From the NCBI GenBank assembly GCA_021791675.1, contig JAJYWE010000016.1, positions 1 through 32,241 of the forward strand: a stretch of DNA of 32,241 nt. Reading direction: 5' to 3'. The DNA is from Actinomycetes bacterium. Its GTDB lineage: Bacteria; Actinomycetota; Acidimicrobiia; Acidimicrobiales; JAKAOS01. The notes under the pieces are model-generated. The model was not told where the DNA came from. It searched no databases and saw nothing but the letters and a program-made list of their open reading frames with translations. Positions 1 through 32,241 of this stretch are shown one piece after another. Both the position numbers and the translations under genes were made by a program. Numbering within the stretch: the stretch's first letter is position 1; every line of letters begins with the position of its first letter.

Positions 1-2
1 CG

Positions 3-308
3 ACCGGCGGCTACTGGATCCTCACCTCGGACGGCGGGGTCTCCAACTTCGACGCGCCGTGGTTCGGCTCGCCGCGGGCGAGCGGGACTGCATCGCTCAC
101 CAACCCCGTCGTCGCGATCGCCGCCGAGGGAGGCGGCTACGCCGTCCTCTTCGCCGGTGGCGGAGTCGAGACCTTCGGCGTCGCTTGGGCAGGCTCGCTC
201 GCCGGGCGCCTGCCCGGCGACGTCATGGCGATCGCGTTGGCCGGCGTCGGCGGGAGGGCCGGTTACCGCATCCTCGAGAGCGACGGCCAGGTGGCGAGCT
301 TCTCCTGA
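3..308 (+). CDS. C-terminal end of a secreted GYW...SDGG repeat protein (partial)
   Basis: The reading frame is open from the window edge to a TGA at 306-308 and gives about 101 residues. It contains imperfect repeats of roughly 40-45 residues, each built like GYW-I-L-T-S-DGG-V followed by a small aromatic/acidic turn and a W/FxGS. The second unit reads GGGYAVLFAGGGVETFG and the last ends GYRILESDGQVASFS. Repeats of this kind (beta-propeller-like, GYWLvasDGGvfaFGdApFyGS) are common at the C-termini of secreted actinobacterial cell-surface proteins and hydrolases; that comparison is from memory. The N-terminal part, and so the enzymatic function if any, lies outside the window. Confidence 0.7.
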   Translation, partial: TGGYWILTSDGGVSNFDAPWFGSPRASGTASLTNPVVAIAAEGGGYAVLFAGGGVETFGVAWAGSLAGRLPGDVMAIALAGVGGRAGYRILESDGQVASFS

Positions 309-409
309 ACGAGAGCGGGTGCCTGAACACGGGCGGGCGCCACCGAGCCGACTGGCCCGCCCCCTGCGGAGCCGGGCCCGCGGAGGGACGATCGGCCCGC
401 CCCCCGAGG

Positions 410-607
410 GTGACAGGAGCGCAGCTGGCTCTTGGCGAGCCGGGCGTTCCGGTACCCCTCTCAGCGTGGTACCTGTTCGCCGGGCCAGATCGCTCGGGGA
501 ACCTGCTCGAGCTGGCCGTCTTGGTCCTCGGAGGAGACGAGCCGATGATCCACGCGATGGGACTTCGACCTTCGACCGCCCGGGCGCGCTTCGGAGACGA
601 GCGATGA
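410..607 (+). pseudogene. Probable truncated toxin-like gene preceding the RHH protein
   Basis: A frame from GTG 410 to TGA 605-607 encodes about 65 residues. Its second half (AGPDRSGNLLELAVLVLGG, then IHAMGLRPS) resembles the C-terminus of small actinobacterial toxin-like proteins that end with a GxDRxGxLLEV...viHAMplRp pattern and precede a ribbon-helix-helix gene. The stop overlaps the next start as ATGA, as expected for a coupled toxin-antitoxin pair. The N-terminal half normal for such proteins (about 90 residues) is not recognisable in any frame upstream, so I treat it as a remnant. The family assignment is from remembered patterns. It could also be a short intact gene with a divergent N-terminus. 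Confidence 0.35.
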
Positions 608-972
608 CCGACCACCAGACCTACGGACAGACCGTGAGCGGTGAGCCGATCACCGACGAGATGATCGAGCGGTTCGCCGAGGAGGCCGAGCGCGGCGACG
701 AGCCTGGCCAGCTGCAGCGACGGCGCCGGGGACCTGGCCGACCCCCGCTCGGTCACGCCGCCAAGTCGGGGGAGTCGGCTCGGCTGGAGCCTGCGCTTCG
801 CGACGAGGTCGCCCGGCGGGCTCGCATCGAGGGTCTCACGGTCTCCGAGCTCATGCGCAGCGCACGCGCCGGTAGCGGGAGAGCGCGTCGCGCCGGGCGC
901 GGCGGTTGGGGGGCTCTGGCTGGCGTCGTCCGGCCCGCTCGGGGTGATCCCCGGTGGTACCGCCCGCCGTAG
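604..972 (+). CDS. Ribbon-helix-helix (CopG/MetJ-like) antitoxin-type protein
   Basis: The 122-residue product begins with an acidic segment (TDEMIERFAEEAERGDEPG), then a basic RRRRGPGRPPLG linker. The RHH pattern follows at about residues 56-85: a beta strand SARLEPALRDEV, then ARRARIEGLTVSELMR. This layout is typical of actinobacterial antitoxins paired with a small toxin encoded just upstream. The start ATG overlaps the preceding stop (ATGA). The usual ending RRALxxYL is absent. After SELMRSAR the sequence becomes arginine- and glycine-rich, so the last 30-35 residues may result from a frameshift. The DNA-binding core looks intact; function as an antitoxin is inferred. Confidence 0.55.
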   Translation: MTDHQTYGQTVSGEPITDEMIERFAEEAERGDEPGQLQRRRRGPGRPPLGHAAKSGESARLEPALRDEVARRARIEGLTVSELMRSARAGSGRARRAGRGGWGALAGVVRPARGDPRWYRPP

Positions 973-981
973 CATGGGGTC
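970..981 (+). promoter_or_regulatory. Candidate -10 box placing the transcript start at the fbiD GTG
   Basis: TAGCAT at 970-975 matches the actinobacterial TANNNT -10 pattern. It is followed by exactly six bases and then GTG 982, so transcription would begin at or next to the start codon (leaderless). No Shine-Dalgarno sequence is visible before the GTG. No convincing -35 box is seen at the usual spacing. Confidence 0.4.
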
Positions 982-1626
982 GTGACGGGTCGCGATCTCC
1001 TCGGCGAGCCGGCGGCGGTGCTGGTGCCCGTCAAGTCCTTCGCCAGCGCGAAGCTGCGCCTGGCTCCCGCGCTCGGGGCGGGCGAGCGGGCCCGGCTCGC
1101 CCGGTCGCTCGCGACCGGCGTCGTGCGCGCCGCTTCCCCGCTCCCGGTCGCGGTCGCCTGCGACGACGAGGAAGTCGCCACCTGGGCGGCGGGCGAGGGG
1201 GCGGCGGTCTGCTGGACCCCCGGGCTCGGGCTGAACGGCGCCGTCGCGGCCGGGGTCACGTTCCTCGCCGAGCGGGGGGCGACCCGCGTCGTCGTCGCCC
1301 ACGGAGACCTGCCCTTCGCCACCGGGCTCGCGGCCCTCGCCACCGGCGAGGGCGTGACGCTCGTCCCCGACCGCCACGAACGGGGGACGAACGTCTGTGT
1401 CGTGCCGTCGCGGGCTGGTTTCGCCTTCGCCTACGGCCCGGGGTCCTTCCTCCGCCACCAGGCCGAGGCGGCACGGCTCGGACTAGCCCTGACCGTCGTG
1501 CGGTCGGCGGCGCTCGGCCTCGACGTCGACGAGCCCGAGGACCTCGCCCTCGCGCGGCGACGGAGCTCGGCCGCGCTCCCTGCGGGCACCGGGCACGGAC
1601 GAGGAGCGACCGCTGTCCCGGCCTGA
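982..1626 (+). CDS. fbiD: Phosphoenolpyruvate/2-phospho-L-lactate guanylyltransferase (coenzyme F420 biosynthesis)
   Basis: The 214-residue protein has the layout of the CofC/FbiD family. There is an N-terminal nucleotide-binding strand and loop, VLVPVKSFASAKLRLAP (about residues 13-29). HGDLPF follows (the family's aDLPl metal/nucleotide site), then PDRHERGTNVCVV, YGPGSF and the C-terminal LDVDEPEDLALA. The family couples GTP to 2-phospho-L-lactate or phosphoenolpyruvate to make the guanylylated precursor used by FbiA in cytoplasmic F420 synthesis. GTG 982 is chosen because it begins just before the first conserved strand and follows a -10-like box by six bases. The last 20 residues are a low-complexity tail. 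No other F420 genes are present here; the next gene (deacetylase) begins 16 bp downstream and is probably co-transcribed. Confidence 0.88.
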   Translation: MTGRDLLGEPAAVLVPVKSFASAKLRLAPALGAGERARLARSLATGVVRAASPLPVAVACDDEEVATWAAGEGAAVCWTPGLGLNGAVAAGVTFLAERGATRVVVAHGDLPFATGLAALATGEGVTLVPDRHERGTNVCVVPSRAGFAFAYGPGSFLRHQAEAARLGLALTVVRSAALGLDVDEPEDLALARRRSSAALPAGTGHGRGATAVPA

Positions 1627-1642
1627 GCCCGACGAGGTCGCC

Positions 1643-2437
1643 GTGGCCGAGGAGCTCCGTGGCGGGGTCCCGACGGCGAGCGCGGCGGCTACCGCTCCGG
1701 GGTCGGCCGCCCCGGGCAGCGCCCTCGCGACGCCGGGCTGCGCCCTCGCGATCGGCGCGCACCCCGACGACATCGAGTTCGGCTGCGGCGGGACCCTCGC
1801 CAAGTGGGCCGCCGCGGGCTGTCGGATCGTGCACCTGGTGCTCACCGACGGGTCCAAGGGGTCCTGGGATCCCGAGCAGGACCCGGCGGAGCTGGTGGCC
1901 GCCCGGCGCGAAGAGCAGCGTGCGGCGTCTCGGGCGCTCGGGGGGACGGGTGAGGTCGTCTTCCTGTCCTGGCCCGACGGAGAGCTCGAGGCGGGGCTCC
2001 GCCAACGGGTCCAGGTCTGCTCCTGGATCCGCCGGGTCCGCCCCGACGTGGTCCTCGGCCACGATCCGTGGCGTCGCTACCGGCTCCATCCCGACCATCG
2101 CAACGCGGGCTTCCTCACGACCGACGGCATCGTGGCCGCCCGGGACCCCCACTTCTTCCCCGAGCTCGCGCTGCCCGCCCATCGCCCGGATGCCCTGCTG
2201 CTCTGGGAGGCCGACGAGGCCGACCACGTGGAGGACGTGACCGGCTACGAGGAGGCGAAGCTCGCCGGGATCCTCGCGCACGCCAGCCAGCACCGCTCCA
2301 CCATGGCGATCGAGGAAGGCGACACCGGTGCGCAGCTGGCCGCCTTCCGCAGCCGGCTCCTCGGGCGTCTCGCGGCCTCCGGCAAGCAGGCCGGCGTGGC
2401 ATATGGCGAGGCGTTCAAGCTGATCCAGCCGTTGTAG
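1643..2437 (+). CDS. PIG-L/LmbE-family N-acetyl-sugar deacetylase
   Basis: The 264-residue product carries the family zinc motif AHPDD (His40, Asp42, Asp43) in LAIGAHPDDIEFGCGGTLA, and the downstream partner motif HPDH (His149, Asp151, His152) followed by RNAG. The family uses one zinc ion to remove acetyl groups from N-acetylglucosamine-type substrates; members include MshB, Mca and LmbE-like enzymes. The substrate here cannot be read from sequence. The first 30 residues are alanine-rich and may not all be translated; GTG 1643 is the start nearest fbiD. The last third of the gene (2135-2437) is duplicated at 10710-11012, so this 3' end may have been exchanged by recombination. Confidence 0.85.
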   Translation: MAEELRGGVPTASAAATAPGSAAPGSALATPGCALAIGAHPDDIEFGCGGTLAKWAAAGCRIVHLVLTDGSKGSWDPEQDPAELVAARREEQRAASRALGGTGEVVFLSWPDGELEAGLRQRVQVCSWIRRVRPDVVLGHDPWRRYRLHPDHRNAGFLTTDGIVAARDPHFFPELALPAHRPDALLLWEADEADHVEDVTGYEEAKLAGILAHASQHRSTMAIEEGDTGAQLAAFRSRLLGRLAASGKQAGVAYGEAFKLIQPL

Positions 2438-2446
2438 CCCGTCGCC
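2135..2446 (+). repeat. Direct repeat copy A (3' part of the PIG-L gene)
   Basis: Read base by base, 2135-2446 aligns without gaps to 10710-11021, with 309 of 312 positions identical. The three differences (near 2399, 2404 and 2407) all lie close to the 3' end and are synonymous in the deacetylase frame. Homology stops sharply at both ends. The two copies have the same orientation and are offset by 8,575 bp, so recombination between them would delete or circularise everything between. Confidence 0.95.
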
Positions 2447-2495
2447 CCCCTCCTCCGGCACGCTCGTCGCCGGCGGATGCCAGCTCGGGCCCCGC

Positions 2496-3215
2496 TCAGC
2501 TCGAAGCCTCGATCACGACCTTGGTCGCCGTCAGCGACCCGCCTGGTCCAGTCTCGCTGGACACCCGAACCTTCTCACCGACCTCGAGCGCCGAGGCGGC
2601 CGCGCTGGATTTGCCCTGCCGGTAGGTGGTGGACGAGGTGGTCGTGATGGCTCGGGTCGCCCCGCTCGGCGAACGGAGCGCGAAGCCGGTGCGGCTGAGC
2701 GCAGCCAAGGTGCCTGCGTAAACGAGCGGCAGGAGCACCACCGCCCTGGCCGTCGGCGTCGATGCCCCGGGGACGAGACTGATCCGCACGCGCGCTCCCG
2801 GGCGGAGCGAGGAAGCAGTCAGGTGCTGGTGGCCCTGGCGGTAGGCGGTGGACGGCGTGAGGGCGACCGTGGTCGACCTCCCGTGCGCCTTCACCACCAT
2901 CGTGGTTGCGTCGAGCGACGTCACCATGCCGACCAGCGCGCTCGCGCCGACGCGGTGCGCCCTCACATGGTGCGCCGGGAGGGAGGTCGTCGTGGCCGAG
3001 CTCCCTCCGGAACCGGAGGAACAGGCAGCGAGGAGCGGGGCGAGGAGCGCGAACGTGAGCGCACCCTGCCAGCGGCGGTGGCACCCGAGCGGGCGCCCGC
3101 ACCAGCGGCGTTGCAGGAGGGCGCGCAGCCAGGACCGTCCCCGTGCTGGCGGGTCTGGCGGATCCCCCGGTCCCCCATCCCGCACGTCGCCGCCCCGCCC
3201 TTCGGTCCTCGTCAT
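2496..3215 (-). CDS. Lipoprotein with two DUF5666-like beta repeats
   Basis: The 239-residue product has a long basic N-terminus, a hydrophobic segment and a lipobox ending LLAAC at about residue 65, followed by a Ser/Gly/Thr linker typical of exported lipoproteins. Two related domains follow. Each has a G-x-V-x-S/A-L-x-x-T-x-x-x-V/L strand pair, TTVALTPSTAYRQG or TTTSSTTYRQG, and a GxxVRVS/RIS turn, resembling the DUF5666 pattern. ATG 3215 overlaps the TGA of the MarR gene (ATGA), which fixes an otherwise oddly long signal region. It is the last gene of the efflux operon; a role at the cell surface is inferred from location only. A secreted protein with a similar domain is encoded at 9712-10203. 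Confidence 0.75.
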   Translation of the reverse strand: MTRTEGRGGDVRDGGPGDPPDPPARGRSWLRALLQRRWCGRPLGCHRRWQGALTFALLAPLLAACSSGSGGSSATTTSLPAHHVRAHRVGASALVGMVTSLDATTMVVKAHGRSTTVALTPSTAYRQGHQHLTASSLRPGARVRISLVPGASTPTARAVVLLPLVYAGTLAALSRTGFALRSPSGATRAITTTSSTTYRQGKSSAAASALEVGEKVRVSSETGPGGSLTATKVVIEASS

Positions 3216-3763
3216 CGTTTCGTCCCCTCTTCATCTCGGGCCCCCGACCGGCGGACAGGGGCCACGGCTCGCGGACCCACGGTGCGGTGGACCGCCTCCA
3301 CCAGGCGCCCGAGTGCAGGCAGGGCCGCTTCGATCTGGTCGCGGTCGCCCGGGGAGAGCGTGGCGAGTGCCGTTGCGAGCAGCGCCAGACGCTGGTCTCT
3401 CCACCCGGCAAGCTGGCAGTTCGCGGCGTCGGTGAGGAAGAACCGCACCCCCCGGCGATCCCGCTGGTCCCGGCGGCGCTCGAGGAGGCCCCCCTCGACG
3501 AGATGCGCCGCGACCGTGCTCACGGTGTTCGGGGCCAGGCCGAGCTCGGACGCGACCTCCTGGACCCGCAGCCCCGGGGTGCGGCGGACGGTGTTCAGCA
3601 GCTGGAGGTGGGATCCCGGGAGGGCCTCCATCCCGAGCGGGCGGCCGAGTAGGCGCCTACGGATCACCCGGAAGGTCCGGAAGAGCGCCTCCGCGTCGTC
3701 CGCCAGGAGGTGGAAGGCACTCTGCGGGCTCGGCGCCGCCTGGCCGGCGCGGGAGGTGCCCAT
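3212..3763 (-). CDS. MarR-family transcriptional regulator
   Basis: The 183-residue protein has a MarR layout: an N-terminal dimerisation helix, then a winged helix with LRVQEVASELGLAPNTVSTV as the HTH at about residues 63-82. LVEGGLLERRRDQRDRRGVRFFLTD follows as the wing, with the conserved D-x-R-D-R-R segment, and then C-terminal helices. Its start codon ATG (3763-3761) shares a base with the TGA of the upstream pump gene, and its own stop overlaps the lipoprotein start. It probably controls the operon it belongs to; a palindrome at 8671-8687 in front of the operon is a candidate binding site. Ligand unknown. Confidence 0.9.
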   Translation of the reverse strand: MGTSRAGQAAPSPQSAFHLLADDAEALFRTFRVIRRRLLGRPLGMEALPGSHLQLLNTVRRTPGLRVQEVASELGLAPNTVSTVAAHLVEGGLLERRRDQRDRRGVRFFLTDAANCQLAGWRDQRLALLATALATLSPGDRDQIEAALPALGRLVEAVHRTVGPRAVAPVRRSGARDEEGTKR

Positions 3764-6700
3764 CAGCTGCCCCACTCCGGGCGGAGCACGCCCCGGAGCT
3801 CGGCCGTAGCCGCCGGCACTGGCCCTTCCCCTGCCGCTGCCGCTGCCGCGTCGGCCTTCCCGCCCCGGTTGCGCAGGCGGCGCAGCCTCGCCGCGCCGTC
3901 GTCGACCAGGGTGTAGAGCACGGGTACCACGAGCAGGCTGAGCAGCGTCGAGGAGAGGAGGCCGCCGATGAGCACGGTGCCGACCGGCATGCGCTCGGAC
4001 GCGCCGGACCCGGTCCCGAACGCCAGTGGGAGCATCGCGAAGACCATCGTTGCGGTGGTCATGAGGATCGGCCGGAGCCGGGTCGCGCCCGACTCCATCA
4101 TCGCCGCATCCCTGGCCACCCCCCTGCCCCGCAGCGTCTTCGCATAGTCGATCAGGAGGATCGAGTTCTTCGCCACGAGTCCGATCAGCATGATCATCGC
4201 GATGAGGGCGAAGATCGAGATCGGCAGGTGCGCGAGCCACAGCGCACCGAGCGCCCCGACGACGGCGAGCGGGAGCGCGAAGAGCACCGCGAAGGGCTCG
4301 AGGAGGGACTCGTAGAGCGCACTCATCAGCATGTAGACGAGCACGATCGAGAGCCCGAGCGCTTCGAGGAGGGGCCCGAAAGCCCGCTTCTGCTGCGCCG
4401 ACTGGCCGCCCACCACGAGCGCGTATCCAGTCGGGAGCCCGACGGACCGAGCCGCGCCGAGCAGCGCCGCCGTCGCCGGGCCGGAGTTACCGCTCGGGCT
4501 CGACGCGGACACCGACACCGAGTACTGGCCGTTCGTCTGGGTGATCTGGCCTGGACCGACCGCCTCGGAGAGGCTCGCCACGGCGGAGAGCGGGACCGTG
4601 CCGCGCGCCGTCGGGATCGGGATCGCGGCGAGCTCGGCGGGCGAGAGGCTCGTACCGCCCCCGAGGCTGACCTGGATGGGCTCGGCCGGGGTGGTGGAGG
4701 AGACGACCAGCGGAGGAACGCTCATCCCGCCGAGCGCCGCGGCCACGGCGCTCCCGATGGTGGCGGCCGAGACGCCGAGGTAGGCGGCGGCGGTCTGATC
4801 GACCTGGATCGAGAGCTCCGGCGTCGGGGTCGGCACCGACGTCGAGACCTGCGAGACCGCTGGGTTGCCCCCGAGGCGGGCCGCCACCGCCGTCGCGAGG
4901 CTGTCGAGCGTGGCGAGGTCCGGGCCGACGATGTCGACCGACGCAGCTCGAGCGCCACCGGCGATGAACGGGCTCTGCACGTGCCCGTGAGCGGAGAGCC
5001 CTGGGTAGTGGTGCGCGAGCAGGTCCACCTCCTTGGTGTAGGTGCCGATCGCCGGGCGCGCGCCCCGCGGCGCGAGGTCGAGGGTGAGCTGGCCGATGTT
5101 GTGGGCGGCGCCGGAGCCGGCCCCGTAGCCGGCGGAGAGGAAGACCTGCGTCACCCCGGGCAGGTGCTGGAGGCGCCGGGCGAAGCTGGTGAGGGTCGAC
5201 TGGGCGGTGGCGAGCGGGGTCCCGACCGGCAGCTTCGCATTCACGGTGACCACGCCGTTGTCCTCCGGGGGGACGAAGGTGGTGGGGAGCACCCCCGCGC
5301 GCACGATCGCTACCGAGCCCACAAGCGCGGCCAGCGCCACCCCGAGCACGGATCCGCGGTGGCGCAGCGCCCAGCCGATCACGCGCTGGTAGCGGGCGCG
5401 GAGACGCTCGAAGCCGGCGTCGAAGCGCCGACCGAAGCGCGCTCCGAGCGAGGAGGGGGAGGGGGTCCGCCCGAAGCGGGCGGCCAACATCGGGGTCAGG
5501 GTGAACGAGACCAGGAGGGAGAACAACGTGGCTGCCACGATCGTGAGCCCGAACTCGCGGAACAGCTGGCCCACGTTCCCCGAGACGAATGCCACCGGGG
5601 CGTAGACCACGACGTCGGTGAGGGTGATCGCGACCGCTGCGGCCCCGATCTCGGCGCGCCCGTCGATCGCCGCCTCGGCAGGCTCCTTGCCCATGGCCCG
5701 GTGGCGATGAATGTTCTCGAGGACGACGATCGAGTCGTCGACCAGGATCCCGATGAGCAACGAGAGCGCCATCAGCGAGATCAGGTCGAGGCTGAAGCCG
5801 AGGAAGTACATCACGGCGAAGGTCGACACGAGCGAGACGGGGATAGCCACCATGACGATGAGCGTGTTCGCCAGCCGGTGGAGGAAGGCGGCCAGCACGA
5901 TCGCCGCGAAGAGGATGCCGAGGAAGAGGTCGAGCTCCACGTTCGAAAGTGCCGATCGAACGTAGCTCGTGATGTCGCCGGTGATCGTCGTCGAGACGCC
6001 CGGTGGCAGCTGCGGCGCAAGCTTGGCGAGCTCGGCGCGCACCTCGTCGTCCACGGTGAGGGAGTTCGCGGTGGAAGAGGCCGTGAGGACGAGGCCCACC
6101 GCCGGCTTGCCGTTCAGCGTGGCCGCGGACTGGGCCTTCGCGAGCCCCTGCGAGACCGTCGCCACCTGGGAGAGGAGCACCGCCCCGCCGGGCCGGGAGG
6201 CGATCGGGAGCGACTCGAGCGCCGCCACGGAGGTGTAGCCGCCGTGGGTCCTGGCGAGCAGCTCCTGGCTCCCGACGACCGTGACGCCGCCGGTGATCGC
6301 CACGTTCTCGGCCTTCATCGCCGCCGCGAGCTGGGTCATGGACACGCCGTAGGCCGCCAGGCGAGCCGCGGAGACGTCCACGGTCACCACGGGTGCGCGC
6401 CCACCAACAATCGTCACCTGGGCCACACCGGAGAGCTCCTGGAGGCTCGGAGCCACGACGTTCGTTGCCAGCTCGTAGAGCTGCGAGGATGCGAGCGGCC
6501 CGGAGATCGCCACGTCCATCATCGGGAGTGCCGAGGGGTTGGCCTTGATGATGGAGGGCGGCGTGGCGGTCGAGGGGAGCCCCCTCGCGACCCGGGCGAG
6601 CGCCACCGAGACGCTGGCCGCCGCCTGGTCGATGTTGGTACCGCCGGCGAACTGCAGCGCGACGACGCTGCGCCCAGCACCGGAGGTGCCCACCATCGAC

Positions 6701-6948
6701 ACCACCCCGGACTCCGAGCTGAGCGCCTTCTCGACCGGGGTGGTGATCGTCTCGGAGACTGTCGAGGCGCTCGCGCCCGCGTCGCCGATCACCACGCGGA
6801 TGAACGGGAAGTTCACGTTCGGGAGGCGCCGCACGGGCAGCTTGGTGAAGGCGACCGCCCCCGCGACCACCAAGAACCCGAGGATCATCACGATCGTCAC
6901 CGGCCTGCGAATGGAGAGCGCCGTGAGGCCCGACCCGACACGGCTCAT
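3763..6948 (-). CDS. RND-family (HAE1/AcrB-like) proton-driven efflux pump
   Basis: The 1061 residues match the usual RND length. The N-terminus (LSIRRPVTIVMILGFLVV) forms TM1, followed by the porter motif RLPNVNFPFIRV. TM4 carries VDDSIVVLENI with Asp404 and Asp405, equivalent to the AcrB proton-relay aspartates. TM10 carries GLVAKNSILLIDYAK with Lys927, the third relay residue, and the second large loop lies between TM7 and TM8. The catalytic residues are therefore in place. It would export lipophilic or cationic compounds, with the adaptor encoded just upstream (4-bp overlap ATGA at 6945-6948). No outer-membrane TolC-like gene is present. Substrate not predictable. Confidence 0.93.
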   Translation of the reverse strand: MSRVGSGLTALSIRRPVTIVMILGFLVVAGAVAFTKLPVRRLPNVNFPFIRVVIGDAGASASTVSETITTPVEKALSSESGVVSMVGTSGAGRSVVALQFAGGTNIDQAAASVSVALARVARGLPSTATPPSIIKANPSALPMMDVAISGPLASSQLYELATNVVAPSLQELSGVAQVTIVGGRAPVVTVDVSAARLAAYGVSMTQLAAAMKAENVAITGGVTVVGSQELLARTHGGYTSVAALESLPIASRPGGAVLLSQVATVSQGLAKAQSAATLNGKPAVGLVLTASSTANSLTVDDEVRAELAKLAPQLPPGVSTTITGDITSYVRSALSNVELDLFLGILFAAIVLAAFLHRLANTLIVMVAIPVSLVSTFAVMYFLGFSLDLISLMALSLLIGILVDDSIVVLENIHRHRAMGKEPAEAAIDGRAEIGAAAVAITLTDVVVYAPVAFVSGNVGQLFREFGLTIVAATLFSLLVSFTLTPMLAARFGRTPSPSSLGARFGRRFDAGFERLRARYQRVIGWALRHRGSVLGVALAALVGSVAIVRAGVLPTTFVPPEDNGVVTVNAKLPVGTPLATAQSTLTSFARRLQHLPGVTQVFLSAGYGAGSGAAHNIGQLTLDLAPRGARPAIGTYTKEVDLLAHHYPGLSAHGHVQSPFIAGGARAASVDIVGPDLATLDSLATAVAARLGGNPAVSQVSTSVPTPTPELSIQVDQTAAAYLGVSAATIGSAVAAALGGMSVPPLVVSSTTPAEPIQVSLGGGTSLSPAELAAIPIPTARGTVPLSAVASLSEAVGPGQITQTNGQYSVSVSASSPSGNSGPATAALLGAARSVGLPTGYALVVGGQSAQQKRAFGPLLEALGLSIVLVYMLMSALYESLLEPFAVLFALPLAVVGALGALWLAHLPISIFALIAMIMLIGLVAKNSILLIDYAKTLRGRGVARDAAMMESGATRLRPILMTTATMVFAMLPLAFGTGSGASERMPVGTVLIGGLLSSTLLSLLVVPVLYTLVDDGAARLRRLRNRGGKADAAAAAAGEGPVPAATAELRGVLRPEWGS

Positions 6949-8558
6949 GCCCCCTTGCCCCCCTTCGCCTTCCCGGCACCGCCCGTGGCGGCGCTGCCCG
7001 CGCCAAGCCCGGCGCCCGGCGCGGCGGCCTTGGCTCCGCTCGTCGTGGGAGAAGGCGCCGTCAGCAACCCGCCCACCGAGGACCCGGTGACCGAGGAGGG
7101 CACCGCCACAGTCCCGCTGACCCGGACCAGGTCCCCTGGGCCGAGGTACGTCTGGCCCGAGACCACCACCGTCGTGCCCGGCGCCAGCCCGCTCACTTCG
7201 GTGGTCGTCCCGTCCGAGATCGAGGGGCGCACGCTGACGAGGGTGATCGTCCTCCCTCCCCGGGCAGCGGAGCCCGCGGCACCTCCCTTCCTCGCCTTCC
7301 TCGCCTTGTGCTTGGCGCCCTTGTGCTTGTGGGTGTGCCGGTGCGGTCGCGTCGTGGAGGCGGTCGCGCTCGCCGCGCCGGCCTTGGCAGTCCCTGGCGG
7401 CCCGACCACGAACACCTGTGGGGTCCCGTTGATCGTCACGATGGCGCTTGCCGGGACCAGGACCGCGTTCGCAGCCCGCGCCGTCACCACCGAGACAACG
7501 GCCGCCTCACCGGGATGCAGCCACGGCGGGTTCGAGGTCGGCGTCAACGTGACCTCGAAGGTCAGCGCGCTCGGGTCAGCCACGGGCGAGAGTGCGGTGA
7601 CTCGCGCCGGGAGCGTCGTGCCGCCCCCGAGGATCGAGAGAGTCGCGGGATCCCCGGTACGCAGGAGTGGCAGGTCCGCCTGGCTCACGGGCGCCTGCAC
7701 GCTGAGGGCTGCGCCGTCGAGGGTGAGGACGGTGGTCCCCGCCCCGACAACCTCGCCGACGGTGGCGGTGACCGAGGCGACCGTGCCCGCGAACGGTGCC
7801 CGCAGCGACTCCTCCGCCACGTTCGCCTCCACCACTGCCTCCGCAGCCTGCGCCTGGGTGACCGCGCTCACGAGGGGCTGGAGGGTCGCGGCGCTCGGCG
7901 GGGCGCTGGCAGCGGCAGCCTCTGCCTCCGCGAGGTTGAGGGCGGCCTGCGCCGATGCCACCGCCGCTCCTGCCGCGCTGACATCAGTGCCGCTCCCCGG
8001 TGACTTCGCCTGGGTGGTGGTAGTCCCCGACTGTGCCGGGCTCGCCTGGTGGGCCTGGCGGGCGGCGAGGACCGCTTGCTGGTAGGCCTCCTCGGCCGCA
8101 GCGAGGCTGGCCTGGGCCTTCGCGACCCCGTCCTGCGCCACCGCGAGCGCCTGGGCGGTCGGTGGCACCTCGGCAGCGGCCAGCTTCGCCTGCGCGGTCG
8201 CCACCGCAGCCCTCGCCTCGGCGAGCTGGGCCTGGAGGACGGGGTTCGCGAGGCTTACTAGCACCTGCCCCGCCCGGACCGACTGGCCTGCCACGACGTC
8301 GATCGCTGCAACACGACCCGCGACCCCCGGCGCAAGCGGGAGGCTCGATGTCGCCGCGACGGCCCCCGAGAGCGAGAGCGCGGAGATCGCGGTCCCGGCT
8401 GTCGCGCGCGCCACCTCCACCGCCGTGACGACGCCGTCCTTTCCCTCGTGGCGGGTGCCCTTGGGCGGCGAGCCGCCCGTGACGGCGAAGGCGGTGCCGG
8501 CGGCGGCGAGGGCCACGCCACTCCCGATCGCGAGCACCTTCGTGGCGCGGCCCCTCAT
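6945..8558 (-). CDS. HlyD/AcrA-like efflux adaptor (membrane fusion protein) with His/Lys-rich insert
   Basis: The 537-residue protein begins with a single membrane anchor (VLAIGSGVALAAAGTAFAV). A biotinyl/lipoyl half-motif LAPGVAGRVAAIDVVAGQSV comes next. A long alanine/glutamine coiled-coil region (AQLAEARAAVATAQAKLAAA onward) follows, then a beta-barrel section with VPASAIVTINGTPQVFVV, typical of adaptors partnered with RND pumps. It is longer than most adaptors, mainly because of a histidine- and lysine-rich stretch (HRHTHKHKGAKHKARKARKGG, roughly residues 400-425) and Ser/Gly/Ala-rich ends. ATG 8558 heads the operon. A weak G-rich sequence precedes it. It should link the pump to the cell envelope. 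Confidence 0.88.
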   Translation of the reverse strand: MRGRATKVLAIGSGVALAAAGTAFAVTGGSPPKGTRHEGKDGVVTAVEVARATAGTAISALSLSGAVAATSSLPLAPGVAGRVAAIDVVAGQSVRAGQVLVSLANPVLQAQLAEARAAVATAQAKLAAAEVPPTAQALAVAQDGVAKAQASLAAAEEAYQQAVLAARQAHQASPAQSGTTTTQAKSPGSGTDVSAAGAAVASAQAALNLAEAEAAAASAPPSAATLQPLVSAVTQAQAAEAVVEANVAEESLRAPFAGTVASVTATVGEVVGAGTTVLTLDGAALSVQAPVSQADLPLLRTGDPATLSILGGGTTLPARVTALSPVADPSALTFEVTLTPTSNPPWLHPGEAAVVSVVTARAANAVLVPASAIVTINGTPQVFVVGPPGTAKAGAASATASTTRPHRHTHKHKGAKHKARKARKGGAAGSAARGGRTITLVSVRPSISDGTTTEVSGLAPGTTVVVSGQTYLGPGDLVRVSGTVAVPSSVTGSSVGGLLTAPSPTTSGAKAAAPGAGLGAGSAATGGAGKAKGGKGA

Positions 8559-8670
8559 CGGAGACCCCCATGGCCTGCGGGCGAGCGGAGCAGACGCCTC
8601 GCCCGACGATGCTGCATGCTCCCGCTCGCCATGCTCGCCCTGCCTCCGATCTTCCCCCGCCGTCCAGAAT

Positions 8671-8687
8671 CTCTGTCGATGACAGAG
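8671..8687. promoter_or_regulatory. Palindrome, candidate MarR operator of the efflux operon
   Basis: CTCTGTC-GAT-GACAGAG is a perfect inverted repeat with 7-bp arms and a 3-bp centre, 113-129 bp upstream of the adaptor ATG. Size and symmetry suit a MarR-family dimer site, and the operon encodes a MarR protein. The assignment is by position only. Confidence 0.45.
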
Positions 8688-8754
8688 CTATTGTCCTGGT
8701 CCCGGATGATCGGGAGTTCGTCGAGATGTGAGGGCTCTGTGCGGGCCGCGGACT

Positions 8755-8802
8755 GCTCGCGCGCCACTCTCGAGCCACGCTCGTGGCTCGTCGTGCGCGA
8801 GC
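8755..8802 (-). terminator. Two-part hairpin after the 8870-9322 gene
   Basis: An inner stem CGAGCCAC / GTGGCTCG (8 bp, loop GCTC, 8771-8790) is enclosed by an outer stem GCTCGCGC / GCGCGAGC (8755-8762 with 8795-8802). It begins about 67 bp past the stop of the minus-strand gene. There is no U-tract, so it may be a GC-rich terminator or a processing/stability structure. Confidence 0.4.
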
Positions 8803-8869
8803 GGAGAGCTCCCTCTCAGGACGCTGCGATGGGTCCGGGCAACCAGCCCCGGGGAGAGCAGAGCCTCGC

Positions 8870-9322
8870 CTACCCGTCGAGTCGCTCGGCCACCCGGTGG
8901 AGGAGTGCACGGACCGTCGACTCGGCCACCCTATGGAGCAGGAGCCGATCGGCTTCCCGGCCGAGGATGCCCCCGGGAGGGTCGTAACAACCGCGGACCA
9001 CGAGCTCGGCTGCCGACAGTCCGAACGGAGCGACCTCCAGATCGCCCTCGAGACCGGGAAAGACACCGCCACGGGAGGTCGACTGCCACCGGAAGCCGAT
9101 GAGCGTCCGGTCACTTAGCCGTCGGATCGGGCTGAGCTCGATCGAGACCGTCCGCTGCAGCATGCGGGGCAGCCCGGCCGGGCCGACCTTGGCGCGGAGC
9201 TCTTCGGCCGCCGCGCACGCACAGGCGGTCGAGTCGCCCAGGATCGATGCCGCGTCGGCTTCGATCGCTCGTACCGCGTCCGGATAGGCCACGTGGATCA
9301 CGAGAAAGTCCTGGACGAACAT
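8870..9322 (-). CDS. Hypothetical protein, possibly SRPBCC-like
   Basis: The 150-residue product has no recognised family name. The second half alternates strands and turns (RTLIGFRWQSTSRGG, VFPGLEGDLEVAPFG, AELVVRGCYDPPGG) and ends in a long helix with two HRVAE segments. That arrangement resembles small SRPBCC (START-like) ligand-binding proteins; this is an inference from the pattern. A CACAAA-like cluster (TACACAAAEE, with two cysteines) lies near residue 35. ATG 9322 is chosen because GAGGGAG lies 8 bases upstream. The frame stays open far upstream through an 8-bp tandem array, so a longer form cannot be excluded. It is transcribed towards the efflux operon but is separated from it by a hairpin. 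Confidence 0.6.
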   Translation of the reverse strand: MFVQDFLVIHVAYPDAVRAIEADAASILGDSTACACAAAEELRAKVGPAGLPRMLQRTVSIELSPIRRLSDRTLIGFRWQSTSRGGVFPGLEGDLEVAPFGLSAAELVVRGCYDPPGGILGREADRLLLHRVAESTVRALLHRVAERLDG

Positions 9323-9352
9323 GCAACAATCTCCCTCGACCCGTCGGCTTCC

Positions 9353-9445
9353 CTCGACTCCTCGACTCCTCGACTCCTCGACTCCTCGACTCCTCGACTC
9401 CTCGACTCCTCGACCCGTTGACCCGTTGGCCCGTTGGCCCGTTGG
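9353..9445. repeat. Two adjoining 8-bp tandem arrays
   Basis: The unit CTCGACTC occurs seven times perfectly from 9353 to 9408, followed by one variant (CTCGACCC). From 9414 the unit changes to CCCGTTGA and then CCCGTTGG three times, to 9445. The array starts 31 bp upstream of the ATG of the minus-strand gene at 9322. Because 8 is not a multiple of 3, copy-number change would shift any reading frame crossing it, or change promoter spacing. Confidence 0.95.
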
Positions 9446-9711
9446 CCCCAGCGTCGCCGCAGTCACGAGCCGAGCGCCAGGGGGTCGAAGGTCCCTTCCT
9501 CGCCAGCGCCAGGCCGTCCGGCCCGATGTCGTTCCGGGGCCAGCCCGCGTTCGGTTCCCGAGGGGAGTGGCTCGCCACCCCCCGCTCTCCTCCCAGCGGT
9601 CCGTGTCGGACGGCGGTGGTACCACCCCCGTGGCCGAGTCGACTCACCGGTCGGGCGGTGGCAGTCCAGGGCGGGCCAGAGCCGCGGGACGCAACGGCGC
9701 GCGCGGCGCGC
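9446..9711. other. Intergenic sequence between two small minus-strand genes
   Basis: No supported gene. The region should hold the promoter of the 9322 gene if it is not co-transcribed with the gene at 9712-10203. I see no clear promoter boxes; only GC-rich runs near 9690-9711. Confidence 0.5.
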
Positions 9712-10203
9712 TCAGGCGCTGGAGGCGGTCTCTCGTATCGTGGTCGCCCACCACATGTCGTTCTCCACCGGGGCGCCGTGCACCACCACCACCTCTCCCA
9801 CCGGGATCGAGCTCGCGACGTCGGTGGCGATCCCCTTCCCGATGCCTCGGACCGTGAAGACGTGCGAGCGGTTCGTGAGCGCGAACGTGAAGTTCGCTCC
9901 GTCTGCCTGTTCGATCACGAGCTGACCATGACCGAGCACTCCACCGGTCGCAGAGACTCCGACGACCTTGCCGGCCAGGCCGGTGCGGATCAACCGGTCG
10001 GCTCGTCTGGCCGCGAGCGCAGGGCGCCGCCTCGCGCGCCGCTCCACCTTCGTGGGCGCGGGCGTCGTCCTGTTCGTCACCCCACGGCTCGCCACGGGAC
10101 CCGTCGTCGGGCTCGCGGCGACGGCACTGTCCACCGCGAAGCCGATCGTCCCCGCGGCGAGCAGCCCCGCCGTCAGCGTTGCAACGGCCGTCTTCGACAC
10201 CAT
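9712..10203 (-). CDS. Secreted protein with a DUF5666-like domain
   Basis: The 163-residue product begins with a clear signal peptide (MVSKTAVATLTAGLLAAG, then a small-residue cleavage region ending AVAA). An Arg/Ala-rich linker follows, then a domain with GLAGKVVGVSATGG, QLVIEQADGANFTFALTN, a VFTVRGIGKG segment and EVVVVHGAPVENDMWWATTI. This looks like one beta unit of the type seen twice in the lipoprotein at 2496-3215. ATG 10203 is preceded by a strong GGGAGGAG at 7-8 bases. The product is probably exported to the cell surface or medium; function unknown. Confidence 0.7.
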   Translation of the reverse strand: MVSKTAVATLTAGLLAAGTIGFAVDSAVAASPTTGPVASRGVTNRTTPAPTKVERRARRRPALAARRADRLIRTGLAGKVVGVSATGGVLGHGQLVIEQADGANFTFALTNRSHVFTVRGIGKGIATDVASSIPVGEVVVVHGAPVENDMWWATTIRETASSA

Positions 10204-10709
10204 GGATCTGCTCCTCCCTCTCGTGCTCCGCTGTCGGGTCAGCGGTAGCGGGAGCGGTCCCATCCTCGAGCTCCCAGCGCCTCGGAGGAGCGGCGCGCTC
10301 CGGGGCGAGCGGGAACCGGGCCACCCTCGAGCTGTCGAGCGAGCCCCGACCCCGACCCGCGCTCGTGGGCCGCGGTGCGCGATGCTGACGTCACACGTCC
10401 GGGAGAGGGGCCGACATGGCTTGGTGGAGGAGGGCTGCGAAGCGAGTGATCCGGCTCCTCCACCAGCGCCGGTCGTCCCGGCACCGCATGGTGCCCGTGC
10501 CCGTGCCCGTGGACAGGACTGGGTCCTTCCCTCGCTGCCTGCCGCCGACCATGGTGGCACTCGCGAGGGGGAAGGCGGTAGCTCCCCGATCGCGGCGCGC
10601 GTCCGGGGCCGTCTCCTCGCGGCGCAGCCGTGCGCCCTGGTTGCACGGTCCGCAGCGCGCGATCGCGCCGTAGGGTCCCGCGAACGGACTCCGGTCCCGG
10701 GAGCTCGCC
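10204..10709. other. 506-bp stretch without a supported gene
   Basis: The first ~25 bases carry the ribosome-binding site of the minus-strand gene. The 8-bp palindrome TGACGTCA lies at 10386-10393. A possible 85-codon plus-strand frame (10416-10673) has an Arg-rich composition with no recognisable motif, and I do not support it. The stretch ends abruptly where the duplicated PIG-L fragment begins. Confidence 0.55.
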
Positions 10710-11012
10710 GCCGCCCGGGACCCCCACTTCTTCCCCGAGCTCGCGCTGCCCGCCCATCGCCCGGATGCCCTGCTGCTCTGGGAGGCCGACGAGGCCGACC
10801 ACGTGGAGGACGTGACCGGCTACGAGGAGGCGAAGCTCGCCGGGATCCTCGCGCACGCCAGCCAGCACCGCTCCACCATGGCGATCGAGGAAGGCGACAC
10901 CGGTGCGCAGCTGGCCGCCTTCCGCAGCCGGCTCCTCGGGCGTCTCGCGGCCTCCGGCAAGCAGGCCGGCGTCGCATACGGAGAGGCGTTCAAGCTGATC
11001 CAGCCGTTGTAG
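10710..11012 (+). pseudogene. 5'-truncated copy of the PIG-L deacetylase gene (direct repeat copy B)
   Basis: Bases 10710-11021 repeat 2135-2446 with three differences, all synonymous in the deacetylase frame. The copied part encodes the last ~100 residues of the enzyme through its stop codon (11010-11012). It lacks the HPDD and HPDH zinc motifs, so it cannot be a working deacetylase. No start codon or ribosome-binding site precedes it; the sequence just upstream (ending GAGCTCGCC) is unrelated. It ends 35 bp before the stop of the convergent DeoR gene. The absence of amino-acid changes suggests recent origin, or exchange with an intact gene. Confidence 0.92.
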
Positions 11013-11056
11013 CCCGTCGCCGGGGCGCTCGGGCCGCCCTGCCCAGCCCTCTCCGC

Positions 11057-11848
11057 TCAGCCCTCCCCGCCCAGGGGCTGCGCGACGAGGACGCGGCGGA
11101 TCTCCCGGGCGAGGACCTGGCGCGCACGGTCGGGAATGCCCCAGTCGGTGACCAGGGTGCCGACCCGATCCAGCCCGGCGATCCGGCCGAGCCCGACCGT
11201 CCCCCACTTGGTGTGGTCCGCGAGCACGATCACCTGGCCGGCGTGGTCCAGCAGGGCCCGGTCGGTCTCGGCCTCGGCGAGGTTCGGGGTGGTGAGGCCG
11301 GCCTCCTGGTCCAGCCCGTGGACGCCGAGGAAGAGCAGGTCCACGTAGAGGGAGCGGATGGTCGCATCCGCGAGGGGGCCGACCAGGGAGCGGGAAGGGG
11401 TCGGCGAGCCGCCCGTCACGACGACGCGCCCGGCGGGCCCCGCGCCGTGGAGCCGCTCGGCGACCTCGAGGGAGTTCGTCACCACGGTGACGTCGCTGCG
11501 GTGCCGGAGCAGCCCGGCGAGCGTCCACGTCGTGGTCCCCCCGGAGAGGGCTACCGACGAGCCGGGCGGGACCATCGAAGCCGCCACGGCCGCGATGGCC
11601 TCCTTCTCGGCCTGCTGGAGGCCCTGCTTCACGTCGAAGCCGGGCTCCTCCGCACTCCGCCACGGCGCGAGCGCACCGCCGTGGACCTTCTCGACGACGC
11701 CCTGGCGCGCGAGCACGTCGAGGTCACGACGGATGGTCATGTCCGAGACCTGGAACTGCGACGCCAGCTCGGTGACGCGGACCACCTCACGCTGGCGCAC
11801 CTGCTCGGCGATCCGCCGGCGGCGCTGCTCCGCGAGGACCGTGCTCAC
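11057..11848 (-). CDS. DeoR-family sugar-operon repressor
   Basis: The 263-residue protein has the DeoR layout. The N-terminal winged helix is AEQRRRRIAEQVRQREVVRV, then LASQFQVSDMTIRRDLDVLA with the family signature region, then GVVEKVHGGALAP. The C-terminal sugar-phosphate sensor has SVALSGGTTTWTLA, VVTNSLEVAERL, VVVTGG, LFLGVHGLD and VLADHTKWG. The family senses phosphorylated sugars in the cytoplasm. GTG 11848 follows GGAGGAGAG by about 6 bases and overlaps the beta-galactosidase stop (GTGA). As the last gene of the galactoside operon, it probably represses that operon; a dyad at 17634-17700 is the best candidate operator. Confidence 0.9.
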   Translation of the reverse strand: MSTVLAEQRRRRIAEQVRQREVVRVTELASQFQVSDMTIRRDLDVLARQGVVEKVHGGALAPWRSAEEPGFDVKQGLQQAEKEAIAAVAASMVPPGSSVALSGGTTTWTLAGLLRHRSDVTVVTNSLEVAERLHGAGPAGRVVVTGGSPTPSRSLVGPLADATIRSLYVDLLFLGVHGLDQEAGLTTPNLAEAETDRALLDHAGQVIVLADHTKWGTVGLGRIAGLDRVGTLVTDWGIPDRARQVLAREIRRVLVAQPLGGEG

Positions 11849-13953
11849 GACTGCTCTCCTCCCCCGGCGTCGACGACCGCGGCCCCGTGGCCCGGGAGGC
11901 GGAGGACCACCCGCCCCCCGGCGGCCTCCTCGAGCTCGCCGCCCGTCACCAGCGTCGGCGAGCCCGCCAGCTCGACCTCGACCGGCGCTGCGTCGGTGTT
12001 CACGTAGAAGCAAAACCGGCCCCGCCTGCTCACGCCAACCGACCCCGGCGCCTCTGCGAGGGGTCGCACCCCGGCACCCTGCCAGGCGCGGGCGAGAACC
12101 GCCTCGAGCGTCGGGGCGTCGAGCCCGCATCCGACGTAGAGGGCCTGCCCCGTGCCCCACGAGCGGGTCGTGACGGCGGGCATGCCGACGAGCGGCCCGG
12201 TCGCGTACCGGGCGAGGACCTCGGCGCCACGCAGGTGGATGACCTCCTGCCAGCCGGACGCGCTCCCAGCGGACCCGGCCAGCGGACCGGTGAGGGCGAC
12301 GACCTCCCCGTCCGCGAGCGGCGCGAGCTCCTCGACCTCGAGCCCGAGCACCTCGCGGAACGCGGCCGGATACGGGCCGGCCGGGACGTGGTCGTCCTGG
12401 TCCACGATGCCGGAGAACGGGCCGACGACGAGGGTTCCCCCGGTCGCGACGAAGTCGGCGAGGCGCTTCGCGTGCTCGGCGGCGACGAGGTAGAGGTTCG
12501 GCGCGAGCAGGACCCGGTACCGACCGAGCGGACCGGCCGGCGAGACGAAGTCCACCGGGACGTGGCTCCGGTAGAGCGGTTCGTACCAGGACTCGAGGAT
12601 CGCCCGGAGCTCGAGCGTCGAGTCGGGATGGGACGGCTGCTCGAGCGCCCACCAGCTGGACCAGTCGAGGAGGATCGCCACCGAGGCGTCGACGCTCGTC
12701 CCCACGACCTCGCGGAGCCGCCCGAGCTCCTCGCCGAGGGCCGTCACCTCCTCGAAGGTCCGGCTCGCCGCCCCGGCATGGGGCACCATCGCGCTGTGGA
12801 ACTTCTCCGCCCCCGCCCGCGCGGCTCGCCACTGGAAGAAGCAGATTCCATCCGCGCCCCGTCCGACGGCCTGGAGGCTGAGGGAGCGCATCATCCCGGG
12901 TGGCTTCCGCGCGTTGCGGGGCCGCCAGTTCACCGCCGAAGGCGCCTGCTCCATCAGCATCCACGGTGCCCCGTCCCCGAGGGAGCGCATGAGGTCGCCG
13001 ACCATCGCGGCTCGCACGTAGGCGAGCGGGTCCGCCGGGTCGGGATAGGAGTCGTCCGCGACGATGTCGACGTGCGGGGCGAAGCGCCAGTAGTCCACGG
13101 GACGGAACAGACCCATGAAGTTCGTCGTGACCGGCACGGTAGGCGTGAGCGACTCGAGCACCTGGCGCTCGGCGAGGTAACAGCCGAGCAGCTCGTCGGA
13201 GGAGAAGCGCGCGAAGTCGAGCACCTGGGTCGGATTGGAAAGGGTGGGGGCGAGCCGTGGCGGCAGGATCTCGTCGAAGGAGTGGTACGCCTGTGACCAG
13301 AAGGCTGTCCCCCACGCCTGGTTGAGCGCCGCGACGTCCCCGTAGCGATCCGCGAGCCAGGCGCGAAAGCGCGCCGCCGAGACGTCGCAGTAGCAGGCGG
13401 CGACGTGGCAGCCGTACTCGTTGCCCACGTGCCACATCTCGAGCGCCGGATGGTCGCCGTAGCGGCGCGCCAGCGCCTCGACGAGCGTGAGCGCGGCCTC
13501 CCGGTAGACCGGCGAGCTGGGACAGTAGTGCTGGCGCGCCCCGGGCCAGAGGGTCGCGCCCTCCCGGGTCACCGGGAGCATCTCGGGGTGCGCGCGGCTG
13601 AGCCACGCCGGCGGCGAGGCGGTGGCCGTGGCCAGGTCGGCGGCGATCCCGGCGCGGGCCAGCCGGTCCAGCACGTCGTCGAGCCAGGCCCAGGAGTGCA
13701 CGCCCGGGGCCGGCTCCAGCAGCGCCCACGAGAACACCCCCACCGTCACGAGGTTGACCTGCGCCCTCCGCATGAGCGCGATGTCCTCGTCCCAGACCTC
13801 GGGCCCCCACTGCTCGGGGTTCCAGTCCCCGCCGTAGAGGATGCCGCGCCGCGCGGTCGGGAGCGAGCGGTCGAGGGCCCCGCGGTGCGCGCCTCGATTC
13901 GACCCAGCCGACGAGGACCGGTCACCTGCGGACCCGCCGGCTGCGGCGCCCAC
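11845..13953 (-). CDS. GH42 beta-galactosidase
   Basis: The ~702-residue enzyme shows the GH42 TIM barrel opening GGDWNPEQWG. The acid/base glutamate lies in HVGNEYG (Glu179 counting from the start used here) and the nucleophile in LMEQAPSAVNW (Glu335). Cysteines in HYCP, YGCH and ACYC match the zinc site described in thermophile GH42 structures. A trimerisation/glutamine-amidotransferase-like domain follows, with the GGTLVVGPFSGIVDQDDH segment. There is no signal peptide, so it acts in the cytoplasm on imported beta-galactosides. The start is uncertain. No ATG is in frame before the barrel; GTG 13953 lies in a short repeated AGAAAGGSVGAAAGGSAG-like stretch, 32 bp after the permease stop. The true N-terminus may be up to ~30 residues shorter. 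Confidence 0.9.
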   Translation of the reverse strand: MGAAAGGSAGDRSSSAGSNRGAHRGALDRSLPTARRGILYGGDWNPEQWGPEVWDEDIALMRRAQVNLVTVGVFSWALLEPAPGVHSWAWLDDVLDRLARAGIAADLATATASPPAWLSRAHPEMLPVTREGATLWPGARQHYCPSSPVYREAALTLVEALARRYGDHPALEMWHVGNEYGCHVAACYCDVSAARFRAWLADRYGDVAALNQAWGTAFWSQAYHSFDEILPPRLAPTLSNPTQVLDFARFSSDELLGCYLAERQVLESLTPTVPVTTNFMGLFRPVDYWRFAPHVDIVADDSYPDPADPLAYVRAAMVGDLMRSLGDGAPWMLMEQAPSAVNWRPRNARKPPGMMRSLSLQAVGRGADGICFFQWRAARAGAEKFHSAMVPHAGAASRTFEEVTALGEELGRLREVVGTSVDASVAILLDWSSWWALEQPSHPDSTLELRAILESWYEPLYRSHVPVDFVSPAGPLGRYRVLLAPNLYLVAAEHAKRLADFVATGGTLVVGPFSGIVDQDDHVPAGPYPAAFREVLGLEVEELAPLADGEVVALTGPLAGSAGSASGWQEVIHLRGAEVLARYATGPLVGMPAVTTRSWGTGQALYVGCGLDAPTLEAVLARAWQGAGVRPLAEAPGSVGVSRRGRFCFYVNTDAAPVEVELAGSPTLVTGGELEEAAGGRVVLRLPGHGAAVVDAGGGEQS

Positions 13954-13985
13954 CGACCCGCCGGCTGCGGCGCCTGCGGACCCGC

Positions 13986-14909
13986 TCAAAGCTTCACGCT
14001 GCCTGCGGTGAGGCCGGAGCGCCAGAACCGCTGGAGCGAGAGGAACGCGACGATGAGGGGGATGACCGAGATCATGGCGCCGGTGACGACGTAGGCGTAC
14101 AGGTTCGGCGTCTGGCCGTACTGGGTGTTCCAGGTGTAGAGGCCGAGCGTGATCGGGTAGAGGCGCGTGCTCGACAGCATGACCAGGGGGAGGAAGAAGT
14201 TGGTCCAGATCGCGACGAACTGGAACAGGAAGATCGTCACGAGCGCGGGTGAGAGGATCCGGAGCACGATGGTCCGGAAGATGCGCACCTCGCCGGCACC
14301 GTCCACGCGAGCCGCTTCCAACAGCTCCTCGGGAACGGAGGAGCCCGCGTAGACACGAGCGAGGTAGACCCCGAAGGGGCTCACCATGCTCGGGAGGAGG
14401 ACGGACCAGATCGTGTTCGTCAGCCCGAACTTCGACATGAGCAGGTAGAGCGGCAGCGCGAGCGCGGTGCCGGGGATCAGCACCCCACCGAGGATGACCG
14501 AGAACACCAGCTCCCGCCCGGCGAAGCGGTACTTCGCCAACGCGAAGCCCGCCGACGCGGACAACAACGTCCCGACCACCGCGCCCACGCCCGCGTAGAG
14601 GATCGTGTTCAGGATCCACTGGATGAAGATCGAACCCTCGAAGGTGAAGACGCCCCGCACGTTGGTGAAGAGGGCGAAGCTGTGCCCGAACCAGAAGCCG
14701 AAGGAGCTGAACAGCCCCCCCGTGGTCTTGGTCGACGAGACCACGAGCCACCACACGGGGAGGAGGAAGTACAGCCCCATGACGAACAGGAAGGCCATCG
14801 CGAGCACCTGGCTCGCCTGGACCCGGGAGGCCCCGCCGGGCTCGGGGGATCGGTTACGCGCTCGGCGTCGCTCCGAGCCACGCGGGGAACCGAGAGTGGT
14901 CGCGCTCAT
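13986..14909 (-). CDS. ABC sugar transporter permease (MalG/CarB-like)
   Basis: The 307-residue protein has an Arg-rich N-terminal tail and about six membrane segments (first LAMAFLFVMGLYFLLPVWWL). The cytoplasmic EAA loop is ELLEAARVDGAGEVRIFRTI, which docks to the ATPase. The length and the C-terminal LQRFWRSGLTAGSVKL are typical of the MalG-type half of CUT1 sugar importers. Its ATG overlaps the stop of the MalF-like gene (ATGA at 14906-14909). The ATPase gene is absent from the operon. Confidence 0.9.
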   Translation of the reverse strand: MSATTLGSPRGSERRRARNRSPEPGGASRVQASQVLAMAFLFVMGLYFLLPVWWLVVSSTKTTGGLFSSFGFWFGHSFALFTNVRGVFTFEGSIFIQWILNTILYAGVGAVVGTLLSASAGFALAKYRFAGRELVFSVILGGVLIPGTALALPLYLLMSKFGLTNTIWSVLLPSMVSPFGVYLARVYAGSSVPEELLEAARVDGAGEVRIFRTIVLRILSPALVTIFLFQFVAIWTNFFLPLVMLSSTRLYPITLGLYTWNTQYGQTPNLYAYVVTGAMISVIPLIVAFLSLQRFWRSGLTAGSVKL

Positions 14910-15871
14910 GCCACGGCCGCCGCAGCTCGGCGCTGGGTGAACTTGAGGAAGCCGAAGGAGAGGATGAACGTGCCGACCGCGAGCAGCACGGCGATCGCCG
15001 CAGCGTAGTTCGGGTTGTTGAAGGTGAAGGCCTGCGTGTAGGCCATCAGGTTCGGGGTGTAGGTACTGGTGATGGTGCCGGAGAGCGTCCGCATCACCTC
15101 TGGCTCGCTGAACAGCTGCAGCGTGCCGATGATGGAGAAGACCCCGGTGAGCACGAGTGCCGGGAAGACCAGCGGGATCTTGACCCTCGTGGCCACCTTC
15201 CAGTCGGTGGCCCCGTCCAGGCGGGCCGCCTCGAAGAGATCCCGTGGCAGCGCCTGGAGCGCGGCGAAGATGATGAGCATGTTGTAGCCGGTGTACTCCC
15301 AGGTGACGATGTTCGCGATGGACCAGAGGGCCAGGTTCTGGCCGAGGAAGTCCACGTGGCCGACCGGCGTGTGGCCGAGGATGCTCACGATGGGACTGAT
15401 CCCCGGCACGTAGAGGAAGCCCCACAGGATGGCTGCGAGCACGCCCGGGATGCCGTAGGGGAGGAAGAACGCGAGCCGGAAGAAGCGGCGGAGCTTGACC
15501 CGACCCCAGTCCAGGAGGAGCGCGCACGTGAGCGCGAGGCCCAACATGACCGGGATCTGCACCACGCCGAACAGCAGCATCCGGAGCACCCCGCTCGTGA
15601 AGGCGGGGTCCGTGAGCGCGGTCCCGTAGTTGTGGAGCCCGACGAAGTGCTGCGAGGTCGCCCCCGACAGCCCGAGCCCGGACGTCGAGACCGAGAAGAG
15701 GCTGATGTAGATCGAATAACCGATCGGGATCAGGATGAAGACCGCGAACAGCAGGAGGAAGGGAGTGAGGAAGAGCAGCGGGGCTGCGATCTTCCGGCTC
15801 GAGCGCCCCCGGCGCACTCTCGCACGCTGGGGCGCTACCTCCTCCGTCGTGACCACCGCTGCCGTCGACAT
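14906..15871 (-). CDS. ABC sugar transporter permease (MalF/UgpA-like)
   Basis: The 321-residue protein has a positively charged N-terminus (RRGRSSRK) before TM1 (LLFLTPFLLLFAVFILIPIG). About six segments follow, with the EAA loop LFEAARLDGATDWKVATRVK, characteristic of the MalF-type CUT1 permease. It pairs with the next permease and with the binding lipoprotein to carry oligosaccharides across the membrane. The start ATG 15871 is preceded by a GAGGAGGGGGAG purine run. A 335-bp gap with a stem-loop separates it from the binding-protein gene, which probably lowers its expression relative to that gene. Confidence 0.9.
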   Translation of the reverse strand: MSTAAVVTTEEVAPQRARVRRGRSSRKIAAPLLFLTPFLLLFAVFILIPIGYSIYISLFSVSTSGLGLSGATSQHFVGLHNYGTALTDPAFTSGVLRMLLFGVVQIPVMLGLALTCALLLDWGRVKLRRFFRLAFFLPYGIPGVLAAILWGFLYVPGISPIVSILGHTPVGHVDFLGQNLALWSIANIVTWEYTGYNMLIIFAALQALPRDLFEAARLDGATDWKVATRVKIPLVFPALVLTGVFSIIGTLQLFSEPEVMRTLSGTITSTYTPNLMAYTQAFTFNNPNYAAAIAVLLAVGTFILSFGFLKFTQRRAAAAVA

Positions 15872-15940
15872 CTCCCCCTCCTCCTCGGGCCCTCGTGGCC
15901 CTTCGACTCCTGAACCGTCCCCGCCAGCGGCGCAACGACT

Positions 15941-16032
15941 GCCGGTCACGCACCGGGACCTCCGCCGGTCACGCACGGGGAACACCCGCCTGTCACGCAG
16001 GGGAGGCCCGCCGCTACGCACCGGGAAACCCC
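15941..16032. repeat. Four imperfect ~23-bp tandem repeats
   Basis: Units begin at about 15941, 15964, 15988 and 16010, with the shared core GCCGGTCACGCACCGGGAAC and small changes (for example TGTCACGCAGGGGAGG in the third and a missing base in the fourth). They lie in the transcribed spacer of the operon, ~70 bp upstream of the MalF-like gene. Function unknown. Confidence 0.8.
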
Positions 16033-16156
16033 CTCGCGCTCGCCTCCTCGACACCCGGCAACGCCCGCTGGCCACGCCACGCCACGCTGGCAGCGCGCCT
16101 TGCGCGCTCGTCGCAGCCGCCCGGAGCGCGCACCTGGTTCCGGCCCGGGCGCGGGC

Positions 16157-16197
16157 CCGCACCCTCCCCGACCGTCAACGGGTCAGGGAGGGTGCGG
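16157..16197 (-). terminator. Strong intercistronic stem-loop after the binding-protein gene
   Basis: CCGCACCCTCCC pairs with GGGAGGGTGCGG in a 12-bp stem, and inside it GACC pairs with GGTC around the loop GTCAACG. It starts 10 bp after the TGA of the solute-binding gene. With no U-tract it is more likely a partial terminator or mRNA-stabilising structure than a full stop. Confidence 0.65.
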
Positions 16198-16206
16198 TGG
16201 GCGCTC

Positions 16207-17571
16207 CTACCCGGCCCGGACGCTGAAGCCCTGGGACTTCATGAGCGACAGCGTCTGGGACTGCACGGACTGGAGGACCGCCCCGAGCGACGGACCGCCG
16301 GTCACCGACTTCGCGAACCCGTCGGCCATCTGGGTGAAGGTCTGGCTCATCACCGGTCCCCAGGTCCAGTTCGGGTCGGTGTTCGCCGCGGACTGGCGGA
16401 AGACCGTGAAGATGTTCTGCCCGCCGAAGAAGGCAAGTCCCGAGTTGACCTCGGGAAGCTTCTGCGCCTGGACCTCCGCGGGATAGAGCCCACCTGCCGA
16501 GATCAGCGTCTTCCAGCTGCTGAGGTTGGTGTTGAGCCACATCGCGAACTCGGCCGCCTGCTGGGGGTGCTTGGTGTCCTTGAACACCACGGTCGTCGAA
16601 CCACCCCAGCTGCTCTCGACCGGCGCGCCCGAGGTGCTCCACTGCGGCATCGGGGCCACTCGCCAGTCACCCTTCGTTCCGGGGGCGTTCGAGGCGATGG
16701 TGTTGTCGCCCCAGACGGCGGTCGGCCAGGTGGCGACGACACCGTTCTGGAGGTCGTGGTACCAGCCGTCGGCGAAGTCGGGCTCCACCTTGACCAGCTT
16801 CTTGTTGATGAGCTGCTGCCAGTAGTTCGCCACCTGCATGCTCGCCGCGTCGTCGATGTGGACCACCCAGCTCTGCCCCGAGATGGAGAACCATCGTGCC
16901 TGGTTCTGCCACGCCAGCGCCGAGAACCACTGCGTGTCCTGGGGCGGGAAGGCGGTGATGTAGATGTTCGGATTGTCGGCGTGGAGCGTTGCGGCATCAC
17001 TGGCGTACTGGGCCCAGGTCGTCGGCACCGGCAGGTGGTACTTCTTGAAGATGTCGGCCCGGTAGAAGAGCGCCGTCGGGCCGGTGTCCTGGGGGATCGC
17101 GTAGATCGCGCTGCCGAGCGTGACGGCGCTCCAGGCGGACGGGATGAAGTCCTGCTTCACCGAGGCGGCGCCATAGGGTGCGAGGTTCACCAGGCCTCCG
17201 ACGTGCTCGAAGTTCGGGAGCACCGAGTACTCGACCTGACCGAGATCGGGTGCGTTACCCGCCTGGAGTGCGGTGAACATCTTGGCGTAGGTCCCTGCGT
17301 TACCCGAGGTGGTCTCGTCCAGCGTGACGTGGATTCCCGGGTGGGTCTTGTTGAAGAGGTTCACCGAGGCCTGGATGCCGGGCACCCAGGACCAGAAGGT
17401 GAGGTTCACGGTTCCGGCAGAGCTGGTCTTCCCGCGTGCGCTCGCCGTGCTCGTGGTGGAACCGGACGAGCCGGTGCCGGAGCTCGAGCTGCACGCAGCG
17501 AGAGCCAGTGAGGCTGCGGCAGCAGCCAGCCCGAGGCGCGCGACGCCTCGACCACGCCAACGTCTTGTCAT
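16207..17571 (-). CDS. ABC transporter extracellular sugar-binding lipoprotein
   Basis: The 454-residue protein begins MTRRWRGRGVARLG, then a hydrophobic signal and lipobox SLALAAC (acylated Cys near residue 28), followed by a Ser/Gly/Thr linker. The mature part has the family-1 solute-binding pattern: VNLTFWSWVPGIQASVNLFNKTHPGI, MFTALQAGNAPDLGQVEYS, YAIPQDTGPTALFYRADIF and the C-lobe with QQAAEFAMWLNT. Tryptophans along the cleft (for example WSW, WFS, WTWG) suit carbohydrate stacking. ATG 17571 is preceded by GGGGGAAG at 4 bases, better than upstream in-frame starts that would bury the signal peptide. It is the first gene of the galactoside operon. Confidence 0.92.
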   Translation of the reverse strand: MTRRWRGRGVARLGLAAAAASLALAACSSSSGTGSSGSTTSTASARGKTSSAGTVNLTFWSWVPGIQASVNLFNKTHPGIHVTLDETTSGNAGTYAKMFTALQAGNAPDLGQVEYSVLPNFEHVGGLVNLAPYGAASVKQDFIPSAWSAVTLGSAIYAIPQDTGPTALFYRADIFKKYHLPVPTTWAQYASDAATLHADNPNIYITAFPPQDTQWFSALAWQNQARWFSISGQSWVVHIDDAASMQVANYWQQLINKKLVKVEPDFADGWYHDLQNGVVATWPTAVWGDNTIASNAPGTKGDWRVAPMPQWSTSGAPVESSWGGSTTVVFKDTKHPQQAAEFAMWLNTNLSSWKTLISAGGLYPAEVQAQKLPEVNSGLAFFGGQNIFTVFRQSAANTDPNWTWGPVMSQTFTQMADGFAKSVTGGPSLGAVLQSVQSQTLSLMKSQGFSVRAG

Positions 17572-17633
17572 GTGCTTCCCCCGTTGCTCGATCGCCGGCA
17601 CCGCTTCCGGAGAGCTTCCGCCGCTCGGAGCTC

Positions 17634-17700
17634 GTGCGATGTTGTTGTGTTCTCGGCGGCCGTGCGGGACACGACCGCCTGAGAACCGACACGATCGCAC
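17634..17700. promoter_or_regulatory. Long interrupted dyad, candidate operator in the divergent promoter
   Basis: GTGCGAT (17634-17640) pairs with ATCGCAC (17694-17700). Inside it GTTCTC-GGCGG (17649-17659) pairs with CCGCC-T-GAGAAC (17675-17686), with a single extra T. All arms share one centre near 17667. The right outer arm overlaps the -10 region of the binding-protein operon. The most likely ligand is the DeoR protein encoded at the operon's end. Confidence 0.6.
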
Positions 17701-17719
17701 AGGCTCACTCGATTGTCAA
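17691..17719 (-). promoter_or_regulatory. Candidate sigma-70-type promoter of the galactoside transport operon
   Basis: On the minus strand TTGACA (17719-17714) is a perfect -35 box. It is followed after 17 bases by GATCGT (17696-17691), a weak -10. The 5' leader to ATG 17571 would be about 110 bases and includes most of the dyad, as expected for repressor control. Confidence 0.5.
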
Positions 17720-17774
17720 CGCGCCCTCGCACGCACTCCGGCCACAGCACCACGGGGGACGGCCCTCGGCGAGT

Positions 17775-17786
17775 TACGCTGCGGCG
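17775..17786 (+). promoter_or_regulatory. Candidate -10 box for a leaderless alpha-galactosidase transcript
   Basis: TACGCT (17775-17780) fits TANNNT and ends six bases before ATG 17787, so the transcript would start at the start codon. No Shine-Dalgarno sequence is present. The -35 position shows no consensus, so activation or weak basal activity is possible. Confidence 0.35.
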
Positions 17787-19304
17787 ATGCACGACGAGCT
17801 CTCCGACGAGTCCTTCAGCCCGGTGGCAGCGCTCGAGATCGATCCGTCTCGGGCGCTGATCTACGAGCACGGCTGGCAGTCGTGGAGCCCCGCCGGCGCC
17901 TACCGACCGGGGGAGGACTCACCCCGGCCCAAGCTGGCTCGGACGCAGATCATGGGCTTCCGGCCAGGATCTCCAGCACCGAGGGCGGTCTTCCAGGGCG
18001 AGGGACTCCTCGCCGTCGACCCCGGTGACGGCGGGCCGGTCGAGATCTTCTCGAGCCCCGACCCCTGGCACGCAGTGGCCTCCATCCGCGCGCGGGCCCA
18101 CGAGGGGCGGGTCGTGGTCTCCGCGAACGGACCGGTGGAGCGACGGACGAGCCGTGAGCACGAGCGGCTCGGCGCTGCCCTCGGGAGCTGGGCGACGGAG
18201 CTCGCAGCCAGGCGAACGGGCTCGCGCAGCCCCGCACACCTCGGACCCCCGGTCGAGCTACGCCCACTCGACCCGGTGTGGTGCAGCTGGTACTGCCTCT
18301 GGCGCGGCGTCACGGCACCCGACGTGGCGGCGGCGATCTCGGGGATCGATCGTGCGGGACTCGAGGTCCGGGTCGTCCAGGTCGACGACGGTTGGCAGGC
18401 AGGGATCGGGGACTGGGACGAGGTCCGGGAGGGCTTCGGCGACCTCGGATCCCTGGCGGGTCGGATCCGAGACGGCGGCCGCGCGGCAGGTATCTGGGTG
18501 GCACCGTTCCTGGTAGGGAGCGAGAGCAGGCTCGCGCGCACCCACCCCGACTGGCTGGTGGGAGCGGCGGACGCGGGAGAGAACTGGGAGCAACGGCTCG
18601 GGGTGCTCGACGTGACCCATCCCCAGGCCGCCGCGTACCTCACCACGAGCCTGCGCGCCCTCGTCGACATGGGGTTCGACCTGTTCAAACTGGACTTCCT
18701 CTACGGCGGCGCGATCGAGGGCCGGCGCCACGCCGACTGTTCCGGACTGGACGCCTACCAGGAGGGGATGCGCGTCGTCTCCGAGGCGATCGGACCCGGG
18801 CCTACCCTCCTCGGCTGCGGCGCACCCCTCCTCCCGAGCATCGGCTGGGTGCATGCGATGCGGATCGGCCCGGACATCGCGCCCTGGTTCGCACCGCCCG
18901 AGGGAGACCTGAGCCTCCCCGGGGGCCTCTCGGCGCGCCTCGCCACCCGCGCCCGCGCCTTCGCCCACGGCCGGTTCTGGGTCAACGATCCGGACTGCCT
19001 CCTCGCCCGTCCCGGGGTCGAGCGCCGGCAGGCCTGGGCATCGCTGCTCGGCCGCATGCCGGGCACCCTGGCAGCCTTCAGCGACCTCCCGGACGACCTC
19101 GACCCCTGGGGCATCGATGCCGTGCGGCGGCTGCTCCGTCCTGCGACCACGACACCCCTCGACATCGACCTCGACGAGCTGCTGGCACCGGAGGACCTGG
19201 ACGAGCTCCCGGCACGAGACGGCCGGGAGGCCCTCGACACCGGGGACAACGACACCGCGAACAGGGACACCGCGAACAGGGACGCACGCGCGAGCGGCGC
19301 CTGA
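17787..19304 (+). CDS. Alpha-galactosidase (GH36-type, clan GH-D)
   Basis: The 505-residue protein carries clan GH-D hallmarks. HGWQSWSP (about residue 28) belongs to the N-terminal beta domain. PVWCSWYC opens the TIM barrel and VVQVDDGWQ follows. GIWVAPFLVG is next. The nucleophile is Asp303 in LFKLDFLYGG, and the acid/base is Asp363 in MRIGPD. It releases terminal alpha-galactose from raffinose- or melibiose-type sugars. There is no signal peptide, so it acts in the cytoplasm, next to the divergent importer. It is shorter than full GH36 enzymes (~700); the usual C-terminal beta-sandwich is replaced by an acidic tail with the duplicated pentapeptide DTANR. It could also act on related alpha-linked sugars. 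Confidence 0.87.
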   Translation: MHDELSDESFSPVAALEIDPSRALIYEHGWQSWSPAGAYRPGEDSPRPKLARTQIMGFRPGSPAPRAVFQGEGLLAVDPGDGGPVEIFSSPDPWHAVASIRARAHEGRVVVSANGPVERRTSREHERLGAALGSWATELAARRTGSRSPAHLGPPVELRPLDPVWCSWYCLWRGVTAPDVAAAISGIDRAGLEVRVVQVDDGWQAGIGDWDEVREGFGDLGSLAGRIRDGGRAAGIWVAPFLVGSESRLARTHPDWLVGAADAGENWEQRLGVLDVTHPQAAAYLTTSLRALVDMGFDLFKLDFLYGGAIEGRRHADCSGLDAYQEGMRVVSEAIGPGPTLLGCGAPLLPSIGWVHAMRIGPDIAPWFAPPEGDLSLPGGLSARLATRARAFAHGRFWVNDPDCLLARPGVERRQAWASLLGRMPGTLAAFSDLPDDLDPWGIDAVRRLLRPATTTPLDIDLDELLAPEDLDELPARDGREALDTGDNDTANRDTANRDARASGA

Positions 19305-19510
19305 GGGGCGGACCGAGCAGCTGGCGGAACGAGCCCAGCGAGTCGCCAGGGCACGCGCTGCGCGCAGCGGCGCCCGAGGAGCGCGACCCCCTCGCCTGGG
19401 TGTCCGGCAACGGTTGGGCCGAACGGCCCTACCGCTCCGGTCCCTCGGAGGCGAGGATCCGATCACGGGCTCGGACACTGCCAGCCGAGCTCGTCGAGAA
19501 GGAGCTGACC

Positions 19511-20071
19511 ATGCCCACGGCACCGTTCGAGACCGCAACGCGCTTCAGCGTGGAGTGGGAGCTCGTCCATCCCGAGCCCCCCTCGCTCCCTCCGCCGGCG
19601 ACCCTGCGGCCGTCGGTCGGACTGCGGTGGTGCCCTGCCTGCGTGGTGACGCCGCTCGAGGCCGCGGACGGCGCTGCCCCTACCTGGTGCCGGACCTGCG
19701 GGTCCACCTGGCAGCCAGACGCCCTGCCGACCGAGCGGCCGGCCGCGACAAGGGGTCTCGGCGAGCCCGAGCGGAGACGCCCCGGCGCAACGGGGGGTCA
19801 GGGTGAGTCCGTTCCGACGACAACGGAGCGAGCGTCCCGAGTCGACGACACCTGGCCGGCAGGGGACGTCACCCCAACCGATCGTGGCCGGGCGGCGGCG
19901 TCGGGTGATCCAGCCAGTCCCGTACGTGCGGCGGCAGCGCGATCGACGAGTCCAGCCCGGGGGCAGGACGCGCCGGGCCGAACACCATCCGCGCCGGGAG
20001 CTCGCCCGCCCAGAGCGAGAGCAGCCCGTCGGGGCCGTCGCCGTCGTCCGGCGGGCCGGCACGAACCTTGA
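19511..20071 (+). CDS. Possible small zinc-ribbon protein
   Basis: ATG 19511 is preceded by AAGGAG with a 6-base gap, one of the best ribosome-binding sites in the window. The first ~80 residues contain a zinc-ribbon pattern CPAC...CRTCG (Cys-x2-Cys, 18 residues, Cys-x2-Cys). The frame then continues as Arg/Ala/Pro-rich low complexity to a stop at 20069-20071, running ~200 bp antisense through the end of the PPOX-family gene. That tail is probably not functional, or the true end is lost by a frameshift. No family recognised. The gene lies ~200 bp after the alpha-galactosidase. Confidence 0.4.
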   Translation: MPTAPFETATRFSVEWELVHPEPPSLPPPATLRPSVGLRWCPACVVTPLEAADGAAPTWCRTCGSTWQPDALPTERPAATRGLGEPERRRPGATGGQGESVPTTTERASRVDDTWPAGDVTPTDRGRAAASGDPASPVRAAAARSTSPARGQDAPGRTPSAPGARPPRARAARRGRRRRPAGRHEP

Positions 20072-20624
20072 CCGAGGCCTCCGCGAGGCCGAGGACGACG
20101 ACCGTGGTCTGCGCGAGCTCTGCCGCAGTCGGTGCCCGGGCGTAGTCCCACTGTCCGGGGAGGACCTGTTCGGAGATCGCGCGCAGCGCAACCAGCTTCT
20201 CGTCGGGATCGCGGAGCGCCTGCGCCTCGCCGTAGATCATCGCCGCCCGGTAGTTGGCCGCCTCGTTGAACACCGAACGGGCGAGCACGATCCCGTCGAG
20301 ATGCGTGACGGTGACACAGACCGGGTTACCCCGGGCGCGTCGCAAGCTCTGGCTGGCCACCGATCCGTGGACGTAGAGCCGATCACCTGCGCGCCCGTAG
20401 GTCGTCGGTACGACCATCGGCCAGCCGTCCACGACGACACCGAGGTGGCAGAGGAACCCGGCGTCGAGGACCGCCTCCAGCGCAGCGCGGTCGTGGCTCC
20501 CCTGCTCCGGGAAGCGCCGAAGGCGCGTCCGCTCGCTCGGGGCTGCGAGCCCCCCCTCCGCCCGCTCGCTCGGGGCTGCGAGCCCCCCCTCCGCCCGCTC
20601 GCTCGGCGATTCCTCTCCCGTCAC
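19869..20624 (-). CDS. Pyridoxamine-5'-phosphate-oxidase-like FMN-binding protein
   Basis: The 251-residue protein matches the flavin-nucleotide-binding PPOX-like group. It has a helix ALEAVLDAGFLCHLGVVVDG, the strand WPMVVPTTYGRAGDRLYVHG, then SVASQSLRRARGNPVCVTVTH, DGIVLARSVFNEAANYRAAM and a C-terminal WAGELPARMVFGPARPAPGL segment. Relatives bind FMN or a related deazaflavin and act in flavin redox chemistry or haem/bilin handling; the substrate here is unknown. GTG 20624 is 9 bp downstream of the Rrf2 stop, so the two are probably co-transcribed. The N-terminus has a duplicated 11-residue unit (SERAEGGLAAP twice, then SER) from a 33-bp tandem repeat, and may be unstructured. Confidence 0.85.
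   Translation of the reverse strand: MTGEESPSERAEGGLAAPSERAEGGLAAPSERTRLRRFPEQGSHDRAALEAVLDAGFLCHLGVVVDGWPMVVPTTYGRAGDRLYVHGSVASQSLRRARGNPVCVTVTHLDGIVLARSVFNEAANYRAAMIYGEAQALRDPDEKLVALRAISEQVLPGQWDYARAPTAAELAQTTVVVLGLAEASVKVRAGPPDDGDGPDGLLSLWAGELPARMVFGPARPAPGLDSSIALPPHVRDWLDHPTPPPGHDRLG
20531..20606. repeat. 33-bp tandem repeat with internal hairpin, inside the PPOX-family gene
   Basis: Two exact 33-bp copies (20531-20563, 20564-20596) plus a 10-bp partial copy. Each full copy contains GGGGCT-GCG-AGCCCC, a perfect 6-bp stem with a 3-base loop. Being a multiple of 3, copy-number change keeps the frame. On the mRNA the two stems sit just after the start codon. Confidence 0.9.
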
Positions 20625-20633
20625 CCCGTCACC

Positions 20634-21776
20634 CTAGGTCACAGGCACCGGGCCGGGGCCCGCCGCGAGCCCGCTCGGGCGGGACCGGTCACCCTCCGAC
20701 ACGGGTGTCGCTCCCGCCGACCTCCGCCGCCGGCCCGAGCTCGCACGCTCCACGAGGCGTGCGCGTCGGGGTGGGCCACCCCTCGCAGTCCCGTCCAGGG
20801 CGAGGCTGCGGAGGAACGCGCGCGCCCCCACCCGCCCGAGGCGCGACACCAGCTCGAGGTCGGCGAGCTCGGCGTCGGGCGACGCGCCCTTTCCCCTGGA
20901 GGGCGGGCGGAGGAGGCCCGCGAGGCTGAGCTCGCTCCCCCCGTCGGGCCCAGCCAGGACGGTCAGGGTCAGATCGGCATGCGACGACGACCCGTCGGCA
21001 CCCGTCGCCTCCCAGGCAAGCTCGAACCTTCGCGGGGGCGCAGCGACCAGTAGGGGTCGGGATCGCGCCCCGCCGGGAACGCGCAACGTTGCGGCCGACG
21101 CGCCCTCGACCCCGACCGGGTGGACCGCGGCCGAGACCTCGACCGGCGCCCACGGCGGCGTGCGCGGGCGGGTGCGGAGCCGGACGGCGTCGGCTTCCCG
21201 GTAGGCCCGCGCAACGGCGCGACCGACGCGTTCGGGCTGCGCCACCCACGCGGCGAGCGCGTCGGGATCGCTCTCCAGCTGGATCCGGTCGGACAGCGCG
21301 ATGCTCGTCGGAATCGGTCGGTGGGAGTCGAGAGGGCGACCGCTACTCGAGCCCGCGAGCGCCTGGTCGCGCGCCGCAAGCGTCGCAAGGCTGGTGGTGG
21401 CGAGTGCGTCGCGTAGCGCGTCCGCCGCCGAGCGCCACGTCTCGTGGAGCGGGCAGACCGAGTCCCAGCGGCACGGCCCATCGCCGAGCGCGCAGCGCGC
21501 AGCGCGCAGCGGACCCTCTGCCGCCTCCACGACGTCGAGGAGGGTGATCGCCTCGGGCGCGCGGGCGAGGCGGTAGCCGCCGTCCCGGCCCGAACGCGAC
21601 TCGGCGAGCCCCGCTCGCACGAGGACCGTCACGATCTGGGGAGCGAAGGTGAGCGGCACACCCATCTCGGCAACGATCTCGCGGACCTTGCGCCACTCGC
21701 CCGTGGGCCAGGCCCTGGCCAGGGCCAGCGCCGAGCGCATCACGTAGTCCCCCCGCTTGGAAAGGCTCATGTCCAT
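20634..21776 (-). CDS. Rrf2-family iron-sulfur regulator with long C-terminal extension (paralogue 1)
   Basis: Of 380 residues, the first ~75 form the Rrf2 winged helix (LSKRGDYVMRSALALA; VPLTFAPQIVTVLVRAGLAE; SGRDGGYRLAR). Cys95, Cys102 and Cys108 in RCALGDGPCRWDSVCPLHE (C-x6-C-x5-C) are positioned to hold an iron-sulfur cluster, as in IscR, NsrR and RsrR. After residue ~150 comes an extension of ~230 residues absent from ordinary Rrf2 proteins (140-170 residues). It includes FELAWEATGADG, SSSHADLTLTVLAG and a terminal helix, SRPBCC-like by pattern. The start ATG 21776 has a -10 box exactly 6 bases upstream (leaderless). It diverges from the polyferredoxin operon and precedes the PPOX-family gene by 9 bp. 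Confidence 0.85.
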   Translation of the reverse strand: MDMSLSKRGDYVMRSALALARAWPTGEWRKVREIVAEMGVPLTFAPQIVTVLVRAGLAESRSGRDGGYRLARAPEAITLLDVVEAAEGPLRAARCALGDGPCRWDSVCPLHETWRSAADALRDALATTSLATLAARDQALAGSSSGRPLDSHRPIPTSIALSDRIQLESDPDALAAWVAQPERVGRAVARAYREADAVRLRTRPRTPPWAPVEVSAAVHPVGVEGASAATLRVPGGARSRPLLVAAPPRRFELAWEATGADGSSSHADLTLTVLAGPDGGSELSLAGLLRPPSRGKGASPDAELADLELVSRLGRVGARAFLRSLALDGTARGGPPRRARLVERASSGRRRRSAGATPVSEGDRSRPSGLAAGPGPVPVT

Positions 21777-21782
21777 GCGGCA

Positions 21783-21811
21783 ACTGTATGGGATCGCTTT
21801 TGATTAGTCAA
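21783..21811 (-). promoter_or_regulatory. Leaderless promoter of Rrf2 paralogue 1
   Basis: Minus strand: TTGACT (21811-21806), 17-base spacer, TACAGT (21788-21783), then six bases to ATG 21776. The start of transcription would coincide with the ATG. The -35 lies in the palindrome AGTCAATGACT (21806-21816), which suggests autoregulation. Confidence 0.65.
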
Positions 21812-21844
21812 TGACTTGACGTAGGGTTGCGCTTGGAATATTGT
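21806..21844 (+). promoter_or_regulatory. Promoter and putative operator of the polyferredoxin operon
   Basis: Plus strand: -35 TTGACG (21816-21821), 17-base spacer, -10 TATTGT (21839-21844). The -35 boxes of the two divergent promoters are 4 bp apart. The perfect palindrome AGTCA-A-TGACT (21806-21816) covers the minus -35 and touches the plus -35, so one bound dimer could silence both. AT-rich bases here contrast with the surrounding GC-rich DNA. Confidence 0.65.
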
Positions 21845-21893
21845 TCTGGGCAGGCCGACACCGAGCCAGACCCGACCGAGCCAAGGAGGAACG

Positions 21894-23522
21894 ATGACGA
21901 TCCTCGCCCCACCGGACCAGCAGGCGGCGACGCCGAGAGCTCCGGGCCTTCCCGACCCGATCCCCGTGGCGCTGCACCTGCGACCCCCGAAGCGCGAGGG
22001 AGCCGAGGCCCGTTTCGCGGGCACCGACCCGCCGAAGGGGTGGGACGTCTCCCGCCACCCCCGCGTCGCCCGCCTCCTGCGGAGCCGGCGTCTCCAGTTC
22101 TTCCTCATCCTCCCGAACCAGATCGTCTTCTGGCTCGTGATCTTCCTCGGCCTGCTCGGCACGGTCGTGCCCGGTCTCAACTTCGGGACGGCGATCACCT
22201 GGTACATCTGGTTCTGCCTGGTCTTCGTGATGATGGTCGTCGTCGGCCGGGCGTGGTGCGCGATGTGCCCCTTCGGCGGCTTCGCGGAGTGGGTCCAGCG
22301 CCGGACCTTCTGGCAGCGGACCCAACGCACCCTCGGCCTCGGCCGCAAGCTCCCCGAGCCGATCGCCCGCTACGGGCTGCTCATCTCGGTCGGCTCGTTC
22401 CTCCTGCTCACCTGGATCGAGGAGTTCTTCAACATCGCAGGCCCCGGCAACCCCTGGGACACCAGCTACATGGTGCTCGGCATCGTGGCCTCGGCACTGC
22501 TGTTCTTCCTCGTCTTCGAGCGGCGCACCTTCTGCCGCTACGCCTGCCCGCTCTCCGCGCTCATCGGCACGGTCGGCGCGATGGGCTCCGCGGCGGGCTT
22601 TCGCACCCGGGACCGCGAGGTCTGCCTGAGCTGTGCGACCAAGGACTGCATGCGCGGTGGGGAGGAGGGCTACGGCTGCCCCTGGTACACCTGGCCGGGG
22701 AGCGCGGACTCGAACCTCACCTGCGGGCTCTGCAGCGAGTGCTACAAGGCCTGCCCGTCGGAGAACGTCGGCTTCTTCCTCCAGCCCCCCCTCACCTCGG
22801 TGATCGCGCCGAAGCGGCGCCGGGCCGACGTGGCGTGGGCCGTCGCCCTGCTCTGGGGTCTCGTCGTCTTCCAGCAGGTCAACGCCACCAACGGCTACGC
22901 AGTGCTCGACGCCTGGCTCAACCGTGCAACGCACCTCGGGTATCCGAACCCGATCGACTACCTCGGGATCATCGCCGTGGTCGCGCTCGCGTTCGCCGGG
23001 ATCGCCTGGGGCATGTCGCGCCTCCTCGGGCGCGACCCGAGCCCCTCGACGGGTCAGGTCCGCGGCGTCCTCGGCACGCTCCTCCCGACCGGCTCTGCAG
23101 TCGGGAGTCCGAGCGGTGCCTTCGTGGACCGGCCGAGCCGCTTCCGGTCCTTCTTCGTCCCGCTCGCCTACGGGATGATCCCGGTGGTCGGCGCCGACTA
23201 CTTCGCCCGGCAGCTCCCGAAGTTCTTCAAGCACGCCTCTCGGATCGTGCCCGCCATCGGCGCATGGTTCGGCGAGGGCTCCACCCACTCGAGCCTCTAC
23301 CACCTCCGGCTCCTGTCGAACCCCGGGATCGTCGCCGTACAGGTCGCAGTCATCGCCCTCGGCACGCTCGGGAGCGCCTGGGCAACCTGGAAGATCGCCC
23401 AGCGGGACCTGGCTCCGGTCTCCTCCCACCCGGCGGCGACCCGCTACGCGAGCGTCGGCGTCGCCATCGCCCTCGGCGTCGCCGCGGGCTTCCTCTACGT
23501 GATCATGCACGCCGCATCCTAA
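21894..23522 (+). CDS. NapH/NosR-like membrane polyferredoxin
   Basis: The 542-residue protein has about six membrane segments and a chain of cysteine motifs. There is a membrane-edge pair WCAMCPFGG (Cys122, Cys125), and a second pair FCRYACPLSA (Cys214, Cys218). A cluster site follows with Cys244, Cys247 and Cys252, then CGLCSECYKACP (Cys277, 280, 283, 287). The paired CxxCP/CxxxCP plus ferredoxin domain is the signature of the NapH/NosR/YccM group, which passes electrons between the quinone pool and reductases. It lacks the N-terminal FMN-binding periplasmic domain of true NosR. ATG 21894 follows AAGGAGG by 4 bases. The next gene starts 9 bp after its stop, with AAGGAG overlapping the TAA. 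Confidence 0.88.
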   Translation: MTILAPPDQQAATPRAPGLPDPIPVALHLRPPKREGAEARFAGTDPPKGWDVSRHPRVARLLRSRRLQFFLILPNQIVFWLVIFLGLLGTVVPGLNFGTAITWYIWFCLVFVMMVVVGRAWCAMCPFGGFAEWVQRRTFWQRTQRTLGLGRKLPEPIARYGLLISVGSFLLLTWIEEFFNIAGPGNPWDTSYMVLGIVASALLFFLVFERRTFCRYACPLSALIGTVGAMGSAAGFRTRDREVCLSCATKDCMRGGEEGYGCPWYTWPGSADSNLTCGLCSECYKACPSENVGFFLQPPLTSVIAPKRRRADVAWAVALLWGLVVFQQVNATNGYAVLDAWLNRATHLGYPNPIDYLGIIAVVALAFAGIAWGMSRLLGRDPSPSTGQVRGVLGTLLPTGSAVGSPSGAFVDRPSRFRSFFVPLAYGMIPVVGADYFARQLPKFFKHASRIVPAIGAWFGEGSTHSSLYHLRLLSNPGIVAVQVAVIALGTLGSAWATWKIAQRDLAPVSSHPAATRYASVGVAIALGVAAGFLYVIMHAAS

Positions 23523-23531
23523 GGAGCGACC

Positions 23532-25736
23532 ATGACCTTCCTCGGAACCACTGAACCCCAGATCCTTGCCCTCGGGACCAACCGAGCGGCACAGCCCACG
23601 CAGCCGCTCGTCCACGTCCTCGGCGACCGCTGCGCGGGCTGCCAGGAGTGCGTGGTCCGCTGCCCCACCGGGGCGCTCGACCTCGACGTCACGACCTGGA
23701 CCGTCCTCGTCGATCAGGACCGCTGCGTGGCCTGCGGGCAGTGCGTGCGGACCTGCCCGTTCTCGGCCATCACGGTCGCAGGCGCTCCTCAGGTGTCCCC
23801 ACGTCTGGCACTCGAGGTCGAGCATCCCGCCTCGTTGGAACACGACCGCCACGAGACCAGGAGGGGGATCGCAACCTGGGTGGACGCGCTCGCCGAGGCG
23901 GCCCGCTGCCTCGACTGCCCCGACCCCACGTGTGTCCGCGGCTGCCCGGTCCACAACGACATCCCTGGCTTCATCCGTGCGCTCGGAACCGGTGACCTGG
24001 ACCAGGCGCACGAGGTCCTGCGACGGACCACGTTCCTCCCCGACGTCTGCTCCCGGGTCTGTGACCAGGCTCTACAGTGCGAGGGGGCCTGTACGTGGTC
24101 CCTCGCAGGTGCCGAGCCGGTCGCGATCGGCGCGCTCGAGCGCTTCGTCGCCGACAACGCGCCCGTCCCTCCGCCGGCCGCCCCGACCCGCCCCGACGCG
24201 GGGGCGGCCGACGGGCTCTCGGTCGCAGTCGTTGGGTCCGGTCCCGCAGGGCTGTCCGCGGCGGCGGAGCTCGTCGGGGCCGGGGCGACCGTGACCCTCT
24301 ACGAGCAGCGCGACGAGCTCGGGGGCCTCCTCCGCTGGGGCATTCCGGACTTCACCCTCCCCGACGTGGTGGCGCGCCGCCTTCCCGACGCGCTCCTCGC
24401 AGCGGGCGTCGAGGTCCGCTTCGGCTACACCCTCGAGCCGGCCGGACTGGAGCAACTCCGTAGCGACCACGACGCCGTCGTCCTCGCTACGGGCGCGTCG
24501 CTCCCGCTCGGCATCCGTCTCCCGGGGAGTGACCTCGACGGCGTCTGGGACGCGACCCGCTTCCTTGTCGAGGCGCGTCACGCGCTCACGACCGGTGGTC
24601 CACTCCCAGGCGTGGCGCCAGAGACGGACCGGCCAACGGTGCTCGTGCTCGGGGGAGGGAACACCGCGATGGATGTCGCCCGCTCCGCCCGGCGGCTCGG
24701 TGCGGCCGCGATCTGTGTGGACTGGATGGATCCGCGCTTCGCTCCCGTCCGACCGGACGAGCTGGCCGAGGCGCGTGCCGAAGGAGTCGAGGTCCGCTTC
24801 TCCCGGACGCTGACCGGGCTGAACGGCGAGGAGGGCCGCGTGCGCAGCGCCGAGCTCGCCGCCACCGTCCAGGAGCGCGCGGCCGAGCGGCCCCGGGTCG
24901 TCCCGAACAGCATGGAGCGCCTCTCGGTGGACCTCGTGGTGACGGCGATGGGGTACCGCATCGATCCCGACCTCGCCGCGCTCGCGGGGAGTGTGCCCGT
25001 CAAGAAGGAGGTGCCGGCGGTGCCGGACCGACGCTGGATCGGGAGTGGGATCCTGGCGGCGCCCGCGCCGCCGTTCGCGCGCCGGCAGCCGGTCGGGCGC
25101 CTAGCCGTCGGGCGAGAGCAGGCTCGCGTCCTCGCGGGCCTGCCCCGTCTCGAGCGCACCTGGGTGGTGGGGGACGCGCTCGTCGGGCCGTCGACCGTCG
25201 TCGAGGCGATGGCGCAGGGGAAAGTGGCAGCCCAGGCGATCGTGCACCACGCCCCGCGACGTCCTGCCGAGCCGTGGGTCGCCCCGCGGCGGGTGCTCAT
25301 CGGGGTCGAGAGCCGGGGTGGCACCACCGCGGCCCACGCAGCTGCGCTCGCGAACGGCCTCGTGCGGGCTGGCCATGAGGCGCGGGTGCTCCCGCTCCGC
25401 GACATCCGAGCCGGGGAGCTCGCCTGGGCGGACGCCCTGGTCGTCGCAACCTGGGTGGAGGGGTTCGTGCTCGCGGGGGCGGGGCCAGCGAAGGCGACCC
25501 GCTCGTGGCTGGCGACGCTCCCGCCCTTGGCAGGGATGCCGGTCGGCCTGCTCTGCACCTACGCCGTCTCGCCCGGGCGCACGCTCCAGCGCATGCGCGC
25601 CGAGGTCGAGCGCCACGGCGGCCGGGTCGTGGCTGGCGCGGCCCGCTCTGGCCGGCCAAAGGGACACCAGCTGGATGGCCAGGGCCTCGGGGTCCTCCTC
25701 GACGCTTTCTCTCGCCCGAACGCAGACGCCGCCTAG
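23532..25736 (+). CDS. Fusion: 2[4Fe-4S] ferredoxin, GltD-like FAD/NAD(P) oxidoreductase, flavodoxin-like domain
   Basis: The 734 residues form three modules. Residues 30-80 carry two CxxCxxCxxxC cluster motifs (Cys34, 37, 40, 44 and 65, 68, 71, 75). Residues ~110-570 match the glutamate-synthase small-subunit/DPD-type module. It has CLDCPDPTCVRGCPVHNDIP (Cys126-138), further cysteines 173-187, an FAD GSGPAGLSAA loop near 235, an NAD(P) LGGGNTAMDVA loop near 372, and the closing GPSTVVEAMAQGK helix. Residues ~575-734 look flavodoxin-like (VLIGVESRGGTTAAHAAALA; ADALVVATWVEGF). It probably moves electrons between NAD(P)H, flavins and ferredoxin-type centres, with the membrane polyferredoxin as partner. 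No glutamate synthase large subunit is nearby. Its stop shares CTAG with the convergent Rrf2 gene. Confidence 0.88.
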   Translation: MTFLGTTEPQILALGTNRAAQPTQPLVHVLGDRCAGCQECVVRCPTGALDLDVTTWTVLVDQDRCVACGQCVRTCPFSAITVAGAPQVSPRLALEVEHPASLEHDRHETRRGIATWVDALAEAARCLDCPDPTCVRGCPVHNDIPGFIRALGTGDLDQAHEVLRRTTFLPDVCSRVCDQALQCEGACTWSLAGAEPVAIGALERFVADNAPVPPPAAPTRPDAGAADGLSVAVVGSGPAGLSAAAELVGAGATVTLYEQRDELGGLLRWGIPDFTLPDVVARRLPDALLAAGVEVRFGYTLEPAGLEQLRSDHDAVVLATGASLPLGIRLPGSDLDGVWDATRFLVEARHALTTGGPLPGVAPETDRPTVLVLGGGNTAMDVARSARRLGAAAICVDWMDPRFAPVRPDELAEARAEGVEVRFSRTLTGLNGEEGRVRSAELAATVQERAAERPRVVPNSMERLSVDLVVTAMGYRIDPDLAALAGSVPVKKEVPAVPDRRWIGSGILAAPAPPFARRQPVGRLAVGREQARVLAGLPRLERTWVVGDALVGPSTVVEAMAQGKVAAQAIVHHAPRRPAEPWVAPRRVLIGVESRGGTTAAHAAALANGLVRAGHEARVLPLRDIRAGELAWADALVVATWVEGFVLAGAGPAKATRSWLATLPPLAGMPVGLLCTYAVSPGRTLQRMRAEVERHGGRVVAGAARSGRPKGHQLDGQGLGVLLDAFSRPNADAA

Positions 25737-26848
25737 GACTCGGCATCGGCTCCAGACGAGGCGCCTTCGAGTGCTGCGGCAACCTGACGGAGAAAGCGGC
25801 GCACGACGCGACGCGCCTCGGCCTCGACCGTCTCGAGTGACCTCGAGGGAGGAAGCCCGACCCGCTGGTGCCACTGGGCATCGAGACGGAGCTCGCTTCG
25901 CTCACCGTCCAGCTCGTGCACCGTGAGGCCGCCCTCGAGACGACTTCCCCGCCCAGGCACCCCAAGCCGCCAGCCGAGGAGGAACCGAGCGCGTTCGGGA
26001 GCTGCTCCCGGCGCCGCCTCGTCCGCTGCCGCCTCCCCTGCTGCCCCGTCCGCTGCCGCCGCGCCTGCGGTGGCGACGGGGCGGCGGGCGGTCGAGCTCG
26101 CGACCGCGCCGCCTCCGAGCACGGGAGTGTCGGGGGTACCGAGTGGGATCGGAACCACGCTCGCGTCCAGTACGGCAGCGAACGGCGCGTCGGCTGGCCT
26201 TCCCCCGTCGTCGCGTGCCTGCTCTCCCGGGTCCCTCGCTGGACGCCAGGCGCCGCGGAGCGAGGGGGCGATCGCCTCGGCCACGAGCGCCGCGATCGGG
26301 GGGCGGCCGAGGCCGAGCGCAGCGCTCGCCACCTCGGCCCCGCACTCCACCTGGATCCGATCGACGAGGAGGAACGAGCCGAGCTCGGCTCGGTGGGAGT
26401 CGGCCGGCACGGCGTAGGTGCCCGCCTCGAGCGCGGCGTCTCGCGAGGCCAGCTCGGCCAGCGTCGTCCGGGACAAGAGCTCCCGCAACGCCGCGGTGGC
26501 CGCCGTCCAGGTCTCGTGGAGCGGGCAGACGTTCTCCCAGCGGCAGGGACCCTCCCCGAGCGCGCAGCGCTCCGATCGCAGCGGGCCCTCGCCCGCCTCG
26601 ATCACCTCGAGCACGCTGACCTCGGAGGGCGGCCGGCTCAGCCGGTAGCCGCCGGTCCGGCCCGCCCGCGAGCTCGCGAGGCCCGCACGGACGAGGTCGG
26701 CGAGGATCTGGGAGGCGAAGGTCTGCGGGACGTCGGTCTCCTCCACGACCTCCCGGATCTTCCGCCAGCTCGCGGTGTCGTAGGCCCGAGCCAGCGAGAT
26801 CGCCGACCTCACGACGTAGTCACCGCGTTTGGAGAGCGTCAGGTCCAC
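25733..26848 (-). CDS. Rrf2-family iron-sulfur regulator with long C-terminal extension (paralogue 2)
   Basis: The 371-residue protein aligns without gaps to paralogue 1 over the first ~110 residues (LTLSKRGDYVVRSAISLARA; TFASQILADLVRAGLASSRAG), with cysteines at the same positions 95, 102 and 108 (RCALGEGPCRWENVCPLHE). The extension diverges more. A Gly/Ala-rich linker precedes FLLGWRLGVPGRG, LEGGLTVHELDGERSELRLD and a C-terminal helix ETVEAEARRVVRRFLRQV, again SRPBCC-like by pattern. GTG 26848 matches the paralogue's ATG position. Its stop overlaps that of the electron-transfer fusion gene tail to tail. It may respond to the same signal as paralogue 1, or control other genes. Confidence 0.85.
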   Translation of the reverse strand: MDLTLSKRGDYVVRSAISLARAYDTASWRKIREVVEETDVPQTFASQILADLVRAGLASSRAGRTGGYRLSRPPSEVSVLEVIEAGEGPLRSERCALGEGPCRWENVCPLHETWTAATAALRELLSRTTLAELASRDAALEAGTYAVPADSHRAELGSFLLVDRIQVECGAEVASAALGLGRPPIAALVAEAIAPSLRGAWRPARDPGEQARDDGGRPADAPFAAVLDASVVPIPLGTPDTPVLGGGAVASSTARRPVATAGAAAADGAAGEAAADEAAPGAAPERARFLLGWRLGVPGRGSRLEGGLTVHELDGERSELRLDAQWHQRVGLPPSRSLETVEAEARRVVRRFLRQVAAALEGASSGADAES

Positions 26849-26967
26849 CGACGCCCACCGCCCGGCCGGGGTCGAGTCCCAAAGCGCCCCTTCGGGCCGT
26901 TCATGACCCCAGGTGTAGCCGCTGGCTCCTCGTTCAGCGGCCGTTCCACCATGGCGCGGCCGGGGGC

Positions 26968-27168
26968 TCAGGCAACTGCCAGCCGGAGCCCGAGCTCCAC
27001 GAGGAGCCAGCCCGAGCGCCGCCGCAGCGCGCGCACACCAGTTCGAGCCGGAACCGCCTCCCCCCGGGTGGCCCGCTTGGCCTCCGCGGCTGCACGCGAC
27101 GCAGCAGCCGCAGCGCAGCGCTCGGCGCCGAGGCGACGCGCGTAGTCGACGTGGAAGTGGGCGGACAC
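26968..27168 (-). CDS. Small hypothetical protein
   Basis: The 66-residue product starts SAHFHVDYARRLGAERCAAA, continues as an Ala/Arg-rich helix and ends RRRSGWLLVELGLRLAVA. Short actinobacterial proteins with a basic helix and a terminal GWLLVxLGLRLA segment are common and uncharacterised. GTG 27168 follows AGGAG by 7 bases. The terminal segment could associate with the membrane. It is flanked by gaps of 119 and 207 bp in which I see no further gene. Confidence 0.55.
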   Translation of the reverse strand: MSAHFHVDYARRLGAERCAAAAASRAAAEAKRATRGEAVPARTGVRALRRRSGWLLVELGLRLAVA

Positions 27169-27375
27169 GGGAGGACTCCTGGCTCGTTCTGTCGAATCGG
27201 GCCATCTGTCGTGACCGAGTCGCTCGCGAAGACGACGCGACGGTTCGGGCGGTTGGCCCATGCGGGGGTACCAGGGAACCGTAGCCGTCCCTCCCCGTCG
27301 CATCCAGTGGATTTCGCGGGGCTCCCGGGCTCGGTCGCGCGCGAGGACCGGCGCCGTCCTGCACCGGCAAGCCGG

Positions 27376-28926
27376 TCAGTTGACGAGCCGCTCCCGACCC
27401 TCCCAGTAGGGCGCGCGGAGCTTGAACTTCTGGAGCTTGCCCGTCGCGGTACGGGGGAGGGCGTCCCGGAGCTCTACTCGGGTCGGGCACTTGAAGTGGG
27501 CGATGCGCGCTCGGCAGAACTCGATGAGCTCCTCCGGGGTGGGCTCGGACCCGTCGCCACGCACCGGCACGACCAGCGCGACCACCGTCTCACCCCACCG
27601 ATCGTCCGGCACGCCGATGACGGCCACCTCGGCCACGCCGGGGTGCTGGTAGAGGCAGTCCTCGACCTCGATCGACGAGACGTTCTCTCCCCCGGAGATG
27701 ATGACGTCCTTCTTCCGGTCCGCGATGACGGTGTACGCTCCCTCCTGGAAACCCCCGTCGCCCGTGTGGAACCAGCCGTCGACGAGGACCTTCGCAGACT
27801 CCTCTGGCTGGTTCCAGTACCCGTCGAACACGTGGTTCCCGCGAGCGAGAACCTCACCCTCCTCGTCGACCCGGACGCGGATCCCGACGGCGGGCACCCC
27901 CGCCCGCGAGAGCAGCCGGCCGCGGGTTGCCGGGTCGAGGCTGTCCCACTCGGCCGGCGCTCGGTTGACCGTGAGGACCGGGGAGGTCTCGGTGAGCCCG
28001 TAGATCTGGATGAACTCCCAGCCGAGCTCGGTCTCCACCCGCTCGATGACCCGCGAGGGTGGTGGCGCCCCGGCCACCACGATCCGCATGGTGTCGCGTC
28101 CGGGTACCTCCTCGCCCGCCTTGCGCCGGGCCTCCGCGGCGTTGAGCACCGCCGACACGACCGCTGGCGCGCCACAGGCGAGCGTGATCCCCTCCCGCTC
28201 GATGCGCGCAAGGATCTCCTCGCCGTCGACCTTGCGGAGGACGACATGGCGGCCGCCCATGCCCGTGACCGCGTAGGGCATCCCCCAACCGTTGCAGTGG
28301 AACATGGGCAGGGTGTGGATGAGGACGTCCCGGTCGGTGACGGTGGTGTGCCAGCCGAACGTCACCGCGTTGGTCCAGCAGTTCCGGTGGGTGAGCCGCA
28401 CCCCCTTCGGTCGGGATGTCGTCCCCGAGGTGTAGTTGACCGAGCAGACCGCGTCCTCGTCGGCTTCCCAGCTCGCCGCCGAACCCGGCGGCGCCGGCGC
28501 GAAGAGCTCGGCGTCGGCCGTCCCGTCGAGGACGATTCGCTCCGCCGCCTTCACCCCGGCGAGCCCCTCGTCGAGCTCCGGGTCCACGAGGAGCACCGTC
28601 GCACCCGAGTGCTCGACGATGTACGTGATCTCGTCGGCCGTGAGCCGGAAGTTCACCGGGACGAGCGCCCGGCCCCACGCACTCACCCCGAAGTAGGAGA
28701 TGAAGAACTTGGCGGAGTTGGGGCTCACGATCGCGACCCGCTCACCTCGCCCCACCCCCATCGCATCGAGCGCGGCCGCCATCCCCTCGGCGCGCCGACC
28801 CACCTCGGACCAGGACAGACGGCCGAGCCCGCCCACAGCCCCCGGCTCGTCGACGACCGCCTCCCGTTCCCCGTAGACCAGCTCGGCCCGCTCCAGGAAG
28901 TCCCCAACCGTCAGCGCCACCCGCAT
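27376..28926 (-). CDS. AMP-dependent acyl-CoA synthetase (fatty-acid CoA ligase-like)
   Basis: The 516-residue enzyme has the adenylate-forming core: the P-loop YTSGTTSRPKGVRLTH, then YGLTETSPV and the adenosine-contact segment YWNQPEESAKVLVDGWFHTGD. The hinge is DRKKDVIISGGENVSS and the catalytic lysine lies in PRTATGKLQKFKLR. It activates a carboxylic acid with ATP and transfers it to CoA in the cytoplasm. The HCNGWGMPY segment is typical of medium/long-chain fatty-acid and related ligases, but chain length is not readable. It sits alone; no beta-oxidation partner is adjacent. ATG 28926 is preceded by a purine-rich GGAAGGGG. The 215 bp upstream should hold its promoter. Confidence 0.9.
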   Translation of the reverse strand: MRVALTVGDFLERAELVYGEREAVVDEPGAVGGLGRLSWSEVGRRAEGMAAALDAMGVGRGERVAIVSPNSAKFFISYFGVSAWGRALVPVNFRLTADEITYIVEHSGATVLLVDPELDEGLAGVKAAERIVLDGTADAELFAPAPPGSAASWEADEDAVCSVNYTSGTTSRPKGVRLTHRNCWTNAVTFGWHTTVTDRDVLIHTLPMFHCNGWGMPYAVTGMGGRHVVLRKVDGEEILARIEREGITLACGAPAVVSAVLNAAEARRKAGEEVPGRDTMRIVVAGAPPPSRVIERVETELGWEFIQIYGLTETSPVLTVNRAPAEWDSLDPATRGRLLSRAGVPAVGIRVRVDEEGEVLARGNHVFDGYWNQPEESAKVLVDGWFHTGDGGFQEGAYTVIADRKKDVIISGGENVSSIEVEDCLYQHPGVAEVAVIGVPDDRWGETVVALVVPVRGDGSEPTPEELIEFCRARIAHFKCPTRVELRDALPRTATGKLQKFKLRAPYWEGRERLVN

Positions 28927-29141
28927 CGCCCACCCCTTCCGCTCTCGCTCCCCTCGAGCTCTGCTGGCGAGGATCTCCGCGCCGTAAGGAGTCTACGAAG
29001 ATGCGTGCCTCCGGGCGAGCGGCGGGGTGCGTGCCGACCGGGTCGTTCCTCCCACCCGGCAGCGCCGCGCCGCAGGACGCGACCGAGCGGCCGTACCGGT
29101 GGCTCGCCCGCCCCGGCGCTCGGGCGCCAGCTCGGCGCGCG

Positions 29142-31919
29142 TCAGCGCCCGAGGCCGAGGCTCCCGAAGTCCCGGGCCCGGTCCGGCACGCCTTGGCGCT
29201 CGGACTCCGGGGCGAGCCCTCGCGCACGAGCGACCTCGGAGCCGAGGCGAGGCGCCCGGCCGGCTGCTCGTCCGGAACCCCGCTCCAGTGCCTCGGCACG
29301 CTGGAGGCGCGCACGGAGGTCCGCCCGGGCCGCAGCCCGGGCAAGGGCATGCGGCGATCCGTCCCGGCCGAAGGAGTCGGCGAGCACGGCGCCGGCGACC
29401 TCCCGCCACGCCAGGCGCGCGACGACGCCCGGCGGCGGCCGGCCGATCAGCTCTTCGACCCGGGGATCGCGGGCCACGTCGGCAGCCACGCCGAGCGCGG
29501 CCTCGAGTGCCCGGGCGGCAGCCCTGGCACCGGGACGCCCACCGTCCGCTCCAACCCCGGCCGCGCCGGGTAGGGCCGACTCGAAGGGCTCGCGCTCCGC
29601 CCCGGCCACCTGGGGGGGCTCGGCCAGCACTCCGCCTGCGAGGCCCGTTCGAGCCAGCTCCGCGAGAAGGCCAGGTGGCGCGACGACGTGGTGGGCGACC
29701 CGTGACACCCCCGCGGTCGGGATGGCCGAGCGTCCGGCATCCCCGGGAGGTGGGGCCCCGCGCGCGCCAGCGTCACCACCGGGTCCCGCCAGCATGGCCG
29801 CGCTCCCGTGGACGAGTGCCGGCTCCTCGCCCAGCCAGCGGGCCTCACCCGGCGTCACCACCCAGCAGGGGCGCGCGCCGAGGTCGCGCAACTGCTCCGC
29901 CCTCAGTGCGACCGCAACCCCACCGGGGAGCTCGAGGACCACTCTCGGCCCCTCCGCCCCGAGGACGCGGGCCCGGTGGCGGAGCGGCTGGCCCTCGTGC
30001 GCACGGACGCCGCGGACCATGTCCCCGATCCGCCAGGCACGACCCGGACCACCGACAACGGCTCCGAGGGCGGGGCCGAGCACGCCGAGCCTTGCGAGCT
30101 CGTCGCGCAGCGCCGACTCGAGCAGCGCCGCCGTCGGGACATCGGGTGCCACGACCAGGGGTGGGAGGCCCGCCGCGGCGCGCGGAGCAACGGTCGCGGC
30201 ACACCCTTCCACCACCCCTGCGAGGTCCGCTGCGAGCACCACGTCCCGCTCGGCGAGGGGCACGCGAACCCCCGTCGGACGCCCCGGGCTGCCGCCGCCG
30301 TGGCCGGCTCGCGAACCCCCCGGCGAGGGCGCCTCGCCTGGGTGTTCCCCCGCCATCGGCGGGTAGGGAGGATCGGGAAGGGTCTCTGCGAGCACCCGCC
30401 CCCGCCCGGCCCTCCCGTCGACGACGACCGCCACGACGAGACCGCCGCTGCTCTGGCGCCCGATCGAGGCAAGCGTCTCGAGGGGGAGCCGGTCGGCACC
30501 GAGGAGCACGAGGGCGTCGCCGGCGACCCATCCCCGGACACCCACGGCGAACGGGAGTCCCGTGGCCGCCTCACCAGCGAGTGCCAGCGCGGGCGACGCG
30601 GCAACCCCCCGGACCTGACGACCAGCGGCGGCGAGCTCACGTACCAGTGCCCCGACGCGATCCTCGGCGCCGGAGACGGGAATCCCGGGAGCGAGGACGG
30701 TCCATCCCGCGCCTCCTCGCTCCGCACAGCGAAACGAGCTCGCGAGCCGCCCCTCCGCGCGGACCACCTCGGTGGCCTCCCAGCGCTCGAGCCCCGGCCT
30801 CCCCTCCACCGCCACGACCGCCGGAGAAGAGAGGAAGGCCGCGCTGGCCCGCTCGATCTCCGTTCGGCGGAGCCCGCCGGGCGACGCGTCGCAGAGCGCG
30901 GCGACCACGTCTGCCCGACGCATCCTGCCGCGCTCCCCACCCGCCCGGAGCGCCAGCACGAAGGGATCGAGCTCGCCAGGTGCGCCGGGGGCGGCTCCGG
31001 AACCGGTCGGCAGCCACCGCGCCCCGGGGTCGGGGCGCTCGCCGAGGCGGTCCCACCGCGTGCGGAGCTCGTCCAGCGGGAGGGGCGCGCGTTTCGCAGG
31101 TCGCGTCGTCCGGGCAGCCGCGCCCGCCGCTCGCGCCCCACCGGCCTGCCAGCGCGCGAGCTGGTCCTCGACCGCCGCACGGCGGGAGGAGAGGCCGGCC
31201 TCCGTGCTCGGAGCCACGCCCGCCAGGCGCACCCGGCCACCGGGAAGGCTCTCGGCATCCAGACCGAGCGTGCGCAGCCGGTGCACGAGGTCCGCGACGT
31301 ACACCCGCCCGGCGGCGCCTGCCTCGGCGTAGAGCGAGCGACTGTCCAGCCCCGACCATCGCCCGTCCGGGCTCTGCGCCGCGTTCGCCAACACGATGTG
31401 GCTGTGTAGGTAGGGCTCGTGCGCGCGGTTCAGACGGTGGAAGAACACGGCGCCCACCGCGCCGCTGGTCACGAGGAGTTGCTCCGCGCCTCCGTCGCGG
31501 CGCCGGACACGGATGGCGTGGTCCTCGAGGTACGCGAGCGCCTCGGCGCAGGCTGCCCGGTGCGCGCGCTCGAGCGCCGGCCCCAGCGCCTCGTCGGCGA
31601 AGGCCCAGGTCACGGCGAGGCACTTGGGCGCGCCTGCGGTCACGTCCCACCCGGCGATGCGCCGGGCCTCCGCCCGGGACCCGAGCGGGAGGCCGCGGAC
31701 AGGCTCGACGCCGCCGAGCACGCTGGCGAGCGCTAGGGGCTGCACGGGGCCGGAGAGCCCGAGCCAGGCGGCTCCCTTGCCCACCCAGTGGCCGTCTCCC
31801 GGTCCTTCGGGCGAGCCGACTCCCGTGTCCGACCTCGGGACGGAGCCGTCGTTCGGCTCGAGCCCGAGGCTCCTCAGGTAGTAGCGCTCGGCCCCGCTGC
31901 GCAGCGGGGTCAGGTGCAT
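29142..31919 (-). CDS. MobF/TrwC-type relaxase homologue with degenerate helicase region
   Basis: The 925-residue protein begins with adjacent Tyr13-Tyr14 (ERYYL) and WVGKGAAWLGLSG. GWDVTAGAPKCLAV matches the GxDxTxSAPKSVSV motif of TrwC relaxases. A three-histidine metal site follows (His161, His172, His174, with the same 11- and 13-residue spacing as TrwC). The relaxase core therefore looks usable. The following part keeps the helicase-like order but lacks a Walker A loop: GWTVLAPGIPVSGAED stands where GPAGTGKT would be, and ALVLLGADRL replaces the DEA box. No TraG coupling protein, T4SS genes or integrase is near. It may be a chromosomally retained relic or a repurposed nicking protein. 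ATG 31919 fits the family N-terminus. Confidence 0.8.
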   Translation of the reverse strand: MHLTPLRSGAERYYLRSLGLEPNDGSVPRSDTGVGSPEGPGDGHWVGKGAAWLGLSGPVQPLALASVLGGVEPVRGLPLGSRAEARRIAGWDVTAGAPKCLAVTWAFADEALGPALERAHRAACAEALAYLEDHAIRVRRRDGGAEQLLVTSGAVGAVFFHRLNRAHEPYLHSHIVLANAAQSPDGRWSGLDSRSLYAEAGAAGRVYVADLVHRLRTLGLDAESLPGGRVRLAGVAPSTEAGLSSRRAAVEDQLARWQAGGARAAGAAARTTRPAKRAPLPLDELRTRWDRLGERPDPGARWLPTGSGAAPGAPGELDPFVLALRAGGERGRMRRADVVAALCDASPGGLRRTEIERASAAFLSSPAVVAVEGRPGLERWEATEVVRAEGRLASSFRCAERGGAGWTVLAPGIPVSGAEDRVGALVRELAAAGRQVRGVAASPALALAGEAATGLPFAVGVRGWVAGDALVLLGADRLPLETLASIGRQSSGGLVVAVVVDGRAGRGRVLAETLPDPPYPPMAGEHPGEAPSPGGSRAGHGGGSPGRPTGVRVPLAERDVVLAADLAGVVEGCAATVAPRAAAGLPPLVVAPDVPTAALLESALRDELARLGVLGPALGAVVGGPGRAWRIGDMVRGVRAHEGQPLRHRARVLGAEGPRVVLELPGGVAVALRAEQLRDLGARPCWVVTPGEARWLGEEPALVHGSAAMLAGPGGDAGARGAPPPGDAGRSAIPTAGVSRVAHHVVAPPGLLAELARTGLAGGVLAEPPQVAGAEREPFESALPGAAGVGADGGRPGARAAARALEAALGVAADVARDPRVEELIGRPPPGVVARLAWREVAGAVLADSFGRDGSPHALARAAARADLRARLQRAEALERGSGRAAGRAPRLGSEVARARGLAPESERQGVPDRARDFGSLGLGR

Positions 31920-32002
31920 CGCAGCCCGCCGTCCACGGCGCGACGGTACCGAGGGGCGCCCCCCGATGGCAGGGGTAGGACCCCGCGCGCGCCGCTCGTT
32001 GA

Positions 32003-32062
32003 GCGGCCCGCAGCCGGGCCGGTGTCCGCCTGCGCGGCCCGCAGCCGGGCCGGTGTCTGCCT
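32003..32062. repeat. 31-bp direct repeat with internal inverted repeat
   Basis: GCGGCCCGCAGCCGGGCCGG begins two copies at 32003 and 32034 (29 bp shared, one mismatch, period 31). Each contains GGCCC-GCAGCC-GGGCC, so two small stems would form in RNA reading through from the TrpB-like gene, 16-75 bp past its stop. Terminator-like role possible; no U-tract. Confidence 0.75.
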
Positions 32063-32077
32063 GAGCGGTCGGCTCGT

Positions 32078-32241
32078 TCAGCCGGCGGTGGCAGGGAGGT
32101 GCGCCAGCGCGGCCGCCACCGCCTCCTCCGGGTAGGCGTAGTCGGTCAGCTCGCCATGCGCGTAGCGGTCGTAGGCCGCCATGTCGAAGTGGCCGTGGCC
32201 GCAGAGCGCGGTCAGGATCACCTTCTCCTCGCCGGTCTCGG
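32078..32241 (-). CDS. C-terminus of a TrpB-like PLP-dependent enzyme (partial)
   Basis: The last 53 codons of a minus-strand gene enter from the right edge. TGEEKVILTALCGHGHFDMA, then YDRYAHGELTDYAYPEE, matches the C-terminus of TrpB2-type tryptophan synthase beta chains (GEEKVILFNLSGHGhFDlaAYdaY). The SGHG phosphate/C-terminal loop appears here as CGHG. The enzyme condenses indole with serine; TrpB2 forms often occur away from the main trp operon. The remainder lies outside the window. Confidence 0.75.
   Translation of the reverse strand, partial: ETGEEKVILTALCGHGHFDMAAYDRYAHGELTDYAYPEEAVAAALAHLPATAG

Follow-up and report, generated by a model that had tools for sequence, protein, structure and literature searches.

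We describe a locus in the genome of an uncultured actinobacterium at which an efflux block lies between two same-strand copies of the end of a conserved PIG-L deacetylase gene. The best explanation, which we hold tentatively, is an insertion-duplication scar formed when DNA that carried a PIG-L gene end and the adjoining efflux block was integrated through homology on one side and through an illegitimate junction on the other. The arrangement is real in the assembly and ordinary in kind. The window, i.e., the whole stretch of DNA that was analyzed, comprises the first 32,241 bases of a contig of 49,336 bases (C137) that has 100-N gaps at 32242-32341 and 36545-36644. It belongs to a draft MAG (3.1 Mb in 149 contigs, 91% complete) among whose named relatives Acidimicrobiia and other actinobacterial MAGs are closest; the nearest comparison genomes are at the family level, and the presence/absence comparison covered family and order. 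The features that matter here are the following:

982-1626, plus strand: CofC (F420 guanylyltransferase; Pfam CofC 3.9e-20, TIGR03552 over cut-off), adjoining PIG-L upstream in most relatives
1643-2437, plus strand: intact PIG-L family deacetylase gene, BshB-like (Pfam PIG-L 3.5e-28; 120.7 bits against TIGR04001, below the equivalog cut-off of 182.5)
2135-2446, plus strand: repeat copy 1, the 3' third of the intact PIG-L gene and 9 bp past its stop codon
2496-3215, minus strand: DUF5666 protein, a member of the conserved efflux operon (Pfam 4.5e-14)
3212-4240, minus strand: frame holding the MarR regulator (Pfam MarR_2 1.7e-11), kept in G163
3763-6948, minus strand: RND permease (Pfam ACR_tran 4.2e-240)
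6945-8558, minus strand: HlyD/RND membrane-fusion adaptor (TIGR01730 over cut-off)
8870-9322, minus strand: 150-aa small gene of a family without assigned function (34/198 genomes of the order)
9712-10203, minus strand: 163-aa small protein with a signal-peptide-like start by eye (5/198 genomes of the order, its own included)
10710-11021, plus strand: repeat copy 2, a stranded PIG-L 3' end lacking the 5' part of the gene
11057-11863 (start approximate), minus strand: DeoR-family regulator (Pfam DeoRC 1.1e-42 and HTH_DeoR)
29142-32240, minus strand: TrwC-type relaxase (Pfam TrwC 8.3e-57), a synteny anchor common to relatives at the far end of a variable interval

When the PIG-L gene was compared with the rest of the window by BLASTN, positions 10710-11021 matched over 312 bp with 99.04% identity (309/312; E 4.5e-162). 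Together with a comparison of the edges, this confirms the preliminary description of a sharply bounded repeat whose two copies lie on the same strand 8,575 bp apart. The left edge is abrupt and falls at an arbitrary point inside the gene, with identity collapsing left of 2135. On the right, the repeat runs 9 bp beyond the PIG-L stop codon, with identity collapsing right of 2446. The first 263 bp are identical in both copies, and the three mismatches at 2398 (G/C), 2404 (T/C), and 2407 (C/A) span 10 bp near the right end, all of them synonymous and at third codon positions. In simulations, clustering within 10 bp had a P of ~0.002 and the placement of all three in the last 50 bp a P of ~0.004, both being values for three sites framed after these had been seen; a random substitution is synonymous with a probability of 0.25, which gives ~0.016 for three out of three, again post hoc and on three sites.

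A search of this whole genome found just these two full copies of the repeat, and left of copy 2 matches to the missing 5' part of PIG-L, decayed or not, were at chance level. Because ~196 kb of other sequence sampled from this genome gave no comparable direct repeat (none of at least 60 bp, bar 127-bp overlaps at N gaps), the repeat far exceeds what chance would give. In viral contigs, an exact 30-mer taken from it had no match. Since the mismatches are all synonymous, a crossover within the 263-bp core would remove the block with no change to the protein; performed in silico, this crossover removed the block and left the same 264-residue PIG-L protein, so the earlier expectation that recombination between the copies would leave an intact deacetylase gene held.

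The interval between the copies contains the MarR, RND, adaptor, and two small genes listed in the preliminary description; the lipoprotein listed with them was not separately identified and may be the DUF5666 protein at 2496-3215. The order adaptor-RND-(MarR)-DUF5666 is kept in relatives, the DUF5666 gene adjoining RND in 10 of the 12 relative loci fetched, and the true start of MarR is probably near 3760. With an E-value limit of 1e-100, 14 of 198 genomes of the order have a match to the RND permease, this genome counted; the best other identity is 81% (in another family) and 71% within the same family, and the best matches listed for the block against plasmids were 66-67% over part of the RND gene. 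The 150-aa small gene has a second homologue in the same genome, on C114, and a tandem array of the 8-mer CCTCGACT lies between the two small genes (window 9352-9415). A second HlyD-type adaptor gene is found on the same contig as the efflux block (C137 39697-41121; L105 9697-11121). Base composition, which had been proposed for a comparison of the interval with its surroundings, does not set it apart: Against a background that was drawn, like that for the repeats, from less than 200 kb of genome stretches, the tetranucleotides of the efflux block were the most genome-typical among all pieces compared, and a foreign composition was rejected.

The CofC-PIG-L pair is nearly universal among relatives. 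Downstream of PIG-L, these carry an HU-like gene, an MDMPI-domain gene, or others, and in many of them TraG, TrwC relaxase, and WYL come in that order past PIG-L, the names HU and WYL being taken in relatives from sequence reading rather than from a scan of families. None of 86 other relative loci had a second PIG-L end past PIG-L at the DNA and protein level, the efflux operon was absent from beside PIG-L in all 12 efflux loci fetched from relatives, and in no relative examined did the efflux block or the DeoR/GH42/ABC cluster come after PIG-L, with one locus (L035) showing distant ABC permease matches only. Since neither side follows PIG-L in relatives, both the efflux block and the DeoR/GH42/ABC side are lineage-specific as judged from these comparisons, and the relatives give no order of arrival. 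For the history proposed in the preliminary description, comparison at the family and order level thus shows that the arrangement is absent from the relatives compared but does not prove its direction.

C137 is colinear with the relatives around a much longer variable interval. Beyond copy 2, the first gene is the DeoR regulator, followed by GH42 and ABC sugar genes, and far downstream of PIG-L come TrwC and a WYL gene (43.4-45.2 kb of C137; named from sequence reading, no family scan), and the two ends of the contig therefore stand in the expected order. Within the window, two Rrf2-type regulators (20634-21776 and 25733-27490; 71% DNA identity over 300 bp) bracket an iron-sulphur protein gene pair (21894-25736), and two 33-bp tandem units with a GC-rich palindrome-like stretch occupy 20526-20591. 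TrwC-type relaxases downstream of CofC-PIG-L occur in several families (L033, L045, L052, L056, L058, L082, L091, and L107), commonly preceded by a TraG-like coupling-protein gene and followed by a WYL-like gene, and such conjugation-type genes sit in a conserved chromosomal neighborhood across families of the order.

Several properties of the repeat are those of an insertion-duplication: The direct repeat is a part of the target, one copy lies inside the intact gene, one edge is arbitrary, and the rest of the target is missing beside copy 2. An incoming fragment from a related strain would have carried a PIG-L 3' end and, behind it, the efflux block and would have recombined homologously within the resident PIG-L 3' end. 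Its far end would have been joined illegitimately, either after circularization of the fragment and then by a single crossover or by being joined straight to the resident gene. The intact PIG-L gene would have taken over the incoming 3' end, and the resident end would have been displaced 8.6 kb downstream as the stranded copy 2. The clustered synonymous differences, confined to one tail, fit two functional alleles with a core homogenized around the crossover, or both cores being resident sequence, and a right edge past the stop codon would be the natural divergence point of two downstream contexts.

What was observed is the repeat with its edges, the clustering and synonymy of the differences, a protein left identical by in silico excision, and the lack of this arrangement in relatives; the direction of the event, its donor, and the entry route are what we infer. 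The donor was likely a close relative because the block is compositionally native. Against an insertion stands that the efflux block shows no compositional sign of distant origin; in addition, the genome, at 91% completeness, yielded neither ComEC nor Ku, so that transformation and end-joining are without direct support. A literature search on competence or mobile elements in Acidimicrobiia returned nothing useful.

An assembly artefact or strain chimera, which we consider unlikely, would arise if a PIG-L-efflux strain and a PIG-L-DeoR strain had the gene end in common and the assembler linked the efflux contig at its end to this shared node. The genome is a draft MAG with 149 contigs and 100-N gaps, and exact 127-bp overlaps across two of these gaps suggest that a de Bruijn assembler was run at k=127. 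The overlap flanking the first gap pairs window 32115-32241 with C137 32342-32468 (L105), and the same is seen in L152; these overlaps are an assembler k-mer signature, not biology. The identical 263-bp core is longer than this k, and placement of the copies therefore depends on read pairs. The synonymous differences also fit two strains, and an identical or similar graph would result from tandem copies, from a strain chimera, or from a block-free chromosome accompanied by a free 8.6-kb circle. However, the junction lies inside 32,241 gap-free bases, an abrupt edge is not normally created by a k=127 graph, the flanking PIG-L and TrwC/WYL genes stand in the order of the relatives, and the ~196 kb of sampled sequence held no second unexplained repeat pair.

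Slightly less probable still is an intragenomic tandem duplication that started inside PIG-L, after which most of the second copy was lost and a gene end was left before DeoR. Such a history would not require foreign DNA and would agree with the native composition of the block and with ComEC and Ku not having been found, but it requires two independent breakpoints, the second of which would happen to fall 9 bp past the stop codon, and it leaves the clustering and synonymy of the three differences unexplained though copy 2 is nonfunctional as a gene. The preliminary description had placed this duplication and loss next to an inserted unit carrying a replacement gene end. The latter fits better because the differences are clustered rightward and synonymous, as expected if the two tails came from two functional alleles, and because the repeat stops where the gene does but starts at an arbitrary point within it, although not in the form of a classical integrating element, as the contig has no integrase and no att-like core was definable.

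Mobile elements that integrate at gene ends bring an insert that restores the 3' end of the gene, and the layout resembles such an integration. A site-specific element that used the PIG-L 3' end as attachment site and restored the gene end is nonetheless very improbable here: The earlier observation that no integrase is present extends to all of C137, the PF00589/PF07508 matches of the genome are all on other contigs, and no att-like core was definable in the repeat, which at 312 bp is much longer than usual att cores. With a second PIG-L end in 0 of 86 relatives, the site is not reused with att repeats, and tRNA genes as integration site were found neither in the window nor near PIG-L in the relatives scanned. 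A composite transposon was rejected, both ends being a PIG-L gene fragment and transposase being absent among the frames scanned.

Under the insertion-duplication that we favor, RecA recombination between the copies could, we infer, later lose or multiply the block. It is highly doubtful that the block goes further and acts as a reversible copy-number unit, in which RecA crossover between the 312-bp repeats would drop or multiply the pump operon with the PIG-L protein unchanged, the population would be mixed for pump dosage, and the stranded gene end would be maintained for this purpose. If the insertion-duplication is real, the locus is a recent scar, still readable, of gene gain at the strain level in an uncultured lineage, where a pump operon was added beside a conserved gene without breaking it and in a form that recombination can delete or amplify. 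Layouts of this kind, when seen in draft MAGs, call for long-read confirmation.

Among known systems, homology-facilitated illegitimate recombination as seen in S. pneumoniae, A. baylyi, and P. stutzeri likewise combines one homologous with one illegitimate junction. In its classical form, recipient DNA is deleted and the illegitimate junction has 3-10 bp of microhomology, whereas part of the target is duplicated here; the bases next to the left edge gave short GC-rich matches only, in a check made without the donor continuation. When linear DNA with homology at one end integrated in E. coli, most products were partial target duplications of 109-950 bp, explained by circularization with some end sequence being lost and by a single crossover (PMC3240628). 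Our locus resembles this Campbell-type insertion-duplication in its intact gene, its insert, and a same-strand partial duplicate of the target that measures a few hundred bp and has one edge at an arbitrary point, but it is natural, unselected, and 8.6 kb in size, has strain-level differences in one tail, and comes from a donor and an event that were not observed. Stranded 3' ends have also been proposed to result from homology-anchored insertion at V. cholerae T6SS arrays and at Rhs loci (PMC5361080). As with the stranded ends and orphan immunity genes there, a homology-anchored incoming module would push the resident gene end downstream; those loci involve effector/immunity modules and repeated events, and ours a conserved deacetylase gene and a single event. 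The operon itself shares its gene order with the RND-adaptor-DUF5666 operons fetched from relatives elsewhere in the order, but unlike them, it alone adjoins PIG-L and is bracketed by repeats.

Follow-up and report, generated by a model that had tools for sequence, protein, structure and literature searches.

Computational analysis of contig JAJYWE010000016.1 (positions 1 to 32,241; GCA_021791675.1; Acidimicrobiales), the 32,241-nucleotide stretch called the window here, revealed a conserved two-gene operon for a membrane polyferredoxin (PolyFd) and a ferredoxin-GltD-flavodoxin fusion (FdFAD), Rrf2 regulators with conserved ligand residues and an SRPBCC-like fold, a 25-bp operator, and a regulon that extends past the operon. 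The explanation that we consider best is a conserved, Rrf2-SRPBCC-controlled electron-transfer regulon of Acidimicrobiales-like actinobacteria, and as a whole it stands about an even chance of being right. Its regulatory part is probably correct, while a role for PolyFd-FdFAD in supplying client enzymes is plausible without being favored. An initial annotation of this DNA had proposed an electron-transfer pathway under an Fe-S-type Rrf2 protein, and this proposal is supported by three conserved cysteines and an aspartate in the regulator and by an operator that lies over both divergent promoters. It described neither the SRPBCC-like fold of the extensions nor the operator, nor the further regulon genes (radical SAM, NMO-like and the diiron-ferredoxin trio).

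The PolyFd-FdFAD module and its conservation

The window contains all five genes of the initial annotation, with the two Rrf2 genes, divergent rrfA and convergent rrfB, flanking polyFd and FdFAD (Table 1). The FdFAD and RrfB genes are convergent and share 4 bp at their 3' ends (25733-25736), at the FdFAD stop. Because the family N-terminus reads L-S-K-R-G-D-Y, the RrfB start was placed at 26848, though the listed open reading frame extends further upstream. The PPOX-type gene does lie beside the module as described, but it is absent beside all other fetched loci; it was therefore rejected as a module component and is only a local neighbor. Elsewhere in the window are sugar ABC transporter genes (13986-19304, with a solute-binding protein at 16207-17700), a melibiase-like glycosidase (17436-19304) and, on the minus strand, a TrwC/MobF-type relaxase gene (29142-31919; PF08751, 194 bits). 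The presence of the relaxase gene on the contig of the module makes an integrated mobile element possible.

Table 1. Features of the PolyFd-FdFAD locus in the window
Feature	Position	Strand	Basis
PPOX-type (Pyridox_ox_2) flavoprotein gene, downstream of rrfA	19869-20624	-	PF12900, 133.8 bits
RrfA, Rrf2 domain at residues 5-135 (D10, C95, C102, C108) plus SRPBCC-like C-terminal domain at ~159-332	20634-21776	-	PF02082, 99 bits
Coding stretch of the RrfA SRPBCC/Bet v 1-like domain	20781-21302	-	AlphaFold2 element order; Polyketide_cyc2 in homologues
rrfA promoter-like elements: TTGACT (21811-21806), 17 bp, TACAGT (21788-21783)	21783-21811	-	Read from sequence
Operator TTTGATTAGTCAATGACTTGACGTA, 25-bp imperfect palindrome	21799-21823		Conserved in PolyFd promoters
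polyFd promoter-like elements: TTGACG (21816-21821), 17 bp, TATTGT (21839-21844)	21816-21844	+	Read from sequence
PolyFd, membrane polyferredoxin, 542 aa	21894-23522	+	Fer4_5, 2.8e-11
FdFAD, ferredoxin-GltD-flavodoxin fusion	23532-25736	+	Fer4_20, Pyr_redox_2, Fer4
RrfB, second Rrf2-SRPBCC protein, convergent	25733-26848	-	PF02082, 100 bits

Of 347 genomes of the order, 71 encode PolyFd; they belong to 16 families, and the PolyFd relatives across the order are mostly 55 to 78% identical. In a named genome collection, 236 stretches encode a PolyFd relative, and the 80 that were retained are nearly all from Actinomycetota MAGs. FdFAD directly follows PolyFd in every fetched close relative whose contig does not end there, an adjacency far beyond chance. 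The two-gene operon of the initial annotation is thereby upheld. A divergent Rrf2 gene lies upstream of PolyFd in 54 of 90 loci; an Rrf2 gene is found elsewhere in the locus in 20, and in 16 the stretch covered has none. Bracketing by two Rrf2 paralogues, which the initial annotation had described, is real in the window but rare elsewhere: Rrf2 genes stand both divergently upstream and downstream of PolyFd-FdFAD in 8 of the 90 loci, the majority show a single Rrf2 gene, and the convergent form was seen only in the window and at locus L051.

Other genes recur around the module. A PAS histidine kinase and/or a NarL-type response regulator is encoded nearby in 37 of the 90 loci; the pair is found at L026 (5979-8128, minus strand) and in about 30 further loci, often divergent from PolyFd. 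This two-component system may be a second regulator of the PolyFd operon or a second reader of its operator. A predicted NHL/PQQ-type beta-propeller gene adjoins PolyFd-FdFAD, TIGR04053 or an extra Rrf2 gene at L102, L110, L085, L046 and L149. Distant PolyFd homologues (34 to 36% identity) from other families of the class, at L032-L035, are accompanied by a short exported protein with a PCYCGC motif and by a cupredoxin-like protein, with neither FdFAD nor Rrf2 beside them. They were therefore rejected as members of the same module and apparently form a separate, copper-linked system.

AlphaFold2 models PolyFd as a multihelix membrane protein. It carries C-x2-C-P, C-x3-C-P, one C-x2-C-x2-C-x3-C-P cluster motif and four more invariant cysteines, and an alignment places 12 cysteines in invariant columns in membrane and loop context. 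PolyFd shares with NapH, NosR and MauN its Fer4_5 family, membrane helices, Cys-Pro motifs and a 4Fe-4S motif. Unlike them, it is partnered by the soluble FdFAD rather than by NapG or NosZ. Matches to the NapH and NosR models are weak (NapH, 30.4 bits against a cutoff of 213, which leaves PolyFd outside that family), and the fold search gave no PDB match below an E value of 0.6. NapH-type proteins react with quinol. Since PolyFd has no solved structural relative, its putative reactivity with quinone is drawn from this analogy.

FdFAD consists of a 2x[4Fe-4S] ferredoxin with eight cysteines, a GltD/NfnB-type FAD oxidoreductase (residues ~97-580) and a flavodoxin-like domain (~594-734); its nearest PDB entries are the PreT-type subunit, Nfn and GltD. 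Like GltD, NfnB, PreT and AegA, it has a Fer4_20 Fe-S domain and two Rossmann domains, one for FAD and one for pyridine nucleotide, and its N-terminal ferredoxin is as in AegA. The flavodoxin part named in the initial annotation is genuine: Flavodoxin_3 exceeds the cutoff in two relatives, and the window copy matches it weakly. This tail is missing in about 14 of about 70 long FdFAD copies. Enzymes of the GltD/NfnB family use a basic YRR-type motif for the 2'-phosphate of NADPH. At this position, FdFAD has a conserved C-V-D-W-M in place of a YRR-type motif, and the use of NADPH is therefore doubtful; as judged from these residues, we are unsure of the pyridine-nucleotide step. The D-W residues, the C-terminal flavodoxin and the PolyFd neighbor in all loci seen set FdFAD apart from GltD, NfnB, PreT and AegA.

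The Rrf2-SRPBCC regulators and the operator

Both window regulators belong to the Rrf2 superfamily, with TIGR00738 scores of 96 and 102 bits against a cutoff of 73.3. RrfA and RrfB are 59 to 61% identical over about 170 N-terminal residues. As the initial annotation had observed, they have C-x6-C-x5-C and long extensions in common, each extension exceeding 200 residues. The cysteine triad was kept in 75 of 78 aligned Rrf2 proteins, and an aspartate occupied the position of NsrR Asp8 in 76, with glutamate in the other 2. In NsrR, the cluster is ligated by three cysteines and Asp8 (PMC5411485). By these three cysteines and the fourth ligand residue, the regulators of the module are predicted to be of the Fe-S type (NsrR/RsrR/IscR-like) and to carry a cluster. 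IscR itself is a poor fit, since the score was 58 bits against 207.55 and no isc or suf genes were recognized in the recurrent neighborhood.

The initial annotation had called for structure prediction of the extensions, and AlphaFold2 with Foldseek gave an SRPBCC/Bet v 1-like fold. The RrfA model, built with an alignment of 55 members that all match Rrf2, had a mean pLDDT of 83.4; its extension, whose strands and helices mostly exceeded 90, runs strand-helix-helix-four strands-long helix. Foldseek matched the N-terminal part to CymR, RsrR, NsrR and IscR, and the extension to CoxG (2ns9; E value, 4e-4), Bet v 1 and PYL receptors. Polyketide_cyc2 matched the extension in 15 of the 55 homologues (best, 7e-7); the extensions of RrfA and RrfB themselves gave no Pfam match. 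Because of the element order, the Foldseek matches and the Polyketide_cyc2 matches, the extension is assigned, at the level of the model, as an SRPBCC/Bet v 1-like domain. This fold usually holds a hydrophobic ligand. The extension differs from CoxG, PYL and Bet v 1 in being fused to an Rrf2 DNA-binding domain and in the reduced sheet of its model. Nothing relevant on a fusion of Rrf2 and SRPBCC was found in the literature searched, most subscription journals not being covered.

RrfA falls among the upstream-divergent copies in the tree (100/97), on a long branch (1.11), and RrfB in a group of mostly downstream copies (100/98). As these groups are different and strongly supported, the two genes are not products of a recent duplication, and in this tree their split looks old. 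The recognition helix of RrfA (TFAPQIVTVL) is unusual compared with the consensus (TFASQILADL), which RrfB resembles. The suggestion that the second regulator adds a different sensing range draws some weak support from the old split, but most loci have a single regulator. In several loci with two Rrf2 genes, moreover, the extra copy is short or lacks the aspartate or the cysteines, and in the window RrfA has the unusual helix and RrfB no operator of its own.

The operator, a 25-bp palindrome with the consensus TAMGTNTAGYN5ACTNNACRTA, is found in 81 of 90 PolyFd promoters; the other 9 have no clear site. A count of exact palindromes with 5-base arms yielded nothing, and the operator surfaced only when the divergent regions were aligned from the Rrf2 start, often with two copies per region. 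The best sites scored 11 to 16 of 16 in all 45 divergent regions scored, while shuffled regions reached at least 12 in 5 of 900 cases. Because the weight matrix was built from the loci with divergent Rrf2 only, the 36 PolyFd promoters without divergent Rrf2 serve as an independent test, and 28 of them had an operator of at least 15 bits. The window site scored 23.5 bits, and the runner-up in the window 7.1; the former was the only match there, with 0.02 expected. No operator was found upstream of RrfB, where the best site scored 7.1 bits.

The polyFd -35 element lies inside the operator, which also covers the -35 element of rrfA, and this placement points to repression of both genes. The -10-side element of rrfA ends 6 bp before the ATG, and the rrfA transcript is likely leaderless, judging by these elements. 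The operator also precedes rrf2 genes that do not adjoin PolyFd. From its position and these autoregulatory sites, we infer that Rrf2 is its reader, and the operator is probably a specific DNA switch read by the Fe-S Rrf2-SRPBCC regulator. The system shares with Streptomyces NsrR and RsrR the Rrf2 winged helix, the three cysteines and the aspartate, a long palindromic operator, an autoregulatory site and a small regulon. It differs from them in the cysteine spacing, the added SRPBCC domain, and an operator and targets of its own.

Operator-bearing genes beyond the operon

When the 3.1-Mb genome of the window was scanned by pattern with up to 3 mismatches, the operator was found at the window site and at one other, which precedes a TIGR04053 radical-SAM gene by about 60 bp. 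The product of this gene scored 442 bits against a curated cutoff of 395, with the AhbD/NirJ models next. Of 163 operator matches in 1.40 Mb of loci, 149 lay in a PolyFd promoter; each of the remaining 14 preceded PolyFd, Rrf2, a diiron-type gene or TIGR04053. The operator stands before four radical-SAM genes, the TIGR04053 cases in relatives being at L055, L102 and L110, and in several genomes TIGR04053 and PolyFd are linked. In the fetched genomes of the order, almost every TIGR04053 gene lacks the operator; the copies fall into dissimilar subgroups, most of them without it. PolyFd and TIGR04053 occur in 71 and 76 of the 347 genomes, respectively, and together in 59 (Fisher P = 8e-39, with shared ancestry ignored), so that 12 PolyFd genomes are without TIGR04053. 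This co-occurrence supports a link between the two and does not prove it.

The operator also precedes 4 of 6 NMO-like genes (20 to 31 bits), which are present in 6 of 17 PolyFd genomes compared with 0 of 20 others. In two genomes, the NMO-like flavoenzyme gene has a perfect operator match upstream (L151, 4567-6057, and L149, 269-1870, both on the minus strand). A diiron trio, in which a diiron protein resembling AurF/R2lox is joined by a small protein and a two-cluster ferredoxin, has the operator upstream in several genomes (L155, 2308-5745; L075, 7504-8595). The small protein gave no Pfam match, and neither it nor the diiron protein matched a curated family above the cutoff. The diiron gene was present in only 4 of 30 genomes and was rejected as a universal partner. 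A membrane protein of 460 to 495 aa with no Pfam match has the operator just upstream in two genomes (L153, 219-1598, plus strand; L155, 4261-5745, minus strand).

Proposed mechanism and competing explanations

In the mechanism that we propose, the sensor would be a repressor of the Rrf2 family. Its N-terminal domain would carry an Fe-S cluster on three cysteines and an aspartate, in the style of NsrR and RsrR, and a hydrophobic ligand would probably occupy its C-terminal SRPBCC domain. An Rrf2 dimer on the palindrome over the -35 boxes would repress both divergent promoters, those of rrf2 and polyFd, until a change of cluster state (oxidation, NO or cluster loss), perhaps together with a filled SRPBCC pocket, ends repression. 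Once induced, PolyFd-FdFAD would pass electrons among the quinone side of the membrane, a pyridine nucleotide (NADH being a likelier candidate than NADPH) and ferredoxin or flavodoxin. Its clients under the same operator would be the TIGR04053 radical-SAM enzyme in this genome and the products of the NMO-like and diiron-plus-ferredoxin genes in relatives.

PolyFd-FdFAD might instead be the dedicated redox partner of TIGR04053, the latter being an AhbD-like enzyme for the oxygen-independent conversion of coproheme to heme when oxygen is too scarce for the oxygen-dependent ChdC. Haloferax volcanii relies on ChdC in oxic growth and on AhbD in anoxic growth (PMC5746218), and this makes the idea attractive here, where ChdC is nearly universal (29 of 30 genomes). 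The score of the TIGR04053 product, the operator before its gene in the window's genome and three relatives, the linkage to PolyFd and the co-occurrence are all in keeping with it. By the same count, however, loss of ChdC is ruled out as proof, and absence of ChdC therefore lends no support. We consider this explanation unlikely, since no TIGR04053 member with an experimentally tested function was found in the literature, the copies are dissimilar and missing from a dozen PolyFd genomes, and the operator also precedes genes for an apparent diiron oxygenase and the NMO-like flavoenzyme.

A general supply of reduced ferredoxin, in which NADH or quinol would be the electron source, possibly aided by bifurcation or proton motive force, and ferredoxin-dependent enzymes of aerobic autotrophs the users, with the other regulon genes as clients, is rather unlikely. 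It would suit the union of ferredoxin, NfnB-like flavoprotein and flavodoxin in FdFAD, a gene of the sulfite/nitrite reductase family close to the module in four loci, and the reported near universality of POR/OGOR in Acidimicrobiia (PMC11697166). Yet PolyFd is confined to a fifth of the order, against this reported near universality of POR/OGOR; the operon showed neither a pump subunit nor an NfnA/EtfAB partner; and a constitutive supply would need no such narrow operator. An NsrR-like response to NO, with a NosR/NapH-like PolyFd feeding the reduction of NO or N2O, is very unlikely. NsrR is the closest solved Rrf2 protein by sequence and is with RsrR among the fold matches, and the aspartate ligand and the weak PolyFd matches to NapH and NosR agree with such a role; but the regulators score 37 bits against the NsrR equivalog cutoff of 182, and no nor, nos or hmp-like gene was recognized among the recurrent neighbors or operator-bearing genes.

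Searches for the module, operator, regulon and TIGR04053 function found nothing relevant in the same literature, and no named pathway with this arrangement came to light; the initial annotation had likewise named none. All components of the proposed Rrf2-SRPBCC-controlled regulon come from known families; the domain fusion is apparently undescribed, and neither the operator nor the regulon turned up in that literature. The analysis yields a defined operator, a candidate regulator and a short target list in a little-studied group, one with iron-cycling acidophiles among its members. A more speculative and tentative extension is that Rrf2-SRPBCC proteins form a new class of two-input one-component regulators, which would respond simultaneously to an Fe-S cluster and to a hydrophobic ligand, such as a quinone or tetrapyrrole perhaps. 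In acidophilic actinobacteria, they would thereby control a membrane-to-ferredoxin/flavodoxin conduit that powers enzymes of the radical-SAM, flavin and diiron types. How low-potential electrons are supplied to radical-SAM and ferredoxin-dependent enzymes in aerobic actinobacteria is a question that this module makes testable.

Follow-up and report, generated by a model that had tools for sequence, protein, structure and literature searches.

A putative Rrf2 operator joining divergent core promoters at actinobacterial polyferredoxin loci, with a diverged copy in one genome

The region under study lies within a stretch of 32,241 nucleotides, which is referred to here, at its full length, as the window. 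An Rrf2 regulator gene, rrfA (20634..21776, minus strand), is separated by an intergenic gap of 117 bp from a divergently transcribed electron-transfer operon. The assignment of RrfA (380 aa) was based on Pfam Rrf2 (2.6e-28), an AlphaFold model with fold search, and alignment, and the protein has a winged-helix domain, cysteines in a CX6CX5C pattern, and a C-terminal predicted SRPBCC domain. In the operon, fer (21894..23522, plus strand; 542 aa) encodes a NapH-like polyferredoxin (Fer4_5, 2.8e-11; the match to the NapH/MauN family, 2.7e-07, is far under that family's cut-off) and is preceded by a ribosome-binding site read from the sequence (AAGGAGG, 21883..21889, plus strand). It is followed by fad (23532..25736, plus strand; 734 aa), a ferredoxin plus GltD/NfnI-like NAD(P)H flavoprotein (Fer4_20, Pyr_redox_2, and Fer4) whose solved relatives in the PDB include NfnI and glutamate synthase small chains. 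Beyond the operon lies rrfB (25733..26848, minus strand), which encodes a second Rrf2 regulator that is 64% identical to RrfA over 137 aa and has the common recognition helix. Two further features of the window were noted: (i) a 925-aa frame of a MobF/TrwC-type conjugative relaxase near the right end (29142-31919, minus strand); and (ii) a GC-rich tandem repeat with a 33-bp unit in about 2.3 copies (20531-20606), which encodes an 11-aa repeat at the N-terminus of a pyridoxamine-oxidase-like frame (19869-20624).

The first-pass annotation described the gap as holding back-to-back promoters that share one palindrome over both -35 boxes. The promoter letters, the 17-bp spacers, and the 4-bp interval between the -35 boxes (21812-21815) were confirmed on the sequence. 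For rrfA, the -35 box TTGACT (AGTCAA on the plus strand; 21806..21811, minus strand) stands 17 bp from the -10 box TACAGT (ACTGTA on the plus strand; 21783..21788, minus strand), which ends 6 nt before the ATG and predicts a leaderless transcript. For the operon, the -35 box TTGACG (21816..21821, plus strand) stands 17 bp from the -10 box TATTGT (21839..21844, plus strand). Each promoter matches 9 of 12 hexamer positions of a divergent sigma-70 pair when spacers of 16-18 bp are allowed on both strands, and a consensus scan of positions 15000-32241 returned exactly 2 promoter-like sites, both of them the reported ones, against 0.2 in shuffles. The palindrome AGTCAATGACT (AGTCA-A-TGACT, 21806..21816) covers the whole minus-strand -35 box and the interval but only the first base of the plus-strand -35 box. 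The exact string AGTCANTGACT, which was picked post hoc, has a single occurrence in the window, where 0.01 would be expected, and a single one in the 3.13-Mb assembly. Odd palindromes with 5-bp arms number 78 in the window, equivalent to 0.28 per 117 bp, and the 11-bp palindrome taken alone is not significant, because 9.8% of mononucleotide-shuffled versions of the intergenic region contain at least one such palindrome. Conservation of the palindrome core was not borne out either: among 132 loci the string was found at four, namely L001, L002, and L113, which are the window itself, and L130, which is not a polyferredoxin locus.

Related loci were collected by means of fer, which was detected in 45 of the 198 genomes belonging to the order (own genome counted; G026 only weakly) and in 179 stretches of a wider genome collection. 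The best 80 of these 179 were used, mostly from records named Actinomycetes, Actinobacteria, or Acidimicrobiales/-aceae bacterium. The locus set comprised 111 members, with several genomes represented both among the order genomes and in the wider collection; L001, a duplicate of the window, was dropped and L002, also the window, was kept, such that counts of 110 include the window. The divergent rrf2-fer layout was found at 64 of the 110 loci, or 52 once near-identical ones were removed (window copy L002 included), while L026 is also divergent and escaped the script's count by having its fer match split.

Common to the relatives is a 23-bp inverted repeat, AAGTRTAGY-N5-ACTTGACGT, located between the divergent Rrf2 gene and the NapH-like polyferredoxin operon. 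The two arms are inverted copies of one another, with one matrix fitting both across nine columns. Information content, computed over 52 rows (among them the window and a few in which a site other than the first matched best), is 0.38-2.0 bits per column in the arms and 0.07-0.14 in the five columns between them. The palindrome reported for the window corresponds to the inner arms and spacer of this putative operator; judged from the alignment, what is conserved is the wider 9-5-9 site around the same centre (21811), to which AGT...ACT contributes the inner part and CAATG a random spacer. Chance remains the explanation for the CA/TG letters of the spacer and was rejected for the whole site. 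An FNR/CRP-type reading of TTGATTAGTCAA, made by eye, was dropped as well, its letters being explained by the 9-5-9 alignment. When a matrix built from 45 sites, window excluded, was applied at a threshold of 17 to 913,748 bases of related loci, 129 matches were obtained, and 127 of them fell within 300 bp upstream of fer. At least one match was present at 91 of 110 loci; the window is among the 19 without one at this threshold.

In a scan of arm spacings at a threshold of 18, a spacing of 5 gave 121 matches and the others between 0 and 11 gave 0-4, except for spacings 0 (20 matches) and 10 (22 matches), most of which overlap the spacing-5 sites. A second site at spacing 5, resembling ACGTATAGT-N5-ACTATACGT, was detected beyond the first in 26 of 45 regions that lay outside the matrix training set; shuffles gave 0.0, and no other spacing from 0 to 15 gave more than 5. 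Two sites exceeded the threshold at 24 of the 52 non-redundant loci, and the second lay 52-54 bp from the first in 11 of these and 46-55 bp from it in 20; the common distance is about 53 bp, or about five helical turns. A matrix-free test lent the second site mild support, with at least 7 of 9 pairs in 8 of 44 regions versus 2.5 expected (spacing 7 gives 7). Arm pairing at the first site averaged 5.11 of 9 at spacing 5 and 4.69 of 9 at spacing 10, and a dyad register with spacing 10 was rejected, since second sites favour spacing 5 (26) over 10 (4).

The core promoters of the relatives were then read against this site. On the minus strand, the left arm is the rrf2 -10 box (TATACT or TACACT in 30 of 45), positioned 6-7 nt before the start codon, and therefore the rrf2 transcript should be leaderless. 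A canonical rrf2 -35 box was not recognisable in the relatives, including at the position of the window's TTGACT (mean matches of 1.9/6 at 17 bp and 2.4/6 at 18 bp). The right arm includes the operon -35 box; when spacers of 15-19 bp are compared, 34 of 45 relatives have their best -10 at 17 bp. The spacing between this arm and the rrf2 start codon is fixed (29-32 script units) in 45 of 52 rows. Thus, the relatives' site joins the regulator's -10 box, not its -35 box, to the operon's -35 box, and one bound dimer should therefore be able to block both promoters; a second site would cover the operon's start site. Simultaneous control of regulator and operon by one dimer, as the first-pass annotation proposed, gains support from the conservation of the divergent layout and of a 23-bp repeat joining both promoters; the palindrome itself is not conserved. 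Shared control is supported by the comparison, and the palindrome version of it only in part.

The window's own copy, TTGATTAGT-CAATG-ACTTGACGT (21800..21822, plus strand; centre 21811), ranked first of 32,219 window positions, with a matrix score of 15.1 against 4.5 for the next-best position, and was found with the model at 12.1 bits (E 0.0022 in 7 kb). Its right arm, in which the operon -35 box lies, is perfect (half-score 14.7), and its left arm scored 0.3. With a total under the 17 of the rrf2-fer operator family, the window site is best described from its letters as a diverged relative of that 9-5-9 family, not a full member. The arms pair at 4 of 9 positions (mostly 4-6 in the relatives), and the dyad centre and inner arms TAGT/ACT are retained. 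The right arm is 17-18 bp farther from the rrfA start codon than in the relatives (47 versus 29-32 script units); AACTGTATG (21782..21790, plus strand), the positional counterpart of the left arm AAGTRTAGY, lies 23 instead of 5 bp from it. The TTGACT box that gives the pair its clean look arises from this longer stretch. The second site is absent from the window in the matrix scan of 32,219 positions. The loci with the closest fer (L026, L003, L034, and L035) carry the usual form of the site, and the window copy is therefore the derived one.

The site was also sought away from the divergent gap. Where no divergent rrf2 was called, 30 of 46 loci still have the site upstream of fer (L026 being one of the 30), and where rrf2 lies apart from fer (L118 and L040) it has its own copy of the site just before its start. 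The presence of the site by fer and again by a distant rrf2 is our best evidence for an Rrf2 protein as its probable reader. A model search of 12 chosen relatives (12 of the 45 fer genomes) yielded, with E values up to 1 admitted, 18 rows from 9 genomes; 16 of them fall at a fer or rrf2 gene and the other 2 elsewhere, both with E above 0.7. Three of the 12 gave no match, and one of these, G172, does hold the site at locus L007, such that the search was not fully sensitive; in two of the 12, only 150 of about 600 candidates were scored. The site thus appears nearly confined to the rrf2-fer locus in the 12 genomes searched. An additional match, GAGTATAGTCAGTGACTTCACAT, was seen near a transporter-like frame at L130 (G105:C41) and is marginal. 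In the window's own genome the model search returned no match at E up to 10, and the same search also missed the 12.1-bit window site. The right arm ACTTGACGT occurs there 6 times, versus 14 for a reversed control, and none of the other five copies has a fitting left arm by eye.

Among the site-less loci, taken here as 20 with slightly different limits from those giving 19, a 16-bp box such as AGGGACTTTCGGCCCT was found upstream of fer in 7. The 90 site-bearing loci have 5 poorer-looking ones, and the overall frequency is 0.04 per 320 bp. These OsdR/DevR-like boxes are at L008, L029, L048, L052, L053, L069, and L100, with L008 and L048 sharing identical upstream sequence. They resemble the OsdR consensus, AGGGCCGATCGGCCCT, of a system related to hypoxia in the excerpted text of its source (PMC5069765), as if a hypoxia regulator had replaced Rrf2 at these loci. 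The boxes hint at oxygen, NO, or redox as a trigger.

Both regulators of the window carry the Rrf2 domain (PF02082, 99.2 and 100 bits for RrfA and RrfB; cut-off 30). The RrfA model matched CymR (Z 16.7), IscR (15.6), RsrR (14.6), and NsrR (14.4) by fold, with RsrR as the first Foldseek match, and RrfA scored far below the NCBIfam equivalog cut-offs for NsrR (37.3/182 bits), IscR (58/207.55), RirA (56.3/193), and CymR (42.9/195). Alongside the CX6CX5C of RrfA, a C-x4-8-C-x4-6-C pattern is present in 57 of 62 divergent Rrf2 proteins, and these cysteines point to an Fe-S cluster. RrfA is most like the divergent copies (76% to L035; nearest by tree path to L028 and L003, a tentative placement), and RrfB clusters with 12 mostly downstream copies (support 92/96, just under the tool's mark). 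A second Rrf2 gene downstream of the operon was also observed at L058, L064, L088, and L096, as in the window (25733-26848). The divergent copies at these loci are reduced in length (168-211 aa), devoid of the cysteine pattern (L088 and L096), or altered in the helix, which suggests decay or re-use after duplication. For the C-terminal part of RrfA, at about residues 155-335, the model predicts an SRPBCC fold (pLDDT 81.8, pTM 0.57), with TTHA0849 (Z 11.0), Rv2186c (10.8), and a COXG-family protein (10.7) as fold matches. Polyketide_cyc2 was matched by 6 of the 30 family members when E values up to 0.5 were allowed (best 1e-4), and the proteins listed for it do not include that of the window. 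The predicted SRPBCC/START-type extension on the Rrf2 domain is present in all 30 of 30 aligned proteins.

The sequence elements, with their conservation, spacing, and location, and the fold prediction are the direct results of this analysis. The reading we prefer, with a probability of roughly 0.72, is that the locus is the promoter-operator of an autoregulated Rrf2 switch, of which the window carries a derived copy. A regulator of the Fe-S type would probably shut off its own gene together with the neighbouring electron-transfer operon. An Rrf2 dimer would bind the 23-bp 9-5-9 inverted repeat in the 117-bp rrfA-fer gap and, in the layout of the relatives, would exclude RNA polymerase from the leaderless rrfA promoter and the operon promoter at once; often a second dimer would occupy the operon's start site, about five helical turns away. 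The window departs from that layout: its right arm is intact, its left arm has decayed, the rrfA -10 box lies 18 bp farther from the right arm, and no second site is left. Conservation of the right arm might be owed to RNA polymerase alone, given that the -35 box lies in it. If the Fe-S cluster were lost or altered under redox, NO, or iron stress, repression would be lifted and electron transfer linking NAD(P)H with a membrane ferredoxin would be switched on. Binding, repression, the cluster, the signal, and the choice between RrfA and RrfB as reader of the site in this genome are inferred.

It is unlikely, though to be taken seriously, that the window's operator has decayed to the point where RrfA no longer regulates and the operon is either constitutive or read by RrfB through the intact right arm. 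In its favour are the decay of the left arm and loss of the second site, as well as the recognition helices: that of RrfA is unusual (P46 and V49), and RrfB keeps the common PQTFASQILADL with S46 and L49. Nor was another convincing site seen in the assembly, either among the right-arm copies or by the model search, which did not recover the window site. Against such decay, rrfA is an intact 380-aa frame that has kept the three cysteines and the C-terminal domain, the dyad retains its centre and inner arms, and RsrR bound artificial half-sites only weakly, as far as the excerpted source goes (PMC5015018).

Rather improbable in our view is that RrfA and its operator co-diverged to a new specificity, which would keep the operon apart from RrfB. 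Relative to the common helix PQTFASQILAD, RrfA has the changes Q42L, S46P, L49V, A50T, and D51V, and these coincide with the new left arm; V49 is found in no other of 50 divergent Rrf2 proteins. By our own hand alignment, S46 matches Glu43 of IscR, a residue on which the site choice of IscR depends; a published IscR-NsrR comparison places this part of the helix in the Glu43 region (PMC5411485). S46 and L49 are invariant in the 46 compared proteins, where the window has P and V, but only with 22 of 70 rows excluded, most of them long-branched and some carrying P46. Nine of the 50 divergent proteins, that of the window among them, carry P46, and a usual site persists at 7 of the 9 loci (Fisher p = 0.08 for P46 versus operator presence, not significant); co-divergence would, moreover, be a case of one genome.

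An extended version, in which RrfA is a two-input repressor, is distinctly improbable. Here an Fe-S Rrf2 domain would be combined with an SRPBCC (START-type) pocket sensing a hydrophobic compound such as quinone; the repressor would control a membrane polyferredoxin-flavoprotein exchanging electrons among NAD(P)H, ferredoxin, and the quinone pool; and protein and operator would have co-diverged to a private specificity beside RrfB. Very improbable is the absence of any operator, with the conserved letters being two core promoters at a fixed distance in a compact gap: each arm does contain a core promoter hexamer and the window keeps its -35-bearing right arm better than its left, but the 9-5-9 repeat recurs beyond the operon -10 box (26/45), where neither hexamer is needed, the site is also placed before stand-alone rrf2 genes, and a single matrix fits both arms over nine columns.

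An autoregulated Rrf2 switch at this locus would give an actinobacterial group seen here almost only as metagenome assemblies a defined putative Rrf2 operator, defined by sequence, spacing, paired sites, and fusion into both core promoters, with the operon it serves named. It may also be a naturally occurring example in which regulator and operator changed together alongside a second regulator copy. Our literature searches found no paper joining Rrf2 with Acidimicrobi and, among the papers listed, no description of the rrf2-fer operon or site. Likewise, no description of an Rrf2-SRPBCC fusion, a layout that would give an Rrf2 regulator a probable ligand pocket as modelled, was found in a full-text search, in which the one co-mention is unrelated by title.

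Among known systems, IscR shares the Rrf2 fold with RrfA. It differs in that RrfA scores 58 against the IscR cut-off of 207.55 and its neighbour is fer-fad, with no isc operon; the arms of the rrf2-fer site are unlike the IscR motif. In IscR, the choice between type 1 and type 2 sites is set by the recognition helix and the cluster, according to the excerpted text (PMC5411485). NsrR of Streptomyces coelicolor, as described in the available portion of its report (PMC4432287), has three cysteines, a 23-bp site, few targets, and its own promoter bound; RrfA is alike in being an Rrf2 protein with three cysteines and, presumably, a 23-bp site, few targets, and its own promoter as a target. The NsrR site, however, consists of two 11-bp repeats 1 bp apart, and RrfA scores 37.3 against the NsrR cut-off of 182. 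RsrR of Streptomyces venezuelae is an Rrf2 protein encoded divergently from nmrA, with a 107-bp gap and two full sites in the gap; it represses the divergent gene, is probably autoregulated, and binds 630 places (excerpts of PMC5015018). The likeness extends to an actinobacterial Rrf2, a divergent gene pair, two sites in the gap, and the first Foldseek match of RrfA. RsrR sites are 11-3-11 and 1 bp apart, whereas those described here are 9-5-9, of other sequence, and commonly 53 bp from start to start; the conserved columns, judged by column information and not by an 11-3-11 matrix, do not follow the RsrR class 1 form. Furthermore, the 630 places bound by RsrR contrast with a site nearly confined to its own locus in the 12 genomes searched, and RsrR chains of 156-166 aa, which lack the SRPBCC part, with the 380 aa of RrfA. 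Thus, on sequence comparison, the architecture is of a known kind, that of RsrR and NsrR, and what is new is the sequence and spacing of the site and an unusual regulator.
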